From Diphasiastrum complanatum (Eukaryota; Streptophyta; Lycopodiopsida; Lycopodiales; Lycopodiaceae): a DNA stretch of 64,000 nucleotides. The notes below the pieces were generated by a model, which made no database searches, was not told the origin of the DNA, and was given only the letters and a program-made list of their open reading frames with translations. The position numbers and the translations under genes were made by a program. Location of the stretch: contig CM055101.1 of assembly GCA_029204225.1 (NCBI GenBank), positions 31,586,519 to 31,650,518 on the forward strand. The letters are read 5' to 3'. This document shows, one piece after another, positions 1-64,000 of the stretch (positions are counted from its first letter, which is position 1; every line of letters starts with the position of its first letter).

Positions 1-1102
1 TTGGTACTGATCCTGCATCCTGGAGGGAAATTAGCGTACATGTACATATTGAGATCTGTAACATTGTTTTTCCCAGATTGCATTCAAAGAGCAAACTGGA
101 TTTTATGAAAGTTGAAATAATCACCTCAGAAACCGGCCTACAGCATCAAAATTATATTCAAGATAGCAACATAGAACACAAATGTTTCAAAGGTGAAGAT
201 CATTATGCACTGACAATGCAAGTATCCACATTTCTCCTGATTCAGTAATAACCTGTGAAAGAGGCCAATATTCAGCTTCTTTTTGCTGAGAATGATGTTG
301 CCTGACAGCAATCATTTGCATTTGTAACTTGTGATATTCAGAGCCAAAGTGATTCAGCATGGCCTTTAAGCGTCCGTTCTCTTCGACCACTCGGCTCAGA
401 TCTCCTTTGGCCACCAGTAACTGCACAAATTGCTATCTGCTTAACCCTTAAATATACGTCATCTATTCGTAAATCGATTTCAATAGGGTGGATGCCTGAT
501 TACAAACCTCGTTCTGGAGCCGGATCATGTGCATGACTTTGGCGTGTTTGGGTGAGGATGAAGGTGATCCGTCCTCTACAGTTGACCTGTCAATTGCACT
601 GTGCACATGCCGACTCTGCAATTCAGCCGCTTAAATTTTCCATCAGATAGAACATCAAAGTTTTTGCTAATTTCACCTTCGAGCAGCAAACAATGTAGTG
701 AGCTTCGTGATAATTAACTATTGCAGATCGAAGGTGTTGCAAGAGCGTGTAACGTACCAAGAGCCACTGATCCTTGAACCTGCTGCTTGTATTGCAGTTG
801 TATAGGGCGATCTGATTTGACCTGCCACTAATTAGTCTCGTTGAATCATATCTCAGTCGTTCTCCAGTAGACTTATTGGGATGTTTTTCCTGAAAGGTAG
901 TGAATACTTCTCCAGGCTTACAAATTGCTGAACCATCCTTACTTTTTTCTTTAATATCTTTCGAATGCCGACTATTCTCGTCTTTCTCACTCATCCCGTG
1001 CCGCACAGGGTACTGATCCAATCCTCCATCCTGCTCTTCGACGTTTTCCTCAAGCTTTACGGAAAGATCGATATCAGGCACCCTATCGAATCGTCCTTCC
1101 AT
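1..1102 (-). CDS. WRKY transcription factor (group II, IIa/IIb-like), 5' exons; truncated by window edge
   Basis: Seen: three exons join in phase 0 on the minus strand, 1102-758 (115 aa), 615-508 (36 aa) and 420-253 (56 aa), with donors GT at 757, 507 and 252 and acceptors ending at 616 and 421. A fourth exon may start at position 19. Exon 1 opens with MEGRFDRVPDIDLSVKLEE, an acidic N-terminus with the DLSxKLEE-type block found in WRKY proteins. Exons 2 and 3 together form a leucine-zipper-like coiled coil (MIRLQNE joined to LLVAKGDLSRVVEENGRLK, then HKLQMQM), typical of group IIa/IIb WRKY factors, which dimerise through it. The WRKYGQK DNA-binding domain would be encoded left of position 1 and is not visible. 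Family role: nuclear regulators binding W-boxes in stress and defence responses. No internal stops, so the visible part looks functional. The exon 1 donor is the least certain junction. Confidence 0.8.
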
Positions 1103-1267
1103 TCGACTAATCTGCTTCTAGATTGTAATCACGGCAATGCTACTTCTGACAAATCAACTCCCTCCATGCAGCGCGCACTACAAACACAAGTGTAAACACC
1201 ATTCACAAAAGAACCACGCTAAAATTTGAAAGCCTACCGAACCACAGACACATCATCATTGATGGTC

Positions 1268-1355
1268 TTGACTCTTAGATGTGATGATGAACCTGCACTG
1301 GTCAGCGAAGCCACGACATGTATTATATATATACATATATATATATATACACACA

Positions 1356-1391
<36 letters not shown>

Positions 1392-1463
1392 TAGCTAGAT
1401 TCTTGAAGAGTTGGAAGCAGAGTCAAGACGATTGAAGAAGAAAATCTTAGTTGACTTGTTGAC
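1268..1463. promoter_or_regulatory. W-box cluster upstream of the WRKY gene
   Basis: Within about 360 bp upstream of the WRKY start codon lie TTGACT at 1268-1273 and 1451-1456 on the plus strand, TTGACT on the minus strand (AGTCAA, 1421-1426), and a TTGAC core followed by G at 1459-1463. TTGAC[C/T] is the known WRKY binding site, and many WRKY promoters are W-box rich because of auto- and cross-regulation. That these sites act here is inference. Confidence 0.5.
1321..1388. repeat. Compound microsatellite (AT)n(AC)n(GA)n
   Basis: An AT-rich run, a short AC run and a GA run (about 1361-1388) follow one another in the WRKY upstream region, between the first and second W-boxes. Confidence 0.9.
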
Positions 1464-1661
1464 GAAGAGTCGAGATTACCAGATTGTACAAGTGGAAGAT
1501 AGCAAAGCTTAAAGCCAGATTAACCCAATCCGCAGCAGCTGATCTATAATTAACCATACATCATGAATTGCATCCAATACATATATTTCCAATACCACCA
1601 TTTTTTCAGCAGCATCTTCCTTGCACTAGCGCAATCTCCCACTGCGCTACTGCAGCCCTAG

Positions 1662-2006
1662 CTACCACTGCCCCCGGAGCCCATAGCCCCTCCTCCAATT
1701 CAGGCCATTGCGTCAACGCCGTGGTCGATGCAGGAGCTGGTTGCGGATCCGATTGCTATGGAGGTCTTGGAAGTGGTCCTCTCCCTCGCAGCAGCAGCAG
1801 CATCATCATCATCATCATCATATTACCACCACCAACCGCGACCTCCTCAGTCCTCCTCCCCGCCATCACCGCCGTCTCTCTCTCTTTCTCTCTCTTGCTT
1901 TCTCTTTCTCTTTCTCTTTCTCTTTCTCTCTCTTTTTTGGCTTTCGTTTTCATACGTCAACGTGCATGGGCTAGTGTTGTCGATCCGACGACGCGCTGTT
2001 ACTTAG
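1662..2006 (+). other. GC-rich open frame with low-complexity tracts, possible orphan 5' exon
   Basis: After a TAG at 1659-1661 a frame stays open to 2006. It contains EPIAPPPIQAIASTPW and MQELVADPIAMEVLEVV (ATG at 1728), then Ala, Ser and Tyr/His runs from a GCA/TCA repeat, then Pro/Ser-rich sequence and an artificial SLSLSL/FLFLF tail from a pyrimidine tract. GC content is clearly above the flanks, as in many plant first exons. The MQELVADPIAMEVLEVVLSL stretch looks protein-like, but I do not recognise it, no convincing splice donor follows, and the rest is microsatellite translation. It could equally be promoter-proximal low-complexity DNA. Confidence 0.2.
1797..1934. repeat. (CAG)n/(CAT)n and (TCTTTC)n low-complexity tracts
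   Basis: A short CAG run then CAT run (about 1788-1825), followed after 40 bp by a long pyrimidine tract of CTCTCT and CTTTCT units (about 1872-1934). These tracts create the homopolymer reading frames in all three frames of this region. Confidence 0.85.
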
Positions 2007-2044
2007 CTCTATATCGAATGGACAAATGGGGGAAACCTCTTTGA

Positions 2045-5000
2045 GGTTTCTCTCCATTTTCCTGCATTTTTTTTAAGGTTGTTCATTTTTTAAAGTTTTT
2101 GCCTTCTAAAACCTGCATGTCAAATTTTCTGCCCACAAAATACTAGATATTTAGGTTAAAAATTTATTTTAATCTACCTACACAAATTTCTTCGCATTTA
2201 AAAAAAGTTGTCGATGTTTTAAATGCCAAGTTCCTGCAAGTTTTTTATGAAATCGATTTTTGGAAAACAATGTTGGTTCCATTCCTATACTTTGCCGGCT
2301 TTTCTGAACAGAATGTCATGGCCTCGACTTCTATGACTTTGCTCCTTGTGTGCATGCAAATATTTCATAAATCGAAGGTTCAGATTAAGTTTGAAACCAA
2401 AATCAATGGTTCACGTTGAGTCTAGAACCGTGTGGGCATAATACAATTTAATCTAGTGTGTTTGTGTGAGCGCTCCAAGAATTTACAAATACTTAACTTC
2501 ACTTCAGGTATGGAATCTTAAAAATACATACAAATACTAGATGGAATGCTAAAAATACATATAAATCTTCATGGATGGAGTCCTTAAAATAACTGCCCTC
2601 ACAGATGGAATCATTCACAAAATCTTAAAAATCATGTCCATAACTTTTTCAAATTTTAGTAACACAATACATGCGATAATCGTTGGTCCAAAGTAAAGAC
2701 ATAATGGTCATCTTCTCATCTCGCTGCTACCACAATATTGAGACGAGAAAATATGTCCGTATTATGGCTGGAGCTGCAAGACGAAAAGGTGAGCCATTAT
2801 ATCCTTAATGTGGGCTAACAAACAACCATTATCTAGTCCATAATAAACAAAGATTAAAAGAACATTTTCAACACTCCTTTTGAATTATGTTGTATGCCCT
2901 CAAACAAGAGGCTAGGGCACATAGACTATATGCTAACCCCTATCACCGATTGCCACATGTCAATAGTTACAACACACTATATGCCACCGAATATATCGTG
3001 TGTAAAAAGAAAAGAGTAAAACGTGTCTTCAAGTCAAGGAAGAGTCCTTTCGTTTGGTCCTTCCGCCAAAGGAAGGGCTTCTAGGGCCTCAACCTACCAC
3101 CACCCATAGATGTAGCCACTTTTTGGCAAAATGGCCTTGAAAGGGGAAACACACACACACACATACCCTTCTTCCAAATATAAAAAGTTTAATAATAAGT
3201 TGGTTACCATGCACCATTTTTCCACATGCCACATTGTTGTCACTCACCACCATGACCATTAGAGACCTAAAGATCCATGCATGCTACAAGTGTAGCCTAC
3301 CCAATGTCAAACTAACTATAAACAACCTCTTAAACAACATCAAAAAGTGAACCTTGCTATCACATTGTGAAATCACAAATATTTTGCATCTTCACTTGGA
3401 AACCTCCATGTGCCATATTAGGTTTGTGGAGTCCTTGGGGGGAACCAACTCAACCTAATAGGCTCTATTCCATGTAACATTTTGTCACATACCCTTAGAT
3501 AGAGGGTCAACCTTATAATTAGATTGCTTACATAGTCCCTTTTAAATTATTTTATTTTCAACGCTAGTTGATAGCATCATATTTCAACATATAGATTCTA
3601 AATCCACATATAGGCCTTTCCAAGAATGGAGCTTGTATATCGTTAATTGCGTGGCAATCGAAGCTCGAGCCTGTGCTTTGGTGGACACTAATCATTCTTA
3701 TCCTAGTTGCCTGTTGCAAAGGATATCCAAAGTATCAAATTTCCATAGCAATGGACCTGCATTAGATGTTGAGTTTTGGACCACACTACTAACCACTCTT
3801 ATCCAATGTAGCTACTATGGGAGATTTCCTTTTGGATTGTGCCATATGCCCTAGGTATAGGTTTGTCAGCCCCATAAACATTGACTTTATTGTAGAACTT
3901 AGTTCAACTTTATTTTTAAACTTTGTCTTCTACACTAGGTCTCTTGTAGGAGTATGAGTTCTTAGGCTAGTTCTTATTCTAAATATAAAGCAAAGAACTT
4001 ATTCCCTTACCCTCATGCCTTCTAGAAGTCTTTGGACTTTGAAGGTGATTACTTTGACTTGTCTCTCTCTCAATTTATAGGACAACTATCAAATGTCAAA
4101 GCAAACTCTTGGGCTTGCATGCGCTCTTGGGAACCTAATTAACAAGCATGTACATATCAAACAATGGGTTTGATCCATAAGCCAACTTGAACTAATTGTT
4201 GAAGCCTATTGTAGCCCTCAATCTCATGGATAACACAATGCAACAAAGTGCTCACAATGTCATATAAGGTGAGGAGGGCTAGGACTTCAAACATATAACT
4301 CCTTTGACAACTGCCTTAGGACCATTATAACATTTAGCTCCACCATATGTTATGCAAACATTTGTACCCCAAGGAAATTGGATCAAAATTCTATTGTGCT
4401 CCAAGAGTCATTTGCCTCTTTTTTGTTTGAATGTTAGACAAGATGTAGCTTGCTTAAATCAAATTATTGCTTCTAATTGTTCTACTTAGCAAAAGGAATC
4501 CACATGCCCTCCTTTTTCTAAGGTTGTGGATGGGGACTTAGCCAACATCACTTTGAATTAGGAATTGTAGTTATCACACGAACATTTTAATATATGTTAG
4601 TCTATACCATCCAAATCACCATGAGCTCATCTAAAAAGTATTATTAAATTTATAAAGTCAACTTCAAGATATCGTGATTGAAGCTTTCTTGAATGAGGTT
4701 ATAACATGTATAATACTAGCAAAATGCTAGTGGCTTTCACTTGACCTTCTAAAATACATCGTCTACTCATGTTTGTAAAAGATTTTCTAGACATAGAGAT
4801 TATACATATACATTAATATCTATTACACTAATTTATATTTTCATGTAAAAGTTGATCATGGAAGCATTTTGTACATAAATCAGCATGTTTCAATCCAAAG
4901 TTATTTGCGTAAAGAACTATTAAAGCATAAAATTCTCAAAGTTACTTATTGATTTTAGAAAACCAAGTTTTGAGATTTACACAAGCAATCAAATCTTATT

Positions 5001-5752
5001 TGCTATGCCAACATCTTGAAGTTGGACAAGCATTTAGTAAATGCAATGACTCTTTCACTTGTGAACATTGAGGCATATATGATGTATGAACAAGGCTCCT
5101 TAAGCAATCTCCATTTCATAGGATCACCACCATGTTCAATAAACCAGTAGAAAGACGCCTTTTCTATGAATTCAATATTCTATTATTTTCTGCAAGGAAA
5201 ATGTTCTACTTGCTTGGCATATTTTATCTCGGTGAATGAGACATATTTTCACATTATCATATTCATTATTGTATGTTTGAATATATTCATATTTTGTTAG
5301 TTGACAAAAGTCTCTTTGCATGTGTTTGTAAAGTAGTAAGTCGTAGTTTATCCTATTGACACTGGTCACTTTGTCACTTTAGTTAGAAACCATATTAAGT
5401 GCCACATAAGGCCACAATAATTTTAGAGTTTGGAAGTGTTGTCACGTAATGGAGGCCTCAATACCATGCAGTGAAAACCCCTTTCTAATTAGCTTTTATA
5501 AGAGTTTTTTTGTTTGTTTCATTCTAGTAGTCTTGCCTTTGGGTTCTTTGAGAAGCATCAAGCTATATTCTTCTTATGCAAGCAATAGTGGATTGTCTTT
5601 TATTGCTAGGAGGTTTGATAAGCTCTAAGATAGATCCTTTCCATGGCATCAGAGCCTTGGTAGAGAGTGGCTAACAATGGTGAGATTTAGGAAAAAAACA
5701 TGAGGAGACTAGTGATTGGAGAAAGAACTATCGAATAAGTTGAAAATTCATC
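2045..5752. other. AT-rich intergenic DNA, no gene seen
   Basis: Only short chance reading frames are present. A short (AC)n tract lies at about 3148-3165. No LTR, tRNA-like or coding motif was recognised. Confidence 0.6.
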
Positions 5753-5815
5753 TTATAATGGCAATAGTTGGTAAGAATCTAATTGAAATTCTTCCAAAAT
5801 AAGGCTTTTCAGCAG

Positions 5816-5816
<1 letters not shown>

Positions 5817-5858
<42 letters not shown>
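5817..5858. repeat. (TG)n microsatellite inside a gypsy RT remnant
   Basis: About 21 TG units interrupt the reverse-transcriptase frame of the gypsy fragment just after its ILIYSKTLKEH block, giving a His-Thr run in translation. Confidence 0.95.
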
Positions 5859-5859
<1 letters not shown>

Positions 5860-6190
5860 ATATAAATATTTTTACATGCTCCTTTAGTGTTTTACTATAG
5901 ATGAGAATGTCATCTAGAAATATCACGACAAATCTTTCCAAGAAAGGATGAAACAAGGCATTCATCATTTGTTGGAAAGTAGTCGTAGCATTTGTCAAGC
6001 CAAAAGGTAAGACTAGGAACTTGTAATGATTAGACCGTGTCCTAAAACCGGTTTTAGATGCATCATCTGGATGAATCCGTATTTGATGTTATAAAATCAC
6101 TCATATCCTAGAATAAGATCAAGACGATCTAGATTCATGACATCACTCGCCTTAACCCTGTTATCTAATTTGAAATAATCACCTTAAGAT
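5860..6190 (-). mobile_element. Ty3/gypsy reverse transcriptase fragment (degenerate)
   Basis: Reading the minus strand from about 6190 leftward gives DYFKLDNRVKASDV, then LDLILGYE, then IHPDDASKTGFRTR, HYKFLVLPFGLTNAT, TFQQMMNALFHPFLERF and VVIFLDDILIYSKTLKEH. These match in order the conserved blocks of gypsy RT (DLRSGYHQI, FRTRYGHYEF, MPFGLTNAP, the YVDD-like catalytic FLDD box). A frameshift and a stop lie before IHPDD. No LTR, RNase H or integrase adjoins, so this is an isolated dead fragment. Family identity is secure; the exact right edge is not. Confidence 0.85.
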
Positions 6191-6670
6191 TTTCAATAAG
6201 GATATTGGATATATTTGAGAATCTAGAAGGATTCAATGTCAACAAGCAGTACAAATTGTCTGCTCAATATAGGGGACCATATAAAATACTCTTATTCATT
6301 CTTATGGAAGATATCTCTTTGGGGTTCTACAACCATTTTTGCATTTTGGTGATGATAAAGTGTATTCTTGTATATAGAATGCTATTTTTCTTATATGTAT
6401 GAGTTACCACGCATGAGTATTGTCGTTGTACGGCCATTTATGGACAGGAGCATAAATTATCATACATAAGTGATTTTGACAAGTTCTTGTTGAGTTTACA
6501 TCTTTCATTCTACGTGTAGTAGATGATTGATTTTTACATTTGTCATGGTGCTAGATGTGCTCTCTTACTAAGCCAAAGATCAAAGGGCATAATTAGGTCT
6601 TTGTGATCTGATTTTCTTCCCAGCCTAGTCACGGGCTGCTAATGTGTCCCAATGAGTGATTCTAGCATTG
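6191..6670. other. No gene recognised
   Basis: AT-rich DNA with one weak frame (6205-6402) that does not resemble a known domain. Confidence 0.5.
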
Positions 6671-6679
6671 TGTTTTATA

Positions 6680-6960
6680 TCAATGATCTTGTAATTACTG
6701 ACAATGATGTGGAGTTTATTAGAGCCATTAAGAAAGATCTTTTTGGCAACTTTTGACATGAAAAATTAAGGTCTCATGTACTATTTGTGTGGAAGTAGAA
6801 ATTTGGCATAGCTTGTATTATAGTCACTCAAACAAAGTATGTCAATGAGATGTTAAAGAGATTCATGATGAGTGACTGTAAGACCATTTTCACAGCTGTT
6901 GAGACAGGAAACAACCTATCACATGAGATTCTCTATTTGCAACTCGATCATACTACTAGA
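6680..6960 (+). mobile_element. Ty1/copia reverse transcriptase 3' fragment (degenerate)
   Basis: Plus-strand translation gives INDLVITDNDVEFIRAIKKDL (the copia YVDDLIITG region), then, after a frameshift, a remnant equivalent to the FLGIEV block followed by TQTKYVNEMLKRFMMSDCKT and TAVETGNNLS, equivalent to the copia block 'YAKDLLKRFGMEDCKPVSTPM'. In-frame stops and at least one frameshift show it is dead. No flanking LTR was found. Confidence 0.75.
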
Positions 6961-7198
6961 GAAAATTATTTTCATGAAAATAAAATCAGAATTCTTCTAA
7001 GTACACTGATAATAAAAAATCGGTGATGTGGACTCTTAGGTGCCAGCAACGCAAGAAGGTTGTAGTAAGGATCCTTCCACTTAGATCAGCCTCGGAGGCG
7101 AGTCGAGGTAATCATCCCCAAGGATCAACTTTATTAAATCTAGAAGATGTTACATTCTTGAAGAAACTTAAAGTTTCTAACCATCAAAGCTTTTGTAT

Positions 7199-7400
7199 TT
7201 TTTCTTACGTTTTTCGGACTGCTACAATTTTGAACTAAGTTTCGCACAGTCTTCATATTTGAACTGTTTTTCGCACAGTTTGCACTTTTCGCATTTCCCA
7301 AAAAATCAACACGTGGACGAAATATGACTTGGAACATATTTCAAAGGACCTTCAGATTTTTCGCAAATTCTGGAAAATGCGACACTTCGTCTAAAATTAC
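7199..7400. repeat. TTCGCA-rich unclassified repeat, copy 1
   Basis: Repeated TTCGCA, TTCGCACAG and GCATTT words mark this patch. A block at about 7275-7310 aligns with about 25365-25400 (CGCACAGTTTGCACTTTTCG versus CGCACAATTTGCATTTCTCG), so the two are diverged copies of one repeat. On the minus strand both could encode a similar N-A-[KR]-x-A-N-C-A peptide. Confidence 0.5.
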
Positions 7401-8147
7401 TTAGAGCAAGTTTTCATTGACCTTCGCATTTTTCCCCGAAGGGCAGAAAACCGATCCACACCGAAAAGTCAACAAATGTGGTTCACATACGGTCTCAGTC
7501 AACGAATGTGGTTCACATATGAAGGAGATGAACCGCGGGCATCCAAAAGCTGTTAGGATTAAATCTACAGATGTTCTTCTAATCTTGTATCTTAAACTAA
7601 TCATCTCTCATGTTCTTCTATATATAAGATCAACAAGAGTGATGCAGGGTGATTTTGGGTTGATGAGTGTTAGTCATGCAGTAGCAGACACATATTGTCA
7701 CACAAATAGATATAGAAATAGCAGTAGCTAGTTCCTCGTAAGAGAGAGTACCTCTCTTGCACCGATGCACTGATCTGGAAAATAGGCGACGCTAAAAATT
7801 GTTGTTGTAAACTTATTTCTGAGAAATAGAGTTGTGATATTCCGCCTATGGTGTGTAATCTGTGAATGATTTTGATGCTTGCTTACAGTAGATATACTTC
7901 CGCCGTTATTAAACATTATCTATTGTTCATAAACTTAAATCAGTAGTGTCATGGAAGATGATTGATTGTAGTATGAAGAAATAGCTACAACTACATAGAT
8001 CTTACTTTAGTCACATCAAACTTCACTGGTGCTTAACCACAATTAAAGTATAATTCTCAAAATGTCAAAATATTCCCTTCCAATAGTTGGGCACACTCAA
8101 AAATTTGAATTAGGAATGACATTTAAGAAACAAAGCCTACGCCATCT
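7401..8147. other. No gene recognised
   Basis: Short overlapping frames on both strands (for example 7417-7731) show no recognisable domain and no codon-level signs of selection. Confidence 0.5.
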
Positions 8148-10078
8148 CTATCTCCAAGGTCGAGCGTCATCTCCAACTCTATTATTGTCATTGTGTTGTT
8201 TGTTACTATAATATGGTACTGATGACAAAGCTTTATCATCTTCATGTGGATTTGTCACTAGAACGCTCAGGACAAGAAATTCAAAGCAACCCAAATTGTC
8301 AACTTCTGATATGATCTGATACAGGGAGGAAAAGCGAGGAATCGGTAGTACGGGTTTCCAATTAGGATCTTCTCGATCTCTTGATGTTCTTGTACTCCTT
8401 GTCATGTCTTTTGTTGTCTTCATGCAGTACAAACATGGGTGTTTAGAGTTAGTGCCATGGGATACATTGAACATACTTTTTAATGTCTTCAGATCTCCTG
8501 CTAAATGCCATTCTATGTTGAAAGTGCCAATTCTAGGAATATTGAGTGGATCTCCATCCATGTGATTTTTTATGGTGGCAGGATATGACGTTCTATTAAA
8601 TATCCATGAGAGAATGTCATGGTCTCCTTTCACCACCTATAAGAGAAACAAAAACATGATTTAGAATAATATTAACACAAAGAGAATTTTCCAAATGGAA
8701 TCCATATTAGATTATCCCTATTGAATATGTGAAGGAACTACTACACCTGAAAGGCTGCCAACCACCAAATATCATTTTCTGATTGAACACTGAAGTTGAG
8801 GCCTTTTGAGTCTTGAATTTGAAAGTGCTCCATTCATGTCGTAAGACTGACTCTCTCCGTTTTTTGTCCTTTCATAATTTCAGACTCATCTAACTTGAGA
8901 ACAACTATCATTCTCATTTGTAATATCGTAAAAATTTATGATGAATGTTAGTAACTGATTAATGTCAATAAATTAATAGTTGGAAATGTTTATGCTAGAC
9001 ATTCTCCTTTCGAGCAATACACTTCATTGATATGAGATGGATTACCAACTATTGTCTGCATACCTTGGTTTAACATGTCTTTTTTTTTTTAAAGATGAAA
9101 TGGTCGTGAAATTGGAAACTTTTATTACTTACTGATGCAAATGCCTCCTTTATCATCTTAAACATTATTGCATATGCTTTTCTACTGATGCTAGAAAAAT
9201 CACATGCCCCCTGAACCAATGTAGTGTCCAATATTTTTCCAACTTCATTCATAATGTTATCAGTAACTAAAGCCTTAATCTTTTTCATTTTGTTATTGTT
9301 TAACATTGATTTCATAGATTTAGAAGTCAAAATAGAACCTAGTGAGTTTCCAATGGAAATCTCATCGACCAAATGGTCTTCAGCAACCAATGTTGATCTG
9401 CATTGCAAACATAATGTTCATAAAACTGTTAGTAGAGATTAGGACAATCATAGTATTCACAGCAACATAATAAACAAATCAATAAAAAGTTGAAATTAAT
9501 AAATAACAAAACTAGTGATTATGATTGAATCTAAAAGTTCAAGCAATATTAAACCAAATAAGCTATAACTTACTTGAAAGCACGGATTCGTCTTTTTCAA
9601 TAACCTCCTCTAAATGATAGATCACATATATCCTTGGTTACCAATCTTTTCCTCTTGTTGTTTCTGACCTTTTTGTTGAGCACATCCATATCTTTAACAA
9701 GAGACAAATATGAGATACGCATGGATTGAAATGCAGTTTTTATCTCATCATTACTAGTTGTAAAATGACGCATAGAATATTTCAACGTTTGGATCTCCTT
9801 TTTGAACATCTCATTATCTTCCAAACAAGTTTTCAACTTTGTAGATTTTTCTTCACATTCGTTTGATATTTTCCTTAATTCCTCTTCCAAATAATGTATT
9901 CTTTGCATTGGATGTGCATTCCCAAATTCTCACAGTAATCCAAAAGGCCATTTTTGCCATGACACATATAGATTATTAATTGACTCACCGAATGAAAATC
10001 CGGATGTTGCAATGAATATGGATCAATAGGATACAATGTTCCCAATGACCATAAATCTAGGGTTATACCAAAGAGCAA
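8148..10078 (-). pseudogene. Broken multi-exon gene or DNA-transposon coding unit, family not recognised
   Basis: Seen on the minus strand, 5' to 3': a frame 10078-9875 (LWSLGTLYPIDPY, YMCHGKNGLLDYCENLGMHI) that a one-base shift joins to 9908-9597, a Lys/Glu-rich coiled coil (HYLEEELRKISNECEEKSTK). A 265 bp exon follows at 9397-9133 with donor TCA|GTAAGT. Next comes a frame 8917-8747 (MRMIVVLKLDESEIMKGQK, one internal TGA at 8836-8834, SVQSENDIWWLAAFQ) ending at a GT donor, joined in phase 0 over a 110 bp intron to 8636-8148. That exon reads VVKGDHDILSWIFNRTSYP, IEWHLAGDLKTLKSMFNVSH and KHPCLYCMKTTKD. Conserved splice phase argues this was once a real gene; the frameshift and TGA argue it is now dead. 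The acidic GDLK with a following CxxC resembles zinc-ribbon insertions of some DDE transposases, but that is speculation. Confidence 0.5.
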
Positions 10079-10417
10079 TGGGAAAGTCCTTGGACTTTCG
10101 CCAACCTAAATAACTTTTGGTCCAAACTAACAATGCACCAAAAAGGTGTCTTGGCCTTAGCCATTGTTCGAAATAAGCTAATTACATTCATATAGTAATA
10201 GGATGTTTGTATATATATGTTTTAGAATGCCTAAAGACATTCGAAAATAAAGGCATGACTCTTGAACAAGTCAATGCAAAGAATGAAGCCCAAGAAAAGG
10301 CAATTTTTCACAGAAAACCAGCCACCAAGAAAAGGCAGCGAAGAATGTGAGCAGACTGTTTGCAAGCTGTTGCACTTTTAGTGTTCAAAACTGTTTACTA
10401 TACTTGGATCATTCATC

Positions 10418-10565
10418 ATGGAAGGAGCGTCTTAAAAAATCTGCTTGATCAACAAGTTCAACGGTGATGACTTCCACATGTGGAAGTTCAAGATGAAGAT
10501 GATACTCACAAAAAAAGAACTCTGGAGATATGTGGAGGTTTATGATCCCACATTATCCAAATTAA
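10418..10565 (+). mobile_element. Ty1/copia gag N-terminal fragment
   Basis: From ATG at 10418 the frame reads MEGAS, a TAA stop, then KICLINKFNGDDFHMWKFKM and KMILTKKELWRYVEV. This matches the typical copia gag start (LxKFNGxDFHxWKFKMxxxL...LWxxV). It ends abruptly at the LTR-like block at 10567. Confidence 0.7.
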
Positions 10566-10566
10566 A

Positions 10567-11030
10567 TGTTTTATATTGTAAATTTTTCAATTTTTGTACA
10601 TGAAAATATGCTATAGTGCCTAAATTCATGTAAAGGCCTATTTGCATCTTGTAAATACATTGTAATTAATAACGCATGACGTTTTGCACGACGTTCTAGA
10701 GCGACACATTAGCTGATCCCAACCGACACTTTAACGGTTAGTGATCGACGCTTAGGCCGGTGTTCGTTCCTATAAGGGCGAAACTCAGAGCCATTGTACA
10801 CACGTAGAGATTCAGCTATCAATAGAGAGAAGAGAGCCAACCTTCATAGCTTGTGCATTCATTTTCTCTATTATCTATTACAGTTACACTTCTTATCAAC
10901 TAAGCAAACACACTCTGAGATATTCTGTAGCCGATTTTGATAGACATATGTTTGTGGTATTCACTCACTTGTACTGAATTCCAGATTCTCTAACTTGGAT
11001 TTACAAGTCACATCTAGGAGCAACAGTTCT
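10567..11030 (+). mobile_element. Solo LTR-like block (copia-type), 3' end uncertain
   Basis: Starts TGTTTTATATTG and contains a TATA-like CCTATAAGGG at about 10770, followed by CAATAGAGAGAAGAGAG-type leader sequence, which is the usual U3-TATA-R layout of a plant LTR. No second copy was found in the window, and neither the exact 3' end nor a target duplication could be fixed. Confidence 0.4.
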
Positions 11031-11389
11031 AACTGATGTGTGCAGGAAATTAGCCAAAGCCTAAAGCATAATTCTAAATAGAATTTCTTTTAATTCTGAA
11101 TGAGCTATGTGTTCAGATAAAGAACTTAATTGACATTCTACTTTGTTGCTTTCTGTGATAAGAACTAATTCTCTGTGCTTGTTAAGAGAAATCAAAAGCC
11201 AAACAGATTCTGTTGTGAAGGATCTTTTTGCTTGTTGTTGTCAGATTAATTTACTTACTGTTGTCCTAAGAGCCTGGAAGATAACGTACCCTTCTATTCC
11301 TTCAGACCTTGACCAAATCGTTTCATCATTGGTATTTCTAGACGCCAATTACTCAATATTTGTGCATTCACCATCTATTCATGTTTCAT

Positions 11390-12240
11390 GAGACAGACTT
11401 TTTTGTCGAAGGAATTCGAAATGACTGATTCAGGCCCTATGCACCGAGACAACCAGAGACAGAGTGAACAAAAGTATCACGCTAATTCAAAAAAGGTATT
11501 TAGCCAGTGTACTCTACAGGTATGGCATGGAAAACTGCAAGTCAATAGACTCGCCTATGGATCCAAGATTCAAACTGTCAAAGGATATGTGCCCGAAGAC
11601 TGATGCAGAGAAGAAACTGATGTGCAACTACCCCTATCAGTCGATATTCAGATCGATCATGTATGCCATGGTCTGCACCAGACCTAATCTAGCATTTACA
11701 ATCAGCACATTGTCAGAGTTTATGTCAAATCTTAGCCTACCTCACTGGAAAGCTCTACTCAAAGTACTAAGATACATTCAAGCCACTAAGCACTATGCTT
11801 TGTGTTATAATGAAAATACAAAGGATGCTTTGACATTACTTACTTATTCTGACTCTAATTGGGCTGGTAATGTGGACACAAGAAAATCCACTTTTGGCTA
11901 TCTTTGCTTTCTAGTAGGAGGACCCATTTCTTGGAATAGTTGAAAGCATAAATGCATTTCTTTGTCCTCCACAGAATCAGAATATGTTGCCACTACCTCT
12001 ACAATGAAAGAAATTATCTAGCTTAGAAGATTGCTTCAAGATCTTATGATCTTTCAAATCAGTCCAACTATACTCTATTGCGACAATTAGAGCTGCATTC
12101 ACTCTAGAACTAAACGTATTGAAGTTCAATTTCATTTTCTTAGAGAGAAAGTTCAAAATGAAGATGTCGAATTAAGTTACTATCTTACTGCCAATATGTT
12201 GGTAATATCTTGACTAAGCCTCTATCAAGAGAAAAGCATG
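11390..12240 (+). mobile_element. Ty1/copia RT C-terminus and RNase H fragment
   Basis: Frames at 11397 onward and 11464-11943 read EFEMTDSGPMH, then LIQKRYLASVLYRYGMENCK, SIDSPMDPRFKLSKD, SIMYAMVCTRPNLAFTIS, LKVLRYIQATKHYAL and YSDSNWAGNVDTRKSTFGYL. After TGA (11941), LSSTESEYVATTSTMKEI, LYCDN and RIEVQFHFLREK follow. These are the RT tail and RNase H of copia pol in correct order. A TGG-to-TAG change follows MKEII, and further stops and frameshifts are present. No LTR pair could be assigned. Confidence 0.85.
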
Positions 12241-12299
12241 TTGCATTATGTAGCTTGCTCAATTTATTCTCAGGATCCTAGGAGAGTTCGTCTAAATTC

Positions 12300-13979
12300 T
12301 TGAGCACCAGTACATTATGTAAATATATACACACACTCTCTCTCTCTCGACAACATTGCAGTCTTACTCTCTGAAGTTGGAACATCTGTGCATCAACCAA
12401 TTGGAGCAGAAGCGAGATTGACGACGAACTCTTCGAATATCCTCTTCGATCACCTATGAACTCAAAGTCTTCAAGTTCGAGGTCCATGTCATCCACACTG
12501 CCCTGTCCGACGCAGACCATGTCACATTTCATTTTAGTACACTTTTTGTAACTACATTGTTTCACGCTCGTTGCACACACAATCATTGTAACCATTCCAT
12601 GTATATATACATAACGGCAACTCACGTAAATGATGGTCGCCACCTAGCAAGCACATGGGCTCCTAAAACAAGTGGCATCCCCTTGTGGGGTCCACCTACC
12701 CTCAACTCACATGGCCACCACCCTCTTTACGCCACCTCACCCAAGGGTCACTTGGGTCACGTCCCCACCCAACTTTTGGGTCACCGCCTTGACCTCACGG
12801 CCTTATGGCCTAAAGATACACCTAAATCTTCTCTAAGGCTTGTCCTTAGGCAAAGGAGAAAGTGTAGGTACAACTATACGTTCATGAGGAGGAGGTGGAG
12901 GAAAAAACATCAAATTTCCTCCCCAAAAGTGAAACAGATGAAGGATTTACCAATTTTTCTTTGTATGCAGGTGGAAAATTACAAGAGGTGGCTTAAGCCC
13001 ATGAAAGAGACTAAGAAAGATAGAAGGAAGGCCACACAGATCTATTCTTGCAGCAAGTATAGCCTGCAAGTACAGCTGTGTACTTTTATTTTATTTTCTT
13101 CTCCCTTTTTTAATAATTTTCATCAGCAAACCATGGTTCAGAAATAGTTTTGTATCTTTGAAAGCTTGCAAAGTTAAATTCTAAACTCAAAGTTATCTTT
13201 TAAAACTTTTTAAAACAAACTTTGAAAACTTAGCTTAAAGATTTAACATGTATTTGTAAGGTACATAATAGTTTAATCATAAACTTTATTTATTTGAAGT
13301 TTACAAAGTTGAATAGTGAAGGTTTTAAGAGATAATAAACTTTGAGCAGAGAGTCTCCGATTCCAAAAAGTTTTACTTTGACTAAAGTTTAAACATTTCT
13401 TTGCAAGATCCCATCAAAGGTGCTTTATAAGAAGTACTTAGTACTTTTATAAAAGGCTTTTATTTTGTAATTCTCTCCCCACAGAATATAGAGAAGTCTG
13501 CGGCTGCCTTTTGAAAGCTCAAGGCAAAGCCCAAGTACCTAAACGAACCCCTCCCTCAAAATTAAGCAGGCAGGGCCTGCTCTTCCGCCTGCGCAGCCTG
13601 TGTACTGTTGGAGAAAACCAGAATTTGCCTGAGAGCCGTACGGATTTGCGCGCGCTGGCGCGCAGGTGCCCAGCAAATTTTTTTTTTTAATTATTATTAA
13701 AAATTTCGACTTCCAAAACTCAAAATAAGGCCAGAAACAAAATCGGTTTTTGAAGTCTTTAAAAACCGTAAAACATTAAAAAAAATCGACTACTACCACC
13801 GTAGCTAGCAAAGGTGGTTCGTTTTCAATCAAAATGACCTCAGATTGAGACGAACCAAAAAGCAAAGTTGTTCAGATCAATTCAACAAAATCAACTAAGC
13901 CTTCAAAAACATCATCTAAGAGCTCAAACCAACCAAAAACATAAGTTAGAGCGATTGCACCTTATTCACAATGATCGGT
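12300..13979. other. Non-coding; probably leader/internal debris of the minus-strand LTR element
   Basis: A short (AC)(CT) microsatellite lies at 12330-12350. At 12640-12860 there is a C-rich block with short GGGTCAC/GTGACCC inverted words; its 196-codon frame lacks any domain and begins at a non-ATG codon. At 13560-13680 there is a GC-rich patch with CGCGCG runs, then a T/A-rich leader reaching the primer-binding site at 13980. No gene is supported. Confidence 0.4.
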
Positions 13980-14497
13980 GGCTCTGATACCAACTCTTAG
14001 AATCCCCATCGTCATGTCGGTCATTGCTAAAGCACAAATAAGTGACGAACGCTACGTTACCACCCAACCATAGAGGTACTGCCACCTCACTCCCGTGCAC
14101 TGGAGCTACAGGCCACCATCAAGCAAGCTCGAATCTCATGTAAGCCATGGTGTCCCATACCACCATGCCTTACCCTCGACCCTCACCTACCTACATCCTG
14201 AGGCCTAGATACTCGTCCTGACCTAATCTCCAGGAGAGAATGAATGCTCAGCTCATGGAGATCCCCCTCTATATACATAGTCCAGGTGGGTCATCTCCCT
14301 TCATAGGAGTCACGCATGACTAACGACACGCGACAGTTGTGCACACTAACACGGGTCCATAACAACGAGTCACCACGTGCCAATAGTACATTGACATGTG
14401 GCACCCAAAAGACCTATAGCTCTAGATCAACATTTCGTCCCATAACTGAGATCGTCACCTCAAGTTTCCTATTGTGTACCCTTATGGGTACGTAACA
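13980..14497 (-). mobile_element. LTR with tRNA-iMet primer-binding site, minus orientation
   Basis: On the minus strand TGGTATCAGAGCC (13992-13980) is the standard initiator-Met primer-binding site. The sequence just upstream of it in that orientation starts TGTTACGTACCC at 14497, has a TATATAG box in GTATATAGAGG (about 14270) and ends in GATTCTAAGAG, as an LTR should, although the terminal CA is lost. No partner LTR was found, so this is the 5' end of a truncated element. Confidence 0.6.
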
Positions 14498-14648
14498 CTA
14501 ATCCTTGTAGTTAAGGAACTTCTTGTCATTCATAGGTATACCTCTCATTTTCTTCATTCTATCTTTCAATTTTTTGTCATTCTTAGGTTTACCTCACAAT
14601 CTCTACATTCTCACCGATCTCAGCTTGCGTACTCGTATTTTCGACTAA

Positions 14649-15813
14649 TGGCTACACATAATCAGAGACCAAGAGGAACCATTGATGCAATCAATATTTG
14701 CAATGAAAAAAATGCAGAAGATCAATGGATACCAAGAATATATTGAAAATATCAATGGATCTTGATGCATCCCTCTGCAAAAGGCTCATTCCAAAAAAGA
14801 AAAAGATCGGATAACATATAAAGACAGGATAATGGATTTTAAAGTATCACCTGCCGGTCAATCTATTACGGAAGTTTTAGTTCAGCATGCTTATTTTCAC
14901 AATGAGCTCAACATTCATGATCTAAATCCAAATAATATAAGGAAATGCAATTGTAAGTTTTAGACTCTATTTTTTTAGATTTAGCATTTTTTTTAAATTA
15001 TATTTTTCTTGAGATGTTTTTGTTGGTTTTGCAGATTTGTGTCCATCAAATTTCTTTGAATGGCAATCAGTTCAATCGATTGCACGAGTAATCAATGCCA
15101 TACATTTGGATATCGGTATTTTACAATATAAAGGTCGTTTTCCAAAATCACTTTTAGATTCAGGAGTTTTTTTTTATGATCACACCTATTTTCCTGATAA
15201 AAATGGTTTAGTTGGTAGGTTAGAGCCATATCCTCTACTAGATTTTTCGAGTGAGGAATGGATTTCTCCTAATGCAGCAATTTCAGAAAATTTTCAATCT
15301 AGGCTATATATTGATATTGAGAGTATATTAAAATGTAGCACTGGATCAAAGAATAATAGATTAAGTTGGTATCTACCTTTTACTATTTTTGTTGATTTTT
15401 TTTCCAAATGCAATGTTCGGAGAACGAAAACAATATTTATTTGTAAGGACTTGAGTGTTGATATAATCGTCGAGTTGTTGGATGATGGTTGGGATACAAA
15501 ACAAAATCAGCAAATTGAGTGCAGAGTATGTTACTCATCCATGACATTTAGATATCACATCGAAAAGCAAATGCTCACTTTGTTGCTGTATTATAGAAGA
15601 TGGATTAAATACAAAAATGTTTGGAAGCCACTTGATCAAGATATTGGTATAAACCCTCAAGAGCAACTTCAGCTAACAGTGAAAAGAAATGACAACATTC
15701 TTGCAATGGTTGAGGTTGAGGAAGATTGGTGTCTCAATCACATTCGATCAAAACTAGACATGTTGCAATTTGATCTACCTCAGTACTATCAATTTTGATT
15801 GAATGGTGTAAAG
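14649..15813 (+). pseudogene. Broken two-or-more-exon gene, family not recognised (C-terminal EVEEDW block)
   Basis: Seen: ATG at 14649 (MATHNQRPRGTIDAINICNE), a stop and frame shift in an A-rich run, then an open frame from about 14775 (KDRITYKDRIMDFKVSPAGQ, VLVQHAYFHNELNIHDLNP) to donor GT at 14953. Acceptor TTTTGCAG at 15034 opens a 260-codon exon (15035-15813): LCPSNFFEWQSVQSIARV, LDIGILQYKGRFPKSL, FFYDHTYFPDKNGLVG, YRRWIKYKNVWKPLDQD, ILAMVEVEEDWCLNHI and FDLPQYYQF. A TGA at 15796 interrupts just before LNGVK and a good donor GTACGT at 15814, so TGA likely replaces CGA. The frame is long for a chance event and both splice sites keep phase. I do not recognise the family. It is probably inactive. 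Confidence 0.45.
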
Positions 15814-15959
15814 GTACGTTATGCCATATAAAAATATTTCTTTTTTTCTATTTCTAAGTGAATCAGTTTCATAAAATATATTTGGTGTTATGTCCACATC
15901 ATGCATATAGGATTCGGCATAATCCTTGACTTGAATACACGGTACTCCAGTACGCAAGA

Positions 15960-17019
15960 TTATTGGTTACATCTCGTTATTCCAAACTAGGCCAGAAAGG
16001 TAATTAATAACCTTGCGAGGGCCCAGTTACATTTGTGGAGCTAGTGCATGGGTTAGGACGGCTATAGGCATGTGTAGAATATCAATATTAGTGAAAAGCA
16101 CTTTTGGGATTTACCTAGCTTGCATGGGCACATGCACATCTGAGGCTGGGGCCTATATATCCTAGTAGGAAGTCACCCTCCTACCATTCCAAAATGTGGT
16201 TTTCATTACTAGTTTCCTCTCTTTTTCAATTCTATCCTATGCCATGGCTTGGGGGTGATGCTACTAGAGATTGATCAATGACTTATCATTGGTTGGGTGG
16301 TTTTGCTCCACCGTGTTCTCTTTGTGTTTGTCTTATAAGCAGGATCTTGAAGAGCTTTCTCTTATAGTTGGCCACCAAAGCCCAGGCTATAAAATTTTGT
16401 GAACTGTGATCTCCACAATAAAATGACCATTAACAGTTCTGCACGTCAATAACTTGTTTAGTTTTAGTAGTTTCTAGACACCAACAAAGAATCTCATCAT
16501 GTCCTTTTTTATATGACTGGCCATTAAAAAGTTTAAACACCTTGCTTGCCAAATCAACTAGCACTTTTGTTTTTTTTTTAATTATGTGGAAATGTATCTT
16601 GTGCTAAAAATTTGCTTGCACTACTCGTAGAAATCCGAGACAATTGGTCTACCATGGTATGCAATCTCCCAAGTCGTATTCTTATATTCAATTCAAATTC
16701 TTGTCGTACTATAAGCCAACACACGCCCTTCTTGCTATAAGAAGAGTGACAATTCCCTTGTAAATAACACTTTGAGATTATGCTAATTTGCTCTCTTGAG
16801 ATTATTTTTCTATTTAAGTGTGTTCCCTTTGGAAGTGCATAGCTCGAGGAAAGATGCTCGGGCCTCCTCTTGCCTCCTTTCATAGGATTTCTATTGTGGC
16901 ATGATTTTATTGCTTTATTGCTTAGTTAGCTACAATCATCAATATATCTCCCTTTGGGTGTTAGATAGGATTTAGTTTAAACACCTTGCTAGTTGGGTAA
17001 GCCTTAGCAAGCGTAGGCC
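15960..17019. other. No gene recognised
   Basis: AT-rich DNA. A minus-strand frame at 16883-16578 contains HTMVDQLSRI, which weakly resembles the end of a gypsy RNase H domain but is too short to call. Confidence 0.4.
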
Positions 17020-18345
17020 CCACAACAACCAGTGCAACCTCAAGAGAAAGAGGATTATGCTCAACCGAGATGCTCAAGCAGAATCAACTCAGACAAAAGG
17101 CTATTGAGAATGTTGCAGCAAACAATTGCGAAAGCAATTGATGCCTTATGACTACAGACCCCGCATCTTACTCAGAGGCAATGGCAAGTCCGGAATTTGA
17201 ACAATGGAAGAAGGCAATGCAGGAAGAAATTGATTCGTCGTATAAGAATGAAACATGGACGCTTGAGAGTCTGTCAGAAGGAATGAAAGTTGTAGACTAC
17301 AAATGGATCTACAAGATAAAGCTCAAATTAGATGGGAGTACTCAGTGGTACAAGGCTAGATTAGTAGCCAAGGGATATTCTCAGAAGTATGAAGTAGACT
17401 ATCAGAAAACATTCTCCTCTATGGTAAAACAATCTACCATTCGTCTCTTATTTGCTTTAGCTATTACACATTCCACAATTGTCCATCATATAGATGTCAA
17501 GACCGCATTCCTTTATGGGTTTCTTGATGAAGAAATTTATATGAGGCAGCTTGAAGTTTTCCTCAACCCACAGTTTCCTGATCTGACCTGCAAATTGAAG
17601 AAGTGTATTTACGGGTTAAAACAAGCTGCAAGAGCTTGGCATAAAAGAATGTGTGAACTTTTGATCTCTATTAGTTTTAGAAGACTTGTTTTAAATAGTG
17701 ATATCTTCATTAAGACTGAGGGTGATAGTCCTCTAATCTTAGTTGTATTCATTGATAATACTCTAATGTTTGGAAATAACTTAGAGATGATACAAAAAAC
17801 CAAGGCTCTCATAGGGTAAGAGTGCAAAATTACAAACCTTGGAAAGGTTAAGAAACTCCTAGGAGTTGAAATCACAAAAGATGAAACAACTGGAAACATA
17901 AAACTTTCTCAACAAAGTTATGCCCTAATCATGAAATTCTTGAATGCAAAGGGAAAGAGACTCCTATAGCACTTGGATTAAGACTTTCAAATGATGATTG
18001 TACAAGGACTAAGCAGGAAGAATTTGAAATGTGTAATACACCTTTTCAAAATCTGATCGGAGCTCTAATGTATCTTATTGTATGTACTCGACCAGATTTG
18101 GCCTTTCTTGTTTATGCTTTAGCACAATTCTCTAACAATCTAGGAAGGTATCATTGGGAGCTAGCAAAGAGAGTCTTGTGGTATCTCAAAGTGACCACAG
18201 ACTTTGACATTGTTTATTCAAAGCCAAATGAATTCACTCTCAAAGCATACAGTGACGCTATGGAGGGCTAGTAAGCTGGGTTTGCAAGAAGCAAACACTT
18301 GTGGCACAATCTTCATGCAAAGCTGAGTATGTGGCAGCTTAAGAG
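17020..18345 (+). mobile_element. Ty1/copia RT-RNase H fragment fused to the next element
   Basis: The main frame 17148-17819 reads [96 protein letters not shown] and VVFIDNTLMFGN. These are the copia RT blocks in order. The catalytic YVDD is FIDN, consistent with a G-to-A change of the second Asp. TAA at 17817 stops the frame; MCNTPFQNLIGALMYL and VCTRPDLAFLVYALAQF continue at 18029. A deletion near 18270 joins YSDA to CKKQTLVAQSSCKAEYVAA. The fragment stops at the truncated LTR that begins at 18346. Confidence 0.9.
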
Positions 18346-18894
18346 ATGAAAGGAAACGAAAGAAACGAAGGAAAATCTTTCACGCTGCCAGTTGGTAGCT
18401 CAACAAGCTTGGAGTCTTAGACTTCACGCCCAGCTAAAACGGGTAGCAACGACGGAGAGTAACTAATTAGTTGATGAGCATTAACTACTCTTGTAATTCT
18501 CTGTTTAGCTATCTTATAAACTCCACACAGTGGAGATAAGAATGATATTTCTGGATCAAAATACACAGAGAGTGTGCGTGTGTAGAGCAGATAAAAAAAA
18601 GACTAGAAACAAAAGAGTTGGCATGAAAGTCTGCCAATGAGCACAACATAGCAAAAGAGCAGAGTGTCAGGTTGCCAACGAGCGAGACACTGACAATCTC
18701 GCTCTAAAAATCAAACTGATAATTGATTGCTCTATTTTCATGCATCTCCTTGTCTTACGCTGTCTTGATTGCTAGAATGGAATCTGTTTGTGATGTGTAG
18801 TCGTGTGTCTAAGTTTCTGTGAAGCTTCTGCACAAAAGAAAATTCAAAGAAACAAAATTGTTTGCGACAATGAAACGAAAACAGTTTCACGACA
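18346..18894 (+). repeat. 5' LTR of the decayed copia element (5'-truncated)
   Basis: Aligns with about 23185-23723 of the 3' LTR (shared words such as GAGTCTTAGACTTCAC and TAACTACTCTTGTAATTCTC). It lacks the first ~200 bp that the 3' copy has and ends ...CGACA directly before the primer-binding site. Confidence 0.85.
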
Positions 18895-18906
18895 TGGTAT
18901 CAGAGC
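18895..18906 (+). other. Primer-binding site (tRNA-iMet)
   Basis: TGGTATCAGAGC immediately after the LTR end ...GACA is complementary to the 3' end of plant initiator Met tRNA. Confidence 0.9.
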
Positions 18907-18958
18907 ACACAGGTTATCACTACTGATATCTTAGCAGTGATTATCTAGACAACACAAT

Positions 18959-20020
18959 ATGGCTACAACAATCCAAACAAGAGTAGCAATCAGTCTTGAT
19001 GGCGCAAATTACAGAATCTAGAAATTCAAGATCAAAACACTTCTGAAGGGCAAAGGCATCTGATCGGTGACCGAACTCTCAGAGGTGCAGCCTCCAGAGG
19101 GAGACCCGAGAAGAGCTGAATGGATAAGAAAGGATGAGTTTGCAATGGCGATCATCGTTTCGTCCATAAATGAGGATCTACTCATATAGATTGAAGATTG
19201 CGAAAGCAGCCATGTAGCGTGGGAAAGATTAAAACAGAAGTATGAACTGAGGACTGCAACTTCAGTCATGCACCTTCACAATCAACTACAATCCATACGA
19301 TGGGATGGCGACCAGTTAGATCAGCACGTTGAGAAGATCAGAACGATCTTCGCTCAACTCGTTGCATCTAGATAGGAGCACCAGGTCCCAGCACCACAGC
19401 AGCTGGTGTACTTCATGAAATCTCTACCTACGTTCTATCAACCTTTGAGAATGCTCATACTGAGTCTACCAGACATGACATTTGACAAAGTAGTCAGTCT
19501 TGTCGCTAACGAGAGACTAATGAGAGACGAAGGAGAAGGAAGCAGTGATCAAGAGAAAGCCCTCTTCACGAAAGGAAAGAAGAAAAACAAGAACAAACCC
19601 AGATTTGAGAAGACGAAGTCCTCGAATCAACAATCTTCTTCTTGTGATCACTAATACAAACCAGGCCATACAGCCAACAAATGCGGGTTCAATCCAGCAA
19701 TACTTTGCATGCATTGCAAGAAGAAGGAGCACTCTGTATACGATTGCAGATTCAACCCAAAAAGAAAGAACAAAGCTGAAAAGGCAAATGTTGCAGAATC
19801 ATCCAAGGATGCAGATAGAGGTGATGAAGCCTTCACGATACTCGATGAAGCTTCAATGAGCTAATTGAACACGACTATGATGTAGTCATCAATTCAAGAG
19901 CAACACCACACATCACCTACAACAAGAAGATCTTGATCGACTTTAGAGAACTCGAAAACAATAGAGCAGTGATTCTAGGTGATGGGAGTAGACATGATGT
20001 CAAAGGCATCAACACTCTAC
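18959..20020 (+). pseudogene. copia gag and protease, inactivated
   Basis: ATG at 18959 starts MATTIQTRVAISLDGANYRI. In-frame stops at 19019 (TAG), 19061 (TGA), 19187 (TAG) and 19373 (TAG) follow, at least two at positions where related gags carry Trp. Recognisable UBN2-type gag sequence includes WERLKQKYELRTATSVMHL and LPTFYQPLRMLILSLPDMTF. A CX2CX4HX4C knuckle (CMHCKKKEHSVYDC) lies near 19710; a preceding knuckle has TAA where its second Cys should be. The protease box reads INSRATPH instead of the usual IDSGATSH: both the catalytic Asp (GAT to AAT) and the Gly (GGA to AGA) show G-to-A changes. Confidence 0.88.
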
Positions 20021-20239
20021 AGCTGTGAACACTGTCAGGGCAAGCAGAGCTCCCAGGAGCACTCTACGTGCCTTCACTGAAAAAAGATCTGCTATCAATC
20101 TCCAAGATGGCAGATCTTGGAATTCGAGTTTTATTCAACGACAATACATGCCGCATGATCGAGAAAACCACAACCCAGTTGCTGACGGTCGGATGCAGAG
20201 AATGAAACCTCAACCATTGCCAAGATAATCAACAACTTT

Positions 20240-21150
20240 GATAGCATATTAAATGCATCAAAAAATGAAAATCGGCTCTGGCATAGGAGAATGTATCATC
20301 TGAACATGCGGAGCCTGTATGACATGTAAAAGAAGGACATAGTCACAAGTCTCAAGATATCAAGAAGGACATAGTCACAGGTCTCAAGATATCAAGGCCC
20401 GAAACTGAGTTCTACGAAGCCTGTCAGAAAGGCAAACAACATCGGAATCCATTCACACATGAGAAAAGAAGAGCCAAAGAAGTTTCTGAGCTCATCCACT
20501 CTAATGTCTATGGACCAATGAAGATGGATTCTCTCTCAGGTTTGAGATATTTTCTAACATTTATAGATGATTAACCGGATGGCCACGATCTACTACCTAC
20601 AAAAGAAATCTGAAGTGTTTGATTCCTTCAAGAAGTTCATGGCATTTGAAGAGTGGCACACCTCAAAGAAGATACAGATCCTTAGGTCTGACAATGGAGG
20701 TGAATACAAAAGCAAGAATAGGGGACTCGTGCATACAAACCAAAATACAATGGTGTCGTAGAAAGAAGAAACAGAACGCTAGTCAAAAGAGCCATATGCA
20801 TGATGGCACAGGCTCAATTGCCAAGTCAATTCTGGGTTGAGGCAATAGCTGCAGCTGTACACTTGCAGAACATATCAACAATGACAGCGCTGAAAAATAA
20901 AACACCATACGAAATGTGGACAGGTAAAAAGTTTGATCTATCATACGTACATGTGTTTGGATGTGCAGCATACAAGCACATTCCAAAAGAAAAAAGAAAC
21001 AAGCTTGATGACAAATCAGAGCAAACGATCATGGTCGAGTACTCAAACAGATCACAAGTGTACAGACTCTACGATCCAACCACGAAAAAGGTTGTTTCGA
21101 ACAGAGATGTGAAGTTCGATGAGTCCACATTCCCTGGACTAAAAGATGAA
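20240..21150 (+). pseudogene. copia integrase, inactivated
   Basis: LWHRRMYHLNMRSLYDM is the His part of the HHCC zinc domain (20270 onward). ACQKGKQHRNPFTHEKRRA supplies the Cys part with one Cys changed or absent, then FLTFIDD (first catalytic Asp), LRSDNGGEY (second) and YNGVVERRNRTLVKRAICMM (the Glu block) follow in different frames. An intact C-terminal stretch (LPSQFWVEAIAAAVHLQNIS, YEMWTGKKFDLSYVHVFGCA) runs 20800-21153. A 32 bp tandem duplication at 20330-20393 shifts the frame. Confidence 0.85.
20330..20393 (+). repeat. 32 bp tandem duplication in the integrase frame
   Basis: Two copies (20330-20361 and 20362-20393) differ at one base. The length is not a multiple of three, so it breaks the reading frame. 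Confidence 0.95.
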
Positions 21151-21429
21151 TGAGGCCATGAGATCTTCACACTACTACCAATTCAAGATGGAGATCGAGG
21201 AAGACATCAAATCAGAATGCAGAGCCACAGACTCCAGAGTAGCAAGAAGAAAAGGACCAACTCCACGAACAAGAAACGTTCGAACAGCGACGAAACGAAC
21301 CTAGAAGATCAACAAGACAAAGAAGACCTCCAAACCGTTACTCTGACAATCTTCAGTGGAGTGAAGATACGCAGTTCGAGTACTGCAGCTTCACTGAAGA
21401 GCCAACAACATACCAAGAAGCTATCTAGA

Positions 21430-22960
21430 CTTCAGAGGAAGAATTTTGAAAGAAGGCGATGTCAGAGGAGATCGAGTTGATGAGGCGGAACGAGGCATGG
21501 ACACTAGAGCCATTGCCAGAAAATAGAAAGATGGTTGACTGCAAGTGGGTATACAAGAGGAAGATAAAATCAGATGGCATTGTTGGCCGCTACAAAAGGC
21601 AAGGCTTGTGGCAAAGGGCTACACACAGAGATATGGTGTTGATTATTTCGACACATATTTGCCAATGGTCAAGATGACAAGCATACGACTACTCCTTGCA
21701 TATGCCACATAGCACAATCTGAAAATTCACCAGATTGATGTGAAAATAGCCTTTCTCCATGGAGATCTAGAGGAGGAAATCTTCATGAAACAGCCTGAAG
21801 GATTTGAAGACTCCGACAATCAGCAATATCTTTGTCGATTGCAGATGCATCTATGGTCTAAAACAGACATCACGAGCTTGGTATAAGAAGCTCGATAGTC
21901 TTCTGAATCTCTAGACTTCAATCCTACACAACCGGACTGTAACGCCTATAGTAGAAAAAGATTTTGTGATGCTAACTATTTTCGTGGATGATTCCCTGAT
22001 GATAGGAAATTCCTTGATGCTGATCAAAGACACGAAAAGTCAGATTTATGAAAACTATGAAATCACAGATCTAGAAGAAGCAACAAAATGCCTTGGGCTG
22101 GAGATCTGAAGAGATCGAACAAAGGGCGAAATGCACTTGAGTCAGTCAGAATACGCCAGAAAGGTGCTCAAGCAGTATCACATGATGGATTGGAAAGAAA
22201 AGGCCACACCAATGATAGCTGGAGCCAAGTTGACAAAGCAGGATTGCCAAAAAAAAGAGGAGGAAAAACAGAAGATGGCAGGTATACCCTACCAAAACTT
22301 GATCGGTAGTCTGATGTACCTCACAATTTGTAACAGACCCGATCTAGCCTTCTCTGTTTATGCCTTGAGCCAATTCCCTTCCAATCTTGGCATGGCATAT
22401 TGGCAAATGGCAAAACGAATCCTACAATATATGAAGGGTACCCAGAATATGGAATTAACCTACAGAGCTGAAAACAAAAGAAAAGGATTCAAGCTGCACC
22501 ACTACAGTGATGCAAGCTGGGCGAGCTGCAAAGATGACAGCAAGTCCATAACTGGAGGATGCACCATAGCGTGCGAAGCTACAATCAGCTAGATATGCAA
22601 AAAGCAAACCTTGGTAGCTCAATCCTCTCGCGAAGCTGAATACGTCGTAGCTTCAAAGGTGGCGAACGAGGTAATGTGGCTGCAGATGATGCTAGAAACA
22701 ATCGGAATACTACAAGAAGGGCCATGCACGATGATGATGGACTCTCAGAGTGTCATTTATCTGTCCCAGGATCATGTCTTCCATTCAAAGACAAAAAACA
22801 TATCTCTGACGTACCATCACATTCAAGATTTAATCTCGAAAGGCCAGAGCTCCAGGTCCAGTACATAAAATCTGAAAGACATTATTGCAGATCTGCTCAC
22901 AAAGCCGCTCAACAAGCCACTCTTCACAAAGCAAAGAAAGACAATTGGATTAAACGTGCA
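21430..22960 (+). pseudogene. copia reverse transcriptase and RNase H, inactivated
   Basis: RT blocks seen: [51 protein letters not shown] (the YVDD box), ATKCLGLEI and LSQSEYARKVLKQYHMMDW. RNase H follows: IGSLMYLTICNRPDLAFSVY, HHYSDASWASCKDDSKS (first Asp), KKQTLVAQSSREAEYV (Glu), MMMDSQSVIYL (second Asp) and ADLLTKPLNKPLF. Several stops and frameshifts are present (for example TAG in CEATIS*ICKKQ). Confidence 0.9.
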
Positions 22961-22983
22961 AAGCTGCAAGGTTCAAGAGGGAG

Positions 22984-23723
22984 TGTCAGAAATGGTGAAC
23001 TCTTGCAACTTTGCTGCAACGTGAAAGTCAATGAACCTTGACTCGAAGGTCGAACAATTCACGAAATTTAGCATGCTTCCAAGACAAACGAAGGACGAAC
23101 GATTCGTGAATCATAAACACGCCTCCATGACCGCAAAAACCGCAAAGCGACGCAAAATGAAAAGACACGAAAGAAACGAAAGAAATGAAAGAAAACGAAA
23201 GAAACAAAGGGGAATCTTTTGCGTTGCTAGTTGGCAGCTCAATGGGCTTAGAGTCTTAGACTTCACACCCAGCTGAAATGGGTAGCAACGACAGAGAGTA
23301 ACTGATTAGTTGATTAGCGTTAACTACTCTTGTAATTCTCTGTTTAGCTATCTTGTAAACTCCACGCAGTGGAGATAAGAACAATATTTTTGGATAAAAC
23401 AGAGAGTGTGCATGTGTAGAGCAGATAAGAAAAAGACTAGAAACAAAAGAGCTGTGCATGAAAGTCTGCCAACGAACAGAAGACAATAAAAGAGCAGAGC
23501 GTTAGGCCGCCAACGAGCTGACGATCTCGCTCTTAAAATCAAACTGATAACTGATTGCCCTATTTTCGTGCATCTCCCTATCTTACGTTGTCTTGATTGC
23601 TAGAATAAAAGTTGTTCTGTGATGTGTAGTCGCGTGTCTAGGTTCCTGTGAAGCTTCCGCACAAAAGAAAATTCAAAGAAACAAAATCTTTCGCGACAAC
23701 AAAACGAAAACAGTTTTGTGACA
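22984..23723 (+). repeat. 3' LTR of the decayed copia element (740 bp)
   Basis: Begins TGTCAGAAATGG right after a purine tract (CAAGAGGGAG) and ends TTTTGTGACA, matching the 5' LTR end. Its first 200 bp are CG- and GAA-rich (repeated CGAAAGAAA words) and are absent from the 5' copy. Confidence 0.88.
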
Positions 23724-24544
23724 AGAAAATGACCTATTTTGATCTACAAAAGATCACTAAGAGTGATTGGTAGCTTGGGATCTTGATCCACATCAAGACT
23801 AGCTTCCAATTCAATTTTAGTGATTCCAAGCAAGAACAATAAAAAAATGATGATCCATGGCTTGACACATGTGAAGTACTGTTACTGTACGGCCTGATAA
23901 CAAAGACTAAGTTTACTTATGAAATACTAAGCATTCATTCACAAAGAAGTTGCTAAAGAGAGTGAAAACAACAAGATTGCTCCACAAACCAATGTTTCTC
24001 ATCATTTGCCTCACAATGGATCCATCATGGATCAAGTACATAATCATGATAATCTCTCTCTAAACTGCATCCAACACGTGGGACAACTCATTGTACTCAT
24101 CCATATCCACTTTGGGTAAGATCTATCTAATTTGCCACATCATCAATTGGTGGTTTGTGTGGACCTTCTAGATTCCTACAATCTAGGACCTAACTCCTAT
24201 AATTTAGGAGATTCCATATTTGACTCAAATAAAATCTATATACCATGGATCTGAACTTTATGATTGACATTTCACATGTGGGAGACCACTCCTATCCATG
24301 TGATATAGCATTTTCTACCACTAGAATGGTGCCAAGTGGCATAACACTACTAAACTAGTTTTTGGCCAATTTAACCAGTAGTTTCCAAATTAAATGATAT
24401 GTACAACCTATATGATCTATCTAAATGACTTGGGAATAGATTTCACACATGGGAAAAGGCTCCACACATGTCTAATGATGATAGATACAAGTCATTATGG
24501 TATTTACAAGATTTGATCAAGTTAGCTTTTACAAATTCTAACAT
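23724..24544. other. No gene recognised
   Basis: AT-rich DNA between two copia elements. No motif was recognised. Confidence 0.5.
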
Positions 24545-25220
24545 ATGGACAACACAAGCGCAATCTCCATGACTCAAGATCCAGTTTTCCATTCCAAGAC
24601 TAAGCATATACCACTCAGATATCATCATATCAAAGATCTTGTATAGAAAAAAGAGATTCAAATTAAATATGTGAAGACCACAGAGATGACAACTGATGTT
24701 CTCACAAAAGCCCTTGGAAAGCAACTGTTTGAAAAGCATAGGGAGCATATGGGAATTGGCTAAAAAAATCTTCAGTTCAAGAGGGAGTGTTGAAAACTGA
24801 ACTTCGCTTTCTTTCCTCCCTAAAGGCTTCCATGTGGTGCAGTCTGTTCCCACATAAAGAGACAATTGCAAGTACAATCTGTTCCCACAGAAGATAACAG
24901 CCGCACCTAACTAGCGTTTAGCATAACCATTAGTTTACAAGAATGACTTAGAAGAAAGTATTTTAGAGAATATAAATGTGCGCATGAGGAGTACTGTAAA
25001 TGAGAGTATTAGAGAAGAGAAGAAAGAGAGAAAGGAGAAATATAATATTATGAGACTTGAACGTAGATATGCGGCAAGCTATGTACTTCTTCCTAGAACA
25101 TTTTGAGTAATAGATCATTCTTGTCAGGTTTCTGTTGTGCATGAATGCCAATGTTGTTTATAAATGTATTGTTGTCCTGATAAGCTATGTCATAGTTCTT
25201 GCAATCTAAGTTTGACTGCA
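24545..25220 (+). mobile_element. Ty1/copia 3' end: RNase H tail, purine tract and LTR
   Basis: The frame 24545-24763 reads [53 protein letters not shown], the usual end of copia RNase H, with one internal TAG. AGTTCAAGAGGGAG then precedes an LTR beginning TGTTGAAAACTGAAC at 24788, which has a TATA-like GAATATAAATG at about 24970. The LTR 3' end is uncertain (about 25195-25220). Everything upstream of RNase H is missing. Confidence 0.75.
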
Positions 25221-25221
25221 A

Positions 25222-25440
25222 GTTCGCATGACGAAAAGAACTATACGCCGGAAACTCCTTCGAGTTTTTCACATTCCTCGGGTTTTTGATTTTCTCTCAC
25301 TTCGGGATTTTCGCATTCTTCGCAAAAGTCGAATGTGGCAACGTTCATGTATTCACTAATTCCCGCACAATTTGCATTTCTCGCATTTTTTCGAAAAATG
25401 GATCCGGCGCAGATAAAAGCACGCTTCCGAATCCTTGGCG
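25222..25440. repeat. TTCGCA-rich unclassified repeat, copy 2
   Basis: Dense TTCGCA, TTTTCGCATT and CGAA words, with a block at about 25365-25400 aligning to 7275-7310. Flanks differ from copy 1. Confidence 0.5.
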
Positions 25441-25829
25441 CTGCTAGCTGCAGGTGAAGCCAAAGAGGTGGTGCCCGTGCTCCCGACACACACACTCACA
25501 CACAATTAATTTGCTTTGGTGCCCCTCACTAAGACATCAATTTCTATATTTGAAAATATTTTTTTCTTATTCTATCCATGAATTGTGTCCAATTTGGACC
25601 GAATAGTTTACTATTATTATTATTGGATTGGAAAAAATTGTTCAAACCTCAAAATTTTGTATTAAAACTTGAGAATTTTTAAAAAATAATGTAGAACCTA
25701 GTTTGGGGCTTCAAATCGGTTTGAGAAAAATTTGGAACAAGGTCAACTATACATTGAGCATAATCAATAACAACTTGAAGATCCACTAGGTTAGATTGTG
25801 TGTGTATGTGTGTGTGCATGCGTTCATGC

Positions 25830-25935
<106 letters not shown>

Positions 25936-25939
25936 GTGG

Positions 25940-28779
25940 AAGTGTGTGTGGAAGTGAGGAAGAGAGTGGTAGAGTTAGTGTTGTTGGTTTATGTTTGTGG
26001 TTTCTTGCAAGTAGAAGTAGTTTTTGCTTTATTTTGTTGTGTAAGCATCTCCAAGGCTCCTAGAGTTCCGTGCTCAAATGACTTGGGAGAAGGTGGATGA
26101 ACCTCGCTTCTTCTTGACAACAAGATTGCCAAATGACCACCCACACAGTGTTATTATTTGAATCTGCCTTGAATTATTCTTAAACTCACTTCTAATCTGA
26201 TTTTTCATTGCTTGTTCATGATCTAAACTTACAGAGTTAAGAGTTATGGAGAATTCACAACTATTTAGATGCACATCAGAAACATCCATAACATGAATAA
26301 TAAATATTGAAAAACTTCATATTGTGAATAATCAATACTTCCATTATATTAAATATAGAAATTCCATCTGATGGATGTACAAAATTACTGCAAATTAGGT
26401 AACTACCTTATCACCCTCCTTGAAAGTGAGAACATGTTTCCAAAATCAATAGCCAGAGAAGGCAATTTACTAAATAACCATTCACAACCAAAAAATAAAT
26501 CTCTACGAGCCAGGTCTGAAACATGAAAATTAACTAATTCTCTATGTCCTTGTATCAAAATTGGGAGATGCGGCACTCTCACGTTCCAAGTCTCTATTGT
26601 ACCTCTCTAATCGGTTGGATCTAGAAGGCAAAGAAGGGGTTTTGGATCTCCAACCGGGTGAGTAGTCGTGTGTAGTAACAGGTTTCGATCTAATGGAGAG
26701 AGAGTAAATAACGAAATGGGTATGGAGATCTAAGCCTGCTAAAGGTGTCAAGCTTATTGTAAGATCTAGAAGTGAAATGGCTTAAATCTTGGGGTGAGAT
26801 TCATCATCCTATTTTCTTCTTTTTGGGTTTTCTTGATTTGGTTTTGATCCTTTCTTGGACCTTGGTTTCTTTTGGGTTTGTCTAGGCATCCTTGGCTCTA
26901 GATCTTCTCCCAAGAGGTTGATCTTCTCAAGGGAGGTGAACAATGAAAGGAAATCCTACCTATGGATCTTAATGATCTCTAAAAATTTTCAAACTAAGTT
27001 CTGAATCGTCTCTAAATGTAATTGGGTGTTCACTACATGCATGATTCATTGCTAATTAAATGTGTTGCTTATATTGTAGATCCCCCCCAGCATAATGACT
27101 CATTCAATTGTAGTTAATATATTATGTACAATGCCAAACTCTTTTTTGAGTGGTATAACCTTTAGGAAGAAGTCTGCTTTGCAAAGGTGAATTGTAAGTA
27201 CAGAAGTTTTGCAATCATCATTATGTACTACTTTTTAATATTTGATGTCTTGATGATTATTCTCTTGCAGTTTTTGCCTAGTGACTACACTAGCTATGAT
27301 GTGTACAAATTCAAACAAGAATCAATTTTGAGCATCATTGTGAGGGCTATATCTTATGTTGTGCCCTCTCAAAGGCCTTCAAGTGCTAATGATGTACATA
27401 TACAGAACAAAGAAGAGAACTTTGAAAATGCCCCAAATACGTAGATAGACAACAATAGATAGATATAGACCAATATTAAAAAACATCTGTACACAAAATC
27501 ATTTGTACAATTGTACCGAAGCCCCCCAACTTTGGACTATATTTATTCTAATAAAGACATGAGTTTATACATTGACTTTCAATTTTCTTCTGTTCTATTG
27601 TTCTTTTACAATGTTGTTATTGTAGGAAGAACCTTGCAATTTATTATCAACTCCCGTCTTTTTCATACTTGTATGAAAATCAATGTGTTAGTGTACATAT
27701 TTATTGCATAGACTTGTATTATTGATTATATGCAATGAATAAACAATGATAAGCATTAAATCCTTACCAATTGTTCATTTATGATGAATCCAAAATAATC
27801 AGGTAGAAGATCATTGTGCATTAAGACAAAGCTCTATTCTAATTTTATGTAAGTTCCAATGCTCTTCGTTAGACCCTCTTTCTTGGCAATGGAATGGCTT
27901 CAAGCTTTTCAAAATTGCCATTGCATATCCATAATATATTTGGATTCATAAAAAATTTATACATGATTATCTGCAAGCTCTTTTGGACTTGATCCCCTAT
28001 ATTGTAATTTCTCAATATTTAAATAAATGACATCCAATATATTTGAAGGAGATTGTGCTAGCTCCCATTCACTTATAAGCGATGGATATAAATCTGCAAG
28101 AATGAAAGACTTATCTTATGAAAGAAATGATGTCCATAAGCTCTTAAATCAGAAAAGATAAATTAAAGCATAAAGATGTAAGCAGTGTGATCAATTACAA
28201 ATACATTTTTGACAATCATGAATATCGAAATCTTGTTAATTTAGTTTTGAATTCATATAAAAATATTGCACTGAAAATTCTTGGATTGACTGTCCTCCCC
28301 AAAAGTTCCAAAAACTCGAAGGATCCTTATTTTGCAATAAGATTTGCATGTCATCTTTCCTTTAAATTTTTTTGGCTAAAACCTTCCTTTTGAAGTGGAT
28401 GTACACTACTTATTGTCGACCTATGATCTAGGTCAATGTAGTTATTCAATTTGCATAATATTAACTAATATAGCTTAGTATTTTTAACTTGAGATATTGT
28501 TATTGAACAAATTAGCACGGTTAGGTTGGGCATAGCCAATGAATGGAGTGCTTCCATATTGTTGAACGACAAATCAAAATTTCTTGAAAGTTAATTCCAT
28601 TTTTTAATTTATGTGAGCTACGATACATAGATTCAAATGTATGCATTTTGATTGGGCCAAATGTTGGATGAAATCAAAGATACAATATAAATGCATCTTT
28701 ACAAAGGATCATTTTAGAACTCCTCTAATGTTTGGCCAACATATACCATGCTCCTATATAGGTTGTAACTTGTAAATTA
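25940..28779. other. Intergenic, no confident gene
   Basis: The one protein-like stretch is 27270-27440 on the plus strand. After a splice-acceptor-like TTCTCTTGCAG it reads LPSDYTSYDVYKFKQESILS and IIVRAISYVVPSQRPSSAND. It could be an isolated exon remnant but I do not recognise it and see no neighbouring exon. The rest holds only short frames. Confidence 0.4.
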
Positions 28780-28983
28780 CTTGGTGTGAAAAATTGCCTA
28801 CATTGGCAAATCTAGCCATGTAGAATATTGTACATTTTGTCAATATTGTTTGTTGGTTACTTGAATGGCCAAAGTGCCACTTGTACATTCACACCTAAAG
28901 TAGGTTACCACGAGTCAAGAGGAGTGGTTGTGTCCATTTGGTAGTGATTCCTACTTTGTAGGATCTAGACCATGATTTATGAT

Positions 28984-29496
28984 AATACGTTCGTACTGCT
29001 TGGCCCGTTGGTTTGTGCTTTTGCCAACTTTCTATGTGATGGAGTAGTATCATGGCTTTCCAAAAAACAAGATACCATCTCCCTATCTTCCACAGAATCC
29101 GAATACAAGGCCTTGACATCAACATGCAAGGAGGTCTTGTGGCTCAAAAGGCTATTGGTGGAGGTTCATGTCATGGAGGAGAAGATTCCTATCATCTATT
29201 GTGACAACCAATCAGCCCAATCACTTGCAACTAATCCTACATTCCATGCAAGGAGCAAACACATCGAGATTGCTCATCATTTCGTGAGGGAAAAAGTGAA
29301 AGCCAAAGAGATTAAGCTCCAACATGTGCCATCATCAAGTTGCTTCGCTGATTTGCTTACTAAATCTTTACCTAAAGATTCATTTATCAAGCTTAGATCT
29401 TCAATTGGAGTTATTGGTAAATGCATTGTGATTTCCAAAGCTAGATTTGAGGAGGAGTGTGAAAAATTGCCTACAGTGACAAATCTAGCCATGTAG
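28984..29496 (+). pseudogene. copia RNase H C-terminal remnant
   Basis: The frame is open and reads CDGVVSWLSKKQDTISLSST, ESEYKALTSTCKEVLWLKRL, IIYCDNQSAQSLATNPTFHA, RSKHIEIAHHFVREKVKAKE and FADLLTKSLPKDSFIKL. This is the typical copia RNase H end with the catalytic Glu (SSTESEY) and Asp (YCDN) kept, while the first Asp block is deleted. It runs on into the 3' LTR. Confidence 0.88.
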
Positions 29497-30148
29497 AATA
29501 TTGTACATTTTGTCAATATTGTTTGTTGGTTACTTGAATGGCCAAAGTGCCACTTGTACATTCACACCTAAAGTAGGTTACCACGAGTCAAGAGGAGTGG
29601 TTGTGTCCATTTGGTAGTGATTCCTACTTTGTAGGATCTAGACCATGATTTATGATGAGATTTGTACCTACCATGCACCTACCAAGCATGACTCTTGGAT
29701 CTAGGCTAGGGTTTTCACATTAGGGCAAGAAAGTTGAGTCTACTTCCTTATTACATGCTGGATTTTCACCTAACTTAGCAAAGGAAGTGTCTTTTACTAT
29801 GTTTCCTCATCCTCCATAGTGAGGAGATAGAAATTTTTTGGAGCCTCAAGGAAAAACTCAAGTTTCTTCTCATTGTATGGTGATTGCTTTTGATTCCAAT
29901 GAAACCCAGCTTTGGCACATTCTAAACACTGTCTACAGGCCGTACTACAGCCTTATTTCCACACGTGTGGAGTTGGATTATAGTTATTGATCAATGCTTT
30001 GATTATCTCTACTTGTTTTCTATCAAGCTGCTAAACTAGATCTTGTTCTCTGATGACTAGTATCTGATAGATTTTTTAACAAGCACACAATCAACCTTGT
30101 GGATCATTCAAAGATCCATTTATGGTCCTTAGTACTGTACTTTTAACA
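29458..30148 (+). repeat. 3' LTR of the deleted copia element (691 bp)
   Basis: TGTGAA...TTTTAACA. It is clearly related to, but diverged from, the 702 bp LTRs of the neighbouring element (shared words ACTTCCTTATTACATGCTGG and CCATTTATGGTCCT), showing the two elements are sister families. Confidence 0.9.
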
Positions 30149-30195
30149 CTTGGGTGATATGGATTGGCATAAGAGACACATAAGTATGTAGATAT

Positions 30196-30897
30196 TGTGA
30201 AGAATCGCCAAAAATTGGCAAATTTAGCTTGATAAAAAACCATGTAGAATAGTGTAGATTGTGTACACAAGTGGGCCCCACACATGTGAGGCCATGATGC
30301 CACGTGGGAAACCCATTCTAATGTAGGCTAGGTCAAGTCCATAGGGTTGGTCATGTCATTTTGGTAGTGATTCCTAGTTTATAGGACCTAAATCCTAGAT
30401 TTAAGGTGAAAATTTGACCAACTAGCTATCTACCAAGCATGACTCTAGGAAATAGACTAAGGTTTCATTTTAGGTCAAGGAGAGTGAGTTAACTTCCTTA
30501 TTACATGCTGGAAATCCACCTAACTTCAAGAAGGAAGTCGAATTTGCTATGTATTCCGTCTCTCCATAGTGAGAAGATAGAAAATTTTTGGAGCTCATTG
30601 GCAATCTCAAGCTAGTTCACTATGTATATTGAGTTTTTGTGATCCAAATGAAACCAAATCAATTTCTACTTGTTTCTCGGGTTGAAGGCCGTACTACAGC
30701 TTGTAGTACACACGTGTGGGCTCGGATTTTGATGTTGATCAATGCTTTTGATTGTTAATGCTTGTTGTTTGTCAAATTGCCAATCTAGATCAACTTTTTT
30801 GTGTCTAGTTTCTTGATAGATTGTTAAGCAAGCATCCAATCACTCTTGTGGATCTTTTGTAGATCCATTTATGGTCCTAAAGTACAGTACTTTCACA
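30196..30897 (+). repeat. 5' LTR of the GAG-protease element
   Basis: 702 bp, TGTGAAGAATCG...TTTCACA. The first 431 bp are identical to the 3' LTR. No canonical TATA box was fixed by eye. Confidence 0.95.
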
Positions 30898-30910
30898 TGG
30901 TATCAAAGCC
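30898..30910 (+). other. Primer-binding site (tRNA-iMet, one mismatch)
   Basis: TGGTATCAAAGCC directly after the LTR differs from the usual TGGTATCAGAGCC at one base. Confidence 0.88.
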
Positions 30911-31337
30911 AAGTACAAGAGCATAAGCCATTGATCTAATGCAAATCCATTTTTAGCAAGTTTTGGTGCTAAAAACTAGTATTGAGAGGGCAAGCTAGAA
31001 TCTTGATTTTGGTGAGGAGATTTGATCCCAAACTTGGTAGGGGTCCAAATTCGTACTGTCCACATGTGTGGGCACCTCTGAACCTGCATTTAATGCATGG
31101 TATTCATTTGATCCAAAAAAAAAATTCAACTTGTGAGCTGTTGGTGTAATTTTTGGTGGAGATCCTAGGATAATCTACCAAGATCATTTGCCATTGATTA
31201 GATTTGAATTTGTTTCATGGAATCTAATTAATCTAGGCTGAGTTCAAGTCCTATTAAGGTTAAAAACAGGTCTTGAAAGTACACCAAGAAGGAAGGAAGA
31301 GATTAAGTCATTTTTTTGTCCAAAAACAGCCAAAATT

Positions 31338-31687
31338 GGCAAGATTTGATTGTAAGTAGATTTCACATCATCTTATCTTCATTCCAACTTTGTGAGGGAG
31401 TGCTAGAACTGAGATTATAAGTCCATTTGTTGGATTAGAAATCTAATTTGAGTGAAAAACTACAAGAGAGAGACCTTAGTGAGTTTCTAGAGACAGTCAA
31501 ATCCATTTCTTGGCAAGATTTGTTTGAAAGTAGTTTTCACTCCATCTTATCTTCATTCCAGCTTTGTGAGAGAGTGATAGAACTGTGATTATAAGTCCAT
31601 TTGTTGGATTAGAAATCAAATTTGAGTGAAACACTGCAAGTGTGAGACCTTTGTGAGTTTCAAGTCAATCAAATCTATTTCTTGTTT
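31338..31687 (+). repeat. 174 bp tandem duplication in the untranslated leader
   Basis: Copies 31338-31511 and 31512-31687 both begin GGCAAGATTTG and share words such as ATCTTATCTTCATTCCA and ATTATAAGTCCATTTGTTGG. They are diverged by roughly a tenth of positions. The second copy ends just before the ORF start. Confidence 0.85.
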
Positions 31688-31705
31688 GTAGAAGTCACTA
31701 GTAAG

Positions 31706-33706
31706 ATGGGATCTGCTGGAGCATACCTTCTAGAAACTAGTGAGAGATTGAATTCTACAAATTATGCTATTTGGAAAGTTAGAATGGAGTCACTCTTGGT
31801 GCTCCAAGACCTTCATGAGTTCTTGATTGAAGATGAAGATGAACCTCTAGGTGCACATGAGTTAGCTAGATACAAGAAGAGATCTAGGCTTGCACTTCAT
31901 TGTGTGAAGATGAATGTGAGCGATGATTTGCTGAGAGAAGTATCAGCATGTACTAGTGCTAAAGAGGCTTGGAAGTCTTTAAAATCAATCTATGAATTTA
32001 GTAACACTTCAAGAGTACTCATGCTTAGAAATCAGATTTTCCAAAGCATGAAGAGAAGTGAGGAATGTGCACAAGATTATGTACTCAGAATCAAGTCTCT
32101 GAATAGGGAGTTGGCTTCCATTGGAGAGAAGACTCATGATGGAGAGCTTGTACAAATTGTTCTTAATGGTCTAGGAGATGACTTTGCAAATTTGGTCCAA
32201 AGTTTTGCCATCCAAGACACTTTGCCAACTATAGAAAAACTTCACAGTGTATTAGTGGTTGAAGAGTGTAGGATGCTCCATGCAAAATCTAGGATGAGTT
32301 CCTTGTCATTGCAGGATGGTGATGAGAAGGCCAATTTCTCATTCAAGGGCAAAAAGAAGACCAACGGAAAGAAGAAGCATCCAAAGGAGGCCAAAGAAGA
32401 GGATGATGCATCAACCTCAAAGGACAAGTCAGAGCATAAATGCTTCTTTTGTGGAAAGAAGGGACATTATGCATCTGAATGTTACAAGAGGCTAAGAGCA
32501 CAAGTGGAGGAGGACAAAGAAGGAAACCTTGCAAATGAGGAGGAGGAGGATAAAGTAGATGTATTCTTGATGGCATCTACATCCTCACCAACAAGCAATA
32601 GCAATTCAAGAGACAATTGGTGGATCGACAGTGGGGCTAGCTCCCACATGTCTTGTGAAAAGGATTTTTTCTCAACCTTACACTCTTTCAATGCTGCTAA
32701 AAAGTTTGTCTTTACTGCAAATGATGAAGAGTATAGGATAGATGGTGTTGGTACCATCTTTTTGTGTCTAGAATCCTCAAAATGCATGGATCTAGAAAAT
32801 GTCCTTTATGTACCATCAATCACCAAGAATATGCTTAGTGTTGGTCTACTCTTAGAAAGTGGTTTGGATGTCCACTTTAAGCATGGTGTTTGCTTCATCT
32901 TGAAAAATAATGTTTGCATTACAAAGGGATTTAAGCATGGAAGATTGTTTAAGTTAGAAGCTAGTGTTGCTTTTGAAAGAATGAGCTTGGCAAAGGAGGA
33001 GATCACTCAAGAGGAGATCTTGGCAAAGTGTGATCTTGCTTGCATTGAGGAGGAGCATCAAAAGGAGGAAGATCTTGAGGATCAGCCTCAAAGCATGAGA
33101 GTTCCAAGGGAATCCTCAATGACAATGGCCGAGTCATCAAATTGCATGCAAATTGTCCATTCAAGTGTGCATCTTGCAAGGGTGGTGAGCATTGGAGAGT
33201 CTACTATCTTTGAATACTTTTTGGAAAGTAGTAGTAGACATGAGGTGACTTGTTTCTTATCTTTAAGATCCATGGTGTTTATTACTTTGTATGATAAGAC
33301 AATGAAATGGAATGCTTTGAAATCTACATTTGTTGTTGATAAAGCATTGGATAACTATTTTTGTAATAGTTTGAATAGAGTCATAAAAGATGAAACATCA
33401 TTTGCTTTGGAAATCTTTGTGTACACATGCTTTGTGCATGATCATTCCAATGTAAGGACCAAAGATTATCCTATTTCAATGATAGGAATAATGGTAGTGT
33501 TTTGCTCTTCAAGTAGAGATTGTAGAATCTACTTGTTTTCAACCAAAGAATTTGTTAATGGTGGAAATGTGATCTTTCAAGAGAGGAAGATTTGTAAACT
33601 TGAAGAAGCACCTTTGGATGAACACCTATTCAATTCATTGATGTTTTGGAGTCAAGTCAAGTGGAGGATCAAGCTCAAGACCCGAGGACTCCAAGAAGAA
33701 TCTTGA
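31706..33706 (+). CDS. GAG-protease polyprotein with novel C-terminal region (666 aa)
   Basis: Start chosen at ATG 31706 (MGSAGAYLLETSERLNSTNY), the first ATG matching copia gag starts. Residues about 10-210 are UBN2-type GAG (YAIWKVRMESLL, AWKSLKSIYEFS, VLNGLGDDF). A Lys-rich linker precedes one zinc knuckle, CFFCGKKGHYASEC (residues 246-259, CX2CX4HX4C), which should bind element RNA. The aspartic protease box WIDSGASSHM has its catalytic Asp at residue 308 and continues to LENVLYVPSITKNMLSVG. The frame then reaches the usual protease/pre-integrase boundary (GRLFKLEA, about 415-420), but no HHCC integrase follows. Residues about 425-666 are a region I do not recognise (acidic IEEEHQKEEDLEDQPQS, then hydrophobic and Cys-containing segments). 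No stop or frameshift interrupts 2 kb, so it is probably translatable. Confidence 0.88.
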   Translation: MGSAGAYLLETSERLNSTNYAIWKVRMESLLVLQDLHEFLIEDEDEPLGAHELARYKKRSRLALHCVKMNVSDDLLREVSACTSAKEAWKSLKSIYEFSNTSRVLMLRNQIFQSMKRSEECAQDYVLRIKSLNRELASIGEKTHDGELVQIVLNGLGDDFANLVQSFAIQDTLPTIEKLHSVLVVEECRMLHAKSRMSSLSLQDGDEKANFSFKGKKKTNGKKKHPKEAKEEDDASTSKDKSEHKCFFCGKKGHYASECYKRLRAQVEEDKEGNLANEEEEDKVDVFLMASTSSPTSNSNSRDNWWIDSGASSHMSCEKDFFSTLHSFNAAKKFVFTANDEEYRIDGVGTIFLCLESSKCMDLENVLYVPSITKNMLSVGLLLESGLDVHFKHGVCFILKNNVCITKGFKHGRLFKLEASVAFERMSLAKEEITQEEILAKCDLACIEEEHQKEEDLEDQPQSMRVPRESSMTMAESSNCMQIVHSSVHLARVVSIGESTIFEYFLESSSRHEVTCFLSLRSMVFITLYDKTMKWNALKSTFVVDKALDNYFCNSLNRVIKDETSFALEIFVYTCFVHDHSNVRTKDYPISMIGIMVVFCSSSRDCRIYLFSTKEFVNGGNVIFQERKICKLEEAPLDEHLFNSLMFWSQVKWRIKLKTRGLQEES

Positions 33707-34065
33707 GTATCAAGATGGAGCCATCAAGGCTCAATCATATGGATCAAGCAAGGCAAGTTGTCTTTGGCAACATTATTTATGCACTTAATATTTTAATTGA
33801 TGTATCTTCAAGTGCACAAAATGCCTTGGAATCCACGGCTTGGCATGATGTTTAGTTTTGAAGTGTGCTACATGTATATAGCCACATTTATGGAACATCT
33901 TGTAAGGGATCCTCTAAGAGGTGGTGAAAGATCCTTCATGGACATCATTCTCTATTGGAGTCTCAAAAGTTCCTTGTTTGTAGCTGGAATTTTTAGACAA
34001 TTCTAAAAGCATTCATTCATCTAGCAAGAGAGTTGTAGATAGATCAAGCTAAATTTGAGGAGGAT

Positions 34066-34767
34066 TGTGAAGAATCGCCAAAAATTGGCAAATTTAGCTT
34101 GATAAAAAACCATGTAGAATAGTGTAGATTGTGTACACAAGTGGGCCCCACACATGTGAGGCCATGATGCCACGTGGGAAACCCATTCTAATGTAGGCTA
34201 GGTCAAGTCCATAGGGTTGGTCATGTCATTTTGGTAGTGATTCCTAGTTTATAGGACCTAAATCCTAGATTTAAGGTGAAAATTTGACCAACTAGCTATC
34301 TACCAAGCATGACTCTAGGAAATAGACTAAGGTTTCATTTTAGGTCAAGGAGAGTGAGTTAACTTCCTTATTACATGCTGGAAATCCACCTAACTTCAAG
34401 AAGGAAGTCGAATTTGCTATGTATTCCGTCTCTCCATAGTGAGAAGATAGAAAATTTTTGGAGCTCATTGGCAATCTCAAGCTAGTTCACTATGTACATT
34501 GAGTTTTTGTGATCCAAATAAAACCAAATCAATTTCTACTTGTTTCTCAGGTTGAAGGCCGTACTACAGCCTGTAGTACACACGTGTGGGCTCGGATTTT
34601 GATGTTGATCAATGCTTTTGATTGTTAATGCTTGTTGTTTGTCAAATTGCCAATCTAGATCAACTTTTTTGTGTCTAATTTTTTGATAGATTGTTAAGCA
34701 AGCATCCAATCACTCTTGTGGATCTTTTGTAGATCCATTTATGGTCCTAAAGTACAGTACTTTCACA
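34066..34767 (+). repeat. 3' LTR of the GAG-protease element
   Basis: 702 bp. It differs from the 5' LTR at six sites, all between LTR positions 432 and 617. Confidence 0.95.
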
Positions 34768-34772
34768 GATAT

Positions 34773-35059
34773 TTGTTCATAAGATATCTAAAGCGATTCA
34801 AAATTCTGATATGGCTAGCCATGCATTATGTGTACTAACAAGCAAATACTTGAAATAGACCAGTTAATAAGGCCTTCTCCAAAATTATGAAATTTATTTG
34901 AATTACATTTAGACCAAAAAAAAAGTTAAAACTCTCCATGATTTGTACAATTTATATTAGCAAGACAAAGGTATAAATGATAGATCACATCTCTAAAGTC
35001 TGGATAGAAGGAGAGCCAATAGTTATATTTTGAGTAGTCTTCTTGAAATAACACCACTT
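34773..35059. other. No gene recognised
   Basis: AT-rich flank of the GAG-protease element, leading into the repeat field. Confidence 0.5.
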
Positions 35060-35741
35060 GACTTTGACAAAACTAACCAAATACTTGATTCTCTCTCACA
35101 CCAAAAGTCTTTTACAAAACTTACCAAATACTTGATTCCCTCTCACACCAAAAGCCTTTCACAAAACTAACCAAAAAGCCCTTGATCCTAAAAGGACCCC
35201 AAGAAAAGAAACTTCATGCATGTGATTTATATTCTTAACATGGTGAGACAAATTTGATTGGATCATGAGAGAAACAATCACACACAACTCTTTGCATGAA
35301 TGACTTTTGGTTGTAAACTACAAGAATCAACATTGCGCCAATTGTGTAAAATTCTTTACATAGATACATATCATACACGTTACTTGATGACTTGATACCA
35401 TCAAGAACAACATATCTATTTGTGAAATTAGAATATATCCAATTTCACAAATTTATATAGAGAAGTCAGTGATGTCATAAGGTAAACCTTAGAAACAATA
35501 TATGAGCAACTCAAAAAGTCAAAGGATCTAAGTCAAAACAACAATAAAAAATTCAATAAAAAAAAAATCTTAGCCAAATATCATTGCTTATGTCTCATCA
35601 GTACCCAAGCATAAGTTGCTAACTGGGTTTCGAAAGAATCCGGATTCTCTTGGGTAGACCCACTGTTGACTAAGAAGCAAAAGACAATCAGTAAGAAGAA
35701 AGAAATAATAATAATAATTTAAATAAAATGAGATTCAAAAA

Positions 35742-35905
35742 GGTCCAATAGGATTTAGAGGTGGAACCATGTGAGGTCCAATAGGAATTTGAGGTGTGCT
35801 TGAATATAGTCCAATAGAATTAAGAGGTGCATGGATCAATGGTCCAATAGGATTAAGAAATGATAAAGTGTGGTCCAATCATGGTTAAGCATAGTGGTAG
35901 CTCGT
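35742..35905 (+). repeat. 33 bp minisatellite, about five imperfect units
   Basis: GGTCCAATAG-type starts occur at 35742, 35775, 35808, 35841 and 35872, a 33 bp period with a slightly shorter last step. It begins exactly where the 35413 repeat copy ends. Confidence 0.88.
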
Positions 35906-37059
35906 GGATCTACTAATATCATTGTACTCCTCATTTTGAATAAAAATTGATTTGGTGATTATGTGGATTTTGAGTGTTATTGGATTTCTAGCTTTCTCTC
36001 TCTACCCGAGAGCTCATGATGGTTTTTCTCTCTCTACTCGAGGAGAGCAGCTTGTTTTTACTTAGAATATTTTTTGAATACTTCCCATACGTGTGAGTGA
36101 GAGTTGGAAGTGATTGAATGCATGTAGTAGTGTGTTTATGCCATAGGATCTAAGATTGATCTTGATTCTCAATCTAGTCTTGATCTTGGTGATATATTAT
36201 CTAGAATATAGAGCAACCGAAATAGGTTCTTAGGATTGTATCTATTAAACATATCGAGGGAGAACTTGCCCAAAGACATAACACGATCCAAATACTCCTT
36301 ACGTAATCTCTATAAGCAAACGTTCTAGAGACAACATTATTACTAGAGGGCAAAAAGTTATAAGTATTAAAAGTAGATCACACAGCTTGTAGAATGTAGC
36401 AATCTGGAAGAGGGGATAGATGTTCTTATATAGGCTTCCAAACTTTCAGACCATTGCGAACATAAGGTGTTATGTTTTTAGGTTTAGAGTGGGTTTTCCA
36501 CAACATGGAAGTCTTTTTGGCAAAGTTTCTACTCTTTCATAACTTGGACTTACCCTCAAGATTATAACCTCTAGGAAAAAAGGACAGAAGAGTTCTCATC
36601 CAAAAAAGTTCACGAAGCCATGCTACCTTAAAAAACTCTTTTGAATTAGAAAAATTTCCAGCAATTTGCTCAATGGGTAAGACCTAAAAAGACTCAAAAT
36701 CACATTTGGCTATACCAGTATACAAAAGTTTTAATTCTTCTTTAGGAAACTTAGAGCTATGTACTCAACCTTTCTCTATGATTTGTACCATTTCTACTAG
36801 CAAAACAAAGAGGTAAAGGGATGGAAGAGCAAACCTCTGAAGTGTCGATAGTAGAAGAGCCATAGATTATATTTTGAGTAGTCAGGCAATTGTTTAAGAC
36901 CATGCCCTCCTGAAAGCTATTGATCTGAAGTCAACATTAGTGTTGACCACACCACTCGTTTGTTTAACAGGGCTGCTGTAAAGCGGTAAGGTACCTAAAT
37001 AGGTTCGCCTGTTACACTCAAAAGATCACTGACAATAGCATGCAATCAAGTGCCCACGA
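35906..37059. other. LTR-like or unclassified non-coding DNA
   Basis: The part 35920-36250 (ATTTTGAATAAAAATTG, CTCTCTCTACCCGAGAG and CTCTCTACTCGAGGAGAG inverted words) looks like the U5 part of an LTR but has no partner and no clear ends. Confidence 0.3.
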
Positions 37060-39310
37060 CTTTTTGAAGTAACAATACTTGACTCCCTCTCACACCGAAA
37101 GTCTTTCATGAAACCAATCAAAAAGCCCTTGATCCTAAAAGGATCCAAAGAAAAGAAACTTCATGTGATTATGGTTCAGACTCTAACATGGCGAGACAAA
37201 GTTAATTGGACCATAAGAGAGTCAATCACATGAAATTTTTTAGGAAAAGGTTTCATAGAAATTGCATAAGTGACTCTTGGTGGTAAATAACAAGGATGAC
37301 CAAAGAGCCAAATGTACAAAATTCTTTACAAGAGGCAAGAATAAGCATAAAACTTACTTTATAACTTTGATACCATCAAGAACATGAACCTAAACCTGAA
37401 CATTAAGGAAAATTGAAATATTTATCTAATGAAGCGCAACCAAGAAAAACTTGACACATGAAGAAATTTTTATTTAATTCCTGAAGGAGAGACTAAAATT
37501 GAAAGTTGAAAAGAAAGGAAGTAGAGCATCAATTAACCTAAAGTAAAAACAATTTTATAAATTAGACATTAAATATAAAAAGTAGAGACTTAAAAGAGAA
37601 CCAGGAAAAAGATGAAGGAACAACACAACTTCTTAAAGGTAATAAATCACAAACTCAAACAAACTTCAATTTTTTTTTAAAATTAGAGCTAGGAAGAGGA
37701 AAGGAGAATATCTAAGAGAGCCAAAAGCAAGTGATTAACCTTAATAAGTAATAGCCAAAAAAAAAAAAAGCCATAAAATTATTATGAAACAACAAAAACC
37801 TTACCAACATGACATCAAGTAAGAAAAGTTACTATTGATTAGTAAAATTTAGATTAGCTATAGGGGCATGCGCACCCTCTCAAGATGTGCAAATAAAAAC
37901 ATACAGCTGGCCACTACTTGGACGAAAACTCATTAAGAATTTGCATGTCCGCTAAAGTGACTGAAAAATATCTATTTGTGAAATTAGAATATATCCAATT
38001 TCATAAATTTATATAGAGAAGTCAGTGATGTCATAAGATAAACCTTAGAAACAATATATGAGCAACTCAAAAAGTCAAAGGATCTAAGTCAAAACAACAA
38101 TAAAAAATTCAATAAACAAAAAATCTTAGCCAAATAGCATTGCTTATGTCTCATCAGTACCCAAGCATAAGTTGCTAACTGGGTTCCGAAAGAATCCGAA
38201 TGATCTTGGGCAGACCCAGTGTTGACTAAGGAGCAAAAGACAATCAGTAAGAAGAAAGAAAAAATAATAATACTATTTAAATAAAATGAGATTCAAAAAT
38301 AGAATTAATAAATTAAATCTAATTAAAAATAAAATAAAAACAAAACATAAAATGAAAATAAATAAGAACAAGGATCATAATGTGTATACGAGTTACTAAA
38401 ACAAAGACAAAATACTAGAAACAAGAGTCCAAACATTAAAAAATACTGAGATATTTACCTAATGAAGCGCAAGTTGGAAAACCTAACACAAGGAAATATG
38501 TGTTTACCACTAAAAAAATAACCAATATTCAAAAGTAAAAAAAAGAAAGTAAATTAACCTAAAGTAATCAACACAATTTCACAAATTATAACTTCACTAT
38601 GTAAATACTCAAAAGAAAACTAGAAACATGACTAAGATACAACACAACTTTTTAGTAGAAGCAATAAATCACGAACTTAAACAAACTTCAAAAGCTTTTT
38701 TTTTAAAAAGAGCTATGTAAAAAGGAGAATATATGGATAAACTAGAAGCAAGTCATTGACCTTAATAAGCAACAGATCAAAATCAAGAACTCAAATTAAC
38801 TTCCAAAGAACAAAAAACAAAGCCCTGCATAGACAAGAGGAAGAATAGGAAAAAGATAGAAAATTGATTGGAAAGTTACTACCACCATGACATCGAGTAA
38901 GATATGTTAGTCTTGATTAGTAAAATATCAAATTAGTTGTAAGGGCATGCACACCCTCTCAAGATATGCCAATAAGAACATAAAACTAGCCACTACTTGG
39001 ACAAAAATTCATTAAAAACTTGCATGTCTACTAAAGTGATTAAAAAAACATATATTTGTGAAATTGGAACATATCCAAATTCACAAAATTAGTTTGAGAA
39101 GTCGATGTTAAGGTAAAGCTTGGAAAAAATACACATCCAATTATAATCAATGTCAAAAAATTTCTCTTAAAACAATCATATAGAGTTAAATAAACAACAA
39201 ATCTTAGCCCACCAACATTGCTTATATCTCATTAGTACCCAAGCATATAATGTTGACTAAGAAAATGACAATCAACAAGAAAGAAAACAAATTTGAATTT
39301 AAATTAAATT

Positions 39311-40472
39311 AAATTAAGTACAGGGACCACAACATGTAAACAAGAGTCACCAAAACATAAACAAAATACAAATAGATAAAGAGTTTATTCACATCTTGTT
39401 TATTGAAATTTATCATCCATAGCAAGCTCGTGCTTAGATTCTAACTGTGTCTCTGAGCTTCTCATGTATGCCTTCCATTTTGTGAGTGCTCTTGGTGTCG
39501 AGATTACCACTCAATTTATAAAATTGGGGATGCTATGAGGACAAAAAACCTATGTGTTAACATCTGAAACTTATTGGGCCAATAGGCAAGTTGTATGGGA
39601 CAAACCCTGGTGGGACCCAATAAGACCAATTTTTAGTTTCCTTGAAGTTCTCCTTTAAGAGCCTTTGGACTAGTGTATATACGATCTTTTGCTAGTCATT
39701 CAACAACAATTGATTATAATGTTTCTGAGCATCTTTAGCAATACTATATGTATTCATATTTATAATATTGTACTAACACATGGGACTTACCAAGCTAGCG
39801 GCCATGTTGTATGGGGCAAACCCTTTGTTGGTCCCACAAACCTAATTGTATCAAAAATAATTAGTATGATTTATACATTCTAAACCTACATGTGTGGAGT
39901 TGGACTATATGCAAGTAAAGGTTGAGATTTACTAAAATTGCAAATACCCAAGATAATTCTACTAAACTAAATGTCAAAGAACATGAAAAGCCCAAACAAA
40001 CAAGAAAACCAAGCACAAAAATGAAATGTCTATAAATCTCACTCGAAACAAGCATTGAGCCCCCTCTCTACTGCATGCAAAATCAAAACACACAATAGTC
40101 TAACTACCTAAAAAGGTCATATACAAAGAAAAGCTAAAAGCACCATATTCAGAATAACAATCCTAAAACAAAGTGTTCTATCACTAGCAAAATAGTGGGA
40201 AAATTGCAAAAGCATGAAACTGTTGTGCCCTTTTGAATTTCTTCTTTGTCAGTGTCAAAGTGTAAAGTTATTACATAAGCGGACCGAATAGACCATATGA
40301 TGTCACAAAATATGTAAATGTGCAACCGTGGCATCACTGTATACGAGCACTAGATTATTGTTAGCATATAGCTAGTTGCATCTTACTGATTTACACATTG
40401 TAAACACTTTTCAACTAATGAGGCTGGGGCATGTGATTCAATGCCAACCACTTTAATCTAGAAAGCAACCTG
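39311..40472. other. No gene recognised
   Basis: AT-rich DNA. Its last 45 bp form the left copy of a short tandem repeat whose right copy lies beyond the LTR array (45576-45619). Confidence 0.5.
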
Positions 40473-40866
40473 TGTTAGAATTAATGGTTAATTGTAGAGG
40501 CCACGCAGCGTGCTAGAAGACCTATTTCTATTTTTAGTATAGGTACTATCTATTTTTAGTATAGGTACCTAAGTTAGTACCAATTTTGCTAGAATAGTAT
40601 AGAAATCTATTTTAACCAAGTTAGCATAAATTTCTATTGTTAAGACTTCATAATCAATTGCTATTGTAGTAGAGTAGTTTTTGCTTTTCATTGTGGACAG
40701 CCTCTATAAGAGTAGATGGGCGCCCACCTCCATGGTTATCTCAGTTTCCAGCTTATGAAGCATAGCTTCTTGCAGTCTCTCTTCTTCTTCAGCTTGTGGT
40801 TGATGTTTTGTGTGAGTACTAATAAGATTAGTCTACTCCGATTAGAGAATCTCTTCAATTCTAACA
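40473..40866 (+). repeat. Array LTR 1 (long type, 394 bp)
   Basis: Contains the ~22 bp internal duplication of CTATTTTTAGTATAGGTA and lacks the 8 bp TAGCATTT-type insert seen in the others. Confidence 0.95.
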
Positions 40867-41119
40867 TGGTATCAGAGCCATCTCGTTAAGATCGGAATCT
40901 ACGAGAGGAAAAGATCAACGCTGCAGGTTCTACTGGTGGAGGTCGCATCTAGTGGAGGTGCTGTTTGGTGAAGGTTGTATCTGGTGGAGGTCACATCTGG
41001 AGCAGATAGCTTCTGGACAGGCAGATTTGAGGGAGACAACATCCATAGCAGAGGTTTCAGACAGGTCACATCTGGTGAAGGTCACAGCTGCTGCAAGTTT
41101 ATCTGAAGGCTTTTCCTAA

Positions 41120-41192
41120 GGGCGGATAGCTCACTGGTAGAGCATCCCATCCGGTAAGAGGGAGGTCCTGGGTTCGAATCCTAGTCTGTCCA
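41120..41192 (+). tRNA. tRNA-like sequence 1 (Thr-GGT-like, probable pseudo-tRNA)
   Basis: 73 nt that folds by eye as a tRNA. The acceptor stem GGGCGGA/TCTGTCC pairs over 7 bp with two wobble pairs, the D arm GCTC/GAGC encloses ACTGGTA, the T arm CTGGG/CCTAG encloses TTCGAAT, and the discriminator is A. The anticodon arm is irregular: TCCCAT/GAGGGA with one A-A mismatch around loop CCGGTAA, which would place GGT as anticodon but with C instead of U at position 33. A box TAGCTCACTGG has one departure from consensus; the B box GGTTCGAATCC is perfect. Transcription by Pol III is plausible, use in translation is not. Confidence 0.55.
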
Positions 41193-41221
41193 TCCATATT
41201 ATGATTTATGGATTTCTAACA

Positions 41222-41461
41222 TGGTATCAGAGCTGTATACAGCTTGCAAAGAATCCAATATTTCATAGCAGGTCAAAGCATATTGAAGTTCAGCAGCATT
41301 TTATACGAGAAAAGTTACAAAGTGGTGAAGTAGAGTTGATCTACTGTGACACCAATGCTCAAGTTGTAGATATCTTCACAAAAGGACTCGGTCGTGAAAA
41401 ATTTGAGAAGTTCAAGACTCCCCTAGATGTTATTGATAATCAATTATCCATCAAGGGGGAG
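41222..41461 (+). pseudogene. copia RNase H C-terminal remnant in array unit 1
   Basis: Begins with a second primer-binding-like TGGTATCAGAGC (preceded by TTTCTAACA, an LTR-end look-alike). The frame then gives LAKNPIFHSRSKHIEVQQHF, REKLQSGEVELIYCDTNAQV, VDIFTKGLGREKFEKF and ends at the purine tract before LTR 2. The same segment recurs in units 2-4. In units 2 and 4 the frame extends back to an ATG inside the tRNA-like T arm (42139 and 44107, 99 codons); in unit 3 a TAG interrupts it. Confidence 0.85.
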
Positions 41462-41841
41462 TGTTAGAATTAATGGTTAATTGTAGAGGCCACGCAGCGT
41501 GCTAGAAGGCCTATTTCTATTTTTAGTATAGGTACCTAAGTCAGTACCAATTTTGCTAGAATAGTATAGAAATCTATTTTAACCAAGTTAGCATAGATTT
41601 CTATTGTTAAGACTTCATAATTAGCATTTCAGTTGCTATTGTAGTAGAATAGCTTTTGCTTTTCATTGTGGACAGCCTCTATAAGAGTAGATGGGCGCCC
41701 ACCTCCATGGTTATCTCAGTTTCCAGCTTATGAAGCATAGCTTCTTGCAGTCTCTCTTCTTCTTCAGCTTGTGGTTGATGTTTTGTGTGAGTACTAATAA
41801 GATTAGTCTACTCCGATTAGAGAATCTCTTCGATTCTAACA
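41462..41841 (+). repeat. Array LTR 2 (short type, 380 bp)
   Basis: Lacks the 22 bp duplication present in LTR 1. Ends ATTCTAACA, then TGGTATCAGAGCC at 41842. Confidence 0.95.
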
Positions 41842-42090
41842 TGGTATCAGAGCCATCTCGTTAAGATCGGAATCTACGGAAGGAAAAGATCAACGCTGCA
41901 AGTTTTACTGGTGGAGGTCGCATCTAGTGGAGGTGCTGTTGAAGGTTGTGTCTGATGGAGGTCACATCTGGCGCAGATAGCTTCTAGACAGGCAGATCTG
42001 AGGGAGACAACATCCATAGCAGCGGTTTCAGACAGGTCACATTTGGTGAAGGTCACAGTTGCTACAAGTTTATCTGAAGGCTTTTCCTAA

Positions 42091-42163
42091 GGGCGGATAG
42101 CTCACTGGTAGAGCATCCCATCCGGTCATAGGGAGGTCTTGGGTTCGAATCCTAGTCTGTCCA
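42091..42163 (+). tRNA. tRNA-like sequence 2
   Basis: Same 73 nt fold as copy 1. The anticodon region reads CCGGTCATAGGGA instead of CCGGTAAGAGGGA and the T stem has a T for C change. B box intact. Confidence 0.5.
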
Positions 42164-42432
42164 TCCATATTATGATTTATGGATTTCTAACATGGTATCA
42201 GAGCTGTATACAGCTTGCAAAGAATCCAATATTTCATAGCAAGTCAAAGCATATTGAAGTTCAGCAGCATTTTATACGAGAAAAGTTACAAAGTGGTGAA
42301 GTAGAGTTGATCTACTGTGACACCAATGATCAAGTTGTAGATATCTTCACAAAAGGACTTGGTCGTGAAAAATTTGAGAAGTTCAAGACTCTCCTAGGTG
42401 TTATTGATAATCAATTATCCATTAAGGGGGAG

Positions 42433-42834
42433 TGTTAGAATTAATGGTTAACTGTAGAGGCCACGCAACGTGCTAGAAGGCCTATTTCTATTTTTAGTAT
42501 AGGTACTATCTATTTTTAGTATAGGTACCTAAGTTAGTACCAATTTTGCTAGAATAGTATAGAAATCTATTTTAACCAAGTTAGCATAGATTTCTATTGT
42601 TAAGACTTCATAATTAGCATTTCAGTTGCTATTGTAGTAGAATAGCTTTTGCTTTTCATTGTGGACAGCCTCTATAAGAGTAGATGGGCGCCCACCTCCA
42701 TGGTTATCTCAGTTTCCCGCTTATGAAGCATAGCTTCTTGCAGTCTCTCTTCTTCTTCAGCTTGTGGTTGATGTTTTGTGTGAGTACTAATAAGATTAGT
42801 CTACTCCGATTAGAGAATCTCTTCGATTCTAACA
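42433..42834 (+). repeat. Array LTR 3 (long type, 402 bp)
   Basis: Carries the 22 bp internal duplication. It begins the second long-short pair. Confidence 0.95.
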
Positions 42835-43087
42835 TGGTATCAGAGCCATCTCGTTAAGATCGGAATCTACGGAAGGAGAAGATCAACGCTGCAGGTCTTA
42901 CTGGTGGAGGTCGCATCTAGTGGAGGTGCTGTTTGGTGGAGGTTGTGTCTGGTGGAAGTCACATCTGGCGCAGATAGCTTCTAGACAGGCAGATCTGAGG
43001 GAGACAACATCCATAGCAGAGGTTTCAGACAGGTCACATCTGGTGAAGGTCACAGCTGCTGCAAGTTTATCTGAAGGCTTTTCCTAA

Positions 43088-43160
43088 GGGCGGATAGCTC
43101 ACTGGTAGAGCATCCCATCCGGTAAGAGGGAGGTCATGGGTTCGAATCCTAGTCTGTCCA
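43088..43160 (+). tRNA. tRNA-like sequence 3
   Basis: Same fold as copy 1 with GTCATGGGTTCG in place of GTCCTGGGTTCG, so one base next to the T stem differs. B box intact. Confidence 0.5.
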
Positions 43161-43429
43161 TCCAGATTATGATTTATGGATTTCTAACATGGTATCAGAG
43201 CTGTATACAGCTTGCAAAGAATCCAATATTTCATAGCAGGTCAAAGCATATTGAAGTTTAGCAGCATTTTATACGAGAAAAGTTACAAAGTGGTGAAGTA
43301 GAGTTGATCTACTGTGACACCAATGATCAAGTTGTAGATATCTTCACAAAAGGACTTGGTCGTGAAAAATTTGAGAAGTTCAAGACTCTCCTAGGTGTTA
43401 TTGATAATCAATTATCCATCAAGGGAGAG

Positions 43430-43809
43430 TGTTAGAATTAATGGTTAATTGTAGAGGCCACGCAGCGTGCTAGAAGGCCTATTTCTATTTTTAGTATAGG
43501 TACCTAAGTCAGTACCAATTTTGCTAGAATAGTATAAAAATCTATTTTAACCAAGTTAGCATAGATTTCTATTGTTAAGACTTCATAATTAGCATTTCAG
43601 TTGCTATTGTAGTAGAATAGCTTTTGCTTTTCATTGTGGACAGCCTCTATAAGAGTAGATGGGCGCCCACCTCCATGGTTATCTCAGTTTCCAGCTTATG
43701 AAGCATAGCTTCTTGCAGTCTCTCTTCTTCTTCAGCTTGTGGTTGATGTTTTGTGTGAGTACTAATAAGATTAGTCTACTCCGATTAGAGAATCTCTTCG
43801 ATTCTAACA
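43430..43809 (+). repeat. Array LTR 4 (short type, 380 bp)
   Basis: Almost identical to LTR 5, 971 bp downstream, with which it shares the ATAAAAATCT variant. Confidence 0.95.
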
Positions 43810-44058
43810 TGGTATCAGAGCCATCTCGTTAAGATCGGAATCTACGGAAGGAAAAGATCAACGCTGCAAGTTTTACTGGTGGAGGTCGCATCTAGTGGAG
43901 GTGCTGTTGAAGGTTGTGTCTGATGGAGGTCACATCTGGCGCAGATAGCTTCTAGACAGGCAGATCTGAGGGAGACAACATCCATAGCAGCGGTTTCAGA
44001 CAGGTCACATCTGGTGAAGGTCACAGCTGCTGCAAGTTTATCTGAAGGCTTTTCCTAA

Positions 44059-44131
44059 GGGCGGATAGCTCACTGGTAGAGCATCCCATCCGGTAAGAGG
44101 GAGGTCATGGGTTCGAATCCTAGTCTGTCCA
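44059..44131 (+). tRNA. tRNA-like sequence 4
   Basis: Same as copy 3. A and B boxes keep the tRNA spacing of 44 nt between box starts. Confidence 0.5.
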
Positions 44132-44400
44132 TCCAGATTATGATTTATGGATTTCTAACATGGTATCAGAGCTGTATACAGCTTGCAAAGAATCCAATAT
44201 TTCATAGCAGGTCAAAGCATATTGAAGTTCAGCAGCATTTTATACGAGAAAAGTTACAAAGTGGTGAAGTAGAGTTGATCTACTGTGACACCAATGATCA
44301 AGTTGTAGATATCTTCACAAAAGGACTTGGTCGTGAAAAATTTGAGAAGTTCAAGACTCTCCTAGGTGTTATTGATAATCAATTATCCATCAAGGGAGAG

Positions 44401-44780
44401 TGTTAGAATTAATGGTTAATTGTAGAGGCCACGCAGCGTGCTAGAAGGCCTATTTCTATTTTTAGTATAGCTACCTAAGTCAGTACCAATTTTGCTAGAA
44501 TAGTATAAAAATCTATTTTAACCAAGTTAGCATAGATTTCTATTGTTAAGACTTCATAATTAGCATTTCAGTTGCTATTGTAGTAGAATAGCTTTTGCTT
44601 TTCATTGTGGACAGCCTCTATAAGAGTAGATGGGCGCCCACCTCCATGGTTATCTCAGTTTCCAGCTTATGAAGCATAGCTTCTTGCAGTCTCTCTTCTT
44701 CTTCAGCTTGTGGTTGATGTTTTGTGTGAGTACTAATAAGATTAGTCTACTCCGATTAGAGAATCTCTTCGATTCTAACA
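44401..44780 (+). repeat. Array LTR 5 (short type, 380 bp)
   Basis: Near-identical to LTR 4, with a GCTACC for GGTACC change. Indicates a recent duplication of one whole 971 bp unit. Confidence 0.95.
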
Positions 44781-45029
44781 TGGTATCAGAGCCATCTCGT
44801 TAAGATCGGAATCTACGGAAGGAAAAGATCAACGCTGCAAGTTTTACTGGTGGAGGTCGCATCTAGTGGAGGTGCTGTTGAAGGTTGTGTCTGATGGAGG
44901 TCACATCTGGCGCAGATAGCTTCTAGACAGGCAGATCTGAGGGAGACAACATCCATAGCAGCGGTTTCAGACAGGTCACATCTGGTGAAGGTCACAGCTG
45001 CTGCAAGTTTATCTGAAGGCTTTTCCTAA

Positions 45030-45099
45030 GGGCGGATAGCTCACTGGTAGAGCATCCCATCCGGTAAGAGGGAGGTCCTGGGTTCGAATCCTAGTCTGT
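45030..45099 (+). tRNA. tRNA-like sequence 5, 3'-truncated
   Basis: Identical in design to copy 1 up to ...AGTCTGT, where a deletion of about 200 bp removes the acceptor end, the second primer-like site and most of the RNase H remnant, joining to GGTCGTGAAAAATTTGAG. Confidence 0.5.
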
Positions 45100-45171
45100 G
45101 GTCGTGAAAAATTTGAGAAGTTCAAAAGTCTCCTAGGTGTTATTGATAATCAATTATCCATTAAGAGGGAG

Positions 45172-45573
45172 TGTTAGAATTAATGGTTAATTGTAGAGGC
45201 CACGAAGCGTGCTAGAAGGCTTATTTCTATTTTTAGTATAGGTACTATCTATTTTTAGTATAGGTACCTAAGTTAGTACCAATTTTGCTAGAATAGTATA
45301 GAAATCTATTTTGACCAAGTTAGCATAGATTTCTATTGTTAAGACTTCATAATTAGCATTTCAATTGCTATTGTAGTACAATAGCTTTTGCTTTTCATTG
45401 TGGACAGCCTCTATAAGAGTAGATGGGCGCCCACCTCCATGGTTATCTCAGTTTCCAGCTTATGAAGCATAGCTTCTTGCAGTCTCTCTTCTTCTTCAGC
45501 TTGTGGTTGATGTTTTGTGTGAGTACTAATAAGATTAGTCTACTCCGATTAAAGAATCTCTTCGATTCTAACA
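45172..45573 (+). repeat. Array LTR 6 (long type, 402 bp), right end of array
   Basis: Long type with the 22 bp duplication, like LTR 1. Ends TTCTAACA followed by the ACCTG target duplication. Confidence 0.95.
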
Positions 45574-45578
45574 ACCTG

Positions 45579-46072
45579 GGGCATGTGATATGGTGGCAAC
45601 CACTTTAATCTAGAAAGCAAATGACTGAGTAAAATATCACTCCCTCTTAAAGCTTTGACTTGGTAGATCACAATAAAGACAACATCATATTTCTAGTGCC
45701 TAGCATTAGTCTGATCTAAAATCTGCAAAATGAAGTAATGCCTCCTTTAGCATATCATTCGACGTTTTCCTACTTTACCAGAGCTTCTGACCAAGCAAAC
45801 CTAATGCACTTCCAAAAGCATATGGAGGATGTTCTTCTGTTCATCATAGCCTAAATGGTTACATCCTGAGTTTGCCATACAAAACCCTACAGAAAAGAGT
45901 TATCAAGGGCCCTTCTGAAATGACGGAAACCTATTCAAGGTAGACCTAACCTCAAAAGTAGGTAGCTTCTATCTCCACACTAGCTATTGGTTCTCCCAAT
46001 GCGTTCAGCCTGAGCAGAGAGGAGTGGCAATATTAATTGCACCCTCCGTAAAGCCATCACCAGAAACAGGAA
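45579..46072. other. Intergenic/3' flank of the zinc-finger gene
   Basis: Starts with the right copy of a ~45 bp tandem repeat (TTTAATCTAGAAAGCAA). No gene. It probably holds the 3' UTR and poly(A) region of the gene on the minus strand. Confidence 0.4.
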
Positions 46073-49000
46073 TCATCCAACTTCCTTAGATTGATTGGGA
46101 TTTGAATGCACTTCATCAGCCTTGGCAGTCTCAACACCAGCTCCCTGGTGCGACTTGTTTAACTGTACCTGTGACGCATGCCTCTTACCTTTGAAATGTG
46201 CCTGTAAGTCCCCCTTACTAAAGCAATTTACATCACATAATTCGCACCTTCGTATCTTTCCTCCATTACCTTTCTTTAACATAAACTGATTGCCAGTTGC
46301 TCTTTCAAGATTGTTTTGCTTAGATTTCTTATTAGGATATCTCACCATATCCTCGGCAAAGCTTCTTTTACCCAGATTGGAGACTTCACCGCCCTGGATA
46401 CCAGGCGCCTCCTTTCCATCAGATGCATTGATAACACGATCACGTGTAACCTTGACCTTTTCCTCTCCTTCACCCTTTGCTGGTTGAATCTTCTCAGCAT
46501 CATCGAGTTCAGCTTTTCTGGATTCTGGCGTGATAGTTGCACTGGCAGATTCTATCCCAACATTCTCATCCTTTTCCACAAACTTGTCTGCCTTGTTTGA
46601 TGCTTCTTCATTCAACTTAAGCTTATGCCTCTTTCCTCCAAGATGAGTTTTAAAATTGAATGTTGTGTCACACTCTAATTGGCAGACAGAGCACCAGGTT
46701 TGGTTTACTCCTTTAGCCGTATGCTTGAAGCTTGTCGATAATACTTCATGTCTCCGAACAAAAGGAAGTCTGTCATGCCTCTCAAGAGATCTCTGCAGCA
46801 ACAGCTAAATAATCATGACACCATTGAAACTTCATACTCTCAGTAATGTAGGCACATACATTTGTACTTACAATGTAAATACTTTTGTGTATTGATGTTA
46901 ACTCTTGCAAAATACCTGCAAATAAAGGACGTGCAACCTTACAACTTCATGGAGTCCACCCACAAAGTCTTAGACCATCAAACCCAGTGTGCGCGGACTC
47001 CATCATACTATAACATGTATGATCTCTGCATGAAGGTTGTTACAGAAACTGACGACCTAAGCTTGCAACAATCTTGGTGCATCAAAGGAACTAGCCAGAT
47101 AAAGCATACGTGTGTCACACCAGCTGCACATTATCAGCTAGGCCAAAAACAGCTAGTGTGCATATAAAAGATGATCAGCTTTGTCACAACTGATCAAACT
47201 ACCAACCAAACATATTTGGAAACTCCCTGTCTAGGAGGTCCCGAGGAAGTTTACACAAGAATGTTGAGACTTGTCAATTGTTTGTTAAATGTTTAGAACT
47301 CTTCATGGAGACATGCTCTGTAAAAAATTGAATTTCCAGATTACATAATGGCTAATGGGCACTTCCAAATTTTCACTCTCTTAGAACTTAAAAAAAATTA
47401 CAAGCCTTTACAAGCATTTGAAAAGTGCTTGATATGTTCCACATTTTATAAGCAGGTTACATGCACAAACACGCATCCACATTAGCTTTCATTTTCACTC
47501 AACTCCCAGAGGCAAAGGGCAGACTCAGCCATGATGCAAGCTAGCACTAAAGAAAATAAGAGACGATCCCTGCAAAGGATTATTGCAGTTGATAGATTGA
47601 TATTAGGACGGTGCTCAACATAAAAAAGGAGATGAGGAGTCTTAAACTTTATGGAGTTCACTCACAAAGTCTTCGACCAAGTCACTCATGCATAGCATGG
47701 ACTAAATGCCATTACATCCCTACGCATGCGATCAGAGCACAACAGTAAGTGCAGGTCACATGCACAGACATGCATCCACATTAGCTTCCATACATTTGTA
47801 CAGAGACCAGTCACCAATGTATTGGGTTTCAATCAATTCCCCAGAAGTAAAGGGCAGACTCAGCAATGAATGCAAGCTAGCACCAAAGAGATTAAGACAT
47901 GATCCCCTACCTGCAAAGACTGATAAGAGTTGATATCAATAGGATGGTGCCTGATATAACAAAGGAGATAAGCTGTCTTAAACTTTATAAAGTCACCCAC
48001 AAAGTCTTTGACCATCGTATGTATTATGGACTACATGCCACTAAACAGTATTCCAACTTCCCTTTCGAAAAATGTTCTCATTTCCTATACATTGAAGGCA
48101 TCGATCCAATCTGGATGGAAGATAGATCTTCATATGTGTAACGGGTCAAGACTTAACAGGTCATGATCGTCTCTCTTTGAAAGTACAGGAGGTTAGATGT
48201 GATACAAAGCAAGGCAAGAACAGTGGACTGCCTTATCAACCATTTTAAAACTACTCATGCGATACCCAATTTCAAAATTGGAAACAAATTGGCAGAAGGC
48301 CCTGGCCCCCCCATGTGGCAATTATGTTGGAACAAAAAGGTGTAGCTAAAGAAGCTAATCAGGACACTGGAAAGAGAAGGGCCTATGTGAAATTGGACAA
48401 TCATCAAGCAAAGATCTTCAAGTGACAAGAAGCGTAAAGAAGCTGTAAAGACCAGTACTTGGTCTGAGAACTGTGAAGACATGAGCAATATAAGATGGTA
48501 GACTTTCACCAAAATTTTGAGAACAATCGGAACTAAGTGCCATAAAGTTTGTGCAAATACAATACCAAGCAAAATAGAATAGCTGGTTCAATAAAGAAAG
48601 TAAAGAGGTAAGGAAGCAGTGAAAGCCAGCAATTCACAAAGGCATCCTCACAAAAGAGATGGTTATAGCTTATAAGTGAATAGTAAAGAGGCAAAATATG
48701 GCACTTTCTTAAAGAAGAACAAAAAGCATTACATAAGGAGCTCACATCAAATCTCAAAGCAATATAAAGCAGGTTTTGCTGCTAATTTCTAGCTAACAGG
48801 CTTTGCAATGAATGGATTTAAGCAGCTACTATCTAGAGCTACAAAACACAAGGGATTTCATGTACTTTTGTTTGGTTCCATAAATTCTGATAAATATTCA
48901 ATGATGAATGGTGATCACCAAAGAAACATCCATTCCCATAACTTGAAAGGTAAGCTTTTCAAATAGCTCACATCTTCCATATGAAAGCTGGGACTCAGAC

Positions 49001-52000
49001 AAATTCTTATAGTACTTGTATGACTGACTTCAGGAAAGGAAGAATGTAGATGAACTCTAACTTCCAACCACTGTAAAAACTTGGTGGAATTTTTATAGTT
49101 CATTTTAGAGGGTTTTAGAGGGTAAAATTGTCCTCCTATGTCTGCAGAAAAAGTTTTCCTTGCAAAGAGCTTCCTAGCATAAGGTGCCTCATGACCATGG
49201 GATTTCTCGCAGAAATGGCTTCATGTGCACAAGAGCCATGGGCTTGTTTCCCTGAAGCATAACACACAAGTCAGTCAAAGTGAAAAAAGAGCAAACAAAA
49301 AGCCATCAGGATTTTATCTGTGTAAAGGTCTGGGTTACTGCCATTTCGGGTTTCAAGACCCCTTCCTCAGGCTACCAAACTTGGGGGGTAGGGGTCCTCA
49401 AACCAATAAAGGCCTGCACACACCTCTTTACTCTACACTTAAATTTCAAAAAGGTGGAACCACGGAAAATTAATTTGAGTCAAAAATATCCATCAAGAAA
49501 CTTTCCTGATAAGAATCCAGCATAGTCGCACAATGGAACCACGAATCGCAGTTCAAATCGAGGTTCGAACCGCAATTCCCAGAAGGTTTTAGGGTTTAGA
49601 GAATCTTTTTTTTTCATATATGTTTGCATCTGAGACACTTCATCTATTTTCTGTGATCTTGGAATTTGCAATGTAATAATGATCAGTGAAGCAATTTGGG
49701 AGAAACATGGACGCAGATCAGATCAGAAACCTAGATAGAAAACAGGAACCAAAAATTGCAGAATCGAAACTCACTATCAAGAATCAAAACTTGCAGAATT
49801 GAAACTTGAAGCTCATTATCGCATACATTGAAATCAGCCTGCAAAAATCCAACATTGAAATCTGCAAAAAATGCTGTTAATCGTGAATAGTAGCCATGCT
49901 GCAAAAAATCAGGATCGAATTTGGAACATTAATTCTCTTCAGCGAATCGCAATTCGCTGCAACACTGGAATCCAGCAATTACCCTGACCCCTTTACTCAT
50001 CTGATGAGGAGACCGGATACACAGAAGTAGAGAGGTTCTTCTCATGACTCTCTAAAAACGCTGGAGAATGCAACTTCCTTATTTGGGAAAGAATAAATAT
50101 CAACTATCATGCAAGTCCAATACCAAAAATTTCTCTAAAAGAGCGCAGTTTTGACTAAACTGATATATGGCTTGGAACAAACGACATAAATCCATGTTGC
50201 AAAAAATAGTTAGATCTTATTATTAAGGGATGCTCGGCGGAGATACTACATAATTGGAACATAAAACTGTTTTAACCAAAACCATAGAATCTGAGAACCG
50301 CCCCAAAAACAGCCCAAAAAAAAGCCAAAAAAGGCCCAAAAAAAACCAGAACTGTTTAGAGAATTTAATTAAACCACCATAGCATTTAATTAATTAATTA
50401 ATGGCATTTTTTTTAATTCCCACCATAGAATTAATGAACCGTCCACGGTTCACCACGGTTCTGAGAACCGTTCAGTTCACAAATTTTTTTGCCTGGAACC
50501 GTGGTGAACCGTACAGTTAATCAATTAATTAATTAATTAAATTTTTTTTTGTTTCCCACCCCCAAAAATAGCCCAAAAAATGCCAAAAAAAGTTTGTGAC
50601 ATCTGTGAAATCTGGTTCAATCTGTGAAATCATTTGTGAGATCAGAGGACCATTTTGTGAAGTCTGTGAAATCTGGTTCAATCTGTGAAATCATTTGTGA
50701 AATCAGATCCAAAAATCTGTGAAATCTGGTTTTATCTGTGAAATCATTTGTGAAATCAGAGGACCATTTGTGAAATCTGTGTAAAATCTGTGAAATTTAT
50801 GAAATGGGGACCAAAAATGACTTGGGAGAGGGTTTGGGGGGAAATTGGGAAAAAAATAAATAAATATTAATTAATTAACTAACTACAGGAAACGTACCAT
50901 GAACCGTGGTACGGTTCCCAGCACCCACGGTTCTGAGAACCGTGGTTTCTATGATTCCCACCCCCAAAAACAGTGAAATGAGGGCAAAAATCCGTGGGAG
51001 GGGTTTTGGGGGCAAAAAAAATAATTAATTAATTAAATACAGGAACCGTACCACGGTTCATGAACCATGGTACGGTTCAAATCAGGGTTCCCAAGACCCG
51101 TGGTTCTTGGAACCGTGGGTTCTATGATCAAAACAGAACTCATGAAAATCAAAATCAACAAGGTCAATATACAGACTCTAGTCTCTTAATTGTGCTTAAG
51201 GCTGTGATAAAAAGTACATGTCAATCAGCACCAATTAGCCAAATAGCAAAATTTACTAAAGAAGTGTACAAGTACCACACAAGATGCAAAAAAAAGGATA
51301 TTATTATTAGCACACAACTAACACTGGAACAGATTCTCACCTACAACATAAGTGTGCACAGCCAGTGCATCTTATCTAAACAAGTTACTGAGATGGATAA
51401 CGTGCATGAGTTATTACAGCAAAAAAACCACACAACGTAACAGTTCACATAAATAAGCTTAAGCACACTAAAAAGGAAAAGGATAGGCATATAGATGCCA
51501 CTAGTGTAAAAAATCCACTCTTACATGAAGCTTATTAAAAATGTAGCCTAAAAGTCTGCTGAAAACATCTGAAATATACAACCTTACAGGTCTAAAGCCC
51601 ATGGTAAGTCATAGCAGCAAAAAGTTTTCCCCTCATGGGGAACTGCCGTATTCCATGGTGCACTTAATGCATTCAAGAGTTTTCTCACCCAAACAGCATC
51701 AAGATGTTGGAATTTTCATCCACACCTGACTAGAGACTAACTTAGATTGCGAAATATTTGCAACACATAGTTCGGCTGCCCTTCCTACTGCTTGAAAGAT
51801 AGGACAGCCTGTGAACCCCTCATTCACAGGCTGTCCTATCTGTACCAAAGACGCAAAACATATTTGTGATCAAGTGCAAAAGAAGTAAAATATACTTGCA
51901 ATCACGCCAAAAAAAAACAACCCTTTTAAAGAGGGCTGTCTTAATGAGACTGCTCTAAATAAACTACAGGCCAGCATTGGTAGCCAAAAGTCTTGTCAAC

Positions 52001-52905
52001 TCTCTAGAGGACTGGCCAGGGGCCCTTGTACTTACCTCACGTAGAAAAGCCTTACGAGCCTCACGATCCATATGAGCCTCGCGATCCATACGATCCATAT
52101 GAGCCTCGCGATCCATACGATCCAAAAGAGCCTCGCGATCTAGATCTCGCTTTTGTTTAAGCGCAGCCAACACCAAGTCATTTCGGCGCTGCCATTCCCA
52201 CTCCTGCGGCCCGCTGGCAAAAGCAGGCCCTAAAGAGGTAAATGGTGTAAGATGCTCGTAAGCCATTCTTCCTGGCAGCAAACCTGCTTGAGCATGATGC
52301 AAATACGATGGCACACCGCCATCCACATGCACCAAACTGCGGCCGCCTCCTAAACCCAAGTCTTGAGATAAATGAGAAGATAAATATGGCAGCGAAGCGG
52401 CAACCCCAAAGGGTGGCATTGATGCCATCACTGTGTTCCCTACGCCATTCTGCAAGGCTGTAGGTAATGCGCCGCTCTCAAACCCTTGCTGCCCTATTTC
52501 CAGGTTTCTTTCGCCTCCGTAAAAAGGTGAAGTCTGAGATCCAAAAACATCCCCTGCTGTTTTGCCTTCCAGAGACTCAACCGTGTAATACCCCTGCCCT
52601 GAGGAAAGACTGTGCTGGGGCACAGGAGCACTATATGCAGATGCTGCTGCTGCATCAAAGGGCAGTATTCCTGCCACAGATGATGAAAATTCTTGCCTTC
52701 CTAGGTCACGATCAAAGTATCCGCCTAAACTATTGCTAAGGTGTGGCTGAAAAGAAGAGCCCCCAGGGGATGGGAACATCATCTGATTTGCGATACTTGC
52801 AAGGCCACCTCCGCCGCTCCTGCTGCTCAACAAAGGCTGCTGCTGTGCTGCTGCATTATCCACCATGTAAGCTCCGACTGACTCAAACCCTAAACGTGGA
52901 TCCAT
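46073..52905 (-). CDS. Protein with two U1-type C2H2 zinc fingers (two exons seen, about 529 aa)
   Basis: Exon 1 runs 52905-52036 from ATG (MDPRLGFESVGAYMVDNAAA) to donor GAG|GTAAGT. Exon 2 runs 46792-46073 from acceptor GCTGCAG (RSLERHDRLPFVRRHEVLST) to TAG/TGA-type stop. Both are phase 0, giving 290 + 239 residues. The N-terminal part is Ser/Gly/Ala/Gln-rich and probably disordered. Around residues 250-290 a charged segment repeats DREALLDRMDREAH/MDREAH. Zinc fingers CX2CX12HX5H lie at about residues 324-346 (CSVCQLECDTTFNFKTHLGG KRH) and 473-495 (CELC...HFKGKRH), separated by a Lys/Glu-rich linker with KKSKQNN. U1/matrin-type fingers bind double-stranded or structured RNA in other proteins, so nuclear RNA binding is a fair inference. 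Further small exons in the 5.2 kb intron cannot be excluded. No stops, so likely functional. Confidence 0.8.
46915..48060. repeat. Intronic tandem repeat, roughly 300 bp units
   Basis: 47455-47745 and 47750-48060 share a series of words in the same order (GCATCCACATTAGCTT, GGGCAGACTCAGC, GATGCAAGCTAGCAC, CTTAAACTTTAT, CACAAAGTCTT). A partial third copy lies at 46915-47010 (CACCCACAAAGTCTTAGACC). Confidence 0.75.
48061..50289. other. Intron of the zinc-finger gene, no further feature
   Basis: Unique-looking intron sequence. Small overlapping frames at 48255-48757 and 49225-49671 have no recognisable domain. Confidence 0.5.
50290..51125. repeat. AACCGT-rich, palindrome-containing intronic repeat block
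   Basis: Many copies of GAACCGT/ACGGTTC in both orientations. A 36 bp near-perfect palindrome (one mispair) spans 51043-51078, centred on GGTTCATGAACC. GGTTCTGAGAACC occurs near 50457 and 50931. Tracts of AATTAATTAATT and poly-A separate them, and a CTGTGAAATC-type minisatellite fills about 50595-50805. Confidence 0.85.
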
Positions 52906-53096
52906 CACCAGCCACGCTTTTTGTTGTGAAATGCGCACAACCCAGCTTCCTGCTTGAGGATTGATCGAGTGCACCTACATACCTTCTCAAAGACGAAGGA
53001 AGAAAGAAAAAAAGGGATGACGGATCGTCCTTGCTGAAGAAAGAAGAAGAGGGGAAGAGGAGAGATGATTGGAGTTGCAGTTATTTAGAAGCTTAT

Positions 53097-53112
53097 TTAG
53101 GGTTAGGGTTTT
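53097..53112 (-). promoter_or_regulatory. Telo-box (AAACCCTAACCCTAAA) upstream of the zinc-finger gene
   Basis: On the minus strand AAACCCTAACCCTAAA lies about 190 bp upstream of the chosen start codon. AAACCCTAA telo-boxes are established elements in plant promoters and 5' leaders, often of growth- and translation-related genes. Purine-rich sequence between it and the ATG suits a 5' UTR. Confidence 0.5.
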
Positions 53113-53929
53113 CACACACAAAGGCAAGTTATTTTACATTTAAATTTTTTTTGACCAAGATCGTTACGAAATGCTCATGTGCTATGTGTCAACTTTTTAT
53201 TGGATGTTCACTTGAGGTTTGTGAGAAGAATGCTCACACAAAATTATGGTTGTAAAATTCATATGAAAATTGTGCTTCTCGAGGTGCATATTACAAAGAA
53301 TACCTAAGCACTTGGCATTACGATTGGTGAAAGGCACCGGTCGAGGGCTTTATGTGCATGGAGGGCCCTTGCTAGAGGGCAGGAGCCCAAGGGCAGGGCC
53401 CCCAACCTACACAGAAGGTCCAAGGCCCTCGGGCCTTCCACGCCGTAATGCCATGTTTGGTTTTTTCTTTGGACAAAATCGTCAAAATACTGAATGGTTG
53501 ATGAGAACTCTAGACAGAATCTCAAAACCGTAAACTCCCTAATGACAATTTTGGACAAAACGATTGCTTACTTCACTCGCAGGCAAATGGTGCCTCTCAA
53601 AGTACATCCAAAATACACAAAAAAAAAAATGAAGACAAGGCATTACGGGTCATGTGAGGTTGCACACTACAACTCACATGGATGTCCCAAAGTGGCATAT
53701 GACACTTAGGGCCAACCCAACCAAGCTCTTTGTGGATTTTTCCTTAGAGAAGATTCTCTCATCTCCACAATCCCCAATGGCAACGAAAAGAGCCTAGTTT
53801 GGTGGGGGTGTAGCAATGTTTGCAGCTAAGAACAAGTTGCTAGTGGGCACATTGCTAATAGAGCCACGGCTCATACAATAATTTTTTATTCAATGCAAAA
53901 TGTCGTAACATGTTTTTGGAGTGTATCAA

Positions 53930-54060
53930 GTCCACCAATCTTGCTAGAGTGCAACAAGTCCCCCATTTTGTTGGAGTGTAGCACCAAAAGCTAGATTTCA
54001 CTAGAGTGCATCCTCAAAGGTCCACCCCTTTTGTTGGAGTGCACCATTGATTTCCTATAG
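53930..54060 (+). repeat. Degenerate minisatellite (TTGGAGTG / CAAGTCC units)
   Basis: Phrases of the form [TG]TGGAGTG.A.CA and CTAGAGTGCA recur five times with changing spacing. Confidence 0.5.
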
Positions 54061-56109
54061 TTGTGGTCTAACAACATGCTAGTACATCAACTTCAAGTGA
54101 AAAATCTCTAGTGGTTTTGCATTTCTTGATTTTTTGATAAAGAATCTAATTGAATTATTTGCCTTATCCTTGATTTTGGGCATTGCATTGCAAAAGGCAA
54201 TACTTTGTGTTTAAGTTGGTAAGTTGAGTTTACGCAAAAATGAACATTAAAATCAAAATCTTAAATTATAAGGGTATATGCAGCAAAAGTTTTGTCACAT
54301 TGCTAAGGACTTAATTGCAAAAACTACATTCATTAGATGCACCTCTATATGCAAGTCATAAATAGCAAAAAAAGGGTCATGTCCTCTCTTTTTTTTGCAT
54401 GCATGCCAAAGCTTTAATTGCAAGGCTTGAATGAGAAAGAATTGAGGTGCTTGTAGGTTCTCATTACTTAGAAAAAAGCAATCCATACATTTAGAATGAT
54501 GTGCTTTCTCTTAATCAAACTAAATTTCTCTTTATTGACAATGATAATAAGCCAAGTTATAATCTTATTGGCTATCATTTTTGCAACAAATTTACATGGA
54601 AAGTTCAACATAGTAAGAGGTTTGAAGTATATAAGTTGGGTACATTGTCTAAGTAAGCATAGATGGATTCTATTGATATTGTGGAGTTTCAATCATTTTC
54701 AAATTAATTGCTACTACTAGGTGAGTCATTTGTATAATGGTCTACCTTTATACCACACATATTACTCTATCTTCTAGTTGTGTCATTCTATCATCTTCTC
54801 CATATTCATCAATCTCAGTCATAAATTCCTAAAGACAAGACTTGTTCACCCGTGATGCTGAATTCTTAGACAATTAGACGCTTACATCAATAGGATCATT
54901 ATCAAGCTTTAAAACTGGTTGTTTTCTCTCATTTGTATTTTGTCATATTATGGTATTAGTATATAAGTTTTAAAATTGAAATTATTTACACAACATTGGG
55001 CTCATCAAACTAACTAATTTTGCTTTTTATTACTCTTAGATATGAGCTCAAATGGAGAAGCTATAGAAGTTTTAATTTTCAATTTTAAAAAAAAAAAAAA
55101 ACAAACTAAAACAATTGCAGGTGATTTAACTTAGAAATAGGGCCTATTAATTTTTTTTGAAAAACTAGTCACATTAGAGAAATTTTGAGTCTCACAAAAC
55201 ATGTTTCAAACCACCTTAGAGTTTTGAAATTTTGAAAAGCTATGGTCTTGGATAATAAAAAAAATCAAACATTTTCACGGTGTCACGACTCATAGATTTT
55301 CGTGGACAGCTACATAGGCTTACCTAGGTATGATATAGGTTGATGATGTAGGTTGATGACGTGTGAATGTGAGTCAATAGAATGATGCGAAATGAGTGAG
55401 AGGGGGATTCAATGAGAGGCTTGAGCAATTCCTCATGTGTAGGAATGAAGAAAAAGGGATACAAAATATCATTGCATTGCCATAAATTATATGTCAAAAT
55501 GGAGAGCCACATCCACGCAATTGCATGAGGACAGAGGTTATTACACCATTATATGTGATAGGCACATGAGATGACAAAGGAAATGAAGAAGTCCTAAATA
55601 CTTCCTTGCGAAATGATGTAAGTCAAAAGATAGATTGCAAAACGGTTCACGCAATGATGGAACTGGCCAAATCATAGACAAACTCAATTGTTAACAAAAA
55701 TTAACAATCTTGTAAGTACCATTGCGTAATAGTTAGCCATTGACTAGTCTATAGAGGCTTAAAGAGAGGTCCTATCATAATGTAGAAAAAAATCATAAAA
55801 GTTGTATATTAGACAATCAACACGGATTTGTGAGAGAAAATATATAATGTACTTTTTTCCATCAAATTCGAAAATGGACAAATCAACAATAGCAAGAGAG
55901 TCTATATGTAAATGCAACATAAGAATAATGTGAGAAACATAAATCACACTAAACTTTAACCAGAAACAAATATGAACAAAGAGACATGCAATTATATGTC
56001 TCTTTGCTTACTTGATATGGATTGGTCACTGTCCAAATAGCTTGTTCTTCTATACTTTGACAGCACTACTTCTTTTGTTTTGGCTTGCATTAGTCTCCCA
56101 ATTGATAGA

Positions 56110-56360
56110 AGGAAATGTACCCTATTGAAAGAGGTTTCTTCTCTTTTTGAAGAGGTTTTTTTTTAGGTAGATAGTCATTGATTGGGCGCATGTTGATTGG
56201 GCACCCATAAATGATGTCTCGTACACTGTTTTGAAGTATTCTTTTTGGGGTAGATAGTCGGTAGACTGATTGATGTATATGCACCCATAAATAAGGTCAT
56301 TTCCACTATATCGAATAAGTTTTTATGAGGAAAACAGTCGCTGAGAACCATTTCGTATAA
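56110..56360. repeat. Imperfect ~110 bp tandem repeat
   Basis: GGTAGATAGTC, GATTG and GCACCCATAAAT recur in the same order at about 56165-56215 and 56260-56300, with a weaker third copy ending near 56370 (ATAAATGCACC). Confidence 0.55.
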
Positions 56361-56529
56361 ATGCACCTATCTATGATACACTTTGCCTCTCATTTTTTAT
56401 GGATTTTAATGGCTATACAATTGCTGATTTTGTAGGATGCTTATACGCCCTTCTATTGTGGATAATGGACTCTTCTTGACTTCTTCTTATGGCATTCATA
56501 CCACATGTTGTCTTTATGAGGGATCAACA

Positions 56530-57030
56530 TGGCACATATCTACCTTGATACCCAATATTATGTATGGATTTCAAAATGTTCAACTTATGGTGTTTTAACA
56601 TCATTTTTTGTCTCATAAAAGTATTATTGTATTATATGCTTGAATATGGTTCCTTGTCCTCACACTAATCAGTATGGAATTTGCCCTGATACGATTTTTC
56701 AAGGCGGAACATATTGATATCATAGTTTATGGTAGGGAAGATTGGACTAAATTTTGAAATACTTAGTTGTTGTGTTATCGTGAATCTTGTTTTGGACATG
56801 GATAACAACTAATGCTCAACCATAACACCTGTCTTCTCCACTATACTAGCTCGTGCGGTTTTGTTTTGCGCGATGGTGGTAGGTAACAATTGGACATCTT
56901 AGAACTTGCTTCACTTTATGGTACTTTGTACTGTAAGATTTCATGCAGGTTTTTTATTATCTGTTATGCTATAAAACAAAGGGTTCAAAAGGTTTGGTCT
57001 TGCTTTTTCAAGGGGGAATATGTGAATTCT
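56530..57030 (+). repeat. Diverged direct duplication, copy A
   Basis: Aligns with 57810-58325: shared ordered words include ATCAGTATGG, GGATAACAA, GTTTTGTTTTG, GGTAACA, ACTGTAAGA, TTGTTATGCTATAAA and AAAGGGTTCAAA. The copy ends in the long CT tract. Confidence 0.75.
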
Positions 57031-57034
57031 CTCT

Positions 57035-57242
<208 letters not shown>

Positions 57243-57809
57243 CATCTCTTCCCTCTATTGTGACCTTATTCAGATTGGACGAGGAGAGACCTATGAATAC
57301 ATGCAGTAGAGTATTCGTGAGGGGAAGCGATACGAAATAAGGCAAGATTTCTATTATGTCTTTGACTCAATAAATCGCTAGCTAAATGCTCACCAACAAG
57401 TGAATGAGCTGTGCTTGCTACAAATAGCTCACATACATGTGATAATTGTGGAATGGTTTAGAGTGTTTGGCTTCCAAAACAACTCCTGCAATTGGGCGCT
57501 ACCTCAGCCTCATACCTGAGCAATCATCTCAATTGTAGATTTTGTACAAGACGCATAATGCAATACGAGTCACGTACACATGAAGAATTCCAAGATGTGT
57601 TAAGATTGAATGTCTACGAAAATATAATTCTGAATATGTACATTTCATGTTTTAAGTTGATTGGTTTATGATGCTAATAGCAGAAAATAAGGATAAAGCG
57701 GTTACTTTAGTGACCTATGTACTTGTGCAGGCTTGTATGGCATGGATTTGCCCGAGCTGTAAGGTGCTTGGACTCCTAATGATTTCATGGGAGGTCCATG
57801 GGGCTAGTA

Positions 57810-58325
57810 TGGCACTGATCTACCCTAGTACCTAGCACTGAAGCAAAGGGCAAGTCTCTTTGTATTCTGTGTTTTATAAGATGTCTTCTTATGTGTAGTA
57901 TGCTAATGTGAACTTAATACATTTGATTTTCCCTTAAACTGATCAGTATGGCATTTGCCTTGATACGGTTTTGTCTTAGAGCAGAATGTATTGCTATTAA
58001 TGGAATTCATTATATGGAAGATTGGATGTATAATGTGTATTTGCAATCAAGCTAATAAGGTAGTGGATCTTGTTTCAGACGTGGATAACAATTGATGCTC
58101 AGTTATGACACTTGTCTTCCTCACGTAACTAACTTCTACGTTTTGTTTTGTGGGATGGTGGCAGGTAACAGCTGAGTGTCCTAAAACTTGCTTCGCTTTA
58201 TGATACTCTATACTGTAAGACTTTATACAGCTTTGTTCTTACTTGTTATGCTATAAATTAAAGGGTTCAAAGGATTTGATCTTGACTTTTCAGAAGGGAC
58301 TATGTGAAATCTTTTTACTCTCTCT
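57810..58325 (+). repeat. Diverged direct duplication, copy B
   Basis: Second copy of 56530-57030, 1.28 kb downstream. At the position equivalent to the 200 bp microsatellite it has only CTCTCTCTCTG. Confidence 0.75.
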
Positions 58326-58520
58326 CTGCATCTTTTTGAGATGCAACCCCGACTACCCTTTGGACGGGGTAGTACCAAACCTTTATCTTTACTTGTATTT
58401 TATGGCTAACTAGGTCTGTTTTATAGTTTAGTCCACAGGATGGTTTCATGATGCAGTTGCACTTAATTGTGGGGAGCCTCTTCCTCCTCCTCATCCCTTT
58501 AGACTGTCATTTGTTGCATG

Positions 58521-60163
58521 AGGAAAGCTATTGAGGTTCACAATCTTATTTCTTCTACTAATATAGCTACATGAAATGTTGATGGCCCTGATGATAAGAT
58601 CTTTTGCCTTGTTGACGTAATGACTATCTTGGATTGGATCAAGATTTGTATGGATTTCATTAAAAATAAGGATGCCCTAAACATAGTCAAAAGTATTGTT
58701 ATTGGCCTCCCTAACTATGTTGAACGTATTGCTATTGAAGAAAGTTTTTGCAATTCACATATTCAGAAGATTTTTACATGTTTAAAAAAAGAAAATGGTG
58801 CCTTGACTACTGATACCCCTACCCACACCGAACCTCCTCTTTCACCTCACCCTTGATCTTTACCAAAGACCTTGATGAAGATAGTACTTTCCAAGAGTCT
58901 TTCTCGTAGGAAATTTGTGAAGTCGACAATCAGTCTGCCTTTGAATTCTGTCAAGCCAAGGATTGCCAAGTACCTTTGGTACCTGGTCATACTATTGAGT
59001 TTAAATCTGCCAAAACTGCCTATAAGCTTTGGAGCCTTCCTTCTGTAAACTTCCTGGCACCCATCTCTATTGAACTTTGGATCACTCTTACCCATCTTAC
59101 TGATGCAGAAGTCCAAGCCTGCAAGCTTGCCTCTTTGCATAAGAATCCTTCCTTTGACACTCTTGTTGCCTTTGATACCATCATAAAAATGAGCAGGTTT
59201 GAACCCTCGAGATGTCCTTCTGAGCAGACCTGGGCTAGAACTAGGGACAACTTTGACACTGGCTTCAATAGGATGAGCCTACATCAAGCTAGAATTTGGA
59301 ACTGGAAAAGTCCTTTTTCTAAATGCAAATGTTGGGACAAATGCAAAAACAGCCCTTCTATTATCTAGTTTGATCACGCTATCTGTTATATGATGAATAA
59401 CTTTCCCAAATTCTTCTCTGGTGCCTCTACAAAACCAACTAGATGTCTTCTTCCTTTGGCTACATAAATCTGCTAGAGATGTCGTCAAAGCCCACCTTGT
59501 CTTTATTTACATTAGACAACACGTGATTGATGTTGCCATTGAACTTTCCAATAACCCCACTACTAAGCTTCTTGCACACCTTGGCGATGCCGAGAACATT
59601 CGTGAAATTGAACGCCTCTTTAAAAAGCCTAGCTTATCTACCTTACAGGACAAATACTTCCAGAATACAAGCAACGGTAACAAGAAGAGGAAATACTTTC
59701 TGAACAAAGGCAATGAGGGGCATAGCAGTGGTGGCAAAGAGGATATTCCAATTAGAAGGCTGAATATTTACCATCATTGATCCATGTGCAGGAGGATATA
59801 GAAGGAATAAGAGTATTGGAGGTCAGTGCAACTGGTAGGCGACGACTAGTGGTTAGAAGACACAAAGGGAAGACATTTTGGCATTTACATTATTACAATA
59901 GATGCTTTGAGAAGATGATTGTTAAACAACTTTATTCTGAGACTTTACTAAATATCTTTGGTCATGTTGATGAGATATTTGAGCAAATTGTTTTTTCGCA
60001 TTTGAAGCATGAATGGTATAAACCCTTTCAAGTCTTTTGTGAATGCAATTTTATATCCCACTGTGTACTTGATCTAACACTAAACATTTTAAAAAGTTCA
60101 TTTGTGAGAATTTTGGGCATGTTATCTCCATGGATACTGGAATTATTAGTAACAAATTCTTAA
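58521..60163 (+). pseudogene. Unrecognised coding remnants in one orientation
   Basis: Successive plus-strand frames: 58521-58856 (MRKAIEVHNLISSTNIA, stop, VDGPDDKIFCLVDVMTILDW, KNKDALNIVKSIVIGLPNYV), 58976-59368 (KTAYKLWSLPSVNFLAPISI, SFDTLVAFDTIIKMSRFEP, FSKCKCWDKCKN), 59421-59780 (RQHVIDVAIELSNNPTTKLL, HLGDAENIREIERLFKKP, a Lys/Gly/Ser-rich tail) and 59777-60163 (GKTFWHLHYYNRCFEKMIVK). Their length and orientation are more than chance suggests and they may be one decayed element ORF or gene with frameshifts. I do not recognise the family and see no splice sites that restore a frame. Confidence 0.3.
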
Positions 60164-61614
60164 AGAACGACCCAAACAAAGGAATTAATCATATTCCCTT
60201 ACGTCAATCCAATATCAATTACATGTCATGAAGAGACTTGCCAGACTTGTTAAAATGGAATACCTACGTGCTTTTAAGCATACTTGCTAGTTGATGCCAT
60301 GCCCCGAGGTGTCAATGTAGAACCTCACCACTCAAAAGGGCTTCCAATAGAGAAGTTGAAGGCCGAGTCTGAGAGCACAAGAATTACTAGTGCTAGACTA
60401 AAGTTATATATTTTATGAGCCCCATAGTAATTCCCAAAAGATGGAAAACCATGTGGGAGCTAGTAATTTAGACCCTCTCAACTGGAGTTGTGTTTTTAAT
60501 AAAGAGGCCTCCTATTATTATGTAAGAGGTGGAACCCAAACCATTATAGAAAGGGATTCACTCACTTGTGAGAGGTGGAATCCAAATTGTAATAGAAGTA
60601 GATTCACAAACTCGCGGGTATACATACATGCCTCCTCCATGAGTTTCCAAGCATATGACATGTACCGAAATGATGTTGCTTTGACAATTGAAGATCCTTC
60701 TATGTGCATTTCCTTCTATGCTCCATTTTCATACATTTAGTTTGGGTACTTGTGTATGAATCTGTTGTTGTTGTTTCTTCCTTCTTCCAGGATTGGTTTT
60801 GTGATTAATATCAAGTAGATGTGCATGGCTTTGTTGCTGATCTTACCCATTGTCATTTGATGATGCTTTTTGCTTGACTCCCTGAGGAGTTTTTATTACA
60901 AATGTTGAGTGATATATGTGATAAACGCTTTGTAGGATTTGTGGTACTTAGTTAGATTCAGTTTTGTTGATTTTGGTGATTTCAGTAGGATTAGATTCAA
61001 TGTCATTCTCTGTTTCTTGCTTAGATTAGATTAGTTATAATCTAAATTCTATAAGTAACCAAAGAAAATATGAAATAGATTGTAGAACGTAGGTATATGA
61101 GTCCTGACAGATCTCAGATTTTAGTTGAGGTTCCATTATTAGTAAAGAATTGAAATCAGACTGTAAATGTGCCAATTGACAGGCGGGGTACATCACCATT
61201 ATACTGCAAACCATACAATTGAGAGCTGTAGCAGAGTTTCTGTTGGTTGTAGGCTGATAGGATCCAAGAAAGCGTCAATAGCAACCGTAAATAATGAGCT
61301 AGAAGGAATCAGCCAACATTGGCTCCATTGCTACTGATAATCTTCTTAAATTGTGCTAAAGAACTCGTATATTGCAGTCCATTTTCCAATTCTTTGTGAT
61401 TTTGACTGCCTACTTGTGTTCTTGCATTCATCTTTTTCTTTACAAGCACGCATTCAATCTTTTCTCTGAGATCAGCATTCCATCAACACCCACTCACAAA
61501 CAGTTCAAGAAATCCACTGCCCCACTGCTCTCCACCGTTTCACACACTTTTTCAAAGGAGGAAGCCTAGTCTGTCGAACTGACGTTTGCACCTGACAAAC
61601 CAACTTAAAAAAAT
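60164..61614. other. No gene recognised
   Basis: Short frames only. Possibly includes upstream LTR sequence of the gypsy element that starts near 62 kb, but no LTR ends could be identified. Confidence 0.4.
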
Positions 61615-61905
61615 ACATCCGACGATTGCATCCAATGATTTGTCCGATGATTGCATCTGACGACTTTGTGTCCGACAATTGCATCCAACAACCAGTCAAA
61701 AAAAATTGCGTCCGATGATTTCATCCGATGACTTTGCGTCTGACGACTGCATCCGACGACCAGTCTTTACAAATTCCATCCAATGACTTTGCGTCCCACG
61801 ATTTTCTATCCGACGTTGCATTAGACGATTTTCTATCTGATGTGCATCTGACGAGCAGCCGACAGCTGCATCTGAGACTGTAACCGACAGCAGACCCGCC
61901 AAATT
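61615..61905. repeat. TCCGACGA-type degenerate minisatellite
   Basis: GCATCCGACGA, TTGCATCCAA, TGCGTCCGATGA and TTTGCGTC variants repeat about 15 times with 12-18 bp spacing. It ends about 190 bp before the gag start of the gypsy element. Confidence 0.8.
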
Positions 61906-62096
61906 GTCACAAACTTTACATCCGACACTATCACTATAATTGCATCCAACAAGCTTCTGCTCAAATCTGAAAATCTATTTTTCATAGAATTCCTATTGAA
62001 AACTTAATTCTATTCTAAGGTAATGTCCACCGAATATTTCAAGAAACAAAAAAAAAAAAAATCAAAACAACACAAAGTTGAATCAGACCAGTTCTA

Positions 62097-64000
62097 ATGG
62101 CAAATATACTAGAAAAACTTATGGATGAGTTCACACCGAGTGATCATCCAAATGATGAGAACAAGCCCTATTGTCTTAGATCTCATGTAAATCAAGATCT
62201 CGGGCCATCCAGATGGAGGCCTAATCAATTTGATATCCCTGACTATCAACCTGTTCAACATGCTCACCATACCGCAAATTCTGATAAACGAACACCCCGA
62301 TTGGAATTACCAAAGTTCGACGGTAATGTGGACCCTCATAGATTTTTACAAGTCTTTGAGAATGCATGTGAAGTATATGGAGAATATACGGACAATGTAA
62401 AAGTCCAATTATCTTCAATGACCATGGTGGATAAAGCACAAGAGTGATTTCTTAACCTTGATCATAATGATAGACAAGATTAATCCGATTTGAAATAGTC
62501 TTTTATTAAACACTTCCGACCTTTCAGACTCACAGAGTGCCCATTTGTATGCCTCAGTAATATAAAAACTAAAATAGATGAATGCGTACATGACTATATT
62601 TAGCGCTTCAAGCGTCTCATAAGTCAAGTCTAGGAATAGTCAACTTATAAAATGTTGATTATATGGTTTTTAGTTGGCCTTCCAAGACGTATCCGAAAGA
62701 GCTTAAACCTAGCGAAGATTATCATACTCTTAAATTCGCTATGTCCGATGCCATTCGTGAGGAAGATGAAGCGTCCGATGATGAGGACCATTATCATACT
62801 CTTAAATCCGCTATGTCTGATGCCATTCGTGAGGAAGATGAAGCGTCCAATGATGAGGACCATAAAGAAAAAAGAGCTCACCAAGTTTTTAATGAAAATT
62901 GTCCAAGTGAGCCAAGAGATTCAAACCAAGTCTGGAAATCTCAGTTCGAGTTGATGAATCAACAACATCAACAATAGATGGAGAAACTCAACAAAGAGTT
63001 TCAACAGACCCTTAAAGTTGATTCAAAGCCAGTTTCCAGGGCAATTGCCCTCTTGTAACGTTATGTATAGGTGCGAAAGACACCTGGTGACCACAATGTC
63101 GTGGAGCACATATCGATAATGAGTGTCCATCACACAGACCTTAAGAAATGCAGCACTGTATACTTTGTGGCACGACCACTCATATAACATCAAGTTGTAG
63201 GTACAACCCATGCAACATGCAATATTCTAGGCCACAACAATATCCACCACAAGGACAACCACAAGCACCATATAACCCACATTATATGAGTTTAGTCCAA
63301 GTTCAGGATTTGCCAAGACAACAACCACTTGCACAACAACAAAGATTGGCACTCAAAGGTCCAAGAGGATATGCTCAACCAAACATGCCAAACCAACAAA
63401 ACCGGCCTCACGTATAGGCCAATGTGGTCCAAAACTCCTCTTATGACACCCCAGCCTATGAATCTACTTATGATGAAGGAACTAATAACACATACGTAAA
63501 TGAGGCATCTATCTCTTATCCAAACGAGCAATAATATCCGGAGTCAACGCCACTCTTTGTGAACAAGAAGTTCAAGAAGGAGACCCGGTCAATATTACCA
63601 TAAACTCCACGGATATCAACACTCTCATCCTGCCTTTATACATGATAAATACACTCCCTATTGAGTGGATGCCTGAAAACGCTTTTGTTACTGAGGTATC
63701 CACCAGTGAGGATGACATTCTTACTATGGGATAAAACGAGTTATTTGACAACCATCTTCTCCACTTGCTGGATCCAGAGAGATTAGGAACACGTCGTATA
63801 CCGAAAGAGATTAAACTTCCATCACCAAAGGCTTGTGTGCAACATCCACAACCAATAAACACTCGTGTATACAGACCGAAATTAAAAGTCTATCAATGGG
63901 ACGTACACAATGATGAAGTCTTAAACACCATTGACTAAGACTTAGTTTGCGAGAAAACACCCAAAAATCCATGCATGCCTACTACTAAAAATACAAAAAC
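62097..64000 (+). mobile_element. Ty3/gypsy retrotransposon gag region, decayed; runs off right edge
   Basis: ATG at 62097 opens a 116-aa frame with LPKFDGNVDPHRFLQVFENA and VKVQLSSMTMVDKAQE, which is Retrotrans_gag, then TGA where Trp belongs (QEWFLNL). Degraded gag continues (SFIKHFRPFRLTECPFV, KIDECVHDYI). After a frameshift an acidic segment with a 24-aa duplication follows, then a zinc knuckle CILCGTTTHITSSC (CX2CX4HX4C, about 63155) and a Pro/Gln-rich stretch. From 63540 a further frame (LCEQEVQEGDPVNITINSTD, INTLPIEWMPENAFVTEV) with a TAA at 63732 continues to the edge. Protease, RT and integrase would lie beyond 64000. No LTR was identified. Confidence 0.8.
62720..62863 (+). repeat. 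72 bp in-frame tandem duplication in gypsy gag
   Basis: Copies 62720-62791 and 62792-62863 differ at a few bases and encode YHTLKFAMSDAIREEDEASD and YHTLKSAMSDAIREEDEASN followed by DEDH. Confidence 0.95.

Follow-up and report, generated by a model that had tools for sequence, protein, structure and literature searches.

Our analysis shows that a 64,000-nt stretch of Diphasiastrum complanatum DNA (the window) holds a tandem array of six LTRs and five interiors, and that the interior joins parts of a Copia element (X) to a piece of a Helenus-type TRIM (Y). It is likely that this chimera was made by reverse transcription, integrated once at ACCTG, and then multiplied in place by unequal exchange. 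The chimera weighs more than the array itself, since its ends coincide with reverse-transcription landmarks and so provide sequence evidence on where the RNA of a tRNA-type TRIM starts. At the same time, the array, present in what are probably two alleles and containing a traceable recombinant unit, offers a clean natural case bearing on how LTR arrays come about, by insertion as multimers or by growth in place.

Structure and insertion of the array

The six LTRs start at 40473, 41462, 42433, 43430, 44401 and 45172, all on the + strand and head-to-tail, exactly as the first-pass annotation had placed them. LTR1 to LTR6 are 394, 380, 402, 380, 380 and 402 bp long, interiors 1 to 5 measure 595, 591, 595, 591 and 391 bp, and unit 1 matches the remaining units at 93–96%, far above chance. 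The features, in window coordinates, are as follows.

40424..40469, no strand: left-hand copy of the tandem 46-bp repeat found at the target site (removing the array and one ACCTG restores the right-hand copy)
40468..40472, no strand: target-site duplication ACCTG, left copy; same on a second contig, C1072
40473..40866, +: LTR1, an outer type A copy that has the 22-bp repeat and a private 8-bp deletion
40867..41461, +: interior 1, made up of the leader of Copia X, the captured Helenus piece, the 3' end of RNase H and a polypurine tract
40867..40878, +: primer-binding site TGGTATCAGAGC, first of two in interior 1, which we take to be of the initiator-Met type
41119..41233, +: captured piece of the Helenus-type TRIM Y (Y 42–156), tRNA-like sequence, LTR 3' end and primer-binding site
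41120..41192, +: tRNA-like sequence of interior 1 (Rfam RF00005, 46.7 bits; ARAGORN tRNA-Thr GGT)
41226..41461, +: 3' end of the Copia X RNase H coding region (assigned visually and through its match to X) and polypurine tract
41462..41841, +: LTR2, inner, type B
41842..42432, +: interior 2, tRNA-like sequence at 42091–42163
42433..42834, +: LTR3, inner, type A
42835..43429, +: interior 3, tRNA-like sequence at 43088–43160; nearest to the interior of unit C2 on C1072
43430..43809, +: LTR4, inner, type B
43810..44400, +: interior 4, tRNA-like sequence at 44059–44131
44401..44780, +: LTR5, inner, type B
44781..45171, +: interior 5, internal deletion of ~200 bp, joint 45099/45100
45172..45573, +: LTR6, outer, type A
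45574..45578, no strand: target-site duplication ACCTG, right copy

With head-to-tail LTRs that share interiors and a single target-site duplication, the block is a tandem LTR-retrotransposon array. A scan of 40401–45700 found ACCTG only at 40468 and 45574, directly outside the outer LTRs, bearing out for this interval the earlier claim that it lies on the outer flanks only; no further ACCTG lies within the array, and thus no sign was seen of the different duplications around individual units that would speak against one insertion. Without the array and a single ACCTG, the site reads as two tandem copies of a 46-bp repeat, identical at 40/46 positions; the two-copy tandem of ~45 bp given by the first-pass annotation stands. 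The reading of the whole block as a single insertion is supported by the one ACCTG pair, the same on C1072. Moreover, a search of 1.745 Gb for one of the joints inside the interior (junction 1, ≤3 mismatches) gave eight places, five at the locus and three on C1072, and none elsewhere. A neighbouring zinc-finger frame yielded 323 candidates in a protein search, none at E ≤ 0.001.

Composition of the interior

The interiors (391–595 bp) combine the leader and the 3' RNase H end of the ~5.5-kb Copia X with 115 bp of Y; they hold a primer-binding site and a polypurine tract and no complete coding region, only the 3' RNase H piece. A second primer-binding site is present in interiors 1–4 and lost from interior 5, where the tRNA-like sequence is truncated and the ~200-bp deletion is common to C1072. 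The tRNA-like sequences, the second primer-binding site, this deletion and, from the genome, the shorter version on C1072 are all features that the first-pass annotation had overlooked. The tRNA-like sequence lies in the interiors (5/5 Rfam matches, 3/3 ARAGORN matches) and not in the LTR, so the array element is not a Helenus. A TRIM measures less than about 1 kb and has LTRs of roughly 100–250 bp; two LTRs plus interior come here to ~1.4 kb, with LTRs of 380–402 bp, which makes the array element an internally deleted Copia derivative working like a TRIM. Its initial description as a miniature LTR element was therefore half right: the unit is a Copia/Helenus chimera, ~1.4 kb per two LTRs.

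The captured piece (Y 42–156) spans Y from the start of the tRNA-like sequence to within the primer-binding site, and none of Y's 41 bases upstream of it remains. Of 34 dispersed matches, 33 begin at query base 8 and one at base 10. Judging by sequence, the captured extent would be that expected of minus-strand strong-stop DNA if Y RNA starts at the tRNA. Both joints have short overlaps; that at junction 1 is 4–7 bases, which locates the point of switching, and with it the 5' end of the RNA, only within a few bases. A further reservation about this 5' end is a CAA triplet, described as a plant pol III start motif in the available text of PMC11700998, whose first base lies 6 bases upstream of where the tRNA-like sequence starts.

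The two parent elements

Of 12 fetched loci, 7 contain an X that has both LTRs as well as the leader and the RNase H end. The one copy tested, L014, has LTRs at 653–1052 and 5729–6130, Retrotran_gag_2, gag_pre-integrs and RVT_2 domains, and a 5-bp duplication, AAGCC; with gag and reverse transcriptase between its LTRs and this duplication, it belongs to Ty1/Copia.

Y is an abundant 404-bp TRIM with an LTR of 144 bp and an interior of 116 bp. Its LTR sequence was found at 33/33 fetched loci and a 5-bp duplication at 19 of them (15 once four pairs whose flanks are identical are each counted once). The tRNA-like sequence in its LTR, the primer-binding site, the polypurine tract and the 5-bp duplication identify Y as of Helenus type. 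At three of the 33 loci (L045, L055, L065), Y has been captured primer-site to primer-site inside other LTR elements, its interior and LTR placed between two primer-binding sites; a further capture of strong-stop DNA only was found at none of the 33. On our reading, Y may be transcribed by pol III. The absence of TTTT from the L011 copy is a weak indication, as only 1458 of 2000 shuffles contain it; TTTT lies within the span at 2/21 loci. The element at another locus, L072, has two frames with no Pfam match.

LTR subtypes and a second version of the array

The LTR types run A B A B B A, a mixture that had been considered unusual. The 22 bp by which A and B differ amount to a single unit of a short tandem repeat, also missing in 3/21 dispersed LTRs (loci L020, L021). 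All ten array LTRs (six here, four on C1072) form one clade with support of 99 and carry four substitutions absent from the 21 dispersed LTRs examined, from which we conclude that the mixed subtypes originated within the array. Separate A and B source elements were ruled out by the 22-bp copy missing in dispersed LTRs, by the shared private markers and by the uniqueness of junction 1.

Contig C1072 (20 kb of its 70.9 kb were compared) has the same insertion at ACCTG, there made up of four LTRs and three interiors, and is probably the other haplotype; taken as such, it shows unit number to vary between haplotypes, six against four LTRs, the arrays being 5101 and 3149 bp long, a difference of 1952 bp. 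Its unit C2 is a recombinant of LTR2 and interior 3: the LTR differs from LTR2 at 0/380 positions, and the interior from interior 3 at 2/504 bases (four blocks). C3 mixes A-type and B-type sites, and no simple ordering is possible. Since C1072 has its own, differently recombined version, we regard an assembly collapse, the artefact that the first-pass annotation had named as one possible refutation, as an improbable origin of the array.

Probable growth in place and its alternatives

The single ACCTG pair, the copy-number difference on C1072, the C2 recombinant, the LTR clade and the distribution of substitutions over outer LTRs together argue for one insertion expanded in place, and the six against four LTRs, the recombinant and the tree favour the unequal LTR–LTR exchange that had been offered as one option. 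In the tree, W1/C1 and W6/C4 have support of 100, the inner clade 81 and W2/C2 62. Arrival as a ready-made multimer, by concatenated RNA or by template switching between co-packaged RNAs, would equally leave a single target-site duplication, and such a route is argued in the available text of PMC1950507 and PMC11899658. However, LTRs made in one event would be expected to radiate as a star, with comparable private substitutions, whereas a derived base unites the inner LTRs, further changes are common to LTR2/4/5, and 10 of the 14 private substitutions sit in the outer LTRs; LTR number is, moreover, unequal between the two contigs. We therefore regard a complete multimer as very unlikely, noting that gene conversion after its insertion could yield a similar tree (inner clade 81, W2/C2 62), and that the element may have been a dimer at insertion and grown afterwards. 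The interspersed types might also be explained if elements of different subtypes had inserted separately, at least twice, close to one another and recombination had then fused them; the single ACCTG pair, the four substitutions confined to array LTRs (10/10, against 0 of 21 dispersed) and the presence in both types of junction 1, found nowhere else, largely refute this, leaving it barely credible.

Origin of the chimera

For the preferred course of events, one insertion of a reverse-transcribed chimera, we propose that copies of X and Y recombined during reverse transcription into one chimeric LTR element. Minus-strand synthesis on X would have jumped from the RNase H region to the Y primer-binding site (at a shared ATCAGAG), copied the Y LTR end and tRNA-like part up to the Y RNA 5' end, which would lie on or close to the first base of the tRNA-like sequence, and returned to the X leader at a GGGCGG-like stretch. 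The chimera, having lost most of gag-pol, would have integrated once at ACCTG, and the array would then have grown and shrunk in place by unequal exchange between units.

The same interior might instead have formed at the DNA level, if a Helenus had landed in a Copia copy and two deletions, or end-joining at short homologies, had come afterwards; given the short overlaps seen at either joint, microhomology end-joining fits no less well than template switching. Two deletions would, however, need to have ended at the start of the tRNA-like sequence and within the primer-binding site, all 41 bases of Y further upstream are gone, and the captures at L045, L055 and L065 likewise end at reverse-transcription landmarks; we consider this origin unlikely. 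Under the reverse-transcription route, the Y RNA 5' end may have been produced by RNase P processing and not by transcription starting at the tRNA-like sequence. PMC10886601, in the text available, leaves the Helenus RNA start to experiment. The chimera suggests that Copia machinery handles tRNA-type TRIM RNAs. A broader reading, to which we give slightly less than even credence, is that Helenus-type TRIM RNAs begin, or are cut, at the tRNA-like first base, and that their reverse-transcription intermediates (strong-stop DNA at the array locus, minus strand bounded by two primer-binding sites at L045, L055 and L065) are repeatedly built into co-packaged larger LTR elements, spreading tRNA-like promoters.

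Relation to known elements

The comparisons below follow the available portions of the papers cited. The earlier view that a six-LTR array is unusual finds no support, since six- and seven-LTR Wukong elements have been reported in maize (PMC4528315). Wukong (three to seven LTRs) and Cassandra arrays (PMC7215508) are likewise built of small non-coding LTR elements, with unequal exchange proposed, but belong to other families, and Cassandra LTRs hold 5S rRNA sequence whereas here a tRNA-like sequence lies in the interior. Tandem arrays in plants (PMC11899658) have the same alternating LTRs and interiors, one duplication and haplotype-variable unit number; the present array differs in having a chimeric repeat unit that contains a captured tRNA-like piece, in being tied to one locus by junction 1, and in showing a recombinant unit. 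Triticeae complex elements (PMC1950507) are also chimeras, explained by switching between co-packaged RNAs, with a single duplication, but join whole elements at R, while the present chimera joins parts of elements, with its seams at the primer-binding site and at the tRNA-like start. The titles and abstract openings covered by our literature search mention no captured strong-stop DNA of a tRNA-type TRIM. Parent Y resembles the Helenus TRIMs of PMC10886601 in its tRNA-like sequence within a short LTR, primer-binding site, polypurine tract and 5-bp duplication, and differs in size from the only plant family characterized in the available part of that paper, from Selaginella moellendorffii (LTR 144 against 120 bp, interior 116 against 85 bp).

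Structure of the array and its insertion site

The window covers positions 31586519–31650518 of contig C10, and the Copia elements and the type of primer-binding site suggest a plant source. Repeat mapping placed six LTRs and five interiors in the array, every one on the + strand, at exactly the LTR positions given by the first-pass annotation (40473, 41462, 42433, 43430, 44401 and 45172). The outer LTRs are bordered by ACCTG and no further ACCTG occurs within 40401–45700, in line with the earlier reading of one target duplication around the whole block rather than one per unit. Without the array and one ACCTG copy, the site reads as a 46-bp tandem repeat (40/46 identical), much as the same annotation had proposed from a repeat of about 45 bp. 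Because these repeat copies are more diverged than the array LTRs, pairs of which differ at 1 to 10 positions over 372–402 compared bases, we take the target repeat to predate the insertion. The six-LTR array, first thought unusual, has published counterparts: PMC4528315 describes tandem LTR arrays, six and seven LTRs included.

Beyond the array, a − strand frame at 46073–46804 encodes zf-met/C2H2 zinc fingers; its 3' end is about 500 bp past the array. Elsewhere in the window, long dinucleotide repeats at 56887–57366 yield low-complexity protein open frames on both strands.

Composition of the array interior

The interior opens with the primer-binding site of X, a Copia family of about 5.5 kb, and some 250 bp of the X leader; the closing 236 bp come from the 3' end of the X RNase H region and include the polypurine tract. 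The X leader gives way to a tRNA-like sequence, which Rfam detected in 5/5 interiors and ARAGORN in 3/5; in interiors 1–4 this is followed by TTCTAACATGGTATCAGAGC and then by an LTR end and a second primer-binding site. The interior is a chimera of X and of Y, a Helenus-type TRIM. The array element works like a TRIM, a class with upper size limits for which it is too large, and is not itself a Helenus, by the position of its tRNA-like part.

Among 12 fetched X loci, seven carry two LTRs, the leader and the RNase H end, two more have a partial 3' LTR, and three are without all or most of the RNase H end within the fetched stretch. The leader matches over its full length (~244 bp) at eight loci and in part at four. 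Copia gag and RVT_2 domains were found in one copy, L014.

An intact Y at locus L011 spans 404 bp, with a 144-bp LTR that includes the tRNA-like sequence, a 116-bp interior and the duplication ATCCT. The best 40 of 1428 candidates in a genome search comprised six matches in the array or its allele and 34 dispersed ones, which start at query base 8 (33 matches) or 10 (one) and all reach the query end. Fetched as 33 loci, all of the latter contain Y LTR sequence, and 19 show a perfect 5-bp duplication (15 once one of each of four identical-flank pairs is removed). TGGTATCAGAGC and CAAG come after the first LTR at 19 of the first 21 loci; L045 and L055 are the exceptions. These features match the Helenus description in PMC10886601.

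Origin of the captured segment

The captured segment comprises Y positions 42–156, beginning one base ahead of the tRNA-like sequence and ending at base 12 of the primer-binding site. At joint 1, between X leader and Y, the two overlap by AGGG or AGGGCGG, varying with the X copy; at joint 2, between Y and the X RNase H end, the overlap is ATCAGAG, and the following base is that of Y, differing from X in 9/9 X copies shown. Provided that Y RNA starts at the tRNA-like sequence, the segment would have the extent of Y minus-strand strong-stop DNA, the first product of reverse transcriptase on element RNA. A Y RNA starting at a CAA triplet a few bases upstream of the tRNA-like sequence, or one cut by RNase P, would give nearly the same captured extent, and either would look nearly the same as strong-stop capture from a start at the tRNA-like sequence.

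Y sequence also lies inside another LTR element at 3/33 loci (L045, L055 and L065), in the order host LTR end, host primer-binding site, Y interior, Y polypurine tract, Y LTR, second primer-binding site and other interior sequence. L055 and L065 have common flanks and were counted as one kind. Copia gag was detected in the L055 host. In the L045 host, the LTRs measure about 445 bp (L072 387–831 and 3095–3537) and the duplication is GCATA; neither of the two frames searched matched Pfam. A Y piece with a primer-binding site at either end would be expected of full minus-strand Y DNA before second-strand transfer, and an intermolecular jump at the shared primer-binding site could account for it. 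A second strong-stop capture was seen at 0/33 Y loci.

When up to three mismatches were allowed, joint 1 had eight matches across the genome (1.745 Gb, 5176 contigs), all within the array or its allele, and the query 41112–41461 found both joints together only there among the best 40 of 2368 candidates. Neither search yielded a further copy of the chimera, and it was most likely born in the same event that inserted at the array site. As far as our searches show, in a literature surveyed mostly at the level of listings, capture of a strong-stop segment of a tRNA-type TRIM in a Copia backbone appears to be new.

A probable second allele

Contig C1072 (70.9 kb, of which 20 kb was compared) aligns to window positions 33714–55577 in long pieces at 98.9–99.5% identity, and we read it as the other haplotype. 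It has the same insertion and the same ACCTG, but three interiors and four LTRs (42848, 43845, 44820 and 45595). Its units (C1–C4) were compared with those of the window (W1–W6) block by block, omitting columns 739–829. C1 differs from W1 at 2/898 bases and C4 from W6 at 2/402, while C2 is LTR2 (0/380 differences) fused to interior 3 (2/504). C3 retains the interior deletion of W5, and upstream of it mixes sites of the A and B LTR types, a mixture that fits no simple order of events. Because C1072 has fewer units and the recombinant C2, unit number and composition have been altered in place via exchange between units, the option of LTR–LTR exchange having already been raised by the first-pass annotation.

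History of the LTRs

For comparison with the ten array LTRs, 12 fetched loci supplied 21 dispersed LTRs of that family; these loci represent 13 of the 38 dispersed places among the best 40 of 3071 candidates. All array LTRs (10/10) carry four substitutions that occur in 0/21 dispersed ones. In a tree of 30 LTRs (dispersed L022_2885 was dropped by the length trim), the array forms a single clade (support 99), W1 pairs with C1 and W6 with C4 (support 100 each), and the inner LTRs group as a clade (support 81), sharing a derived base at column 193; many branches between dispersed LTRs are without support. The outer window LTRs hold 10/14 single-copy substitutions, counting ungapped columns only (one-sided binomial p 0.004 against one third; chi-square across six LTRs p 0.039).

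Types A and B, whose mixture had seemed unusual, are told apart by a single 22-bp tandem-repeat copy. Because this copy is likewise missing from 3/21 dispersed LTRs, and the array shares its substitutions and its clade, the mixed subtypes require no second source element.

Further copies of Y

Y also occurs in tandem arrays, with five LTRs at L057, three (one partial) at L062, and two and part of a third at L044. The L057 array (561–1740) has a spacing of 259–260 bp, and its two outer flanks lack a matching set of 5 bases. L011 contains a 3.07-kb inverted duplication (1–3070 and 5669–8734, 99.8% identity), each arm holding a Helenus-type element and a Copia X LTR, which is either a real palindrome or an assembly artefact. 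Four pairs of Y insertions (L046/L047, L049/L050, L043/L063 and L066/L067) agree exactly in their 20-bp flanks; the members of a pair lie far apart, on one large contig or on two, so the genome seems to have been partly duplicated recently or assembled twice. At L060 (reverse complement, ~788–1043), a Y copy has one LTR and the interior, the second LTR being absent, with AATG on either side.
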